In this document: one piece after another, positions 1 through 64,000 of the stretch
How the letters are laid out: each line of letters begins with the position of its first letter
Numbering within the stretch: the stretch's first letter is position 1
Assembly (NCBI GenBank): GCA_946699065.1
Contig: CAMPDV010000255.1
Span: 1 to 64,000, forward strand
Length of the DNA: 64,000 bases
DNA from: Loxodes magnus
Taxonomy: Eukaryota > Ciliophora > Karyorelictea > Loxodida > Loxodidae
Direction of reading: 5' to 3'
The notes under the pieces: model-generated
Told to the model about the DNA's origin: nothing
What the model saw: only the letters and a program-made list of their open reading frames with translations
The model's database searches: none
Translations under genes and position numbers: made by a program

Positions 1-429
1 CTGAATATTTATATAATCTAAGTTTTAATTATTAGGAAATAATTTTGGTATTTTTATAAAGGAAATCTATTAAATAGTGTTTTTTATAAAATTTCTAATT
101 TCTAATTTGAAATATGATTTATAAGCAATCATTTATAGTGACTATTTAAATTAATTTCATTTCCTCTTTCCAAGTTTATTATAGATTATCTTAAGATAAA
201 TTTAAAATTTTTATTTTCTTTTCCTAATTACCTTATAAACTAGCAAGTTTTTTGATAAATACTAAAAAATAATTCAGCCGCTTTTATTTATCATTATGGA
301 AGCTGATTTAAATTATAGTAATATTAAATTTTAATTGACTTTAGACCTCTTTGCTCACTCTTTAACATCTAGAATAATGATAATATTTAAGCTTTATTTG
401 CAAATTTATTTTCTTATGTTTTAGTGTAA

Positions 430-1263
430 ATTTAGATATATTTATATATTTAAAATGTTTCTTAAAAAATTAAAGTTATATAGTTAAAAAGCTTTGTTAA
501 AGCCTTAGTAGTTGGCCATCTGACCTATTCTATCGGCTTGTCTCCTTTAGTTTGTCATGAATTCCTATTAGGCTTAGATAGGCGGTATAGAACTTCATTA
601 CTGCACCATCCTCTAATATTCTGAATAGTTTTAGTCTTGCATGTAGCGTTCCTAATTATTTCTTAAGGATTAAGATTTGAATTGAAAATCTTTTTTCTAA
701 AAATGTTTCCACTTTATTTAGGATATATCCTAAATAGATTTAAATATCTTATTTATTCTTTCTTTAAATTTCGCTTAGTTAGTAACAGTATTTTCATTGG
801 TGTTATTTACTACACACGTAACATTTTATTCTTCTTTTAAACTATTATTCTTGTAACACTTAATTAATTTAAATTTGCTAGTTATTTTAAATTATGATTA
901 ATTTTAATTTGAGGTTTCATTTTCTATTTCCATAGGATCTGATTAATTCTGTTAAAACGAAAATGATGTTACTTGCATTTATTATTAAATTTAAAGAGTT
1001 CTTTGTTCCAGTTTGTTTTCTATTTCTCAGGATGATTAATATTGTTTCTCAAGCAAAGATGTTATTATCTTTTCTAATTTTTCTACTTTATCAGTGAGGT
1101 ATTTATTTTTGAATATAAACTATTTTAATGACTTAGATAATATTTCTATTTGAGTTTGTGTCGAAGTTTTTTTAAATTATAGACTTCCAAGTGGTTAATG
1201 TTCGTGATATAAATCATATTTCTCACTTTTACTCCTTATAATTATTTCGGTTTTTTATTTTTA
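430..1263 (-). CDS. Gag-like coding fragment, probably degenerate
   Basis: This is an open minus-strand frame under TAA/TAG=Gln, TGA=Trp. It contains a Lys/Glu-rich coiled-coil-like run (DKVEKLEKIITSLLEKQYQ, near 1090) and then a Gln-rich stretch ending in DPMEIENE (near 930). The same local arrangement, coil and then a MEIE box, occurs before the zinc knuckle of the Gag-like copy at 7.2 kb. Base composition is GC-richer than the flanks. No clean CCHC knuckle is visible: only one Cys-containing remnant follows the MEIE box, and a second minus frame also reads protein-like over 480-700. Start and end were not resolved. It is likely an old, eroded relative of the Gag-like genes in this window. 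The strand is fairly sure; the exact product is not. Confidence 0.35.
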
Positions 1264-2027
1264 GAGAATTTTCCTGTTTAAATGTTTTGCTAAAGTTCTG
1301 TTATTTCTTATAAAATATTTAATTTAATAACTTTTTTATTTATAACTAATTATTTTTTATAAGATATTATGTCAAATTTAAAAATTTAATTTATTTAATA
1401 GTAATTCCATTGCCTTTTAGAAGGATTATTTTCTGTTTCATCTTTTATTGATATTTATTATTCTAAATTGTTGATAAATGAATTATACAGCCTTTTTTGC
1501 ATGAAATGAGTTAAATATTTTAAAGATGTTAATCTTATAGTGTATATGATATACTTTTAATTTATTCTACTTTTTTCTATCCTGTTTATATTTTAATTAT
1601 TTTAAGTAATTTAATCCTTATAATACTTTTAATAGTTTTAAGATTTTAAAGCTATCAATCTAAGTAGTTAACTTTTATAATAGAGGTTATTTAGGCTAGC
1701 TTTTCATTTATAATAAGATAAAATTAAAGTTATACATCTAATAAGTTCTATTTATAGTTTAATACTTTAAATCTATTAAATTTTAGTTTAACATTTAATT
1801 TATACTAATTTCAGCTTAATTCCATATTATTATAAATTTAAATTAAAGCTAATAGATTCAAAAGCACCATAAAAGATATAATATTTTAGTTTAGCTTGAT
1901 AAGTTTGTATATTTGAATATCTTCTCTATTATAGCTTAATTAACAAATATTAAAATAACTATTTGATTAAGAAATTTAGTTTAATATTATTATTATTATT
2001 ATTTTAACTAAATGTAAAATTAAAGTT

Positions 2028-2110
2028 TGGGTTTTCACCCAGGCTTCTGCTGACAAATTTTTTTCCGTGGTTGTTCTCCACGACCTTTTTTTAAAGTGGA
2101 CGGCTACCAC
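2028..2110 (-). other. Three-hairpin 3' element of Gag-A copy A1
   Basis: Three stem-loops lie in a row at the 3' end of the gene (minus strand). H1 pairs GTGG with CCAC (2096-2110). H2 pairs CGTGG with CCACG (2066-2082). H3 pairs TGGGT with ACCCA (2028-2041), with the TGA stop in the GAAA-type loop. The same order is found in copies A2 and A3. Confidence 0.6.
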
Positions 2111-2808
2111 GAAGGATTCTCTTAGTTTCTTGTTCATAGTTTCTATTTATATATTCCTTACTCATTAATCCAAAGTTTGTTTAAGTTTCTTCAGGTCCTT
2201 TATTCTTCATTATACTTGAGTTATCTTCATTTCTTACAATATCTTAGTAAATGATACCAAGATTAGCAGTACCAACAATTTTTATATCGTTTTTCTAATT
2301 TCTATTTTTAAAAAACTTTTTTCTCCAGCATCTCAATTCTTTTGTTTATGTTTGTATCATTTTTTACTTAATTTTACTTTTCTTAATGTTGTATTTTGTG
2401 CTAATCTTCTTCTATGATCATAGGTTGTGATTAATTGAAGTTAGTTTACGACATTTCATAAAGTTAATTTTCTGTTACTACTGACTTTTTAATCAGTTAA
2501 CTTTTGAGAATTAGCAGTTCGTTATTTTAATCTTCTATGTAATTCATTAACTCCCGGATTTTTTCTCCTTGATTAAAAAATATCTCTTCATATTTTGCAA
2601 TTTTTTCTTTCGTTTTTTTGATTTCGCTTTGGAGTAAATTGTTATTCTTGGTTTCAGGGTTTTATTGTTCATTCGGACCAACCATTACTTTTCCCTCTGA
2701 AGACAAGCTAGATTCTCTATCCTGTCTTTGCTTTTTTAGCTCCTCGTTCGTCACTTGCTTTCTTGTTTTTCTTTGTTATTTCTTAGAAAGACGAATGTTC
2801 TTCTCCAT
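2035..2808 (-). CDS. Gag-like CCHC zinc-knuckle protein, family A copy A1 (intact)
   Basis: This is a 257-residue ORF from ATG at 2808 to TGA at 2037-2035, with no frameshift. The N-terminus is basic (MEKNIRLSKKQQRK). A Ser/Glu patch ending SLSSEGKVMVG follows, then a coiled-coil-like region with the box GEKIRELMNYIEDQNNELL. Near residue 185 there is a CX2CX4HX4C zinc knuckle (CWYCQSWYHLLRYC). A Trp-rich tail follows, with NKLWINEQGIYKQKL and WQPST. Copies at 23.3 and 52.6 kb share every block. Three internal TGA codons sit where Trp fits (K-W-R, T-W-R, L-W-T). The layout of basic head, coil and zinc knuckle resembles retroelement Gag nucleocapsid proteins; that is family inference. No polymerase ORF lies beside it. 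It may be a non-autonomous element or a domesticated Gag. Confidence 0.75.
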
Positions 2809-2810
2809 TT

Positions 2811-3790
2811 TATTTAAATGAATAGAAATTTAGTTTAAATAAATATTTACCTTAATAGTTAATAATTTAAATAATATTTGCTTTAAAATTTATAAAATAA
2901 TAACTAGTTTGATTTAAACCTTTTAATTTCTTTAAAAACTTATATTAGTTTTACTTTCAAAAGTGATTAGTGAAAAATTAAAAATAATTCATATATTTTA
3001 TTGCTAATAGTTCACATTTTAAATCATTAAAAAACAAGCGAAAGCATAACAAGATGAGTTTTGCTTTGAAAAAGCAATAAAAAATGTTTAATGAAATCTA
3101 CCTTAATAATAAAAAGTTTTGAGTTTATGGTTAAATAAATATTTTTAGGAATTATTTCTTTAAATAATAAAAATATAGTATTTTTAATTTTTTAATCCTA
3201 AGTTTTAAATAAAATAAAAAATTTGATATAATCTAATTAATTTCCTACAAGTTAATTTAATTTAAATACTCTTAAGTTTTAAATTATAATCTTAATAGAT
3301 TTATTAAATATGCAACCACTAAAATTATAAATAGTTATTATTTTTATTTAAGAGAAAAATATTGTTTAAATTATCTCTAAGCTTACATTTTTTTCTTTTT
3401 CTAAAATTTTATATTAAAATATATCTTATAAAAATAAATAAAATGGCTTAGAGGAAATGGGCTAAAAAAGATAAAGGATGAAACATTAAAGTTATTACCC
3501 TTCTGTAAAATTGCTACTTTTAAAGTAATTATCTTAAGCTTATTTAAAAATTATTTTTTAAGATAAAAAGTAATTATAAAAATTGTATTTAAATGATTCA
3601 AATAGCTAATAGGTTTGTATCTAATTCTCTTTTTATTAATTATCTCTATTTTAATATGATGCTATTTTGCTTTTTATACTTTTAAAATAATAAAATTATA
3701 TTTAAATGATTGAAGAATTATTTTCATTTAGCAATTATATAAAATTGCTTTAATAATATTTAAATTATTCTGAGAACTAGTTAATCAAAG
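2811..3790. other. AT-rich spacer, no gene seen
   Basis: Low-complexity A/T sequence lies between the start of Gag-A1 and the tRNA gene. No conserved frame, structured RNA or repeat was recognised. Confidence 0.5.
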
Positions 3791-3791
3791 T

Positions 3792-3863
3792 GGACAAGTA
3801 GCTCAGTAGTAGAGCATTGGACTGCAGATCCAGAGGTCGTGGGTACGACTCCCACCTTGTCCT
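3792..3863 (+). tRNA. tRNA-Cys (anticodon GCA)
   Basis: A complete cloverleaf can be folded by eye. The 7-bp acceptor is GGACAAG/CTTGTCC with no mismatch. The D stem is GCTC/GAGC. The anticodon stem TTGGA/TCCAG carries the 7-nt loop CTGCAGA, giving anticodon GCA. The variable loop is 5 nt, and the T stem GTGGG/CCCAC is perfect. The base after the acceptor is T, the usual Cys discriminator. The T loop reads TACGACT, with A in place of the usual T at position 55, which is unusual. No intron is present. Only a weak TTT follows, so the pol III terminator is not clear. It reads Cys codons and is not a suppressor of the reassigned stops. Confidence 0.93.
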
Positions 3864-3898
3864 TTATTAATTAATCTATTAATATTAATAATTAAAAT

Positions 3899-4262
3899 AT
3901 GGACAGTGAGTCTTAAGCTAGTCTCTAGCTTGAGACTCAATATCAGAAAAAGCGAGTCTTATTCTGTTGTCCGCACCTTAGAAGCGCTCCTATTCACTAT
4001 GCCGTCAACTTGGATAGGAGCTTGGTGGAAAGCAAGGCATAGCTGAGGCAAAAATAAACTAAGATTTTTAACTATAGAAGAGACTGACTTTTGTACTAGA
4101 AGGAGAATTCCTTAAGAATTTCAACTCCAGCCTTAGACAGAATCACAAGAATAGAGAGAAGAAGGTTTCACATTTGTGAATTAAAACAAGGAGAAAAGAG
4201 TATCAAGACTATTTTATTAAAACATTAATCCGTGGATAGCCTATAATGGCAGACCCACGTTA
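3899..4262 (+). ncRNA. Candidate structured RNA next to tRNA-Cys (alternative: small ORF)
   Basis: This is a GC-richer island in AT-rich DNA. It holds strong local pairings: a 15-bp stem with a 3-nt loop (3907-3939); a closing helix GGACA/TGTCC (3901-3905 with 3968-3972); and two interleaved helices that would make a pseudoknot, GCTCCTAT/ATAGGAGC (3986-3993 with 4014-4021) and CTATGCC/GGCATAG (3997-4003 with 4036-4042). A terminal hairpin is CGTGG/CCACG with GCC/GGC inside (4231-4259). I could not match it to RNase P, MRP, SRP, telomerase RNA or a spliceosomal RNA. Alternatively, a frame opening with ATG at 3899 (MDSESQASLQLETQYQKKRV...) stays open here with one internal TGA. The RNA reading is preferred because the perfect pairings are long, but the island is unassigned. 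Confidence 0.4.
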
Positions 4263-7208
4263 ATTAATTAATTTATATTATTAAATTTGTTAGCCAATGC
4301 ATCTATTTACCGTACTATATCTAATCTCCAAAAAAGAAACTGCAAAGCTAAAGAATTGTTCTTATTTGATAAAGATCAATATACTTAATTATAGAAGAAG
4401 CAATCTAACTATAGATGTATAAAGTTAATATAAATTGAGCAATTAAAGATAATACTTCCTATTTAGGTACTTATATTAAATTAGTTTAGTTTGCTTTTAT
4501 TTAATTAAATTTTGTTAGTTGTATTAAAGCTTGGTTTCTTAAGCTTTAAAACTGTGCCACTTATTTTATAATTAGAAGCTGAAGTGGTACTTATTCCTTT
4601 TAATTACAAATTTAATAGATAAGCTTAAATTAATATAAAAGGACTCAATTCTATTTCCTTTTTAACATAGAAGTGTGAAAAATTAATACTGCAATGTTTG
4701 GTTCATTTATATGGATTGGATGATAGAGGAGATTAAATTACTTTTGCTTTATTTTAGAGTAATATCATAATGCTTTTACTAACTACTAAGTAAAAATGTT
4801 AGCTTTAAAAATACAATTATAGTATTAGCTATTGACTTTATCTAGTTAGCGTTAAAATGATTGCTAATAATGATATAATAATTACAATATATTCTTGCTG
4901 TTCCTTTTGTATACATGTATTAATGCTACTATATTAACTATCTCAAGATCATTAAATTAGCTTTATCTAACTTCATTAATAGCTACTATTTTAAAATTAT
5001 AAAGACAATTTATTCAATTTAACTAGCTTTTCAATTAAAATTAATTGGTTAGATTTAAGAATCTATAATGGCAATTATGGAGATAATGAGGAAAATACTA
5101 GGTATAATTAGTTAGTTCCAATTTTATGTTAATTTAATTATTAACTATAGAATTATTTAAAAAGAAACAATATCATATTAAGCATAATTAAAAGATAATC
5201 CTTATAGTACCAATAATACTAAATTCATAACTATATTAACACTTAATTAAAGCATACAAATATATTTCTATAAATCTTGTAATTAGAGTAAATGATACCA
5301 ATATGCTACTAATACTATTACTAAACACAAAGAAAAACATTATAAAAGCTATTTAAGCAAATGATAGAGTATAAATATTAATTAATTAAGTAAGTTTTAA
5401 TTTAAATATATAATAAATAAAAACAATAAGCAAAGCTAGTTAAAAATATTTATTTAAAATAACTTTATTTAAATAATTTAATTGTATAAAATATATTAAA
5501 AGGCTATAAAAGCAACTATATTTAAAATTAATCTATATATGATATTTCTTTATTATAAGGATAGTTATCATTTATATATAAAAAGAGGAAATATTTTAAT
5601 ATAGTTTAAATTATTAAATAAAAGAATTAGCTATAACTAATTTTATTTAATTAATAGAAAATTTATAATAATAGCAAAGTATCAATAAGAAGAGATAACT
5701 TTAGTATAATTATTAAATAGTTATAAAGTTATACTTCTTTATGCTTAACTATACCATCATTTCGTATTACTAAATTAATATTTCTTTCGTTTTCAAACAA
5801 TAAATACTTGTAGCTTGTTTCAATAAGTCACTATCCTGATTGCTTACCTTTTTAAGCTAAAATTAAACCTAATTAAATTATCTAATTGTTAAAAGCTTTA
5901 GCTTATAAAGGTTTTTTGTTCTGCAATTAAGATGCTAAATTAATACTTTCATGCAGTTTTGGTTAAATAAATTTCTATAAAATAAAATCTAAAGATAAAT
6001 TATCCAACTGGGAACTTAAATATAGTGCTAATAGCCTAGTTGTTTTAGCTAATTGTCATTTATTATAAGGAAGAGCTTAAATTATATTAGTTAGGCAATT
6101 CATTTAGATTTTAACTAAATTGAAAATGATTTTAAATGAGAAATTTAATAATTTGATAAATAAATCCTCTAACTAAAATCTAAATTGGCTATATAATTTA
6201 AATAAATTAATTTAATAAAGTTAAACTAAGAAAGGATTTAGTTATATCTACTCTTAAATTAATCTAACTTTCATAATTAATACCATTTATTATATTATAC
6301 AGGCAGAATTAAAAAAAAATAGTCTAATTTTCAGTGCTTTTTTATTTAACTTTAGATAAAAACTAAATATCCTTCAATTTAGTTTCCACAACTGCATTTT
6401 TGCTAATTTCTTCAAATTAAACAGTTAGATTTAAATTTATCAATCTATACATTTAATAGCTTACTATTATTTTGTTCTCTAATTTAGGCTGAAATTAAGA
6501 ATTTTTACTAATATAGACTGAAGCAAGAGCAATATAAATTAGATAGATTAATTAAATTTTAATCTTTATAAGTAGAAGCATTCAAATAACTAATTTCTTT
6601 ATAAAATATTTACCTTATTTAGCATTAAATTACTATATTCAATAATTTAATTCGCTTCTTCATTCAAAAATTATTTTAAAAGACTAAGAAGAAAGAATAA
6701 TTAATTATATGGGTTATATATAATGAAAAAAGCTATTTTTAATGCAAAATTTTAAATAGTAAACTGATAATGTAGATTATTTGAGATTTAAAAACGTTAA
6801 TTAATAAATAATTTTACTATAGTTATGCTATAATTAGCAAGATTTAATAATATTCTTAAATAGAATTTGTGAGCTTGACACTAAGCGTATACTTTTTAAA
6901 TTTTGTATGAAAGTAAAATATTTTAGATAGATTTTTTGTGGGAAATAAAAATGACTAAAATCTTAATTTTTGCTGTTTTGAAGATATTTAAATAAAAAGC
7001 TTTATTTAATTGAAGTTTATTATTATCTTTTATACTTATAAAAGCTTTGTTCGAAAGACCTGCTTTGAAGCTTTGCTATTTAAAATCCATTAAAAATTTT
7101 CCAACTAAACTTATATACTTAGTCTAAAGCTTTTTTAAACGATTTATCTTTTGTACAGTATACTAGATAAAGTTCTACTAAATAATTTTTTTATAATAAT
7201 TAAAAAAA
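4263..7208. other. Moderately AT-rich region, no gene resolved
   Basis: GC is slightly higher here than in the 15-35 kb region, and AGCT/TAGC words are common. Long frames are open under the ciliate code, but TGA falls in all three plus frames without strong bias and no family motif was found. Most amino-acid strings look like translated AT-rich DNA. It could contain eroded coding sequence split by the Gag-like insertion at 7.2 kb, but this cannot be supported by eye. Confidence 0.4.
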
Positions 7209-8127
7209 ATGGGGGAAGGCTTTAGATCTGGTTTTTACACCACCTCCAAGAAATAGGAGAGAAAACCGAAAGCCAATTAACTATTCTCGCTTAACCTTAA
7301 TATTCTGGAACCTAGTCCAACCAGGAAGAATAGAAACATTTTAAGAAAGCCTAACACGTGGAAACCCCTACCTCAGAAGAGAAACCGAGAAAGCAGATGA
7401 AGTCTGCTCTCCACCAAAGGTGTCGAAGTTTAATCCTTCTGGCCAGATGAGCATAGAACAGGTCATCAAAGTGGTGTTGAACCTCCAGGAAGAGGTTAGG
7501 AAGCTTCGTAAAGAAAATGACAAACTATCACAAATGATCCAGCAAGGACTGTAAGACACATTAGACCTAAGGATGTCTAACTAGGAAAGAGAGATCGATG
7601 CTCTATGGAAGTACTAACAAGAACAGTTTAGTCAGACAAATTCCCAAGTTCAGTAGATCAAAGCCCAGAGTTAGCAGTTTGAAAACATTTTGCAAAGTCA
7701 AAAGAGTCTCCAAAGCTAGCAGATTCTATCAGAATAGAATTTCAGTTCCGATAAGATGGAAATAGAAAAGAATTCCAAGCGGATCAATAAAAAGGACCTA
7801 AGATAAGGAAACTATGCTACTACTGCAAAAGTAAATATCATCTGTGGAAGAACTGTGGATAATTCGGAAAAGTAAAGGAAAATTCATGGAAAAAGCAAGC
7901 TATACAGTAGAATAAAAAAGGAAAAACTAAATCTGATGTAGAGAGAATGGAAAGGCTTATAGATTGAAAACGGAATTTGAATTGGAAATATTGGGAAAAA
8001 CGACAAACTAATGAAATGACAAAATATGGAAGACAAGAAATACAAGACTCGCGAGTTCTAGAGCTCGTTAAAAACTAGGCTCAAACTTAAAAATTTCTTT
8101 TAAGTGGTGACTGTCTGGATCCGCTAA
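7209..8127 (+). pseudogene. Gag-like CCHC protein, family B copy B1, frameshifted
   Basis: This copy is homologous to B2 (42.1-43.0 kb). The shared blocks, in order, are the start MGEGFRSGFYTTSKK; a Gln/Pro-rich part (AQPQYSGTQSNQEEQ); TSEEKPRKQMKSALHQ; the coil block KFNPSGQMSIEQVIKVVLNL; a Gln/Ser-rich coil; a MEIE box; the zinc knuckle CYYCKSKYHLWKNC (7815-7856, CX2CX4HX4C); and a tail with RVLELVKNQAQ...LLSGDCLDPL. The blocks lie in different frames: shifts occur near 7290, 7420 and 7790. None has the GT-AG form of the small introns in family C, so this looks like a decayed copy. It has no polymerase neighbour and may be inserted in older sequence on both sides. Confidence 0.65.
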
Positions 8128-10824
8128 ACAATTTATTTAATAATTTAATGATAATTTATTTTATAATTTGCTTATTTAAATTATGTTGATACTCTGAGAA
8201 AATAGCATAGTTTACTTTATTAAAAATAAAAAGTTTGCCCTTAGCCAGTTTCTCTTTTACTCTATACTTTTTCTATTTTATCAAGCAAAGTTCTTTAGCT
8301 TTACAATAGTTTTAATCAAAATATTTCTTGCTAATATTTATATATTGGTAGTGTTAACTTTATTGGAAATATTTGAAGATTAACTTAGAAGATATTATGA
8401 CTAACACTACTAACTAAAAATAAAGAAAGTGATGTGATAAAGCTTAAAAGAAAGTAGATTTAATAATATGATGCTACTATATAAATTAGTTACTAAGCTA
8501 AGATAATAAATTAATTCTATTATATCTATCAGTTACTTAGTGTAGGGAAAATTATTTACTATTATCCACTTGGTTTATACCTTCCTATCTATTAATAGTT
8601 CCATCTTTTAGAATTTTACTTTCACTCAATTAATTTAATATTTTGCTTATTTATTTTAAAACTAATGAACAATGATAGCAGAGAGCTTGGTATATATTAG
8701 ATGTATATTTAAGAATTAATTATATAATTTTAATATTTAGAAACTATAGAAAACCTTAAAATTAAGCATCTTATTACGAAAGGCTTTACATTTTTAATTT
8801 ATATTATGCAAAGGTAGGCTTAGCCTAAAGTGACAATATTTATAGCTGAAGCAAGAAGGAAATAACTTTTAATTAAAGGATAATTAGCTAACGCTTGAAC
8901 AAATAAAAAGATGAAGTTAATTTAATATTAACTAAGCAATATTATAATGATATTCATAGCTAAAGCTTTTATTCCATTTATGATTATCTAATCCTTTTTC
9001 TAGTTGTGCACCATAAAATTTATTAGTTAAATAAGATAAACTTAAATTAGAAGTTTTATTAACGGCAATGCAAGTTAAAAGTCTTCAAGAGGATTAAAAG
9101 CAAGAGCTTTACGCTTGCTGAGCTATATACTAGAGATAGTTAATCTATAAATAATAATTAATTATGATTTAATTATTATTTAAAACTAAATTTAATCTAA
9201 AATTTGGCCTTTTAAATAATAACTAAATAACTAGCTTCAAGTCTTTTAGTCTTTTATTTTTAAATAAATGATAGCATTTTAAATATCTCATAAGTAAGCT
9301 TATATTTCTTAAAATAAGGCACTTAAGATTTACATAGCTTGATATTTATAGACAATGTAGATACATTAAATACATGATTACAACTCATATTGATAAATAG
9401 TCTTATAGTTCTTTATATATCTTTCTAGTTTATACAAAGATAAAATAAAAGAAATACCAATTAGTATATGCTTAGCAGCTTATATAATGCTATTATAACT
9501 ATTTCCTTGTGATTGTATTAGTTATAGCATTTAAGTAATCAACTAAAAAGGCTATTATTATATATAGAGCTATCATAAAAGAAGATTATAACTCTCATCA
9601 CTTAAATCATTAAAGTTAATGCATCTATTATGCATACTAACTTCATTATCTTATCAATGCCTCTAAGTAAAGACATAGAAATGCTCTATTCTAAACCTAT
9701 CATCTGATTTTTAAGATAAGCTCAATAGTAAATGCTTGTAAGTTATGTATGAAGCCTTTTTTTAATTTAGAGAGGTATGCCATAAAAAAGGTAAATGAAG
9801 TAATAAACAATTATTAAATTATTAGTATAAAGGGATATATGAAAGCTTTAAGCTTATTTAAGTAAGGCTGGATATATTAACTAAAAACTTTTAATTTATC
9901 TCTTTGTAAATTGCTTAGAAAGAATAAATTAATTAAATTAAAAGTCCTCCTGGTTTTGAAGAAGAGTATATAACTTTGTAAACAAAAATTTGGAATGGAG
10001 AAACTAGATCAATAGTTTGCTAAAAGTATTTAGATTATACAGTCTGCTCATATCAATAATATTAGATCCAACAGATATTAAAGCAACTGTAATTAAAAAA
10101 ATAAAATTTAAGATAAAGAAGTATAATTATTAGATGTAGCAAAGTTGATAATGAAATTAAGAAATTTAAAATCTGATAAAGTAATTGCTTTGAATACACA
10201 ACAACATGCAAATATTATTAAATTCATAACAAGATTTAAAGTATAAGATTAATAATTAATTACTTAAATCAATAGTTATCACCCATAAATAACTAAAGTA
10301 AGGGAATTGCTTATATATATAAATTTAAAGTATTTCTATTTATCTAGTTTTTACATTTTTCATTATATCACCTTCTTAGGTCAAACAGCATATTTAACTC
10401 TATAATAAAATTTTGTAATACAAAAGCAAGTTTAACATTTACTCAAAGGAAAATAATAAACAGCATTATAATTATCATTTAAAAATTAGAGTTTATAGGG
10501 ATATTAATAACAATTTTATACCAACTAAAACCTCTAATTGTTACAGACTTCTTTATTTAGGAGATTTGCTAAGAAAAAATAGCTTTAATTTACGTTAATT
10601 TGGCTAAAGTTTTACTATCTTAGATAATTACAAGGCTATAATGTACTTTTATAAGAATAGAATATTGCTATAGAAATATCTTTTAGATGTATAGTAGAAG
10701 TATTAATTTAGTATAAACTTAAAGGATTATAACTATTATTAAGTCATAGAGGCTTTGTAAGATTTAAAGATAATAAAAGAGTTTAATTTCATTTAAATAA
10801 GTTAAAAGTGACTAAATAATAATT
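8128..10824. other. Moderately AT-rich region upstream of the receptor gene, no gene resolved
   Basis: The composition resembles 4.3-7.2 kb. Open frames exist, but TGA frequency is close to chance and codon-position composition in one sampled stretch was flat. No RNA gene or repeat was recognised. The last part before 10825 would hold the receptor promoter; no specific element was identified. Confidence 0.4.
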
Positions 10825-13800
10825 ATGAGGCAGCTCATTAAAATGCTTAATGCTTTAGTGGTCTTTTTAAATCTTATTTATGTAAGTCAATCTACCACTG
10901 TTCTCAATTTCGTTATTTGCTATTCGCCTGAGACTTGGAAAATAGTTAGTTACATTCATTAAGAATTGTAGAAATATTCTGAGACTTAGTGATATAAAAA
11001 CTAAAGTCTTATATAATACGAGCTATTTAAAATAAGTGGCTTTCCTGATGTGCAAGGGTTTGAAATAAAAAATTTGTCAAAGAGTACTTTCGTAATAGAC
11101 TATTTAAGCGATAGTTAATTCTCTTACTTATTATACGAATAAATAAAGCAAAAGAAACTTCATTATATAAAATGCTCAAGAAAAGAAGAGTTTAGTAGCA
11201 TTTATCTAAGTGAAGTTCCTTATATTTATCCATCATATGAGAGTGAAGGGAGATTCCTAAATGAATTTTTGAAGTATTACGATTTCCAGAATGTAATGAT
11301 AATTTAGCAAAACTAGAAGGAATATTACTAGCCCTTTAAATATCTAGACTAATCTCGCATAAAATATAGCATCACTATTCAAGACTAAGTTAGTGATAAT
11401 TTAGCATCTTTGCTAATGTCAGCTGGTACAACTGTTTTCATTCTTTCAGTAAATGAAACTTTAGCCCTTTAGATACTTTAAGTTGCTTAAGAAATTAAAT
11501 TATAACAGTAGAATTTTGCGTGAATCTTTGGCTTGCAAGGAAGTTTAATAATGAAATAAAACTAAAGTAGTAGAAATAAAATCTTCGAAAATGGTCTTCT
11601 TGGAATTCAGTCCTTTAAAGAAGATTGACAAGGTGAGAATTTCATGTATTGATATTACTTAAAGCTTTATATAGAAAAATTAGCTAACTTCATATAGCAA
11701 TAAAAGGAAAACAATATTGATATTAGTATTCAATAGTTCAACTAAAAGTACCAAGAATAACTAATTCTTAACTTAGAGATTATTAATAGGTAAGCTTCTC
11801 TTAATATAATAACTCATAATCTCTCTCAACTCCATACTTTTCAAACTGTTTCTACTCTAATTTGGCCTGGATTATCTTAAAATCCTCCCCAGAACAAAAT
11901 TACTCTTACTTTCTCCTACGAAATGAGTTTATTGACTCCTAAGGGTGAATTTAATCCAATAAACTGGGCTGTATAAGATACAATAAGATGTGGAGCAGAA
12001 GATGCAAATAGACGAAAGGGATTACTTGAAAATTATGAATTCAAAGCTTTCGGAGTAGAATATGGATAAAGTTGGTTCGATAGAGAATATTAAATAGAGC
12101 ATTTAATTCCATATATTGATAAATTAGGAGTAGCTCACTGTGTCAAATTTGCAGACTCTATGAAACCTACTTCTGATCTTTTGAACGAATACGGAGTACA
12201 AATTCCTTTTCTTTCAGTAAACTAAGATTCTTCAAATGCAGACTTTAAGTGATAAGTATTCAATTATGCTAATTACAAAGAATTTGGAAATACAATCCTA
12301 AAGTTTATATAAAGAAACAAATGGGAATAGATAGGCATCTATGTAGAAAATATTTCAGAATACAAAGCTATTGCAAGCTACATTATAGACAGTATTCACT
12401 CTTATGATATTCATATCATTAGCAATCTTAATTTAAGAATTATTCCTTGGTTTTTAAGTGGGAGCACAGAAGAAAGAACTATTAAGTATTAGCCTATAAT
12501 TTAGGATATTCTGACTAAGCAAATTAGAATTATAATTCTGTTTGCTTGGGTGGAAACTTAAGTAGAGTTTGGAGTATAACTTTATGACGCAGGAGGAAGA
12601 TAAGGAGATTTTATTTTTATAGGACACAACTCAGGTAACTATATTGTTCAAAATGAGCATGCTTTGAAGTTTGGAGTTGAAAAATTAATAAAGCTTTACG
12701 TAGGAAGTTGAATTTTCACTCATCCTATAGCATGATAATCAGAAATTGGATAAGATATGCATGAATATTACAAAATATGTGCAACAAGCTATATTCCAGA
12801 TTGGCAGTGCTATTTCTGAGATGAAGCCTATATAATAGCACACGCCTTAAAAGAGTTAATAAATAGTGGATAGAATTACAACGATCCTCACATTATGCTT
12901 AACTAAATATAAAATATAGATTTTATAGGATGCAGTGGCAGAGTTCAATTCAATAGCTAAAATTTTAGGGCTTATGCTTTATTTCTATTTAGAACTTTAA
13001 AAGAAGTTGATAATGCTTAATATGATTTCGTTTATAACGGAAAATTCTGTCCAGGCTGTGCTATTGTCTGAGATTTCAAAACTCCAATTTTGTATCATGG
13101 TAGCCCATAAGTAACTTTAGATCATTTTAGTCAATATGAAGACTGCCCTTTCACAAATAGACATGTTTAAGATTATACAAGAAGTATTCAGATTAAAATA
13201 ATAGTGTTTGTATTATTAAGCATTATAAGCATAGCTGCTTTTATTTTAGGACTAAGAATATGAAAATAAAAAAGAATAAAGAGATTAGTAAAGCAAAAGT
13301 ATTAAACATTTTAAGATGATTTATACTATGCTATTATTATCGTTAAATTTATCTAATAGATCGCAATAGGACCTGAGCTAAAAATCCTTAACTAATTAGA
13401 TGATAATTTTATTCACATTTTTGTTTTCGATTTAAAAGGAAGAAACGTTATCTGGATTTTGTTTTACTTAAGCTTAAGTATAGATATTATTTTTATAATA
13501 GCTCTTATTTTCTTTCTTTGAAGAATTGAAATTAAATGCTAGAAGTTCTTTTCAGTTTAACAAATTGGCTAATATCTATTTATATCACTACCCTATATTG
13601 GAGACCTTTTACTTATTCCTTCCGTTTTTATTTTAGCTAAGATTTACTAATGTGAGGAAGGTTTGGATAGTAACCTAGATTAGAAAATAGATTTTAATGA
13701 AACCTTTCTAAAAAATGACTGCTATTATAGTTGCAACTCTTCCAAATATATAGCTTTAATGGCCATATCTTCATGCTTATTATTAATTACGATACCAATT

Positions 13801-14661
13801 TCAATCCTGTCAAAGCCTCACTTTTAAGATATGAAATATCCTTATTTGCACATAAAAATGAAGCCTTAAGCAATAATGGTAGAATATGTAATGTAGCTTT
13901 TATTAATTTTCATATAAAGAATAATAAAAGAAGACAATTAATTTATTTATGGAATAGTCAGCATTATTGTTTTACAAATCTATATCATATTTTTCTACTT
14001 CCAATGGCCTTACAATTATGACAGAATCAATTGCTATTAGTTCTATTTGCTAATTGCTAATCTTAGCTTTTATATTTTCACTACAGCTGCAATAGCAAAG
14101 TAGACTCAAAGTTCTATTATGCTTACTACTTTCCTACTCTTATTAGTAGCTATTTCCATTATTTTCTATTTCCATCAGAAGAAATATACTAAGTTTCTTC
14201 AAAGAAATTAAATAGACACTATCCAATTATTTAGATTTGCCTTCTAGTTAGGATCAAACATTTAGATGCTACAGTAGCACTTAAGCCAGCAAAAATAAAG
14301 AATTCAGGAGCTTTGGAATATACAATAAAAAGAATAAATGTCATCAATCAGTTACATTCCACAAAATAAAAAGGAATCTAGTTAATAAGAACTATTCTAA
14401 CTCAACCCATCAAAAGAGGAAAATTAAGTAAAATAAATTAATTAAATTAAACAAAAGCAGATGTAAATATTCGAGCCTAAGAAATGTAAAGCGTAAAATG
14501 ATGGCTAGCAATTTTTCAAGAGAACTTTAATAAATCAAAACGAAAGTTCTGAGTTAGGCATTTCATAAAATTTACTTTAAAATGAAAAAACTCAAAACGT
14601 AACTATGTTATCGTAAGATTTTATTTAGAATATCATCCTCAGCCTAAAAGTAAAAAAATGA
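10825..14661 (+). CDS. Large receptor-like membrane protein: tandem ligand-binding (Venus-flytrap type) domains plus multi-pass membrane region
   Basis: One uninterrupted frame of 1,278 codons runs from ATG at 10825. A hydrophobic N-terminus (ALVVFLNLIYVS) looks like a signal peptide. Residues ~25-345 and ~355-770 each resemble type 1 periplasmic-binding / ANF-receptor ligand-binding folds, for example GLQGSLIMKQNQ and later WEQIGIYVEN and DFIFIGHNSGNY. A Cys-bearing linker (GKFCPGCAIV, EDCPF) follows, then about eight hydrophobic segments between ~790 and ~1115, beginning IVFVLLSIISIAAFILGLRI. The tail from ~1120 is Gln-rich, probably cytosolic, with coil character. The layout matches class C GPCR-like receptors, although the number of membrane spans is uncertain. 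It contains 11 TGA and 11 TGG Trp codons; one TGA is at 12709. Three in-frame TGAs close it at 14659, 14671 and 14683. No intron is needed. The fold assignment is inference; the coding status is near certain. Confidence 0.85.
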
Positions 14662-14689
14662 TAGTAAGAATGATTAGGAAGTTGAGGAG

Positions 14690-17600
14690 CTAAAAGACAT
14701 TTGAAACTTTTGATTATTAATTAATTTTAAAGGAAAATTTATATTGTTTATTTTATTTCTTCTTTCTTATTTATATAGATTCTCTTATTTATTAATTTAT
14801 ATGATTTAGATAAAATAAAATGTTATACTAAAAGTAAGGAAAACCAAAAGAGAAAAATATGAAAAGTAAAATTATTAGGAACTTTTTAAATAAATAAAGC
14901 TTAAATGGATAATATCATATCTCTCTTAAATTTAAATATACCTTTAAAATTTATTTAGAAGTATTACAAGTAATTACCTATGCTTCTTTTTTGCTTCGAA
15001 TAAATTAAATATTTTGATTAAAGAAAGTTTAAATAGCGATTCTATTAAATATCTTAATCATATTCTCTAAAGATAAATTATTTTATACATAATAGCCAGA
15101 AGAAATTATTTATTAACTATAACTTTATTTTAATGCTTTAAGTAACTTAATTTAAGTTAAAGTAGTTAATTGTCTTTTGAGTCTAAGTTTAGAGCATTTT
15201 TAAATGCTTGAATGTATTTTTAGAAAAGTGTTAAAAATACTAGAGAATCAAATTATTTTCTCATTTAAGGTATAAAAAAGACTTAAAAGCAATGATTTTT
15301 ATAATGAATATTCTTTAAAAGCAGAAGCAAGTTTTACTATTTCAAGCTAATAATAAAATAATTTAGAAAATAAATAAAATTTTTCTTTCTTTATAAAGAA
15401 TTCTTAATTCATATTAATGCTAAGATATATCATTTATTTAATGGAACTAAGTTTCAGAAATACTCTTTAAATTACTAGAAAATTTAGATTTAATATACTA
15501 AATAAAGAAAAAAATATAAATGTATTTAAAAATTAAATAATAATAATTAAATAAAATGATCAAGCTTCTGAATCTACGACTTCAATTTTATTTATTATGG
15601 ATAAAATTAATTTAGATATACTCTAATTTAATAGTTGTAAATAATGCAGAACACTTTGATTTTATATAAATATCATATCTAATATAATTTTATGTTTATT
15701 AAAATAATAAAAAGAAATGCTTAAATATATGATAAATTACTTAATTTAAATAGTTAAGAATTTTATTCATATCTATATATAGCATGCTCTTAATAGTTAT
15801 TTAAAAACTTAAAAACAATAAAAAGTTTCTATCTAATTACAAAAGTAAAAAATTAAAATATTTGTTATATTTTTGCAAATAGATAAAATAATTATTTTTA
15901 ATTGATACCTAATTCTCTATAATTAGTTCTAAATTAAATAGTGAGATGTTTTCAATTTTCTAAATTAAACTGAAGGAATTTTCGTAAATAAAATTATAGA
16001 GCATCTTAATTATCTAAATAAATTTTAACATTATTGAAAAATTATATAAATCTTATACATAATTGAGCAAACTCTTCCCTCACTTTATTATCATTTAATT
16101 ATAATTTAGTAATTTAGAATATATGTTCTGTTACCTAGTGACTTTATTGTTTTTAAAAAGGAATTTTTTCTTTTTCGTCATAATTTTACATTAAATTTTA
16201 TAAGTAAAATAATAATTTATTTATCTTAAGGTAATTTCATAGAATATCCTATTAAATTCTAATTGTTTCCTGCCTATTATTATTAATATAATTTTCTATC
16301 TTTTTCTTACCTTAAAATAGCTAATAAAATATCTGAAAATTTACAATAGTTATAGATTTAATAGTGCTTTGATACATTATAATTATTAAGTTTATTTAAT
16401 TTCAATTATACTAAAATTATCATATAAATTTTTGTTTAATAATGCTGCTTAAAAGCAAAAATAAAGGTATATCCAATTATTGAGTAAAATAATAAATAAT
16501 TTAATTAATTTAGCATGGAATTTATAATTTCTATAGATTCAATTTTAATAATCTTATGAGATATTTAAATGCCTTAGTTAATTAAAAGTTATTTCTTTAC
16601 ATTTATAAAAATAAATCTAAAAACTAAAGAAGTTTCTTATTATATTAGCCACTTTAAAATATTTTAATTTATAAATTAATACAAATTTATTTATATAAAT
16701 CATTCATTTATTTAATTTCTTTATATTTTTAATTAATTATATTTAAATTTTAAATATAATTTTTAGCTAAGGGTTTATAATTTATATAACTGACTTTAAT
16801 TATTACATTTTTCATATATTTGTTAAACTTTTAATTATTTATAAAAAGTTATTATCTTTAAGTTTTAGTATTATTAACTAAATTAAGTTCTATTTATTCA
16901 CTAATAATAAGAGCTAAAGACTAAATATATGCTATATAATTAAATATGCTTTCCTTTTTTCTTTATTGCAAAGCTTGTTCTCATTTAAAATAAATTTTTA
17001 TTTTTAAGCATCACATTTTGAATTTATCTTTGGTTATATATTTTAATTATTGTGAGATATAAATTATAAAGGCTAGTAAAACTTAAATATAGTTAATTTA
17101 TTTTGGAATAGTTATAAACTAATAAACAATAAATTTAAAGTATATAGCTTATATAAAATAATTAAAATAATATATCTTTAATGTTCTTTTATTTTAAGTT
17201 TTTATCTTGTATTTTATTTTATTTATAATTTATATGCTTTGTAGTTTCTTAGCTTTATAATCTAATAAATAAAATTAATATTTATCATTTTTTAATTTCC
17301 AAATATCAATTTATTTTAATTCCTAGTCATTTAACCTTTTTATAATAATTTGGAGATCTTTAAAATTTTTTCATCTTATAAATCTTAAAAAATGTTTAGA
17401 TTTTTAATATTTAAGAGAATTTTCTTACTAAAATTAATAATAATAAAAATTATTTATTGATCTCTACTGAGATAAAAACTTAGGCAAAAAAGCCAAATGT
17501 TTTTATAATTAAATTAGAATTATTACAATGATTTAAGCATATTATGGTCAATTACATTGATAATTAAATAATTAAGAAGTTCCAAATATTTACTTTATGC

Positions 17601-20014
17601 TTCTTTATCCTTATTTTATATAATAAGCTTTTAATACTTAGTTTATTTTAAAAAAGTCTAATCATTTTTCTTTCGTTTATATATCAACTAATTTCCAATT
17701 TAGTTATATAGATTTTAAGAAATTTAATAGCTAATAAATGTATGGTATTATAAATATATAAAATAAATATTTTATTATTTAGAAACAAAAATGAATGCTT
17801 TTTGAGTTCTCTGTTTGGTATAAAATACATTTAATTTATTAAGTACAATTTTTAATTTCTATAATTTAAAAATTAATACTTTGAGAAATAATTTTTCTTT
17901 TAAGATATCCAGGTAGGATAAAAGTTTAATTTCTGAGCTTTTATGAATTTAAAATCCTAATTTTTTTTAATATATTTGTGGTATTTAATTAAAGAAAATT
18001 AGAAATAATCTGGTTGTCTTTAAAAATTAATTTAAAATCATAGATAGACTCTAATTATTTCCATAAATGTAAAATTTAATTTTATCTATTTCTTTATATT
18101 TTTACTTAAGCAGCTTAATCACTTAAATAAATAATATTTTAGATATCCATAATAAATTTTTCATTTTCTTCATTTTTAAGTCAATAGAATTTAATTTATT
18201 TGCTATTATCAATTTTAAATGTTTCTTTATTTTTAAGTTTTTTAGAAAGTATTCCTAAATAAATTAAAATTAGAGTGCTTTTATATTAAGCTAGTTTACT
18301 TATGAAATTATTTTTAAATAACTAAAAACTGAATATAAAGGAATAAAATATTAAAAATTGTTATTTTTAAATATACGTATAATTGAGTTTTCAACCATCA
18401 AAATAATGAAATAACTCTGATTATCTAGAGAATGTATTTATGGAAATAAATTTAAACATTTTTGTATAATAGCTATTATATTCTTCTTTTTACCCTAACT
18501 TTATTTTGATTTATTCTTAATCTACTAAAATTAATTGATTTAAAATTTAAATATTAGGATTTTTAAGTCAAATTATTTCATCTAGAGCTATCTTAAACTT
18601 AAATAAAACTAAAATGGATATAAAAGATATAAAAGAACTATTTTATAATTTTTTCTTTTGTTCAAGGTTGTTTTTTTCTCAATCTTAAAGTCTTTTCACT
18701 CTAAAATTTATATCTATTTAAATAAATTTTCTATCTGATGTAATCATTATAATCCTGAAGATTAATTTTAAAAGATCATTTAGATTTTGGGCAAAACTCT
18801 ATAATTTAAAAAATAATTATTTTGTTTAATCCTTATCACAACTCATTTTAATACTAAAGATTTTCTATCAATAATTTAGAAAGAAGCAATAATTTCTAAT
18901 TTAGCTAAATCTCTAGATTTATTTAATTTATTTTTCCATGCTAAATATATTTATATTTTTATATTTTATGAATTTGGTTTAGCACTTCATTCTTTCTTTT
19001 AGTTTTAAAATTATTAATAAGACCAAGATAAAATTTAAAAACCAATTTAAAAAGTTTACTAATATTTATATATGAAGAAACAATTATTGCAATTAAAGAC
19101 ATATAAAAGTGTTTTAAGTCTAAAATTAAGATTAAAGTATAAGATTTATTTGCTATTTAATTTTTTATTTGCTTGACTTATTATTAACTTCTTTTCTAAT
19201 TTTCTTTCATACAAACACTTTAATTAAAATTATGAGCAATACTTCATCTTATAATTTATAGACTTTGTATTTTTTATTAGTAACAATTATCTCTTAAGCT
19301 AGATAATTATTAATTTCTCTATATAAATACTAAAAATTTATTTTTGCATATTCTTAAGCCTTGCTTTATTAAATAGACGCATTATTTATTTAGTGCTCAA
19401 TTTCAATTAAATAAAATATTAATAAGAGTCTTTTATAAGTATTTTAGATAAAAACTATTCTCTTTTAGTAAACTTGCTCTCTTTCATTATTGAATGGTAT
19501 ATTTATCAAATAATTAATTTATCATCTTCTTAATCTAGAGTTGCTTTATATCTGAATTAAGGAAATATTTGTATTTGAAAAGCTTAGTAATTTAAAGAGA
19601 CTAAATAATCTATTTAATAAATATTAATAATAAGTTTCTTAGAAATAATAATATCTAAATAAGCTATAAACTAAGCATAACTTAGCAAGGATTTAAATAA
19701 AATTTAAAGTTATATATAAAACTAAGAATAACTACTAAGGATAGTTCTCTTTGTAATAGAAGCTTAATTATTTAGTAGTTAATTTTATAAGCTATATACA
19801 CTTTAATTTATTATTATTTTATAAAAGCAAAATCTTAATTATACAGAATTTTGACTTAAGCAATTATTTTTACTAGAATACTCAAACTTAGGTAACTTTG
19901 TAAAGTTATTTAAGCTAATTAACTAGGACTATTTTTAAATAAATTAGGAATGCTTATGATTTAATATGAAATAATGAAATGTCTATATAATAAAATTTAA
20001 TTTAATAAAGGTAA
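14690..20014. other. Very AT-rich region, nothing recognised
   Basis: More than 5 kb of roughly 80-85% A/T sequence with short homopolymer and TA-rich runs. No conserved frame, tRNA, hairpin island or repeat shared with the rest of the window was found. Confidence 0.5.
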
Positions 20015-20530
20015 AATGAAGAATATATTTAAGCTACTAGAGCCTTTACATATGTAGAATGTTGGAAATAAAAAAATATCTGAAAGTGGAAATGCACTTT
20101 TGAATTTAAAGCTTAAAAATGATAAATGTATACAATCATTTTTAAGTTAGATTCACAAAATTAGGTTGCATAAAAATAGGTAATACAGGTGATTCAACTG
20201 ATTGAAAATTCTTTAGTAATTGATTTTGGAACCAGCTAAATGAATTTCTTTATTCATTGATAATTGTGTTGGAAATAATTATAAAATAGAAAATATACTG
20301 AAAAAGAAATTTATAATAATGATACTGTGCAATGGAATTTGATGTGAATAAAGAAACTGAAAGTTATGAAATAGAATAAAATAAGCATAGAGCAGCTTTT
20401 AATTAAATAGACTTTTAGGAGAAAAATTATTTTCCTCCAATTTATTTAGATTTAGAAGGAGATTATGTCAAAATTATTAAATTTTCTAAAGCTTATTAGG
20501 TTAGATCTTATATTTTCTTTACTTTATACA
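20015..20530 (+). CDS. Unknown coding-like fragment, possibly spliced or broken
   Basis: Two adjoining plus frames read like protein. The first starts at ATG 20015 (MKNIFKLLEPLHMQNVGNKK). The second runs through a Trp-rich stretch (GDSTDWKFFSNWFWNQLNEF) to MEFDVNKETESYEIEQNKH at 20332 and on to NYFPPIYLDLEGDYVKIIKF. Three TGA codons fall as Trp in the second part. The change of frame near 20180 could be an intron or a frameshift; no clean 17-19 nt GT-AG intron was found there. No family is recognised. The fragment lies in AT-rich DNA about 380 bp upstream of Gag-like B3. It may be the remains of a gene. Confidence 0.3.
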
Positions 20531-20912
20531 TAAAGAATAAATTAAAAAATTATAATTAAGTTTATTTTTTTAATAAAACTTAGTGGAAATTAATATTTAA
20601 ATCATCATTTTTTAAATAATTTTTATTTTAAGTTTTAGAAATTTATAAAATTTTAGCATCTACTTTTTTTATTAATATTTAAAATGAATTTAAAATTATT
20701 CTACTATAAAAACTCAAAGACTTTAGATAAAGTGTATAAAATCAATTTAAATTTTTATAATTATCATCAAATTTCTTTGAAAATCTAACCAAATAGGTTT
20801 AAACTTCTTGTCTAATTCAGGTTTTTTATCAAACCAAACCACAAATTTCTGTTTTTCTATTTTTTTCTATTTTTTATAGAAAACATTTTGAAAAAAAATT
20901 CAGGTATTGAAA

Positions 20913-21566
20913 ATGGTTCTATTCAGCTGCAAAGAAGCTATATCAAATAGAAGAATAAAAATTGGTAAGAAAGATCTTTATGAATCTCCTATCACAGAAG
21001 ACAAATCTCGGAAGTATACAAAATTAGTATTACAAAAAATTCCTGAATTCTATCTTACCAAATATTCGACCATAGAATAACTAACTAAAATAGCACTGAA
21101 TTTGTAAAAAAGCATTAAAAAGTTAAAGAAAGATAATTAATGCTTTTTGGTCTTAACAGCAAGACGGAAATAGCTGAAAAAATTTATAATTAAAAAAAAA
21201 GACTAAAAGAGCAGATAAAATCAATAGCAAAACAGTAACAAAATCTAAAACGCAAATTGAATCGCATTAAATAATTGACAGAATAATTATAGAAGAAGTA
21301 AAAAATCTTAGAAAAAGAGGAATTAATTGTATTATTACTGCAAGTCAACAAAATTTCTTTATAGAAGATGTTTAAAATTCCTTAAATTCAAAAAGAATTA
21401 AAGAAGAACTGAAAGAAGGAACTAAAGAGATGAAAAAAATTTATAGAAAAGAATAAGAAAAACCAAAAAATTTTGTACTGTAATGAAATGGATTAGATCT
21501 ACAGACTAAAAGAATAAAATTAATTTAAAGAGAAAATTTTAATAAAGAGGATTAATCAAGTTCTGA
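20913..21566 (+). CDS. Gag-like protein, family B copy B3, zinc knuckle degraded
   Basis: This is a 217-codon frame from ATG 20913 to TGA 21564. It is recognised as family B by the block TKYSTIEQLTKIALNLQKSI, which aligns with GQMSMEQLIKVVLNLQKEV in B2, followed by a Lys-rich coil. At the expected place stands YYYCKSTKFLYRRC (from 21330): the first Cys and the His of CX2CX4HX4C have become Tyr and Phe, so zinc binding is probably lost. Two TGA codons read as Trp (N-W-I, N-W-Q). The N-terminal Pro/Gln-rich part of B2 is absent or replaced. The frame is intact in length but the knuckle is broken, so it is best taken as a decaying copy. Confidence 0.55.
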
Positions 21567-23252
21567 AAAGGAACAAATAAACTTTTTTATTAACCTTCGA
21601 ATAACTTTGGGGATCGATGCAAAAGGCGCAAAATTATCCAAGGATATCGATTTTTAATTTGTTTTTTTATTTTATTGTAAAATTTATAAAATAATAAAAA
21701 AATGAAAAATGAATCTAAAAATTCTTTAAGATATAACTTAATTTTTAAGCTAAAATAATTGATTAAATATTTAAGCAAGAAATTTTTTAAACTTATTGTT
21801 ATTTTAATGATTCCATTTATTCAAATTTATTAATAATTCATATAAAAAGTGATAAAAATAAACGAATTTATTAATTTTTAAGTTAAAAGAATAAATTAAA
21901 AGTTTTTCTTTAGAATAATATTAAATATTTAAACAAAAAATATTAATATAAACATTTATCTATCTTTTAAAAAGTAAATATCTATATTATTCTGTTTTAG
22001 GTTATTAAATTTAAATTCATAAAAAACATTATATTTTTATTTTATAATGCTATTAAAATTAAATATTTTAATTTTGAATAATAATCTAAGTAAAGGATTT
22101 AAAGTTTTTATAATTTAATTAGCTATTTATAAAAAATCTATTATTTGAATAAAATGATAAAATAAGTTTACTTATATAGTTATTTAAATTTATCAAGATT
22201 ATATTTAAAATATAAATTTTTTCAAATATTTAATATAAATTAAATCAAAAATCAAATAAATATTTACATTTCTAAAATGTTAACAAAAAATTTTAGTGAA
22301 TGGAAGAAAATTCTTATATGTTTAAAAATTAAAAATCTAAAATTTAATAAAAATATAAATTAAAAGATTTGAACATAATTAATGTGATAATAAATATAAA
22401 ATTATATAATATTATTAATTTTTAATTGCTCAAATTCAAATTTTACTAAAATTTACTTATTTATTATGTTTTAAAATCGCAGCTTATAAACTAAAATTCT
22501 AATAAATCCCTAAAATGTTAAATTCCTAATTATATTAAAGAAAAGGTTTGAATAAAATATTAAGTTAATATTAAGAGATTCTTTTAAATATCTCTTTTAA
22601 AGATTTTTAAAATAAATGAATTAAAGTTATTATAATTTACTTTATATTCTTAAATTTTAAGATTTTAAAGAAAGGAAAATTTATTTTATTTTATAAATAT
22701 AAGTTTGAAACTACTCTTTTAATTAATAAATAAGTAATTTATAATTTTTAAATATTTCCTTTAGTAAATTTAAAAATATATGAAATTACTTAATATTTAT
22801 ATTGCTAAGATATTATTTGAAACTTTAATGATGTTTAAGTGGATAATCTCTATAAAAAAAAGATAAATTAAGTATTTTTTTTTTCATTTTATGAGATATT
22901 TATATATTTTAAAATTATCTAACTTAGATTTAGTTAAAATTTAGATGTTTGAAATAAATTAAAATTTTGAGTTGGAGCAAAATCTAAATTTATTGACAAT
23001 ATTTAGAAGATGAAAAATAGAAATAATTATATAATTAACATGCATTTTTAATATAAATAGTAGAAAAAAATTAAATTTTCATCTTTACCATTTATTTAAT
23101 TATTTATCAAATCTTGCATAGTTTTATATAATTTAATTATTAAAGATTATAACAATCCTAAAAATTAACTTAATATTTTATAATTATCTTTAAGCAATCA
23201 TTTTTAGAATTAATCTATTAGATAAAATTAAATATAATTTTTTTTAAAAAAA
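21567..23252. other. Very AT-rich spacer, nothing recognised
   Basis: A/T-dominated sequence between two Gag-like genes. No shared terminal repeats flanking B3 or A2 were found by eye. Confidence 0.5.
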
Positions 23253-24023
23253 ATGGAATAATCTATTCGCCTTTCCAAAAACCAAATTAAGAACGCAAAA
23301 AGGAAAGCTGCGAAACTAATGCAGAAACAATAACAAGAAGAAGATAAATCAAATTCCTCATCTGAAGGAAAAGTTATAATTGGAACAATAGAGACGAATC
23401 CAGTAAAAGTACAAAAATAATCAGAAATCTAAATATAAATTGACTAAATGAAAACAATAATACAAAATTATTAGGAAACAATTTACAATCAAGGGGAAAA
23501 AATAAGAGAACTAATGAATACTATCGAAGATTAAAACAACGAGCTACTAATAATAAGACGACAATTGATTTAAAATAATCTAGTCACGGAATAGTAACTA
23601 TATGAATAATCTCAATCGAATTTTAAGCAAGAACAAAATATGATTATTGAAAAAGTTTCTACATAAACAAACATCCAAGAAAAATAGAATGACGAAAAGA
23701 TTAATATAGAATTACTCCAAAGAATCGATTAACTTGAAAAAAAAGTATTTCTGAAGAGATTCAAGAAAAGACCAATAAAAAATTGCTATTATTGCAAATC
23801 AAAGTGACACCTATTACAAAATTGCGATCAGTGAAGATAAATTTAGATGAAAGAACAACAAAGAACGTTAAGAATGCTTAGCAGACTCTGAATCACCGAA
23901 ACGGGAATTTACAAGAAGAAGATATTCGTATAAAAGACAGAAGATTCTCAGTGGTTCCATCCACAAAAAAAAATGGCGTGGTATCCATCCACGCTAAAAA
24001 AATGGTAGCAAAAACCTGGTTGA
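23253..24023 (+). CDS. Gag-like CCHC zinc-knuckle protein, family A copy A2 (intact)
   Basis: This is a 256-residue ORF from ATG 23253 to TGA 24021, one residue shorter than A1 and in one frame throughout. It has the basic head MEQSIRLSKNQIKNAKRK, the patch SNSSSEGKVIIG, the coil box GEKIRELMNTIEDQNNELL, the zinc knuckle CYYCKSKWHLLQNC (23784-23825) and the tail RLWITETGIYKKKIF. The Trp inside the knuckle is encoded by TGA, as is the Trp in DQWRQ just after it. Divergence from A1 is large, while the blocks and the length are kept. That suggests past selection on the protein rather than recent duplication. It has no pol gene, no LTR and no neighbour within 1.6 kb on either side. Confidence 0.78.
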
Positions 24024-24032
24024 AAATCCAGG
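23951..24032 (+). other. Three-hairpin 3' element of Gag-A copy A2
   Basis: H1 is GTGGTTCCATCCAC (23951-23964). H2 is GCGTGGTATCCATCCACGC (23976-23994). H3 pairs CCTGG with CCAGG (24015-24032), with the TGA stop inside its loop. The stems of H3 differ from those of A1 yet still pair. Confidence 0.6.
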
Positions 24033-24039
24033 GAATGCT

Positions 24040-27000
24040 AAACTTTAATTACTTTTAGTTTACTATATATATATATAAATATAATTTTTTAAATAATTGA
24101 GAGAAATTATAACTTTTTTAAATTTATTTAATGTTTATTTAAATAATAATTAAACTATTATAGTATAACTTCATTTATTTAATAATAATATTTTAAATCT
24201 TTATTAAAATATTATATCTATTAATTTCATTTCTTTTAATTATTACATTTTTATTTAAAATCAATTTAATTATTAAGCTTTCCAAAACTTTACTAATTCT
24301 ATTTTTTATTAGGCCTCAAGTCAGTTATAACATAAATAAAAATAAAAAAGATAAGAAAAATGAATAAGTTTAGAATTTTAAGATTAGTTATATTATGATG
24401 TAAAACAATAAAATATTTCAAATTTTTAAGTTAATATTTTTCAATATCTTCATAGTTAATAAAAGAATAAATTAAATATAATAAATTAAAATATACCTTT
24501 GAAATACCAATATAGTTTATTAATCATTTAAAAAAAATTTAAGATATCAACCAAAGGAATTTTAAGTGAAACAGAACAATTTAAACTCTCCTAGGATTAG
24601 AGATATTTGCTATAAGAAAAGAATTTTACATTCTATTAAAATAATAAAGTTTAATAAGAGATAAAATAATAAATCGTCTCAAATTTGAAGTTTTGTAATG
24701 GAATAATTTCTGTATCACGATAATTAAATTTTTTTTCCAATATTTTATTCCTTTTTAGCTTTGAGAGAAAAAACAGTATGTCAAAGAATTCTAAAATTAA
24801 AAAAATAAATATAGTTATTGTTTTATTTATTTTTTTAAATTGCTTATGATTAATTTTGTTATACTTTCAAAGTAAAATGTGATTTTTAGTAAAGTATAAA
24901 ATATTATTTTATTTTAATTATATTAAAAATGATAATCTAACCTTTATTTAATTAATTAATAATTATTAATATAAATTTTATTTTATTTATTTTTATCATT
25001 AATTAATTAGTAAAAAATTCAAATTTTCTTTATTAAATTAAAATTCCAAAATTATCCTGTGAAAAGTTTTCCTTAAAAATAATAATTTTATAATTAGATT
25101 AATTAAAAAAGCATTAATATTTAGATTTATAAATAGATATTTCTTCTTCATAATTTAATTGATAAAAAGATATAAATTATTAAATAGATAAAAGCAAATT
25201 ATTTTATTTATTTAAATTATCTTAAATTTGATATATTTTAGTACTTTTTCAAAAGATATCATATAATTATAAATTTTAGAAAATATAATTTATTCTAAGA
25301 GTTTGACCTATAAAATTGTTTTATTTTGTTATATTTATCTAATGCATAATTTTAATTTAGCTTCTAATAATTAAATAAAAATAAAATAATCAATGTAAAC
25401 TTAATTTACAGATTGCCCCCTCATTTTATTACTATAAAATTGAAAAACAAAGTGATTTAAAACAAAAAAGGTTTATATCTTTAAATAAACTAAGAATTTT
25501 AAAAACTTTAATTATATTAATAATGATATTATATTTTAATATTTCATAATCAGCTATTGCAATCGAATATTTTAACTTTTATTGAAGAAATTTTTCACCG
25601 ATTACTTTCAATAAATTTTTTATATAAAGTTAGTGTATTTTCATTAAATAATCAAAAAAATTCTTAAAACATTTAATTGATTAAATGATAAATAAATTAT
25701 AATATAAATAAATAAATTTAAATATATTTTACTATTACTAAAATTAATAAATTCTCTCATTGTCATTTTAGCAAATCTCTTATTTTAAGTTTTATCAAAT
25801 ATTAAATTTATATACATTCAATTACAATCGTTTTACTATATAAATGTAAAAAAATAAACTATTTTTGTTTAAGAATTTAATGTTTTGCTAAGCAATGCAA
25901 GACTGAATTTGTAAAAGTAATAGAATTAATAATATCTTTAAATTATTAAATAAAGAAGAAAAAATTTAAGGTAAGGAGTTATAGATAACTATTTAGTAAG
26001 AAAATAAAAATATCTTAACTTCTGAAATACTGACTAAGGGTGAATGATTTTTAAGTTAATTAGCTTTAAAGATACCATTTACTACTAAATTTTTATATAA
26101 GAAATTGAAATCAAACAAAATTTAAACTTGAATGTTAAAAAATAATATTTATGAATAAAACTATTAAGAAATAAAATAAGTCTTAGCTAAATTAAAGCAT
26201 CTTAAGGGTTTCAAGTCTCTTTATAAGGCTTCTTTATTATTTTTAGATTAATAAATTTGAAAGCCAAAAATTAAGAAATAAACATTTGAATTAAATCATC
26301 ATAATTTTCTAAAATTTATGAATAAACTTAATTTTAAAATTTCATTAGAATTTTTACTTAATCATAGGAATTAATATATATAAAAATATGAAGAAATTTG
26401 AAAATAAAGATATTTAATTTTTTAAATAGAAGATTGCTTTACTATTAAATGATAAATTTTCCTCTTAAGTTATTATTTGAGCTAATATAAAAGATATAGC
26501 AATAATAAAAAATTTTATTTTTGTGTGTTTATGTATTTTGATGAAGCAATAAAAATGAATTAGTTATTAATATCTCGCTTATACATTTTTAAACTATTTT
26601 TTATTTAATTTAAGATTTTCTTTATTAATAGCTATTAAAATATGAAACATTTATTATTTCTCTAAAATTTGTTTTATTATAAAGTTAATCATGTTCAAAT
26701 CTAAATCTTTATTTTTAATTTTATTATATAACAGAGTTTTTAAATTAAGTTATCTTTATGAAATTTTCAACTTTGAAACAAAAAGTTATTAAGTATAGAA
26801 CAAAAACAATAATTATTATTTAGTAAAATAAAATAAGATGAATCATTTTATAAAATTAAAAAATAGCTTATTTTTTTATTTTATTTTATAATTTTTGTCA
26901 TTAAAAGATCTTAAATTAACTTAATTTTCATCACAATTTTGTTATTAATGGTAATTTATTGGAAAAATTTATTTCTAGTTTATTTTAATATCAAAAGGAT

Positions 27001-27513
27001 TGTGTAGTGAAAAATAGATAAATGACAAAAATTTCTTAAAATTTAGAAGTACTATTCATTTATCGTATATATTTGATAGCTAAATAATTATTAGAAATAA
27101 TAAAGTTAAAAACATTTCTAAATAACATATTATTGCTAAAAAATAATTAATTTACATTATAAATAAAATAGAAAATTCACAAGTAAGCATTCATTCTTTA
27201 TTAAAATAAAATATTTTAATATTTTTAATTTTCTTAATTAATTTAAAAAATTTAATAATCAAATAAATTTAAAATGTAATTTGAGTTTAGAATAATTATT
27301 AAGAAATATAAAATAGAATATATTTTTATATTTTTAAATGGTAGCATAAAAATATTTAAGACGTTAAAATAATTAAATGAAGATATATGATTATTAGAAA
27401 GATAAAATAATCATATCTTTCATTAATTAAATAAGGTAAATCTTAGTATTTTGAATTTTATGCTTTAAATTCATAGTAAATTAGATATTATTTTATAATA
27501 ATCTAATTTAATA
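24040..27513. other. Very AT-rich region, nothing recognised
   Basis: About 3.5 kb of roughly 80-85% A/T sequence without recognisable genes, structured RNA or repeats. Confidence 0.5.
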
Positions 27514-27870
27514 ATGTAAAAATTACTTTAAGTGATGATTGACAAAAATTCCAATGATGAACCTGACTGAAGACCAAAGAATGTAAATGATGAACCAGAC
27601 TAGCCACTTTATCAAAGCTTGGCAATTGAATATTTAATTGTCTGTAGGTATCATTTGCTTGGATGACGAAGAGATGCGACTTTGCCCACAGATAGACGAA
27701 GGATCTCAAGGAAATAATTTGATCCAATGAAACTTTAATAACTTACATTTTTAAGTGCTACATGCCACGATTATTCTATGGATGTTATATGCACTTTAGA
27801 TTTATTAAAATCTTTTCAAATTATGATAATTCGAAACAAATTAATATTGATTATATTAATATTTGATTGA
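27514..27870 (+). CDS. Unknown ORF in a GC-rich island (about 118 codons)
   Basis: A short island of higher GC in AT-rich DNA carries a frame from ATG 27514 to TGA 27868. Its middle has balanced, protein-like composition: NSNDEPDWRPKNVNDEPDQP, then QSLAIEYLIVCRYHLLGWRR, RRRISRKQFDPMKLQQ and SATCHDYSMDV. A short acidic motif NDEPD occurs twice, 10 residues apart. Two internal TGA codons read as Trp. The last ~30 codons return to AT-rich composition, so the true end or an intron may lie near 27780. No family is recognised. It could be one exon of a larger gene or a stranded gene fragment. Confidence 0.45.
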
Positions 27871-27874
27871 TACT

Positions 27875-29055
27875 TGCTAATTATTTAGTTCTCCTAAATT
27901 ATATGCTTTAATAATTTTTCCTTTTAAATTTTTTCTACTTTTTTTTAAATTTTCTTAAACTTGCTAGTTTCCAAGAACTTTTCATCTATATCAAAATCAA
28001 TTAGTTACATTAATTGAAAAATTATACTTGGAAAATAAAATAAAATAATAGGAATACTTTTAACTAGCAAAAGTCAACAATATAAAAGCAAAAATATTTA
28101 TTTAAATAGTTAGATTTAAGAAGCTTTTAATTTCATATTACTTTAATTTTCCTAATCTCTACAGCTCTCAACTTATTGATATAATTATATATCTTTGAAA
28201 TATTTGATTAAAAAGTAATAAAATAGCTTATATTTCTAGATTTTACTAAAGAAATTATTTGTTTGAATGTACTCTATATATTAAATATTATAATCTACAT
28301 TTTCTATTATAAAATATTATATACAATAATATATTATAAAAATAAAAATACTCAAATTTAAATTCAACATTTTTTATTTAGTTATATTAAGTGAAAGGTT
28401 ATCACAGCAATAATTAAAGTCTATATTAAATAGAATTTTACTATCTCTAAATCAGTGTAATGTTAAATCTAGTTACCCAATTGTAATTATTAATTATATA
28501 TTTATTGAATTTCATAAATTCATAAAATATTAATTACAACTAATTCCCTAAGAACTGACAAAAAAACTAATTTTAGAAAATAATTCATAAATAAAATCAA
28601 TAAAGTAACTAAAGGAAGTATTATATCACAAATATTTCCTAAAATTTTATTAAATATATTATTTAAAATAAGTTGGGAATTATTTTAGTTATCTTTTGTT
28701 TTATCTCATAAGTTAATTAAAACTCTATTATTTTAAGTTATTCATTTTATCTAAAAATATCATAGAACAAATTTAAATGTATGGAAATTAGCATTTTGAA
28801 TACTCTATTTAAGTAAATTTTTTAAGATATATCTAAGTAAAATTTATTTTAGTAGGGAAGGCTTAGGTTTTTCTTATAATTTAAAAAGTGATTTTAACGA
28901 CTAAGTTTATAATAAATATTATCTTCTCTACATTTTTACAAGACAAATAAAAATAAACTTTAATTAAGCAAAATTAAATTACTTAAAGTGCATAAAAATT
29001 AAAATGAGATATATAAATATTTTATAAATAAAAGGTATTAAATTAAGGTGATTAT
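27875..29055. other. AT-rich spacer, nothing recognised
   Basis: No gene or repeat was recognised between the 27.5-kb ORF and family C gene C1. Confidence 0.5.
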
Positions 29056-29060
29056 TATAC

Positions 29061-30043
29061 TCATTTCATTTTTTCAGCAAACTTATTTTTAAAAATTAAA
29101 TCATATTATTTCATCTTGCTTCTTAGTTTCTTTATTCTTTACTATTTATATTTCTAAGATTATGTTTTCGAATTAGTACTTTCACTCTAATTTTATTCAA
29201 CAATAAAATCTTTATAAGTCTTACTTTTAAATTTATCTTTGATACTAAAACTTAAAACTTACGATTTTTTTTTCGGTTTATTCCGTTATTTCATGAATAT
29301 CATTCCAGGATTTCTATCTTCTTTGAAAAGATATCATGGTAAATTTCCAATGTTACAAACTTCATCGTCACTAGAAAAATTTTCACTACAAAAGCTTTCT
29401 TCAAGTATTTTACTAAACTTCTAAATTAATAAATTACCTTAGCTAAATACTATGAACTTGATCTTGACCATTTAGATAAATCGTTTAAATCAATTTAATA
29501 AGGAATGCTTATCTTAATTTAGAAGAATCTATTCATTTCATCCCAGTTTACTTTTTTAAACTTTCCCTGCATCTTTTTAACTAATTTTATGAAGCATAAT
29601 TCCTCAAAGTAAGGTTACTAATCTAAATTCTAAAGAAATTCGTTATCTAAATTTGATTTTAGGATTTTTCAAGTTTATTTAATATCTTAAGAAGAAGCAT
29701 TTCTTATTTTACAATTTATTACTAAAGCAATAGAATCTTCAGCGCGTTTAGTTCTAAATTAGCTGCTTAATTTTATTTCCAGAGTTTATCCAAAAGAATC
29801 TTTAAAAAGAATCATATTCAAGCAGGCAAAAAATTCTTTTAACATCTCTTGATTACCAATTAGATCAAACGGTAATTATATCAATTTAACATTTAGATCA
29901 ACTTGATTAAGTTTAGCTTGACAATTAAGCATTTACTCAAACTAATTCAAAATCTTAAACAATTGAAACTTGACTTTCTAATCTTCAAACAATTGTTGTT
30001 TAGTTTCCCTGTTTAAGCTCATTGCACAACCTGCTTGCCACAT
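29061..30043 (-). CDS. Family C protein, copy C1 (three exons, two tiny introns, 315 aa)
   Basis: Exons are 30043-29438, 29420-29263 and 29244-29061. Introns are 17 nt (29437-29421) and 18 nt (29262-29245), both GT-AG. Removing them gives one frame of 948 nt ending in TGA. The order of conserved blocks is: start box FQLFKILN; FEQMLNCQAKLNQV; LPFDLIG; YFEELCFIKLVKKMQGKFKK; VNWDE; the box SKWSRSSSQYL; intron 1; an acidic, Ser-rich stretch (ILEESFCSENFSSDDE); LPWYLFKEDRNPG; intron 2; a basic C-terminus KLRSKMKQYDLIFKNKF. Two Trp codons are TGA (T-W-K, P-W-Y). The Trp in KWSR is TGG here but TGA in C3, C4 and C5. The function is unknown and no catalytic motif was seen. This copy is not flanked by a visible inverted partner. 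Confidence 0.75.
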
Positions 30044-30049
30044 ATTTAT

Positions 30050-33000
30050 AAAAAATGAGAAAATAGATATTAAACTATAATAAGATGAAATGAAACTAAA
30101 TTAGATATAATGGCATATTACTCAGCAATAGTGATATAATTAATAAAATCATTTTATTTTATGAAGAACCATTCATTATGCTGTTTCAAATGCATTAGTT
30201 TAAGTTCTGAAATAATAATTTTTTAATTATTCTTTTTTTCTTAAAATTCTTTGTGACTTAAATATTATTTCAAATTTTTCTATTTAATAATGCTTCAAAT
30301 ACCTCAGAAAATTAAGAAAATTAAATAAATTTTAATCCTTACTAATTTTTTCTTAGGTAAATACAAATAAAAGCAATAAAAAATAATTTTCTACTTATAA
30401 ATAAAAATTGATAGTAATAAATAAAGATACATATATGATATATTTATTAAGAAGGAACAATTCTATATATTTTTAATTATAATTTTTATCTAATAAATTT
30501 TCTTTAAAATGTTGCTACTAGCAATATTTTTGGTAAACTTAACTCATTCCTTCTTTCTATTATTCTATTATATTTTTATTTATTTACAAAATGTTATGAA
30601 ATTTATTGAGATATATATTAAAAAAAATTGTGAAGAAATTTGATTTATTAGAGAGCTAAAATTAAAATTTTCTATTTATCAGCAGTTAAATAACAAGCTT
30701 AAAAAGAAAATCCTTTAAGATTATATCATTTAATATTATTAATTGTAAACATATTATTAAATAGCACCAAATTAGAATAGCAAGGACAAAAATAGTTAAT
30801 ATAAGAGATAGACAAATATAGAACTGTAATAAGAAATTTTAAACCAAAATTTAGAAATAAAATTTATTTTAAAAGTAGTGAATGACCAGAAGAACTATCT
30901 ATTTATGATTTATTTTTAAATTATTTGGAAATAAATGTTTTAATAAGGTATATAATTGTTTATTATTATAATTAATAAAATTTTTATTTAAGCAATAAGC
31001 AAAATCCTTTTTTATGATTTATTGGTTTCTCAAAATTTAACTTTTACTTGATATAAAGGAGAATAATATAAAAATATTGTAGTGAATATGATAAGTGCTT
31101 TTATTTAAGGAGATTAATTAAGCAAGACATTGTAATAATAAAGATAAAAATTATTAAATTCCTATTAATGCCTTTGTGAAATAAAATATAATAAATTTCA
31201 TTTTGCATTAGATAAATAAAACTATGCTAAATGAATAAATTTTAGATAGTTTTAGAAAAGTTCAATCTAATTTTAATTTATTTTAAAGACTTAAAATTGT
31301 ATAAATTACAATGAAAAATATGAAAAAACCGAACCAAAACTTAAGAAAATAAAAATAGATATTTAAGCTTTTTCAAATTGTTATAAGATTAGAAAAAATT
31401 TAAAAACAGAATAAATAAAAAATAATGCCTAAATTGAACAATAATTAATAAAAATATTTTATTACCTTTAAAACTAGAGAAATTAATGAATTTTAAATTT
31501 TGTTTGAAACTAGATATCTTTTAAAAGTTGTTATAATGTGTTTTATTAGCCAAGAAAAAAATTATAGGAATAAAAAAATAAATATATAGATAAAAAAAGA
31601 AAATTAAAGATAAAATATATTGTACTTTTATGAAAAATATAATAAAAGATAGATTGAAAAGATGTAGCAAATTTGCTAATGTTAGATCAACGTAAATGGA
31701 TTTAGCAATGACTTAAAAAAATTAAATTTTTAGATAAAATATTAAAAGTTAGAAAAAACAGTGCATTCCAATATCAATAAATTTTTATTTATAATTATCT
31801 CTTTAACTATTATGAAAAAATAAAGATATAAAAATAATTATTTATTACTTATATAAATAAATAAAGAATGAAACGTAAGTTTATGATTTTATAGTAAATA
31901 TAGACAAATTAGTTAAATTAAAAAAAAAAATATCTTAATTATATTTAATTTTTAATAATTTATATCCTAACTATGCAAAATGAAATATGGATTTATTTAT
32001 AATAAAATAATTTATATTATAAAAATTTAAAAATTTTATACCTAAATTAATATAAATTAATAATTTATTAATATTTTTAATTTATTTCCTAAACAAAAAA
32101 TTAAACTATCATAAGATATTAAATTTATAGTTCATGAATTAAAAAAAATAAAATATAATAAATTCTTTATCATTTTTAGATAAAGTTATTTTGCATCAAA
32201 ATTTCAAAATAATTTACAATAATTTTTTGCTCAGTATTAAATTATCTGTTAAGTTAAATTTAAAGATTAAATAATTTAAAATTTCCTTAATAAATTAATT
32301 TAGTTTAAAGAATAAATCCGAAATTTTTATCTTAATAAACTTTCATAAACATTTTTTCTTAAATCCATATCTAAGAAGCAATTATTTTAACTTCTAATAA
32401 TTTAATTACCAATATATTATTTATGCATTTGAAAATTGCAAAAAAGCATTTTCTAAAATTTTTAAATAAAAAATGGAAATTAAATGTATAATTACGAAAT
32501 AATTTAAGAAAAATATATTAAAAAATTAAAAAATGTGTAATATAAATTTATAAGTATTTAATTTTTCAGCACACTTGCTAAATTCATAAAAAATTTTAAA
32601 ATAATACTTAAAAATTAACTTTTCGAAATATTTTATAATAAGATTGAGTTTTGAATTATTTCTTATATAAATTTCATTAAGAATACTTGTATTTAAGTTT
32701 GAAATTTATTAGAATAGTTGATTATTAATTTTTTCCATATTATAAAATTTTTTCAAAACTAAATATTAATTCATTAATTTTACAAATTTTATGAGATATA
32801 TATTTTAAAAACAATTTGAATTTATAAATATTTCTATAATTAAAGTAATTATTCTAAAAAATCTTTTAACATAAGTAAATAATTTTTTAATTATATCTTA
32901 AATAAGATTTTTTTCCCAATTTTATTCTTTACTAAAAAATTCAAATAAACAACTCTTATGAATAATAACCATCTTAATATTCTTAAAATTCATTTTTAAT

Positions 33001-34915
33001 TTTAAATATATATTTATATAATTTTTAAGATAATGAGTATTATAAAATAATTAATTTTTTGTATATTATAATTATTTAATTTTTATATTAAAAATTAAAT
33101 ATTAGTATATTTTTTATTGTTTACTTAATTTATATATTAAAGAATTAAATAAACTATTATATGCTAAAAATTTACCTCTTTAACTATTAATCAAAATTAA
33201 TTAATTGTTTCAAAATGCAAGTTATTTACTATTCAAAACATATTTAGTTATAAAATAATATAAATATTATAATTAAAAAGATACAATAAAAAATTAAATA
33301 ATAATTTCATATTTTTAATTGTAGTATTAATAATAATTTTTTTTTTTTAATATTTTTAACTATTAAATGAAAATTACTTCTAAAAATCTAAGTATCTTTT
33401 ATTCTGGATAAGTAAATTATGATAAAAAAAATTAAAATGTGTTAAATCTTTAAGAAAATTAGTTATAAAAAGAAATTGAAATAATTTAAATAAAAATAAG
33501 ATAAAATTTGAAAAATTATATTTTTTTAATTAACTAATTTAAGATTGTTATATTTATTTAGATATATAGTGCTTAAAATAAATGGAAATTTTAAATTAAT
33601 TTACTAAGAAAAAATTAATTTACAAATTTTAAATTTTATTCTTATAAAGATTATTTAATATTTAAAGAATAAGTATATATTTAAAATTTTAATTTTATTT
33701 TTAATCGAATTATTAAATATCAATTTTAAATAAATGTTAGCTGTTTTTAATCTATAAATTTAGCTTGTAGAAAATATTTAAATTAAAAACATAATCTTTA
33801 ATATAAAATTTAAAATAATTGTATAAAGGTTTATAAATAATAAAGATATTAATTCCTTAAAAGAAAAGATAAAAATTTTAAATATTAAAGAATTAAAATA
33901 AAAAAGTTTTATTTATTAAAATAATATAAGCAATAGATTTATTATATTATTATATTATTAATTTTTCATCATTTTTACTAAAATTATTGCAAATTATTTA
34001 TTTTATTTTGCAGCAATTTGCTTGAGATATCTTAATAAGATCTATTTAAAATACTTCTAGTGATATAATAAATAATCTCTTTCATCTTGGACCAACTCAA
34101 AGAAAATAACCTGATTAGATTTTATTTAAAATAAATTCTAAAATATAAAACTTATAAATAATTAAGTATTCTTTCCAACTTTCTGAAAATCTTTTTGAGT
34201 AAAATATACAATTATTTCATATATATCGAAAGAATAGAAGTTTTACAATTTATAAAAATAATAATTGATAATTAGTTGGTAAATTAAGTTTTCTTTTAAT
34301 TTTTTAGTAATATTTTACTTAGTTAGAGCATTTAATTACTTATATTTTTATTTTAATAAATACTTTATACATGATTTAATGAATAGTGATATATTATAGC
34401 ATTTTATAGTTTCTTAAATTTTAGAAATATTTAAGATTTAGAATAAAAAGTTAGCTTGTCTTATATTTAAATACAAAAGCATTTTGTTTGAAAAATATAA
34501 GCATTTTTTATTTATCTATTTAGAGATTAATTTAAGAAACACTGTTCAAATATACAAAGGCAAATTCTTATTTTTCATTATTTAAAATATTAATGTTCTG
34601 CTCTCTATTTTGCTTTTGTTAAAAATTAAATAAATATTCTCTTTAAAAAATTAATAGGATTGATTATCTATTTAAGTAAAGCTATTCTGACTATAAATAA
34701 ATCATATATAGAAATAAAATAATTATAATATTTTTTATTTAACAATAAAAGGAAAATGAATCAAAAGCGCCTAAAAGTTAAAATTTAGTTATAAAGCTAA
34801 ATACATTTTTTTTATTATTTACATTAAAAAGTTTGAATCTAGAAACTAAAGAAGTAATTTTTGAATAAGGCTTCAAATGCTACTTTAAATCTAATTAAAT
34901 TTACCTTCTTTTATT
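30050..34915. other. Very AT-rich region, nothing recognised
   Basis: Nearly 5 kb of roughly 85% A/T sequence, the most AT-rich stretch of the window. No gene-like frame or repeat was recognised. Confidence 0.5.
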
Positions 34916-34918
34916 AAA

Positions 34919-34950
34919 ATGCGCGTAGATCCTCAATGGTGCGTGGTACT
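34919..34950 (-). repeat. Inverted copy of the conserved GC-rich hairpin
   Basis: Read on the minus strand, CACGCACCATTGAGGATC followed by TACGCGC matches about 26 of 33 positions of the hairpin at 35378-35411. It has the opposite orientation, so the two bracket a ~0.4-kb island. Confidence 0.5.
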
Positions 34951-35070
34951 GTTAAATAATAAAAGAAATTAATTTAGATTAATTAATAATTTAATATATT
35001 TCTCCATTTAAGACTTTTAATTTTAATTTTTACAGTATGAATCTCTTCTTTATTATATAATTTAATTTAA

Positions 35071-35345
35071 AGAGGGTGGAAAGCCCTTTCCTTCGGATGC
35101 TTCTTGGAGACCCAGCAAGGCAACAAAAAATGAGCGCGGACGGAGGATAAATCTGAGGAAGAGAAACCAATTACAAGAGAAGGAAGATATGACAAGCTGG
35201 AGAACTCTGAAGGCTAGGAGGAAACTTTCTTCATCATAGGTCGGGGAAATGTACCCGTAATCGCATATTGCATCCTATGCTTTGGAAGGAAAAATTATAG
35301 GGACGTACTGCAGGAAGAGGAAACAAGGAAAGAGAGAACCATAGA
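35071..35345 (+). ncRNA. GC-rich island with a three-helix core shared with the 59-kb 5S-like sequences
   Basis: The GC content stands out from the surroundings. The core at 35231-35285 aligns with two copies at 58.9-59.1 kb (CATCA.AGGT.GGG, GTACCC.TAAT, GCTTTGG). Three helices can form: P1 CATAGG/CCTATG (35235-35240 with 35274-35279), P2 CGGG/CCCG (35242-35245 with 35254-35257) and P3 GCA/TGC (35263-35265 with 35269-35271). In the other copies P1 and P2 differ in sequence but largely keep pairing, which points to an RNA. A plus frame is also open through the island (DKSEEEKPITREGRYDKLEN, then FIIGRGNVPVIAYCILCFG), so coding is not excluded. Differences between the two 59-kb copies fall mainly at codon positions 1 and 2, which argues against coding. 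Confidence 0.4.
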
Positions 35346-35377
35346 TTTTTTTTAGAAATTAAATAAAATTAATTTAA

Positions 35378-35411
35378 AGTGCTGCGCACCAACGAGAGTG
35401 TTACGCGCTCT
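35378..35411 (+). repeat. Conserved GC-rich hairpin, copy 1
   Basis: A stem pairs AGTGC/GCTCT, GCG/CGC and CAC/GTG around the loop CAACGAGA. A near-identical copy lies at 59331-59364 and an inverted one at 34919. It follows the GC-rich island directly, as the 59-kb copy follows the 5S-like sequences. Confidence 0.6.
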
Positions 35412-36094
35412 ATAATCCAATTTATTTAATTATTTATTCATTATCTTATTTATAGATATTATTAAAACAAAATTGCTTGATTATACATCATTCATTTAAA
35501 GCATGATCTAAATTATAAAAATCTAAATTAAAATAATTATCAAAGTGTTTTAATATTAAAACTTAAAATTCTTCAAATTAAAATAATTTCATTTAAATAA
35601 CTGGAAAATTTATATAAAAAATTTTATAATAAGCAAAAACTTAAAAGTATTTGAGAAGGAAAAAGAAAAGGAAAAATAAAATAATCTAAATTTAAGCAGA
35701 AAAAAATGATATATATTTGAATTTTTTATACAGTTTATTCAAACATTTTCTAAATTTAGACAAAAATTACATCATAAAATAAATTTTATTTAATAGAATT
35801 CTAATTTAATTTTTAGATATCAAATTAGAGATAACTGTGAAAATAAATATTTAAGATTTTATAGAATACACGCATTAATTAAGTTAAAATAGAATTTTAA
35901 TCTTTAATTAGTATCTAAAATTAAGATGTTCTTATCACTCTGAAAAACAAATTAATAAAAAATTTATTAAATATCTATTGTTGTATTTAACAGGATAGAT
36001 TCATTAAATAATTAAAAATGTTATAATAGAGAGGGATGAAAATCATTTTAAATTAAGCCTAAAACTAATAAACTGCTAGTTCTTTTATGTAAAT

Positions 36095-36160
36095 GGTTGA
36101 TAGTATGCTATTAATGAGTAAATTTAATTAAAACGGGTTCGATTCACACCTTGACTACAT
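36095..36160 (+). pseudogene. Degenerate tRNA-like sequence (left arm)
   Basis: The stretch GGGTTCGATTC resembles a B box / T loop, and ATGGTTGATAG about 40 nt upstream resembles an A box. The T stem and acceptor do not pair properly, and no anticodon can be assigned. It is mirrored in the right arm. Confidence 0.35.
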
Positions 36161-37498
36161 TTACAATTCTTTCGACAAATATCAACAATAAGTAGATACA
36201 ATTATCTAATACTTATTTAAAAGAAATAATTATTAATCACTTCAATGATAGAAATTCTTCTTATTTTAGAAATACATGTATAATAATAAATGAATGCTCC
36301 TATTTATATTTATTCAGTATAATTTAGAAAAGATAACTTTTATCTAGGCTTTTATAATGGATTTTTATAAATAAAATAGAGCCAAAAATATAAAATAGTA
36401 TGCAAATGTATTTGCTCCTTTTAACTATATAAAATTTGAATTTATTTAACTTAGTAAACAAAATGCTAATGAAATAAATATAAGAAATTAACTAATGAAA
36501 TTTGCTTTAATCTTTATCTAACATCAAAATTTAACTATAGACAATTCTTAAATAATTGATATTATATTTACATAATACTAAATTATTTTCTCTTGCTAGT
36601 ACTAGTGACATAGATGAAAGTATTTCAATTTCCACTAAATGAATAACTAATAAATTTAAGAATAAATAAAATCAATTTTATAAAGTAAAATCGAAGCAAA
36701 GAAAATCAAAATTAATATTCATTAGCATCATGAATAAAATAAATATTGTAATTATTTACAATTTATTCTCAAATAATACAAAGTAGATTGTATCTTGCAA
36801 AATATTTGCGCAAGTATAAAATAATCCAAATAATAAATTATAAATCTCGAGTAACTCAATATGTTATAACCAAAATAATATCTTTATTCTTTAAAAGAGT
36901 TTATATGAAAACTTAGTTGTGTTATTTAACTACGAAACTAATTATACATAATTTCACATGTAAAATAATAAAAAGGTAAAGTTAAATTTATTTATAGAGT
37001 AAATAAGTTGCTTCTTTATACTTATACTAACTTTTCGTTGTAAATTATTTGCTTAATTTTAATCTTATATTAAATTTCAAGTTAGAATTAATATAATTGT
37101 AACCTTTTGTTATTAAATCTTTAAATTTTCCTTAATTCACTCATAATCTTTTTTTAATTATTATGCTTATGTTAATATACTTTCATCCAAAATTAAAATA
37201 AAAACTAAATAATAGCTAAACATTTATTAAAATCATGCTTTTAAGATATTTTTATTTCCCTTTTAAAATGATGACAATCCTAACTAATTTTCTAGTTATA
37301 TCCACAAATTTAAGCATCTTATTAATTTTAGTATAAAGTTAACTACTATAGTTATATATTTTAATAGCTATGTTTTTACTATTTACATTAAAACACTTCT
37401 TAAATATACAATCATAGTTTCTTTTAAGCAAAAAAAGAGAAATTGAAGTACTATAATAAATGATTTAATAAAATAGTTGAACCAGTTCATTTATCTCT

Positions 37499-38464
37499 TC
37501 AATCATTGTCTATCTTTTCTAAAAATTTATTTTTGAATTATAAATCATATTTTTTTACTTTGACTCCTAACTTCTTCATCTTCTATTTCTCTTATCTTAT
37601 TGAAACATTCTCATCCCCTAATTATTACTCTTTTTTATTTATTTTTCTACCTTCTTTGCTAACAAATTTACACTTAAAACTAAATTATAAATACTTACTT
37701 CTGACATATTTAATCGCTCTTTATTCTGAATATCTTCCCAGGTCTTTTCTCCTAGATAAATTCATATCATGGCAACTTTTTCACATTAAAATCTTCCTCA
37801 TCACTTGAAAAGTTTTCACTACAGTAACTCTCTTCAAGTATTTTACTAAAACTCTATTTTATAGCCTTACTTGAGTGAAAGCCTTTGAACTTGTTCTTGA
37901 TCATTTTAAAACATTATTTGAGTCTATTTTAAAAGGAATGCTTATTTTTAGTTAGAAGCTTTTATTTACCTCATTTCAACTTGCTTTTTTAATTTTTCCT
38001 TTCATTTCCTTTACTAATTTTTTGAGATAAAGTTCAGATGAAATGAATTCTTGGTAGTTTTATTAGTTAGCACATTTAGAAGTTAAAATTCTAGAAATTT
38101 TCTTAAGATCTAGTGTTTTAGTTTAGCTAGCTTTAACATCTAATACTATTGTAATATCTTCTGAGTGTCTAGTTCTACGTTAACTGGTTATATTTAGTTT
38201 GAGGTTGGAATCTTAAGAATTTGCGAAAAGAATTCGATTCAAACTAATAAAAATAAGTTTTAATCCTTGTTTGCAACCAATGAGATCATAAGGTAGTTAC
38301 TTGAGGTTAACAACAAGATTTACATTGTAAAGTTTGGCTTGTTGATTGAGAAGTAACTCGAATCAGTTAAGAAGTTTAAAAAGTTGGAATTAATAATTTG
38401 ATTTTTCAAATAATAAGCATTAAGGTTATCTATTTAAGCTTTTTGTTCTAGAAGAATATTACAT
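37499..38464 (-). CDS. Family C protein, copy C2 (left arm, mirror of C3)
   Basis: This is the mirror image of C3, with the same 966-bp gene span: ATG at 38464-38462 and TGA at 37501-37499. It reads outward from the centre of the palindrome. The two tiny introns are at the mirrored positions; the second contains one base change relative to C3 (TTTATAATTTAG instead of TTTATAGTTTAG), which keeps its AG end. Standard-code translation of the opposite strand here gives a 100-codon frame (37506-37808), which is an antisense artefact. The gene starts 101 bp from the inner arm boundary. The product is unknown, as for C3. Confidence 0.7.
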
Positions 38465-38565
38465 TTTTATAAAGATGGAATATTATACCTAATAACTATA
38501 ATTATAATTAGTCTTCTTTTTATTTATTCATAATTTAAATTCTCTTCTACATTTAAAGATATAAT

Positions 38566-40130
38566 AGAATTAGAATTTTATTTACTAGGCTTTTTTATTA
38601 CATTAAGGTCTTAAATTTTATCCGAAATTAAAGAAATTGTAAATAATTTTAAATTTTAAAGAATAATTATTGCTGCTTCTTAAGTAAAAATCTATAAGAA
38701 TAAATAATAAAAGTTTTATTGTAATTAAGTCTAATAGTTAAAAGCTTTTAATAAATATAGCTTAATAAAATTTAAATGTTTTAAAAGAAAATCATGGATG
38801 TTTTTAAAAGGCCAGAATATCAAAATTTAAAGGCATTTAGATTTATAATAAATTATAAAATCATAAATAAGTTATGAATAAGCGTTTATTTAGCAAAATA
38901 AATTTATAAAATAAGCAAAACTAAATATAAGAATAAAAATTTAAACTATCAAATCAAATTTTTCTTTAAGATGCAAGATATTTATGAAATTTTTATTTTT
39001 AACTATTTAAGTTTAGCTTTATCATTTAATTTTTATATATAAGTTTAATTTAAAATTAAAACTTTGCTTTTTTTCTTTTCTTTAAACTGGTAAAAATTAA
39101 AAAATTAGACTTATGTTTCGCTAATTATAATTTTAGGTTTGATAAAGTACAATATTAATATATTTTCAAAAACGAAAAATAGGAAAACTTTAAAACTTAG
39201 TAAGTTCGAAAAAGTTTAAGTTTATAATAAAATTATAATTCTAAAATTTAGAATATCGAATTAACGAAGTAGTAATAGTAGAATAGACATAAAATTTAAG
39301 AAAGTTAGATAAACTTATTAGAAAGGCTAAAAGAAAGAAAATTTAAAATAATTTATTATTTTCATACAAAATCAAAAGTGAAGCTCTCTAATAGATTTTT
39401 ATTTGGTGTTAAATCTATAAATCATTGGTTTAAGCAATTTAAATATCTACTATCTATTTAAAATAGAAAAATTAATTTTATAGGAATTTTCTTGTAATTG
39501 AATTGCTAAAAAATTTAAATTTAAAGATTTTTTTTAAACTTTAGCAATTTAATTAGTGTTTTTAATATATCTCAATTAAGAGAAAAGTAATTTATTTGCA
39601 AGCTCTGCTTATAAGTTTAAAATTAAGAAGATTTAATAGAATTTATTTAATTTGATTGAAATGTTTTATTCTTTGCTATTAAATAAATTCTTTAGAGTTC
39701 TTCCATTTTAACTAGCCAATATTGAAAATAGCCTAAATAGTTGAGTTTTATTATGAATAATGTTTAAATTAAAAAATGATTTTAGGATAAAGCATATTTA
39801 ATAGGACTTTAAGAGTGATAAATTAGCATGAAGCGACTTATCTCGTGTTGACCTAGCAAAATTAAAAATGTTGCTTATTTATTTCCTATCTTTAATTCTT
39901 TTTAAATTTAATTACCTTCAGATCACTTATAGAAGAGTAATGCTTAAAAAGTAATTTTTATGACTGCTTAATATAGTAAATTTCTAAACATTTGCAAAAT
40001 AAGTTAATTATAGAATGCATTTTTTAAATTATAATGCCTAAAAACCTTGGAAAATCCAACTAATACATGTCTTTCTATTGTACTTAAAAAAATTTCAGAA
40101 ATAGATTTAATTGGTGACCTAAATGATAAT
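38566..40130. other. Left part of IR1 centre, AT-rich, no gene resolved
   Basis: Single-copy sequence between the left arm and the Gag-like remnant. No transposase-like frame was recognised. Confidence 0.45.
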
Positions 40131-40139
40131 ATAAGCATA

Positions 40140-41040
40140 GTGAAATGACAAAATGACTAAAATTAGTAAAAAGAGAATGCTTATTTAAGGAAATCAAGAA
40201 AGATAATAAACTGAATAAAATAAATTATGGAAAAGGATATAATACATAGCTACTTATTATATATAAAAAATAGATTTAATCTCTTCTAAAGCCCTAAGTT
40301 AAACTGATTTAAACAGTAAATATAAAAGAAATATAACAACTATTCTTGGAAAATAAGATCCTAAAGTATAAAATCTCGGAATTATAAGAAAAAGCAGAAC
40401 TCTGTTTTAAAATGTAGTAAAGATACAATAAGAAAATATCTATTTTTTTAAAAATTTAGTAGCACATTGGAAAAACAAGAAAAGAGCTTTCAACGATATA
40501 AAATAGAAGAAATTCAACTGGTTTACTGCAAATTTTCAGTTATCGATCTAAAAAAGCTAAAAAATGAAGATCCTATAAATCTTGAGAAGGAATAAAAGCC
40601 TGATCAAACTTATAAGTAGAGAAATATATCAAGATGTTGATTCTGTAAGAGGAAAGGACACCTAGTAAGGCAATTTTACAGTCGAGGATTAAGTAAAAAA
40701 TAGAAGAAAAATAACTTTGAATAAAATTGAATAAATTGTATTGCACTCTTGAAATTTAAATCTTTAGAAGAAAATTTTATAAAGGAATGAAATTCCATGA
40801 ATCAATATGGAAGAGAATAATAGACTAATAATGAAAATACTATAAGGAGCAACAGGATATACAGAACTAAGAGGGAAAGAAGAGGATTGAGCTCCAGAAT
40901 AATATGAAGATTGAATTAAAGAAAAAGAAGAATTAGTCATCTATGAAAAACTTCAAAGTAAGCATCAAAATTTTATAAGAGCAAATTTAATTGAACAAAA
41001 TTGGCTAATCTAATAAATGTAGATCCTCATAATTAATAAT
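40140..41040 (+). pseudogene. Gag-like CCHC remnant (copy D) inside IR1 centre
   Basis: A coil-like block (LFLENKILKYKISELQEKAE) and, in another frame, LEKQEKSFQRYKIEEIQL are followed by a knuckle RCWFCKRKGHLVRQF (TGT at 40635). It keeps C..C and H of CX2CX4HX4C, but the last Cys is Phe. Its Trp is TGA. Downstream Lys/Glu-rich frames (GATGYTELRGKEEDWAPEQY) may be the C-terminal part. At least one frame change lies between the coil and the knuckle. It is a third, divergent Gag-like type, probably dead, and lies convergent with B2 in the centre of the palindrome. Confidence 0.5.
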
Positions 41041-42117
41041 TTATTATTAAATTTGCTTCAAATAAAATATCTAATTTCTCTGATGTATTTATTATTTAAT
41101 TATAACTTAAATAATCAAATTATATAAATGAATATTAGTAAAAACTTAAAGGAAAATATTTTCAACTAAAAAAGTCAATGAAAATCCCAATCGATTAATA
41201 ACTAACTAGCTGGAATTTAATTTTTATAGAATTGTATATCACTTTGGTGTTTTGTAATTATTTAATCTTCAAATTTGTGTTCAATTATAAAATAAAATGC
41301 CCTAAATTTATGAGTGTCATTGTATTTACTAAATATACATCAATGTATAATTAAAAAGAAAATAAAATATCACGATTTTTCTCTCCTAACTAAGCATTTA
41401 ATCTTTTTTATTTGGCTTATCCTTATTTTAAAAGGAAAATATAGGCTTATTGTAAAAATTTTATATAGTTATCATTTTTTTAAGGAAAATAAAAAATCTT
41501 TAATAAAAGCTTTTAAAAAATTCCAAACTTTCTACTTATATCACTCTTTTTATAAAAATATATATTAGATAAAATTTTCCTCACAAAGAATCAACATACT
41601 CCCATCTATTATTTTTCTTAATTTAAAATTTCATTTATGACAGGTTTTGTATTAAATAAGAGATAAAAGAATAAATGGATCTAATTAATTTTAACTCTTA
41701 AAACTAAATAATTCTTTAATCTTTTAAAAGAAAAATTTAAAGAGAATTCATGTCTTTAGAAGTTTTAATTTAATGATTTGCTTAAAACTATTTTTCTAAG
41801 TTAAACAAATTTCTTTATTAAATATTTAACTAAACAAAATAAAATATAAAAAGTATAAAATTAAAAAAGCTAATCAAATATTATATTCAAGTATTAAAGG
41901 ATTAAAGAACTATAATATCTTTAATTTCATAAGTATTGAAATAAGTATACATTGAATTTCATTTTAGAGATATATAAACCTAAATTCCCTCATTATTAAA
42001 AAATTATAAGCAAAATTTAAAATATTTTTGAGTTTGATAAGTTTATAATATAATTTGGTTGAATTTTTAATAATTAATAATTTATAGTAATAATAATATT
42101 AATTTAAGTTTTCCGTT

Positions 42118-43037
42118 TTAGGGATTTTCAACCTCATCAGAAAGACAACAGTTCATGCTCCCTGCTGTTAAATATAAAAGTTCGGGTCGCCCAATTTTAG
42201 CGAGATTGGTAACTCGAATTTTTCCAAGTTTTCCCTCCTTTACTTGCCTTGGTTCCATCTTAATCTTGTATATTGAACCATCCGGGTTACAATACATTCT
42301 TTTCATTCTTGCTTCTTCTTTTTTCTTCTTTTTTGCTCTTTTATCCAATAGTTTCTTTATTTCTATTAAAATTTCCAACACTTCCGATATAAATGTCATA
42401 CACTTCCACAGCAGAAACATTTCTTTTTGATTTTTAATTATTTTTCTTGATGAATTTGCTCTTTTTAGGCTTCGACTTCCATTTGTATAGCTCAAGTTTC
42501 GCTTTGATCTTTCTTAAATGTTTACAATTTTTCTGCTATTTTTATGAATCTGTTATCCAGTTCAGTCTTTTTTTGAAGCTAATTTTAGGATTAGCTATTC
42601 TGACTTTGCGATATGTTTCAAAAGGCGCTTAGTTCTCTTTCCTAGGATATGAGTCTTGACTCTATTCCTTCTGCTAGGTTAAGTTAATGCATTAGCTTCT
42701 CATTGTCCTTCCTAAGCTTTTTGACCTCTTTCTGGAGGTTTAGTACAACTTTAATGAGCTGTTCCATGCTCATCTAGCCAGAAGGGTTAAATTTTGTGAC
42801 CTCCTGGTGCAAAGCAGATTTCACCTGTTTTCTAGGCTTCTCCTCCTACGTTGGAGTTAGTGCATGAGTGCTTTTCTGAGTCTTTTTCCGTTCTTCGTAG
42901 CTCTATTATGCTCCAGGTTGTTAAGATTATTAAGAAAAAGGTTAAGGTTAAGTGTAAGAAGACTGTCCGAGATTTATTTCTGGTTTCCTCTCCTTCTTCG
43001 AGGAGGTGGTATAGAAACCCTTTTTGAAGCCTTCCAT
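42118..43037 (-). CDS. Gag-like CCHC zinc-knuckle protein, family B copy B2, with -1 frame change near the 3' end
   Basis: ATG is at 43037. The first frame reads MEGFKKGFYTTSSKKERKPE, a Gln/Pro-rich stretch (YTQPQPFSQQSQQPGAQQSY), TPTQEEKPRKQVKSALHQEV, KFNPSGQMSMEQLIKVVLNL and a long coil. The zinc knuckle is CFCCGSVWHLYRKC (42419-42378; its Trp is TGA). This frame meets TGA at 42305. The -1 frame then supplies KRMYCNPDGSIYKIKM, which matches the tail NKLWINEQGIYKQKL of family A, and goes on to RVTNLAKIGRPELLYLTAGS, which matches the B1 tail. The join lies in an A-rich tract that includes A-AAA-AAG in the correct phase for -1 slippage. So it could be a programmed frameshift or a one-base lesion. 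Three in-frame TGA codons read as Trp upstream. The exact end is uncertain. Confidence 0.65.
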
Positions 43038-43039
43038 TT

Positions 43040-44512
43040 TTTAATTCTTGAATTTTTAATAATGATTGAAATAAGAATAGGTAAAATAATAGTATTAAGA
43101 TTTAGTTAATAATGATAATATAAACTTTATATGAGACATATAAGAATAAAGATTTAATAGAATATGATTTCATATATCTATCTTAAACGAAATAGTATTT
43201 ACTTCATAATATTTGTTAAAAATGATTCTAAGAATAAATTATAACTAAACTCTATATTTAATATAATTTTAAAACAATTAAAACTTCTTAATTTAACTAG
43301 AACAATACTTCTCGATTAAAAGTGAGATTTCAAGACATTTTGATTATAAATTAACTCTATGAAATCTAAGTTTTTTTATTTTATTGTTTTTTGTACAATT
43401 ATCAGTTTATTTTCTTAAAATAAATGGATTGCAATAAATTTTTTATATTTGAGAAAAAAATTATTTTCTCCAATTTAAAATTTTATTTAAATTATTAAGC
43501 ATCTTTTTAAAAAATGTACTATTTAAGTTTATTTTTCTAATGATTTTGTAATTATACTTATAAATTATTTTTTTAATTTATAGAGTAATCTCAGATTTTT
43601 CTTTGGTGGATTAATGGTTACATTTTTATTGTATAGCGATTTATTTTTGCTAGATAAAACAAATTATTAAATATTAGTTCTTCATAATAATTTCTAATAA
43701 ATTTTGTTTAATAATTGTTAATAGCAAAAGCTTTAAATATTTTGTATATTAAATTTCTTCTTTTAAGATACTTTTAATTTTTAGATAAAATAGATTTTAG
43801 TGTTAGTAGTATTAACTGTAGATGATATATACATTTTTTACTAGTACTTTCAATTATTTTACCAAGAAGACTCTTAAGAAAATCATATATTTTTCTTTTA
43901 TTATGCATGTCTTATTATAACTTAATATAATTAATTTTGCAAAGATTTATCTTAATTTACCTCTAAATTTTTTTCTAGCTATTACTTAATTATGAAAATT
44001 ATGAAAAGATAAGTAAATATTTAAAGAAATTTAAAGTGTATATCCTAAAGTTTTAACTATATTACTATTTTTAAGATAAAAAATACAATCCTTTTATAAA
44101 CATATCTATTATTAATTTAATTTTCTCTATTATCATATTCTTTGCTAAAAGTTGCTTTAAATAGCCAAGCAAAATTCTTGATTATACTGATTTAATACTA
44201 AATTGAAAATAAAATTATTTTAGAATATATCATTTGTATATTAAAGTAAAATTAGCTTTAGTTTATTAATTATTTATTAATTAATGATATAAATTAAATA
44301 CTTTGCTATTTATTAATAACTTAGTATTTTTATCTTTAGTCTAATTTTCATAATATTTCCTTTTATTCTTATTCATTTGTACGATCTTTATTTAAAGTCT
44401 AAAATGAAGATAAATTTTCATAATTTAAAATAATTAAATTAGATTCTAGCTTTAAATTATCATTATAATGTGTACTAAATGATAACAACATTAAATTTAT
44501 AATTTTTATTTG
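43040..44512. other. Right part of IR1 centre, AT-rich, no gene seen
   Basis: No coding motif, RNA or repeat was recognised between Gag-like B2 and the right arm. Confidence 0.45.
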
Positions 44513-44600
44513 ATTATATCTTTAAATGTAGAAGAGAATTTAAATTATGAATAAATAAAAAGAAGACTAATTATAATTATAGTTATTAGGTATAATATTC

Positions 44601-44613
44601 CATCTTTATAAAA
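44601..44613 (+). promoter_or_regulatory. Conserved CATCTTTATAAAA start context of family C genes
   Basis: CATCTTTATAAAA directly precedes the ATG of C3. The same string precedes C2, C5 and the partial gene at 63990, and a variant (TTTTTTATAAAT) precedes C1. It may be a core promoter or initiator-like signal, but within arms it is also explained by shared ancestry. Confidence 0.35.
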
Positions 44614-45579
44614 ATGTAATATTCTTCTAGAACAAAAAGCTTAAATAGATAACCTTAATGCTTATTATTTGAAAAATCAAATTATTAATTCCAACTTTTT
44701 AAACTTCTTAACTGATTCGAGTTACTTCTCAATCAACAAGCCAAACTTTACAATGTAAATCTTGTTGTTAACCTCAAGTAACTACCTTATGATCTCATTG
44801 GTTGCAAACAAGGATTAAAACTTATTTTTATTAGTTTGAATCGAATTCTTTTCGCAAATTCTTAAGATTCCAACCTCAAACTAAATATAACCAGTTAACG
44901 TAGAACTAGACACTCAGAAGATATTACAATAGTATTAGATGTTAAAGCTAGCTAAACTAAAACACTAGATCTTAAGAAAATTTCTAGAATTTTAACTTCT
45001 AAATGTGCCAACTAATAAAACTACCAAGAATTCATTTCATCTGAACTTTATCTCAAAAAATTAGTAAAGGAAATGAAAGGAAAAATTAAAAAAGCAAGTT
45101 GAAATGAGGTAAATAAAAGCTTCTAACTAAAAATAAGCATTCCTTTTAAAATAGACTCAAATAATGTTTTAAAATGATCAAGAACAAGTTCAAAGGCTTT
45201 CACTCAAGTAAGGCTATAAAATAGAGTTTTAGTAAAATACTTGAAGAGAGTTACTGTAGTGAAAACTTTTCAAGTGATGAGGAAGATTTTAATGTGAAAA
45301 AGTTGCCATGATATGAATTTATCTAGGAGAAAAGACCTGGGAAGATATTCAGAATAAAGAGCGATTAAATATGTCAAAAGTAAGTATTTATAGTTTAGTT
45401 TTAAGTGTAAATTTGTTAGCAAAGAAGGTAGAAAAATAAATAAAAAAGAGTAATAATTAGGGGATGAGAATGTTTCAATAAGATAAGAGAAATAGAAGAT
45501 GAAGAAGTTAGGAGTCAAAGTAAAAAAATATGATTTATAATTCAAAAATAAATTTTTAGAAAAGATAGACAATGATTGA
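44614..45579 (+). CDS. Family C protein, copy C3 (three exons, two tiny introns, 309 aa)
   Basis: Exons are 44614-45207, 45225-45379 and 45399-45579 (930 coding nt). Intron 1 is GTAAGGCTATAAAATAG (17 nt) and intron 2 is GTAAGTATTTATAGTTTAG (19 nt). Splicing restores a single frame ending in TGA at 45577. Four Trp codons are TGA, and three of these are TGG in C1 or C5 while the fourth is TGG in C1 only: LNWFE, SWNE, KWSR, LPWY. The N-terminus is basic. The middle has YLKKLVKEMKGKIKK and ISIPFKID. The third quarter is acidic (ILEESYCSENFSSDEE), and the C-terminus is basic (KKYDLQFKNKF). Exon 3 has no TGA before the stop. There is no known family and no membrane segment. The gene starts 101 bp inside the arm and points away from the palindrome centre. 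It is probably an element-encoded protein. Confidence 0.78.
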
Positions 45580-46915
45580 AGAGATAAATGAACTGGTTCA
45601 ACTATTTTATTAAATCATTTATTATAGCACTTCAATTTCTCTTTTTTTGCTTAAAAGAAACTATGATTGTATATTTAAGAAGTGTTTTAATGTAAAAAGT
45701 AAAAACATAACTATTAAAATATATAACTATAGTAGTTAACTTTATACTAAAATTAATAAGATGCTTAAATTTGTGGATATAACTAGAAAATTAGTTAGGA
45801 TTGGCATCATTTTAAAAGGGAAATAAAAATATCTTAAAAGCATGATTTTAATAAATGTTTAGCTATTATTTAGTTTTTATTTTAATTTTGGATGAAAGTA
45901 TATTAACATAAGTATAATAATTAAAAAAGATTATGAGTGAATTAAGGAAAATTTAAAGATTTAATAACAAAAGGTTACAATTATATTAATTCTAACTTGA
46001 AATTTAATATAAGATTAAAATTAAGCAAATAATTTACAACGAAAAGTTAATATAAGTATAAAAAGCAACTTATTTACTCTATAAATAAATTTAACTTTAC
46101 CTTTTTATTATTTTACATGTGAAATTATGTATAATTAGTTTCGTAGTTAAATAACACAACTAAGTTTTCATATAAACTCTTTTAAAGAATAAAGATATTA
46201 TTTTGGTTATAACATATTGAGTTACTCAAGATTTATAATTTATCATTTGGATTATTTTATACTTGCGCAAATATTTTGCAAGATACAATCTACTTTGTAT
46301 CATTTGAGAATAAATTGTAAATAATTACAATATTTATTTTATTCATGATGCTAATTAATATTAATTTTGATTTTCTTTGCTTCGATTTTACTTTATAAAA
46401 TTGATTTTATTTATTCTTAAATCTTATTAGTTATTCATTTAGTGGAAATTGAAATACTTTCATCTATGTCACTAGTACTAGCAAGTGAAAATAATTGAGA
46501 TTATGTAAATATAATATCAATTATTTAAGAATAGTCTATAGTTAAATTTTGATGTTAGATAAAGATTAAAGCAAATTTCATTAGTTAATTTCTTATATTT
46601 ATTTCATTAGCATTTTGTTTACTAAGTTAAATAAATTCAAATTTTATATAGTTAAAAGGAGCAAATACATTTGCATACTATTTTATATTTTTGGCTCTAT
46701 TTTATTTATAAAAATCCATTATAAAAGCCTAGATAAAAGTTATCTTTTCTAAATTATACTGAATAAATATAAATAGGAGCATTCATTTATTATTATACAT
46801 GTATTTCTAAAATAAGAATAATTTCTATCATTGAAGTGATTAATAATTATTTCTTTTAAATAAGTATTAGATAATTATATCTACTTATTGTTGATATTTG
46901 TCGAAAGAATTGTAA

Positions 46916-46981
46916 ATGTAGTCAAGGTGTGAATCGAACCCGTTTTAATTAAATTTACTCATTAATAGCATACTATCAACC
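46916..46981 (-). pseudogene. Degenerate tRNA-like sequence (right arm)
   Basis: Mirror copy of 36095-36160, with the GGGTTCGATTC block on the minus strand and a few base differences upstream. Confidence 0.35.
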
Positions 46982-47168
46982 ATTTATATAATAGAACTAG
47001 CAATTTATTAGTTTTAGGCTTAATTTAAAATGATTTTCATCCCTCTCTATTATAACATTTTTAATTATTTAATGAATCTATCCTGTTAAATACAACAATA
47101 GATATTTAATAAATTTTTTATTAATTTGTTTTTCAGAGTGATAAGAACATCTTAATTTTAGATACTAA

Positions 47169-49440
47169 ATTTAATTTAATTTAATTTCTATATGGAATAT
47201 ATTTTATTATTATTTAATATTCTGATATGTAAGAAATTTATTTAAATTTTAAGTGGTCAAACGAGAAGAATAAATAAAAAATAAAATTTAAAAATTAATT
47301 TATAGCAATTTAGAGATAATTATAAAATCCATGTGAATACTTATTTTAATTATCTCTTAGTATTTATAGGTTAATATCTCGCTATGCTTTATCTAAAATA
47401 TATAATATTTTAAAAAATTTAATAAATTTAGATAAAGTAATTAATAAAAAAATATATAAATTTTTATTAGGCTAAAATTATTTTATCTTTTTATTAATTA
47501 CTTCTATCTAAGCTTAAAAACTATAATAAAAAATTCAGAATTCCGTGTCTGGCTACCTGAATAATGCTGAACTATATAATTGTGATTTTTTAATTTATCA
47601 TTAATAATTTTTTCTCTTAAAAATACTTTAGATATTAAATTTTTAATTTCTTCATGTCAAAGTTAATGTTAAATTATCCTCACTCAGTAAGCTCTTTATG
47701 GATTTATTTAATAAATTAAAATAAATTTTACTAAAAATAAATTCATATTTAAATGAATCTTTGAGCACAAGCTTCTATATAAATGAAAAAAAACTTAAAT
47801 TTTAAATGTGGAAAATTACAATTCTTTTTATTAGAATATGATCTGATTTTATTGTTTTATTCAATTTTTTATAAGTATAAAATATGGAAATTGATTTATT
47901 TATATTTTTGAGTTTGTTATGCTGATATTACATATGCAATAAAATGTTTGAATAAGTTATTAGTCTTTTTTATTATTTTCCTTTAATCTATTTTTATTAT
48001 ATACTTAAATTGGTTTAAAATACAATAAAAAAGTCTATGAAGTTTTAGTTTTTTAATTGTCAAAAAATTGAAAGCAAAAAGTTCTTAAATTTCCAAGTCG
48101 ATTTAAAAAATAAAGAATATAATTAACTGATAAAAGAAAAGATAAAAGAATAGTAAAAATGTATTATTATGATCATAAGTACTTATATTAAGCAAAAGCA
48201 ATGCTAATTTTTATTTTCTAATTCATAGAGTTATTTATATCTTTTTATAAGAATTTATTATTTTAATATTTGCTTAGATTTCATTATTAAATTAGATTAT
48301 AATCTTAAAAATTGTTATTTACATAAAAAGTTTTGTTTCATAAAAATTAAAAAGATACAAACAAACTATGTAAATAAAAAGCAAGCTCTATTAACTAATT
48401 TTATTAATATTAGATATAATCCATATAATTGTCATATTTCACATTAATTATTTCAGTTAAAAATAAACTTAAATTATTTTTAAAAATTAAATAACTAAGT
48501 AACTAAAATAATTACTAGCCTTTTTTTATTAAATCTACATTAACTATTTCCTAATAAATTAAAATATCTCATATAATCAAGTGGAAATATAAAATTTTGC
48601 TTAATTTTTAACTAAAATTAGATATTTTAACAAAGTCTATTTAAATTTTACAAAAATAAATAAATTAATCTATATCCTAAAAATTCTAAATATTTATTAT
48701 TCATTTGCTTAAAAATACAAATCACAATAAATGTAGGATGAAATGATATGAACACTTTCAATTGGAATGCAAAATTAATTTTAGTATATTATATTTAAAA
48801 AAGATGAATTATATGCAGAATAAATTAATAGATAGAAATTTTATTTATTTTTAATAATTCTATAAATAATAAAAATAATTTAAGCTGAAGAACTTAAAAT
48901 AATAATAAAATTTTAAATTACCTAGATTTAAATAAGTTAATTTATTAAAAATTAGGAAATAATTTTAAATATGTATCTTTAAAATAAAATTATGATATAA
49001 ATTACATTGAAAATTAAAAGTTATTTACGAATTTTATTAAATAATTAATTATTTAATAAAAAAGTTAAAATATATGATTATTCTTTAAATGTTAAGTGTT
49101 AGTTCCTTTAATTATATTTCTTCTTTCTAAATAAATTCTTTAGTTATTTCTAAAAATTTCATATTTCTTTATAAGCTTTAATTAAATCCTTATTTAGAGA
49201 TTCTTTTAACTAAAGTACTATCTGTCATAATAATCCTTTATGTTTAAGTTAAAAATAAAATTTAAATATATTAAATGAATACTATTTATAATTAAAAATA
49301 TATTAGTAAAATATAAAATGAATGTTTAACTATTAAATTTAAGCATATGATATTATCTATTTAAATAATTAAAATATTTGGTATTAAAGTGGCTGCTTTT
49401 TATTTTATCTTTTATTACCTTTGAATCATCCATCTTTATT
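47169..49440. other. AT-rich spacer right of IR1, nothing recognised
   Basis: No gene, RNA or repeat was recognised between the outer end of IR1 and pseudogene C4. Confidence 0.5.
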
Positions 49441-50265
49441 AAAATATTTCTTAAGAATCGAGTAATGAGTATAAGAAGATAATCTTAAAGATCATTCTTT
49501 GTAGAATAGAAAATTAAATTTCAACTTTTTAAAGTTCTTAACTGGTTTGAGTAACTACTTAATCAGCAGGCAAAACTTAATTAAGTTTATCTAAACGTAA
49601 AGCTAATGCAACTACCCTATGAACTAGCTGGCAACAAGAAAGCTTTGAAATAAATTTTTATTAATTTAAATGAAATCATTTTCAGAAACAGTCTAGACTC
49701 AACTCTAGAAGTAAAAATAACCAGCAAACATAGAGTAAGACACTCAGAAGATTTCATTGTAATAGTAGTAGATTGTAAAGTAAGCTAGGTTTCCTCGAAC
49801 TGAAAATAAGCATTCCTTTCAGAATAGACTTAAAGGATTTATTTAAATGATCAAGATAAAGTTCTAGTTATTTAAAAAAAGTAAGCTTTTTAATTAAGAA
49901 TTTTAGTAGAATACTTGAAGAGAGTTACTGTAGTGAGAATTTCTATAGTGATGAAGAATGCTACAGTATTAAGAAATTGCCACGACATCCCTTCAAATAA
50001 GAAAAAAGTCTGGAAAAATATTCAATCAAGATTAAACAATTAAAAATCCTGGATATAAAATGTAATTCATAATTATATAGTCTTAAGAAATACTTATTAA
50101 GAAAAGCTTACAAAGAACTTATTAAAGAAAAAAAAATAGTCACTAGGATATTCCTAAATAAGAATTAAACGATATTAAGAATAGAGAACTAAAAAATAGG
50201 GTATTAAGATAAAATAATACGATTTATGTTTCAAAAATAAATTTACAGTAAGGAAGTATATGGAA
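49441..50265 (+). pseudogene. Family C copy C4: start lost and 169-nt internal deletion
   Basis: It is nearly identical to C5 over FQLFKVLNWFEQLLNQQAKL, LPYELAGNKKAL and KWSRQSSSYL, so the two are recent relatives. The start codon has changed (AAAATATTT where C5 has AAAATGTTA). At 49794/49795 GTTTCC is joined directly to TCGAAC, removing the equivalent of 56548-56716 in C5. The loss is 169 nt, so the frame is broken. Intron 1 is still recognisable (GTAAGCTTTTTAATTAAG). The Trp of LPW is Arg here (CGA for TGA). The C-terminal YDLCFKNKF block survives near 50230. It is a non-functional copy. Confidence 0.8.
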
Positions 50266-51784
50266 TGAGCGCACAGATGATTTTATTTTTAGTTAAGAAT
50301 ATTTGTATCTATAAAAACTTTGAGAATAAGCTCTTGCCCTTTTTAAAATTATTTAATTAAAAAAGCTATATGAAAGTATATAAATTTAATATCTAACTAT
50401 TACATTAGGAAATTATATAATTAATTTATAAGAGTAAAATATTTTCATTATAAATATTACTAAATTATTTATAATGCTTTAAAGTTTATTCTCTAAGCTT
50501 TATTGATTACATTAAAAATAAAAGAAGATTACTTACAATATTTAGCAAATATCAAATCTTTAATGCAATTTTATCACTTTTCCTTTATGAATTTACCAAC
50601 TATATTTAAATAAAATTCTAAATTATCCTTTCTAAATAAAATTAAATAAGGAAACTAATTTTAAATTTTCTAGTAAGGAATATACTTATAAGCAATATGC
50701 AAATGCAGAGATTATATTTGTTAAATAAGAAAAAGAATATTTAATTATTTTTAAAGCTTTATCCAAATAAAATAATTAATTAAAAAACCAAGAAATATTT
50801 GGAAATGCTATTATTTTAATTATTTCTATCAGCTAGAGCTAATGTTAAATTATTAAAACTGAATTTAAAATTATTATGCTTAATCAAAAAAATAGATACT
50901 TACTTTATTTATAATTAAGAAAAGAAATTACTACTATCTTTAGATCATTATTTTAGATTTATCAAATATATAAAAGACTAAGTATTTATTTATATACACG
51001 AGTAAATCAAAAAATTAAATTAGATTCAAAAATTTTCTCTAATAATCTTAAATTTCCTAGTAACTATAAAACATTCTAAATTCTGTATTTATAGTCAATA
51101 TTCGTATACTAAAACAGTTCATATCTCTAATTTTAGGATTTTTAATATTTATAAATCATTTAGCACAATAAGTTAGATATTTTACAATAAAGGAAATTTG
51201 TTTTTATTTAAATTTTCGTTTTTCCAAAAATTTCCTAAATACTCTACATTATAAATTAATAAGCAAAGTTAAAAAAGATATTTTGGAATAATCTAAATAA
51301 AAATATGAATATATCCCAGTTATATATATTATATTATTTCTATTATAACTCTTTAATCTTTTCTAAATATTTCCAAATTCTCAAATTGCTAAAATTAAAA
51401 TTAAATATTTAATGCTTAGACCTATTTTTAGGTTAAAATTATTATATTTTCAGAGAAAACTTAGAATAAATCAAAAGCTTTTATAGATTAGTAGTTTCTT
51501 AATATCATAAAATTATAAAATTAAATTATCAATAATTTGTCTTAAAATTAAAAATTCATATAATTTTAGAGAAACAATTAGATAGAAAAAATATTTAATT
51601 TACTCTTAAAGATTAATTTTATAAAAAAAGATTAAATGAAATATTATATTTAAAAGGAATTTTGCTTGGTAATTATTCTTGAATCTAATAACTTTTTTAA
51701 ATATAATTATGATTTATAGAAAGAATATAATAAAGTCTTAATAATAATAATAATATACTTAAAGTTAGTAGAGTTTTGCATTCT
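50266..51784. other. AT-rich spacer, nothing recognised
   Basis: No supported feature was found between C4 and the 3' end of Gag-A3. Confidence 0.5.
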
Positions 51785-51867
51785 CTGGAATTGCAACCAG
51801 TTCCTGCTGACAGTTTTTTTAACGTGGGTGTGATCCACGACCTTTTTATTAAGTGGAAGGTTACCAC
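51785..51867 (-). other. Three-hairpin 3' element of Gag-A copy A3
   Basis: On the minus strand H1 is GTGGTAACCTTCCAC (51867-51853), H2 pairs CGTGG/CCACG (51839-51823) and H3 pairs CTGG/CCAG (51800-51785). The loop of H3 has TGC where A1 and A2 have the TGA stop. Confidence 0.6.
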
Positions 51868-52568
51868 TGTAACCGTTCAAGTGGTCTTGCAAAAAGCTTT
51901 TATTTGTAGATCCCTGTTGGAGTTATTCATAGTTTATTGAGTTGTCTCCATGTTCTTTTCTGCTCTTATTCGTTTATTTTCTTTCATTAACAACAGTTTT
52001 TTAAAATATGTTGATTTGATTTGCAACATCAACAAAGTTTGTATTATTGTCTTTATTTCGTTCTTTTTTATGATAATTTATTTTCTATATTTTCTAATCT
52101 TTTAATGAAACTTGTAGCAATCATTTCTTTTTCTGGATTCAATTCTGTTTTTAATTCTATTGTTATTTTTTCTATTTCCATTTTTGTGTCGTATTTAAAA
52201 TTTTATTATGATTAAGTTCAGAGTTATTCTTCCGTTATTAATTTGCTACAAATAAGTTATCTTCTAAGTATTAGTAATTCGTTGTTCTAATCTTCTATGT
52301 TACTTATTAGTTCCCGTATTTTTTCGCCTAAGTTGTAAGTTGTTTCTTCATAATTTGAGATTACTTTTTACATTTGGTCTAATTAAATTTAAAGTTTTTG
52401 ATTAGTTTCGTTTTTAGGTTAACTTATCTCTATTTATCCTACCATAAGTTTACCTTCTGAAGAAGAGCTTGACTCCTCCTATTGTTATTATTTTTTCTAA
52501 ATTTCTTTTCCCACTTTTCTCTTTAGGTTTCTAAGTTAATTTTTTGAGAGTCGAAGAGATTATTCCAT
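51790..52568 (-). CDS. Gag-like CCHC zinc-knuckle protein, family A copy A3, stop lost
   Basis: ATG is at 52568. The frame is continuous through MEQSLRLSKNQLRNLKRK, the patch SSSSSEGKLMVG, the coil box GEKIRELISNIEDQNNELL, a MEIE box, the knuckle CWCCKSNQHILKNC and the tail NKLWITPTGIYKQKLF, and then WQPST..KGRG shared with A1. The knuckle Trp is TGA, as are two Trp codons nearby. Near the end a one-nt deletion relative to A1 and a TGA-to-TGC change remove the expected stop, so the frame runs into AT-rich DNA with no nearby TGA. The body is well preserved, so the damage is either recent or termination differs here. It is the most divergent of the three A copies at the knuckle His region. Confidence 0.7.
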
Positions 52569-52571
52569 TTT

Positions 52572-55500
52572 TTTTCTTATATAATAAAGTCTTTTATAAA
52601 GATAAGCAAGCTTAATAAGTTGCTATGCTTTAATTGAAATTTATTTAAAACTTTATTTGTAAATATTTGATAATAAAGAAGATATTTATTAACTAAGTAA
52701 ATATATAGCTATAATTACTTTTAAGTTGATGAATTCATAATAAATTTGAGTAAAATAGTAACTTAATAAATATTAAATGAATTAAGAAAAAAACTAGAAT
52801 ATTCATCTTAAAAAGAATATATAATATGAAAGTTGATTATAAATAGTTTATTAGGTAAAATCAATGAGTTTGACAAATCTCATATAAAAATGCAAATTTT
52901 AATGGTAATTTTATATAATCATTTATAAATTAATGTGTTATTATAATATAAAAGACAAAATATAGTATCTAAAGTATTAGAATTTATTTTTCTATAATTT
53001 TTTATTTTTTTATACTTATTCTTTGTTTTATTATAACTTTTTTCAATCAATTTTTTATCAATAAGTTTTTATCTTCAATTTATCTGACTCTTTGGATTTT
53101 AACATAAAAAGAACCAAAATTTTCTGATTTATATTTTTAAGTATGTTTTAAATTGCTGATTAAAGAAACAAATTTGAATTAAATTTTATCTTTAAAATTT
53201 ACTTTATGCAATAATCAAGCTTCGAAAAAATTAAATAATTTTATAATTTTATTTATTAAAAATAAAATTATTCATTTTACTTATATTAAAATAATTTAAG
53301 GCAATTGATTAAATTTAGAAAAGAATTTATATTAATATTAATTTTTTATAAATAATTAATCTTTATTAATTAAATATAAGACAATTATTAAAATAATTTG
53401 TTATCTTTTTATTTTTTATTTTATTTAAAAATTAATTTATTTTATTATATCATTTTTTTAATATTAATATCTTAAGAATTTAAAAACTTAAATTTTTAAA
53501 AAAAAATAAAGAAAAATAAAATAATAGAAAGAATATTACAAAACTTGGAGAAAAAATTTCATTTATTACGCTTATTAAATATAATAACGAGTATTTAATA
53601 TTTTAACTTTTATTTATGCAACTAATAATAATTTTAGGATGATATAAGTTAGGCAATAAATTAAAATTATAATTAAAAAAATAAAATTGAAATAGATATA
53701 TTATTATAATAATTTTATGGTTAAATCATTTCCTTTAACATATCTAAATAGGTATATTTATCCCCATTTTATTTGCTAATATTGCCTTTTAATTATTTGT
53801 TCCTAAATTTAATTACATTTGTAATTTATTAATTTTTTGATCAAATTGATAAATTGGTAAATATAATTGTATAGTTAATTATTTATTAATTTATTTAATA
53901 AATAAAGTAAATAGAGATTGAAAGAAAAATTTCAAAATTTAACTATTTTCCTTAATGTAAATAAATATCTATCAAAACATTTATTTCATAATATCAAATA
54001 AATAAAAGCACTTTTAATTAAAAAATAGTTTAAAACTAGGAATTAATAAACTAAGTAGGAGTTTATAATAATTTAAAAAAGAAGAAGAAAAGTCAATTGC
54101 GAAATGGTGAATAAATTTCCAAAATAGTCAAATAATGAATTTTCATCATTTTTTGATATTTATTTTTGACTTAAATATCTAACAAAATTCTAAATATAAA
54201 TTACTTTTCAAGTTATTAAAATAATTAATATCATAAAAGAAAGAAAAGACAAAGAGCTTATAGAGATATAGAACAAATTTTAAAATTAAAAAATAATTGA
54301 AACTTTATAAAATAGAAATTTATAAAATTATTGCTTTAAAAATATTTACCTTTTATCTTACATTTTAACTAAGAGTATTATTATAAAAGTTAGACCCTTT
54401 TTAATTTCTTATATAATAAAACTAATTTGGCATATAAAGCTAACTAGCTTAAAAACAATTTTAATATTCTATTTTAACTTTCAGCTTTTTTAAACCTATT
54501 ATCTTATTATATTAATAATACATTTTATGGTAAATTTCTTTGTCTTATTATTAATAGATCTTTTATAAATTTTCTTATTTTTATTTATCTTAGACTTAAA
54601 AATTTACTAAGCTTCTTCAATAGTTTTATCTTTCTTAAATGAATTTTCTATATCAACTTATTCTTTAGATGAGGGCCCTAATAAAAAGATCATTGATTTA
54701 TTTATTGATTTATTTATTTATTCTTGCTTAATTTTTCTTTTAAATAAGTGATTTAAATTACTTTTTTAACTTCTCTCAGTTTTAATAATCTTAAAATTTC
54801 TTTTAATTATTCCTTTTTGCACTTATTTCTATAAAATTTTTAGATATTTTCTTTTCATATTATAGCAAAATTCTTACTATTGTTATTTGTATAAATTAAA
54901 TAAGTATATTCAAATCTCTATAATAAAATATTATAGATTTATTAAGTTTATATTTATTTATCTTTATCTTATTCTTACAAAATTTGTCTGAAAAGTTTAA
55001 AAAATTTAAATTTATTAAGAAGAAGAAAACTTTGATGGAAGATATATTAATTAATTATAATTAAGGAAAAATATAGATAAATTTGCAGGGAGAAAAATAA
55101 GAAAAAACATAAAAAATAAAATATCCGTATATAATAAATTTTATTTTAAGATTCATTCAAGAAATTCTAAATGTTTAAATTAGAAAAAAATTTAACTTTT
55201 ACATTTTGAAAAAATCAAGAATAAAATGCTAAAATAAAAATTTAATTTAAAAATCAATCAATCTAAAGAAAAGTATTGTAAATTTAATCTTTTATAATTT
55301 TTAGTACTTTAAACGCTTATGCATTAAAAAAATCCATAAATCTAAAATTAGATAAGGAATAGTTACATTAAATAAAATAAATAAAAGTATAAAAAATCTC
55401 TTTATATCTTGCATTTACCATGTTTTATCTTAATCAATGTATTACTTATATAATAAGCATGATAATTAGAACTTTAAATTAAAATATATCTCCCTTAATT

Positions 55501-56070
55501 TATATAAATATAATTGGAAAACTCACTATGAATATTTAAAATAATCTTCAATTCCACAAAACTAACTTAAACTCTTTTTTTAACATTATGCTTCAAATAA
55601 AAATCTATTAAAATTGCTTTAGCCTAAGCAATCAAAATTGATTTTATAAAATAACTTAATTATTATTGAAGCATAAGTCAAGAATTAATTAATAAATAGG
55701 TAAAAAACAATCCATTCATAATGATGCTATATTTTTGAGTATTACTTTATTTGATTACCTAGCTAATAAAGAGCTTCTAAAATAATCTATATAAAACAAT
55801 TATTATTAGTTTATTATTATCTTTAGCTTCATACCTATATCATCACTTTCTTACTTTAATACATTATCACCAATTAAAATAAATATTTCTATTTCCATTA
55901 TTTATCTCTTGATACTACGAAAACCAGAATTTTCTAGTTTCTTTTGAACTAGATAGTAATTCGCTAATTTTGCTTACAATTAATAAGGATATATTTCAAT
56001 TAAATGCATAAAAGAATATACTCATATACAATAAAATGATTATAATTAATAAATCTAAACTTAAATCTTT
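52572..56070. other. Very AT-rich region, nothing recognised
   Basis: About 3.5 kb of A/T-rich DNA with a short TTTA-type simple repeat near 54700. The outer part of the left arm of the second palindrome may reach into it, but its partner lies beyond the window. Confidence 0.5.
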
Positions 56071-56074
56071 ATTT

Positions 56075-57067
56075 TCAAACATCAATCCTTCCTTCTGAAA
56101 ATTTATTTTTGAAGCATAAATCATATTATTTTAGCTTGCTACGTAATTTCTTCACTTTTTTCTTTTAATTAATTCTATTTTCAGTATTTTATTCTAGAAT
56201 GAGGAATTCATTTTTATCCACTTGCCAATTATTATAAGTTCTACTTTTAAACTACCCTTTATTTCTAAAGTTAAAAACTTACTTTTAAAGTACAGAGTCA
56301 TCGTCATTTTTGATTTTGAATATCTTTCCAGGATTCTTATCCTACTTAAATAGAGACCACGGTAGCTAACCTGCATTACAAACCTCCTCATCACTCGAGA
56401 AATTCTCACTACAGTAACTCTCTTCAAGTATTCTACTAAAATTCTAAATTAAAAAGCTTACTTTTTTTAAATAACTAGAACTTTATCTTGATCATTTAAA
56501 TAAATCCTTTAAGTCTATTTTAAAAGGAATGCTTATTTTCAGTTCGAAAGTTTTGTTTTCTTCATCCCAATTCACTTTTTTAAGTTTCCCTTACATCTCA
56601 TTTACTAATCTTTTGAGGTAAATTTCAGCTTAATGAGTTTCTTGTTTTAATTATTTAAGATACTGGCTCTCAAATTTGAGTTTTAGGATTTCCGAGGTTT
56701 TCTTTAAATCTTTCGTGGAAACCTAGCTTACTTTACAATCTACTACTATTACAATGAAATCTTCTTAGTGTCTTACTCTTTGTTTGCTGGTTATTTTTAC
56801 TTCTCGAGTTGAGTCTAGACTGTTTCTGAAAATAATTTCATTTAAATTAATAAAAATTTCTTTCAAAGCTTTCTTGTTTCCAGCTAGTTCATAGGGTAGT
56901 TGCATTAGCTTTACGTTTAGATAAACTTAATTAAGTTTTGCCTGCTGATTAAGTAGTTACTCAAACCAGTTAAGAACTTTAAAAAGTTGAAATTTGGTCT
57001 CCTTGTCTTCGAGATAACTTCTTTAAGATTCTCTATTTAAACTGAAAGCACGACTCGTATGTAACAT
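56075..57067 (-). CDS. Family C protein, copy C5 (three exons, two tiny introns, 318 aa)
   Basis: Exons are 57067-56462, 56443-56283 and 56264-56075 (957 coding nt). Both introns are 18 nt: GTAAGCTTTTTAATTTAG and GTAAGTTTTTAACTTTAG. The stop is TGA at 56077-56075. Blocks are as in C1 and C3: FQLFKVLNWFEQLLNQQAKL; YLKRLVNEMQGKLKKVNWDE; ISIPFKIDLKDL; the acidic ILEESYCSENFSSDEE; LPWSLFKQDKNPGKIF; KLRSKLKQYDLCFKNKF. Only one internal Trp is TGA (KWSR); LNWFE, VNWDE and LPW use TGG. It reads outward from the centre of the second palindrome, 459 bp from its inner boundary. It is closest to C4. The function is unknown. Confidence 0.78.
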
Positions 57068-57526
57068 TTTTATAAAGATGAATAATTTAAGTTAATAAAT
57101 AGAATTAAATTAGCAACTTGTTTATTTAAATTGATGATCTATTGCTCAACTAAAAGAATCAAAATACTCTAAACTTATCATTATTGTTCTTCAACTCTAT
57201 ATCTAATTTAAAAAGAATTTAAGCCTCCTAAATATAAGGAATGTAAGATTAACTTAGATTCTAAATGATTCTTAATTTATAGTATCAAAAGAAGATATAT
57301 CTAGGAAAGAGAAAACTTTCAAAATAATTGGAGATAGTTAATTATAATTTTTTTTAGTAATAAACAAATAAATATGGGTTACTTTAAATTAATTAGAGTT
57401 ATGAACTGTTTAAGCGTTCTTTTATATTTTAGTGTTATATTTGTATAAAAGTATAAAGAATTATATTTTATCGATCATTAATCAATAAAGTGAAAATATT
57501 TGTTACCTTATATTTATAACCTTTTT
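57057..57526 (+). repeat. Left arm of second palindromic unit (IR2), visible part
   Basis: Pairs base for base, without indels, with the last 470 bp of the window; only rare substitutions are seen (for example TTTAAG against TTGAAG). The arm continues leftward through C5, but the partner is outside the window, so its outer end is unknown. Confidence 0.9.
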
Positions 57527-58880
57527 TTTAATTCTGCGAAGACATGATTTAGATTTAAAAAATAAAAATTTATTTGAAGAAATAAATTAAGGAAAGCATT
57601 ATATATAATGGAAAATTTATTTTATTGATATTTTTTTATTTATTTTTATACAATTATTTCTATCTAGTGGATTAATGCTAAAATAAAGATTTATCCATTT
57701 TTATTTCTTATTATTTTTTAAGAAAATTTTTATATTTCTTTAATAAATTATAGAAATGCTTCTTTGATTTTGCTTTCCTTCTCCATTGAAGAAAATTTAG
57801 AAAATAAATTGTTTTTATTATAAATCACTAAAAAAGTAATTTAAAGTTTATATTTTATATCTCTTAATAACTATTTTTAATAAATTGAAGATATAGCAAT
57901 TTTTGACAAAACATTTGCTATTTAATACAGATATAGTGATTTTCTAATAAATAAAATTTAGATAAATAAAGTATTTAGGTTCTAATGTTTAAATTAAATA
58001 AATACAGATTCTAAAATTTATTTTATAAACATTTAAATAAACATTAGAGAATATTAATAATTAAAATACTATTAAAAGGGATCTTTATAATAAAGGAAAA
58101 TTAATTTCGAAGATCAGATTGAAATTAAATTGCTTAGTTTATAATAAATTAATGAATTAACTTTAAAAAATAAAATTGAAACATAATGAACTTTTATAAT
58201 AAATAATTTAGTTTTTAAGAATTATAAATAGAAGTTAATAGGAATATACCATGATTATATAAATTAGATATTTTACAATTTTAGAATCTGTAAGTTTATA
58301 GATATATTTACTATTTTGTGAGGAATTTTAAATAAATTCAATTTTTGGAAGATGAATTGCTAAATTTTTATTACAATTATTTTACTAAAAATTAAAAAAG
58401 AGGAAAAAATTAGAGTCTTGTGATCTTCATTTTAGTCTTATAAAATTCAAAGTTTTTAGCAAAAAAATAATTAAAAAAATTAGATTTGATTCTCTTTTAG
58501 TCTTTTCAGGAAAATTTTAAGAAAAATAAATAATTTTTTTATAAAATTTGATGATAAATACTTGAATCTTTTAATTCACTCTCCATTAAGAATTAAATTA
58601 TTTAAAATTGAATAAAATAGTTGTAAATAAATACCCAAAAATTTTATAAATTATTTGATTAACTTAAATCAGAAAACTTAAAAATTTCATTAAGAAAGAA
58701 TTAAGCATTTATAAATAATTTTTCTAGATATATAAAATTATCTTAAAAATATAATTATTTTATTTTTCTTTGACGCTTTTTAATATTTTTTATTTTTCAA
58801 TTAGATTTTATTTAGTGCAAAGAAGTTATTAAAATTTTAAAAACAACTAATAACTTTAAAATAGGGATTTTTTATTATAT
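57527..58880. other. Left part of IR2 centre, AT-rich, no gene seen
   Basis: No coding motif or repeat was recognised. Confidence 0.45.
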
Positions 58881-58890
58881 TTTTAAAACC

Positions 58891-59023
58891 GCCATAATTG
58901 TTCGAAGGTGAACAACAAGGTCATCTTCATCAGAGGTTGGGAAGTTAAGTACCCATAATCGACTTATGTCTTCCTCGGCTTTGGTTTGGCCTCGAGACAT
59001 AAGATCCTTAGACCTTCGGCACT
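58891..59023 (+). ncRNA. 5S-rRNA-like sequence, copy 1
   Basis: The length (~133 nt) and anchor words in order resemble 5S rRNA: GCCATA near the 5' end, AAGGTGAACAAC, CATCAGA, GAAGTTAAG, then GAGAC downstream. The 3' half fits poorly and the terminal helix is weak, so it is not a standard 5S gene. Pairings include CAGAGG/CCTCGG (one mismatch), TGGG/CCCA and GAC/GTC, plus AAGGTC/GACCTT enclosing them. A T-rich tract follows. It is likely a diverged 5S copy or a 5S-derived repeat; an unrelated structured RNA is possible. Confidence 0.4.
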
Positions 59024-59062
59024 GATTTATTTTAATTTTTAATACTGGAACGAAAAAGAAAT

Positions 59063-59190
59063 AATATTGCGAACTTCATCAGAGGTGGGGAATTTAAGTA
59101 CCCATAATTGAGACACGTCGTCCTCTGCTTTGGTGATACAACGAGACACAATCCTGCCATGTCCTTGGACCTCCAGCAAGTATTAAAGAT
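59063..59190 (+). ncRNA. 5S-rRNA-like sequence, copy 2 (5' part different)
   Basis: It matches copy 1 over a 59-nt core (TTCATCAGAGGT to GCTTTGG) with nine substitutions and no indels, and again around CGAGACA. CAGAGG/CCTCTG pairs perfectly (59080-59085 with 59122-59127). An outer helix AATATTGC/GCAAGTATT (one bulge) encloses it. The GCCATA and GGTGAA words of copy 1 are missing. Confidence 0.4.
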
Positions 59191-59211
59191 TATGAGTATT
59201 CTAAAATTATA

Positions 59212-59327
59212 TCAGTATTGAACATTTTTATCATTACTGAATAATTATACCAGTATTGAACAAGGTTTATCAGTATCTGATAATTTTATCAGTAATAAGC
59301 ATTCTTGTCAGTATGAAACATTTTTTT
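59212..59327 (+). repeat. Degenerate 19-bp tandem repeat (about six units)
   Basis: TCAGTATTGAA-like units start at 59212, 59231, 59250, 59270, 59289 and 59308, a period of 19-20 bp. The core TCAGTA is kept in most units; the rest is variable. Confidence 0.6.
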
Positions 59328-59330
59328 TAA

Positions 59331-59364
59331 AGAGCTGCGCACCAACGAGAGTGCTACGCGCTCT
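59331..59364 (+). repeat. Conserved GC-rich hairpin, copy 2
   Basis: The stem pairs AGAGC/GCTCT, GCG/CGC and CAC/GTG around CAACGAGA. It is the same hairpin as at 35378-35411, followed in both places by ATAATC and A/T-rich DNA. Confidence 0.6.
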
Positions 59365-62300
59365 ATAATCAAATTTATTTATTTATTATTTATTTATTAA
59401 ATTTTCTTATAAAAATGTAATTAAATTTTTCTCTATATGACATCAAGCACTATATTTTATCTTAAATTTTAAATTTTAATTATTTAACTTTTATTTTTTC
59501 TTTATTAATAAAAAAGTTAATTTACTACATTTATCAAGTTATATGATTTCTAAAACATGAAAATTTCAGTGTAAATTATAAATAAATTATTTTATTATTT
59601 TATTATTAAATATTTTAATTTTATTTAAACATTTTCTGTTTTATCTTTAGTTAATTTAAATATAAATTTTATGATAAACTCATGCATTTCTTCGCAAAAT
59701 AAATTTTACTCAATCCAAATTTTTTAGGATAATTTCTAGCTTACAAAAGTAGATTTTATTGTCATAGACTTCTAAAATCATACCTTTAAGGTTAATTTTT
59801 CTATTTTCATTTAAATGTTTCATTTTTATATAGTTTTAAACAGTTAATATAAATCCTAAGATAAAATAAAGACCATTCAAATTATTAAAAGCTAAGGCAA
59901 AAAATAATAAAAGAAAAGTCTCAAAGGTCTTTGAATATTTTCTTCCAAATATATTATTAAATTTTTTAAATCTTTAAATAGATAAATAATTCTATAATAG
60001 AAGGATATTAAGAATTTTCATCAGTTATATTGCATTTTATTTTTTGTTTAAAACTTAAGATTTAATAAAGATATTTATTCTTTATTATTTAGGAAGAATA
60101 TTATAATAAGCATAACCAGATGATTTATTTTATCCATAAAATTAAAATTTTTCAATTATTATTTTAAATTAATAAAGTATATTAAAAAATAATAAGATAA
60201 TAAATATTAATTATCCATTTACTTTTATCAATTAGATATAGAAAAATCTATTAAAAATAGTTACACTTTAAAAAGCTAATTTATATAAAGTTTTATTTAT
60301 TATTTGTTTTCATTCTAAAATATTATCTTTTTCTAATAAAATTTTAAAAGAAGACTTTTCAAGCAGATGTTAAAATAAAGATAACTTATTAAATAGCATT
60401 TAAAAGAAAAAATTGAAGGTAGAGTTTTCATATAATTTTGAAATATAAATTCTTTGATCTTATTTAAAAAATTTAATTTTTCTCAATTCTAGCGAAACAA
60501 ATAAATTAATTTAAAAATATTTTTCATCTTCTATTGTAAATTATCAATATCATATTATAGGTTTTTAGTTTATGTAAGGCGAAAAAGAGAAGACATTCTA
60601 AAAAATAAATATAAAGGAAATTTTAAATAACTAATAAAGACTAATTAAAAAAATTATTAAAATTATATTAGTAATATCATAATCAATCAAACTAATATAA
60701 TATTAATAAATAAATCTTAGTAAATCTTAATTGAAATGATTTCATACATATATTATTGAGATAAAATTAAAATATTTGATTAAATAAAGATCTAATTTTA
60801 TTAAGAAGAGAAAAAGTTATGAACAAATTTATAAAATTTGAAAGATAATTTTATTTAGGTTAGCAAATGAAAATAAAATTTAAATTATCAACCACTAAAC
60901 AATAAATTATTAATTCTTGTAAATAAAATTTTAAAGAAAAATTAAAATCCCTAACCTATAAGGATGATTTTTTTAATTTATTTTAATTATAATTTAAAGA
61001 CAATCTATAAGTAAATTAATATTATAAATTTTTAAAAGATAAATTTGAATTTTTTAATTAAATTCAGTAAAATAATTTTAAAATAAAAAATGTAATAAAA
61101 ACATATAAGAATAATTTTATTTTCATAAATTAACTTTGATAAAGAAAAAAAAATCAAATTAATTTAGATTAAATATAAAATTAAAAAATTGTTTATTTTA
61201 TATTTACTTACAATCATTTTTTTTATTTAAAAGTATTAAATATCAATTAATTATTATTATTCTTTAAACTTATTTAATTCATTGTCTGAATATACCAAGG
61301 TAAAAAATTCATAAATAAATTACCTTTCTAATTTTATAGTTACATATTAAACTTGATATTTATTGTTAAAATAAAAAACAATTAGAATATATAAGTGTTT
61401 CATGTTGAAGCAAATGATATAATTATAAAATATTAATTCCTAAATTTCAAGTAAAATTATTTAAATAAATTAAGAGAAATTTAATTTATAAATAAAACTT
61501 TAATTAAAACTAGATTTTTTGTTTGACTAATTTTTAAATTTCTTTTAAATAAATTATAAATTTAGATATTATTTCTATATTTTAAATAAATATAAACATG
61601 AAAAATAATAAGAATTTTAATGAAATATTTATAAAAGTTTTAAATTTAAATACTTTAAATTATAATTTTTAACTTTTATTTAAGTAGTAATTATTATATA
61701 ATAAAACATATAAAATTCTAAATAAAATCATAAAATTTATCAATTTAATACAAATTATTTTAGAATATATTTCATTTTAAAAAAATTTGGTAAACATTAA
61801 TAAATAATATTTTTGCTGTTACAAATCTTCCTTTGTGAAATAAGTTTTCTTGTTTTATCAGATAGCCAAATTTTTTTAATAAGTTGGCAATAAAATAAAA
61901 TTTTTTATGAAAGAAAATAATTATTAATGCAGTTATTTATAAAAAATGTATAAAAAGGCATAATTATAAATGCTTTAAATTGATTTTTTTTATTTATAAA
62001 TTAGTGAAAATATTTAAATGATTTTTTATTATAAAATAAAAAGTTTTATTATTTTAAATAAATTTAAATTATAAAATAAAAAAATATTTATTCATCTTGT
62101 CTTTTTAAGATCAATAAATTAGATTCCAAATATTTATAATAACAGAATTAATATATTTATTTTAAATTAGAAATTTCTTGCAATTGTAACTATAAAAGAG
62201 AGAAAATTTCCAAATAATAATTAAATTTTTAGGGATAGACAAGGATGAAAAATTCAAAAAACTTAATTTCTAAACATATTTCTTGCTAAATTAATTTCCT

Positions 62301-63530
62301 ATTATTCAGTTAAAAATATTTTTTTAGTTTCTAAATTATAAATTTTATACATTCAAATTTTAATTAATAGAATTTATTTCTTTTATGCATTGAATTCATA
62401 AATTAATTTAAGCTCTCAATATATTCAAAAAAATTTCGTCAAATTTATTTTTGTCTATGAAAGTAAGTTCTTTAAAAAAAATTTAATTTTAACTTAAATA
62501 TCGATGACACCTAATCATCTAAAATTAAATTTCAAAAGATGAATATCTGAAATGTTTACGTTTACTTCTTTTTCTTATGTAATAAAATGAGGCACAAAAC
62601 TTATATTCGAAAATTTATCTATTATTTTTATTTTAATAAAATGAATAAGCTAAATTTATTTTATTCAACTTTATTTATCTAATTTAACCATTTTTTAGTA
62701 ACTCATGAATATCTAATGATTTATTTAGATGAAAAAATCTTACTAGCCTTTTTGAATTTTGACTTGCTGCTATTTATATAAAAATACAAAATTGTAAGAT
62801 TTTGCTATTTTTAGACATGTAAACTCTTTTTATAATGAATTTAGTAATTGAAGATATATATGCTTATTGAATTTATAGATTTAATTCGTCTAAGTTTTTT
62901 TATTTTTAATTCAATTTTACAAATAATCCTTAAACAATTTTTGCTGCTAAGTTCTGTTGTTTTTTTCAACTTAAAGCTGATTTTAGGTTAGGAAAGCACA
63001 AATGCTTAAATTTTACAATTATTTCAATGAAAAAATATATAAATTTAGAGTTACTAGCTATGTTAATTCCAGATATAGTTTAATATTAGTATATTAATAT
63101 ATTTATTTTGTTTTATTTAAATCATTTTTATTATATAGCAATAACCATATAAAAACTTTTTTAAATGATAAGGTTATTTAGATTTTTCAATTTTGTAATA
63201 GATAAATTTACATATTTAGGGGCTTTAATACCTAATAATTTAAAATAATTTATTATTGATAAAATAGTTAATGATTTTATATAAAATAATAGATTAAGTT
63301 ATTAGGAAAATCTACGAAGAAAAAATTGAATAAAAGTTTTCTTTAAGCTATATTAAGAAACTAAATAATTAACTCTTTAGTTATTAAATTATTCTACTAG
63401 TTAAAAAATAAAGCAAAACTAAATACAAAATATCTTAGAAAATAAGCTCATACCTGTAATGCTATTTTTTTCTTTTACAATCAAATTAGTTTAAAATAAA
63501 GATTCAGAGATATAACTCTGAATTATGCTT
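59365..63530. other. Right part of IR2 centre, AT-rich, no gene seen
   Basis: About 4 kb of very AT-rich DNA. No transposase, Gag-like ORF or RNA gene was recognised. Confidence 0.45.
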
Positions 63531-64000
63531 AAAAAGGTTATAAATATAAGGTAACAAATATTTTCACTTTATTGATTAATGATCGATAAAATATAATTCT
63601 TTATACTTTTATACAAATATAACACTAAAATATAAAAGAACGCTTAAACAGTTCATAACTCTAATTAATTTAAAGTAACCCATATTTATTTGTTTATTAC
63701 TAAAAAAAATTATAATTAACTATCTCCAATTATTTTGAAAGTTTTCTCTTTCCTAGATATATCTTCTTTTGATACTATAAATTAAGAATCATTTAGAATC
63801 TAAGTTAATCTTACATTCCTTATATTTAGGAGGCTTAAATTCTTTTTAAATTAGATATAGAGTTGAAGAACAATAATGATAAGTTTAGAGTATTTTGATT
63901 CTTTTAGTTAAGCAATAGATCATCAATTTAAATAAACAAGTTGCTAATTTAATTCTATTTATTAACTTCAATTATTCATCTTTATAAAAATGTTACATAC
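63531..64000 (-). repeat. Right arm of second palindromic unit (IR2), cut by window end
   Basis: Inverse copy of 57057-57526 with the symmetry centre near 60528. The unpaired centre is 6,004 bp. Confidence 0.9.
63990..64000 (+). CDS. Start of family C gene C6 (partial, mirror of C5)
   Basis: The ATG at 63990, preceded by CATCTTTATAAAA, is the mirror position of the C5 start at 57067. Only the first codons are inside the window. If the arm continues as in the first palindrome, a full outward-reading copy should follow. Confidence 0.6.

Follow-up and report, generated by a model that had tools for sequence, protein, structure and literature searches.

Most discussion of gene palindromes whose arms convert one another concerns sex chromosomes, on which they are believed to make up for the loss of recombination, and the arms of human Y palindromes are much longer than the roughly 1–2.7 kb seen here. 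For mammalian sex-chromosome palindromes the likeness between arms has been put down to gene conversion (PMC3723533), arm growth through recruitment of adjoining sequence has been described for human P8 (PMC6790999), and the sex chromosome of willow has palindromic repeats that have been described as convergent with those of mammals, their conservation being ascribed to gene conversion (PMC7023750). The locus described here, P1, resembles the mammalian sex-linked palindromes (human Y, X-linked families) in holding gene copies in inverted arms. Unlike them it is set in a ciliate, with no sex linkage known, and the ciliate pairs lie within a cluster of many diverged family members; the willow palindromes differ from it in being those of a plant and sex-linked. 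The organism, Loxodes magnus, is a karyorelict ciliate, with two nuclei of nearly the same genome. The kind of structure is known from sex chromosomes; an open-access literature search found no reports for karyorelict ciliates, and palindromes, inverted repeats, gene conversion, inversion and histidine kinases go unmentioned in the passages of PMC11441545 that were consulted. From the sequence comparisons below we consider it probable, at roughly 0.84, that P1 is a gene palindrome of a clustered, lineage-specific ciliate family whose arms have been homogenised by arm-to-arm gene conversion.

The P1 palindrome and its spacer

The window, the whole stretch that was analysed, is the first 64,000 nucleotides of contig CAMPDV010000255.1 (C255). 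BLASTN of the window against itself returned a single inverted pair, the two arms of P1, which a separate repeat search recovered as five ungapped pieces, 97–99% complementary. On this comparison the palindromic unit that the first-pass annotation had placed at 35908..47168 is real, with arms 98.9% identical on either side of a 5.9-kb spacer. The arms are indeed long inverse copies with few differences, although the size given for them, 2.66 kb, has to be corrected to about 2.67 kb; when their inner 2 kb were compared, 46 alignment columns differed, gaps and edges included. The features are as follows, with the strand where one applies.

35908..38580, left arm of P1 (BLASTN, 98.88% against 47168-44498 over 2,674 columns)
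44498..47168, right arm of P1 (BLASTN match to the left arm), the putative original context
38581..44497, spacer of P1, 5,917 bp, collinear with the spacer of a palindrome on contig C330; no Pfam domain in six frames
35940..36590, outermost 0.65 kb of the left arm (mirror image at 46487-47136), not in the C330 palindrome
42059..43063, minus strand, dispersed-repeat insertion in the spacer, with a body at 42075-43047 between 16-bp direct repeats and an empty site in C330
43922..44413, inverted spacer piece of about 490 bp, in BLAST orientation opposite to C330 and to a relative at 149.3 kb

The left arm's outermost 0.65 kb holds a dispersed repeat with a stretch resembling a tRNA B box. ARAGORN and Rfam found nothing in the arms, their sole result being a tRNA-Cys at 3792.

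The spacer had been said to carry Gag-like remnants at its centre, a claim that has to be given up: no Pfam Gag family was matched, and the stretch is a separate, later insertion of a dispersed repeat of about 0.95 kb. The insertion is flanked by a 16-bp duplication, TTGAATTTTTAATAAT (42059-42074 and 43048-43063), and is missing from the C330 spacer. With 42113-43047 as the query, 40 of 41 matches were nearly full-length at 91–100% identity, its own copy counted, among the best 40 of 5,739 candidates. In its 16-bp target-site duplication and its many near full-length copies the insert is like the dispersed retroelement-like insertions of the same genome; unlike them, it gave no reverse transcriptase or Gag domain in Pfam at E ≤ 0.1, and a shorter piece of the supposed Gag-like stretch yielded nothing beyond an AmiA-like hit below threshold (E 0.089).

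The arm genes and their family

Each arm carries one gene reading outward, as the first-pass annotation had it, with the ATG lying 101 bp inward from where the reciprocal BLAST match ends (44513 and 38565). These and the other family members of the window are listed here.

37499..38464, minus strand, left-arm P1 gene; exons 38464-37871, 37853-37699 and 37679-37502, stop TGA 37501-37499
44614..45579, plus strand, right-arm P1 gene; exons 44614-45207, 45225-45379 and 45399-45576, stop TGA 45577-45579
29061..30043, minus strand, family gene outside any palindrome; 315 aa, introns of 17 and 18 nt
49411..50024, plus strand, family member with an internal deletion
56075..57067, minus strand, family gene in the left arm of a second pair, P2; 318 aa, introns of 18 and 18 nt

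The start codons of the P1 genes are the ATGs at 38464-38462 (left arm) and 44614-44616 (right arm), and both genes have three exons separated by introns of 17 and 19 nt. Only synonymous differences, 2 in number, separate the two coding sequences, so that an identical protein of 309 residues is predicted from both arms. Genes of this family seem broken because UGA is read as tryptophan and the introns are only 16–19 nt long; ORF scans with the standard code and with code 6 gave no usable gene, and it was comparison of the copies, with TGA opposite TGG and the 16–19-nt introns, that allowed the gene to be recognised. We translated TAA and TAG as Gln and TGA as Trp. Across four Trp columns in 12 copies, TGA occupies 24 of the 48 cells, TGG 21 and other codons 3, while at column 124 TGA occurs in 2 of the 12 copies with no Trp codon opposite. 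A first intron of 16–18 nt restores the frame in 18 of 20 copies; a test for an excess of GTAAG..TAG introns across the whole window was weak. The intron mode of L. magnus is 17 bp (PMC11441545). More than one candidate for the second intron fitted in several copies, and we chose one of 17–19 nt starting with GTAAG or GTAA. The 12 gene models leave out k82, k86 and k104, which had no convincing second intron, and also k49, k67, k75 and k89, as well as the copy of P2 at 63.99 kb, whose frame is not kept. A frameshift considered for the member at 29.4 kb was rejected, the reading frame being open.

The family is clustered, with 34 members on four contigs. Constraint on the coding sequence shows in the restored frames and in dN/dS, which lies between 0.20 and 0.46 for every one of the 11 pairs that differ by more than 40 substitutions.

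Exon 1 of the P1 gene is predicted to adopt a degenerate histidine-kinase ATP-binding (HATPase_c, GHKL) fold (pLDDT 76.2, pTM 0.74); three of five AlphaFold models were similar in pLDDT and the other two were poor (38.7 and 35.7). The identification is by fold, since Pfam and PDB-sequence searches gave no identity: none of nine family members matched HATPase_c in Pfam at E ≤ 1, and the family profile found a single unrelated match among PDB sequences (E 0.31). The fold relatives are HATPase_c/GHKL domains such as the ETR1 catalytic domain (4pl9), RetS (6dk7) and GacS (7z8n), from which the family differs in having no Pfam HATPase match. Judged by eye, the position of the N-box Asn is I, L or F in 9 of 9 aligned members, and the glycine-rich G box appears to be missing. 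The gene product is thus modelled as a small protein with a histidine-kinase ATP-binding fold whose ATP-site motifs look lost; its likeliest role, tentatively, would be that of a partner without catalytic activity in phosphorelay-like signalling.

A homologous palindrome and concerted evolution of the arms

The search for further copies in the genome, in which the best 40 of 91 candidates were scored, found one homologous unit, on contig C330, with the same layout and a different sequence. Arm-to-arm identity is 98.9% within C255 and 98.8% within C330, uniformly high inside each unit, against 83–84% between the loci. The spacers are collinear in three pieces of 75.9, 76.5 and 81.9% identity, interrupted only by the one inverted piece and by separate insertions. 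In a quartet test of the four arms (L, R, L′, R′) over 1,925 gap-free columns, 1,595 were constant; 286 of the 330 variable columns joined L+R against L′+R′, 44 had other patterns, and the two cross-locus groupings received 0 and 0 columns.

The loci also share a junction. At the left inner junction C255 and C330 agree at 74.5% over the 400 bp on the spacer side (10 shuffled pairs gave 50.5–57.8%), and one BLAST match of 1,947 columns crosses it; erosion has affected some 100 bp at the left inner edge of the C330 arm, which limits the agreement of the left junctions to about that distance. At the right inner junction identity is at chance level (54.8%), because the inverted spacer piece starts there. 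The left flanks are collinear as well (C330 30001-46065 with C255 20354-35938), and some 30 bp in the outer P1 arms correspond to left flank at C330. Since a single match of 3,052 columns joins a lone relative at C255:147-150 kb to the C330 right arm, to the spacer side of that arm and to its outer flank, the right arm is probably the original context.

The 286:0:0 column pattern, the shared left junction, and C330 spacer identity of 76–82% beside arms at 98.8% indicate that the palindrome is older than the split of the two loci. Its arms evolve in concert, for which arm-to-arm gene conversion offers the best explanation. An inverted copy of an ancestral gene in the right-arm context would have arisen some 6 kb off, after which duplication of the region would have given the loci now on C255 and C330. 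At each locus the arms would repeatedly overwrite each other through homologous recombination without crossover, which would be why they are about 99% identical while the spacers have drifted to 76–82% between loci. A conversion tract may extend beyond the former arm boundary; some 0.69 kb at the outside of both P1 arms, including the 30 bp of C330-flank sequence, was probably copied from the left arm to the right. Selection on the protein and conversion would jointly keep both copies intact.

Several other explanations have to be weighed against this one. The C255 and C330 palindromes could be separate recent inverted duplications, with arms alike through youth and not through conversion. The uniformly high arm identity within each unit would suit this account, as would the recurrence of inverted pairs in the cluster and the confinement of high identity in two of them, P3 and P4, to gene-sized blocks. 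We nevertheless think it improbable: the loci share the left inner junction and spacer pieces at 75–82%, and two independent events would therefore need the same donor, target and orientation, while a further pair, P5, mixes 95–100% with 59–73% identity, which one recent duplication does not yield. If one arm had been duplicated anew, more than once, into the same junction, the pattern would be expected to be the same as after conversion, but this requires identical breakpoints twice. Long palindromes are a known class of artefact, and P1 is known from one assembly only, so fold-back reads in the assembly or library come to mind; such an origin is very doubtful, given a unique spacer of 5.9 kb, the differences between the P1 arms (98.88%) and another contig with the same structure in a different sequence, its arms 83–84% identical to those of P1.

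The first-pass annotation had offered two readings, an undescribed large element with terminal inverted repeats or a recurrent inverted duplication. A large DNA transposon or Maverick-like element with gene-carrying terminal inverted repeats of 2.67 kb would explain why the inverted arms are long, why each carries a gene and why a second homologous unit exists, yet we regard it as highly implausible, and these results correct the transposon reading of P1. As had been noted, no transposase is visible: the left arm and the whole spacer gave no Pfam match at E ≤ 0.1 in 18 of 18 frames (the scan took six frames of the left arm and spacer, and covered the right arm through its 98.9% identity). The expected target-site duplication is not found either, the longest repeats at the unit ends being 7 bp in P1, 8 bp in C330 and none of at least 6 bp in P2, within chance (200 random placements, median 6, 95th percentile 9). 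The outer ends of the C255 and C330 units differ; the two units sit in collinear left flanks; beyond the length of the gene the arm is matched, among the best 40 of 91 candidates, only by C330 and a half-unit at C255:147-149 kb; the pairs on C255 share no spacer match of more than 250 columns, and some have the opposite gene orientation. Recurrent inverted duplication is supported, since inverted gene pairs turn up at several points of the family's cluster and a further homologous unit exists on C330.

Other inverted pairs in the family

The left arm of P2 lies in the window, which also takes in the first 470 bp of its partner.

55112..57526, left arm of P2; partner at 63531-65965 of the contig, 95.5% over 2,444 columns, with high identity from about 55,300

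Genes face outward in P1 and P2 and inward in P3–P5. In P5 (150.7-164.7 kb) identity is 95–100% over about 3 kb round the gene and 59–73% just inside, and is therefore regional: a homogenised 3-kb block with the gene sits within a longer, decayed palindrome. In P3 near-identity is confined to some 0.9 kb and in P4 to some 0.7 kb, within or around the gene (the model of the P3 gene stops short of its 3′ end), with flanks at chance level; because of this gene-sized near-identity they may be dispersed gene copies homogenised later, instead of eroded palindromes.

Among the 34 members, 8 of the 9 same-contig reciprocal-best pairs are inverted (strand-shuffle P = 0.025), including one pair 332 kb apart at 79.9%, and the sole direct pair is at 89%. 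All 7 such pairs above 93% identity are inverted, the P1 and C330 pairs among them being related and not independent. As controls we examined 40 kb on two other contigs and, on C255, what remained of the 194 kb analysed. No near-identical inverted pair was found in the 40 kb; one of these contigs, C223, has one degenerate inverted set (66–74%), so inverted duplication may be common genome-wide. On C255 inverted repeats also occur outside the family (for example 51739-52575 with 132567-131732, 98.4%, 80 kb apart), and other repeats there are direct copies at 92–96%.

It is also conceivable, though we judge it unlikely, that conversion is focused on this gene family. The homogenised blocks of P3–P5 could then reflect a recombination hotspot within the gene, programmed exchange of inverted cassettes, as in self-recognition or mating-type-like diversification, or inward-facing pairs from which hairpin RNA is made.

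Small inverted gene pairs in a karyorelict, at least one of them in concerted evolution, would show that this arrangement can arise without known sex linkage. The short arms, of about 1–2.7 kb, and the presence of pairs of differing age in one cluster would ease comparison of how palindromes are born, grow and decay.

Arms and genes of the palindrome

The inverted arms described in the first-pass annotation are present in the window, 98.88% identical over 2,674 columns, each with one three-exon gene reading outward (palindrome P1). A homologous palindrome lies on another contig, C330.

Features of the window and of contig C330
35908-38580: P1 left arm, pairs with 44498-47168
44498-47168: P1 right arm, pairs with 35908-38580
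5,917 bp between the arms: P1 spacer
3792-3863: tRNA-Cys gene
C330, 46112-48156 and 53992-56031: arms of the C330 palindrome, 98.8% identical to each other

Comparison of homologous places within the window showed that TGA faces TGG at conserved Trp sites, and that removal of short GTAA...AG stretches restores the reading frame; the report of the Loxodes magnus macronuclear assembly gives UGA as Trp or stop and an intron mode of 17 bp (PMC11441545). Across four Trp columns in 12 copies, 24 of the 48 cells are TGA, 21 TGG and 3 other, and in a fifth column 2 of the 12 copies carry TGA with no Trp codon opposite. A first intron of 16–18 nt in 18 of 20 copies leaves exactly 23 codons from a conserved IPF/IPY motif to the splice site, with a second candidate also present in two of the 18; the exceptions are the copy at 75 kb, with no first-intron candidate, and that at 63.99 kb, where the frame is broken. 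Complete models from 12 copies predict proteins of 309–323 residues. Their start codons lie 198–204 codons upstream, and a second intron, 17–19 nt long, follows; for it some copies offer more than one candidate. The P1 arm proteins are identical, their coding sequences differing at two synonymous sites. By the Nei–Gojobori method with an adapted genetic code, dN/dS was computed for 14 pairs and was 0.20–0.46 in all 11 that differ by more than 40 substitutions; the remaining three, with 2, 4 and 13 substitutions, gave 0, 0.24 and 0.78. A further repeated coding-like family occupies 2107-2847, 23214-23954 and 51687-52592, and a CCHC-like stretch (CWYCQSWYHLLRYC) ends the reading frame at 2.2–3.0 kb.

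Age, probable conversion and proposed growth of the arms

C330 is collinear with C255, the contig whose first 64,000 bases make up the window, from C255 20.4 to about 46.6 kb. Between the contigs the arms are 83–84% identical and the spacer pieces 75.9, 76.5 and 81.9%, one spacer piece of ~490 bp being inverted. An alignment of all four arms has 1,925 gap-free columns. Of these, 1,595 are constant, 286 unite the two arms of each locus, none pairs left arm with left arm or crosswise, and 44 fall into other patterns. Both loci share the left inner junction (spacer side 74.5% over 400 bp, against 50.5–57.8% for shuffled pairs), a match good to within about 100 bp owing to erosion at C330, and the palindrome is therefore older than the divergence of the loci. 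Our main reading is gene conversion from arm to arm. The original arm was likely the right one, judging by the sequence of a lone relative at C255:147-150 kb, which resembles the C330 right arm, its spacer side (68.9%) and its outer flank; the right side of C255 itself is at chance against C330 because of the inverted spacer piece.

C330 is without the outer 0.65 kb carried by both P1 arms, and the last 30 bp or so of the P1 right arm is left-flank sequence at C330. On the simplest reading of this one short alignment, copying would have run from left to right past the old arm end, a growth we liken to that of the human P8 palindrome, described as enlarged through recruitment of adjacent sequence (PMC6790999). 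A dispersed repeat of about 80–180 bp at 36013-36213, mirrored in the right arm, contains a tRNA B-box-like stretch (GGTTCGATTC); neither ARAGORN nor Rfam called a tRNA there. With 40 of 51 candidates scored, 40 matches were obtained, 38 of which fall elsewhere than in P1, at 71–82% identity, and the spacing of copies on contigs C150 (~11.34 kb) and C146 (~28.5 kb) suggests large tandem arrays.

Evidence against transposition, and the background of repeats

The first-pass annotation proposed an undescribed large element or a recurrent inverted duplication. The large element found no backing: 18 frames of the left arm and spacer yielded no Pfam domain, target-site duplications did not exceed chance and the ends are not common to the units. 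Matches to the arm longer than the gene occur, among the best 40 of 91 candidates, on C255 and C330 only, and the collinear left flanks on these contigs speak against transposition. A GC-rich stretch in the centre, previously called Gag-like, proved to be inserted sequence (42075-43047) flanked by 16-bp direct repeats. No Pfam domain was found in it, and C330 has an empty site, so that it is probably younger than the C255/C330 split; it plays no part in the palindrome's origin. This ~0.95-kb repeat with its 16-bp target-site duplication is very abundant: the query 42113-43047 met 5,739 first-look candidates in the assembly, and the 40 that were scored gave 41 matches. Counting the query's own copy, 40 of these matches extend over nearly the full length, at 91–100% identity. 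On contig C1853 it recurs every ~14.0 kb. Dispersed repeats at 58871-59405 and 35024-35448 also have several copies, at 88–96% on C255 and 86–91% on C330.

Inverted pairs outside the family were sought in 40 kb of two other contigs and the rest of the 194 kb of C255. The 40-kb control has no near-identical pair; it does contain a degenerate inverted set (C223:125090-136765, 66–74%), and the genome may accordingly be rich in old inverted duplications. The stretch of C255 covered carries one unrelated near-identical inverted repeat (51739-52575 with 132567-131732, 98.4%, 80 kb apart) and further repeats present as direct copies. A large direct segmental duplication, flanked by collinear pieces, joins 8165-16361 to C255:119128-127396 (85% over 8.4 kb). 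Contig C309 (305142-311084) matches 24076-30025 at 98.6% over 6 kb. The match breaks off abruptly at 30025, just within the beginning of the family gene at 29061-30043, which suggests that a family gene was recently the site of an exchange or of a duplication breakpoint.

Orientation and probable homogenisation of gene pairs

The whole assembly (705,730,643 bases), searched at the protein level, gave 51 rows. We grouped these into 34 family members spread over four contigs (C255 with 17, C330 and C309 with 3 each, C36 with 11), 5 second pieces and 12 weak relatives in other places; the member at 75 kb is weak by protein but clear by DNA. Two weak relatives that were fetched showed no HATPase match, and one of them has the exon-2 motif of the family. 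Exon-1 DNA compared across all 34 members gave 10 reciprocal-best pairs, nine of them with both members on one contig. Eight of these nine are inverted (strand shuffling, P = 0.025), as are all seven above 93% identity; the lone direct pair is 89% identical, and one inverted pair, its members 332 kb apart, 79.9%. The P1 and C330 pairs share common descent. Genes read outward in P1, in the C330 palindrome and in P2 (a second palindrome, from 55112 past the window end), and inward in the C255 pairs at 82/86, 94/104 and 152/163 kb.

In two inward-facing pairs, P3 and P4, identity is only gene-sized, so some of the pairs may not be eroded palindromes. The arms of a third, P5 (C255:150740-164750), are near-identical outside and decay inward (BLAST pieces of 98.5, 79, 70 and 65%), with 95–100% identity from about 150.8 to 153.8 kb and 59–73% just inside. 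As read from the sequence, this profile supports regional homogenisation.
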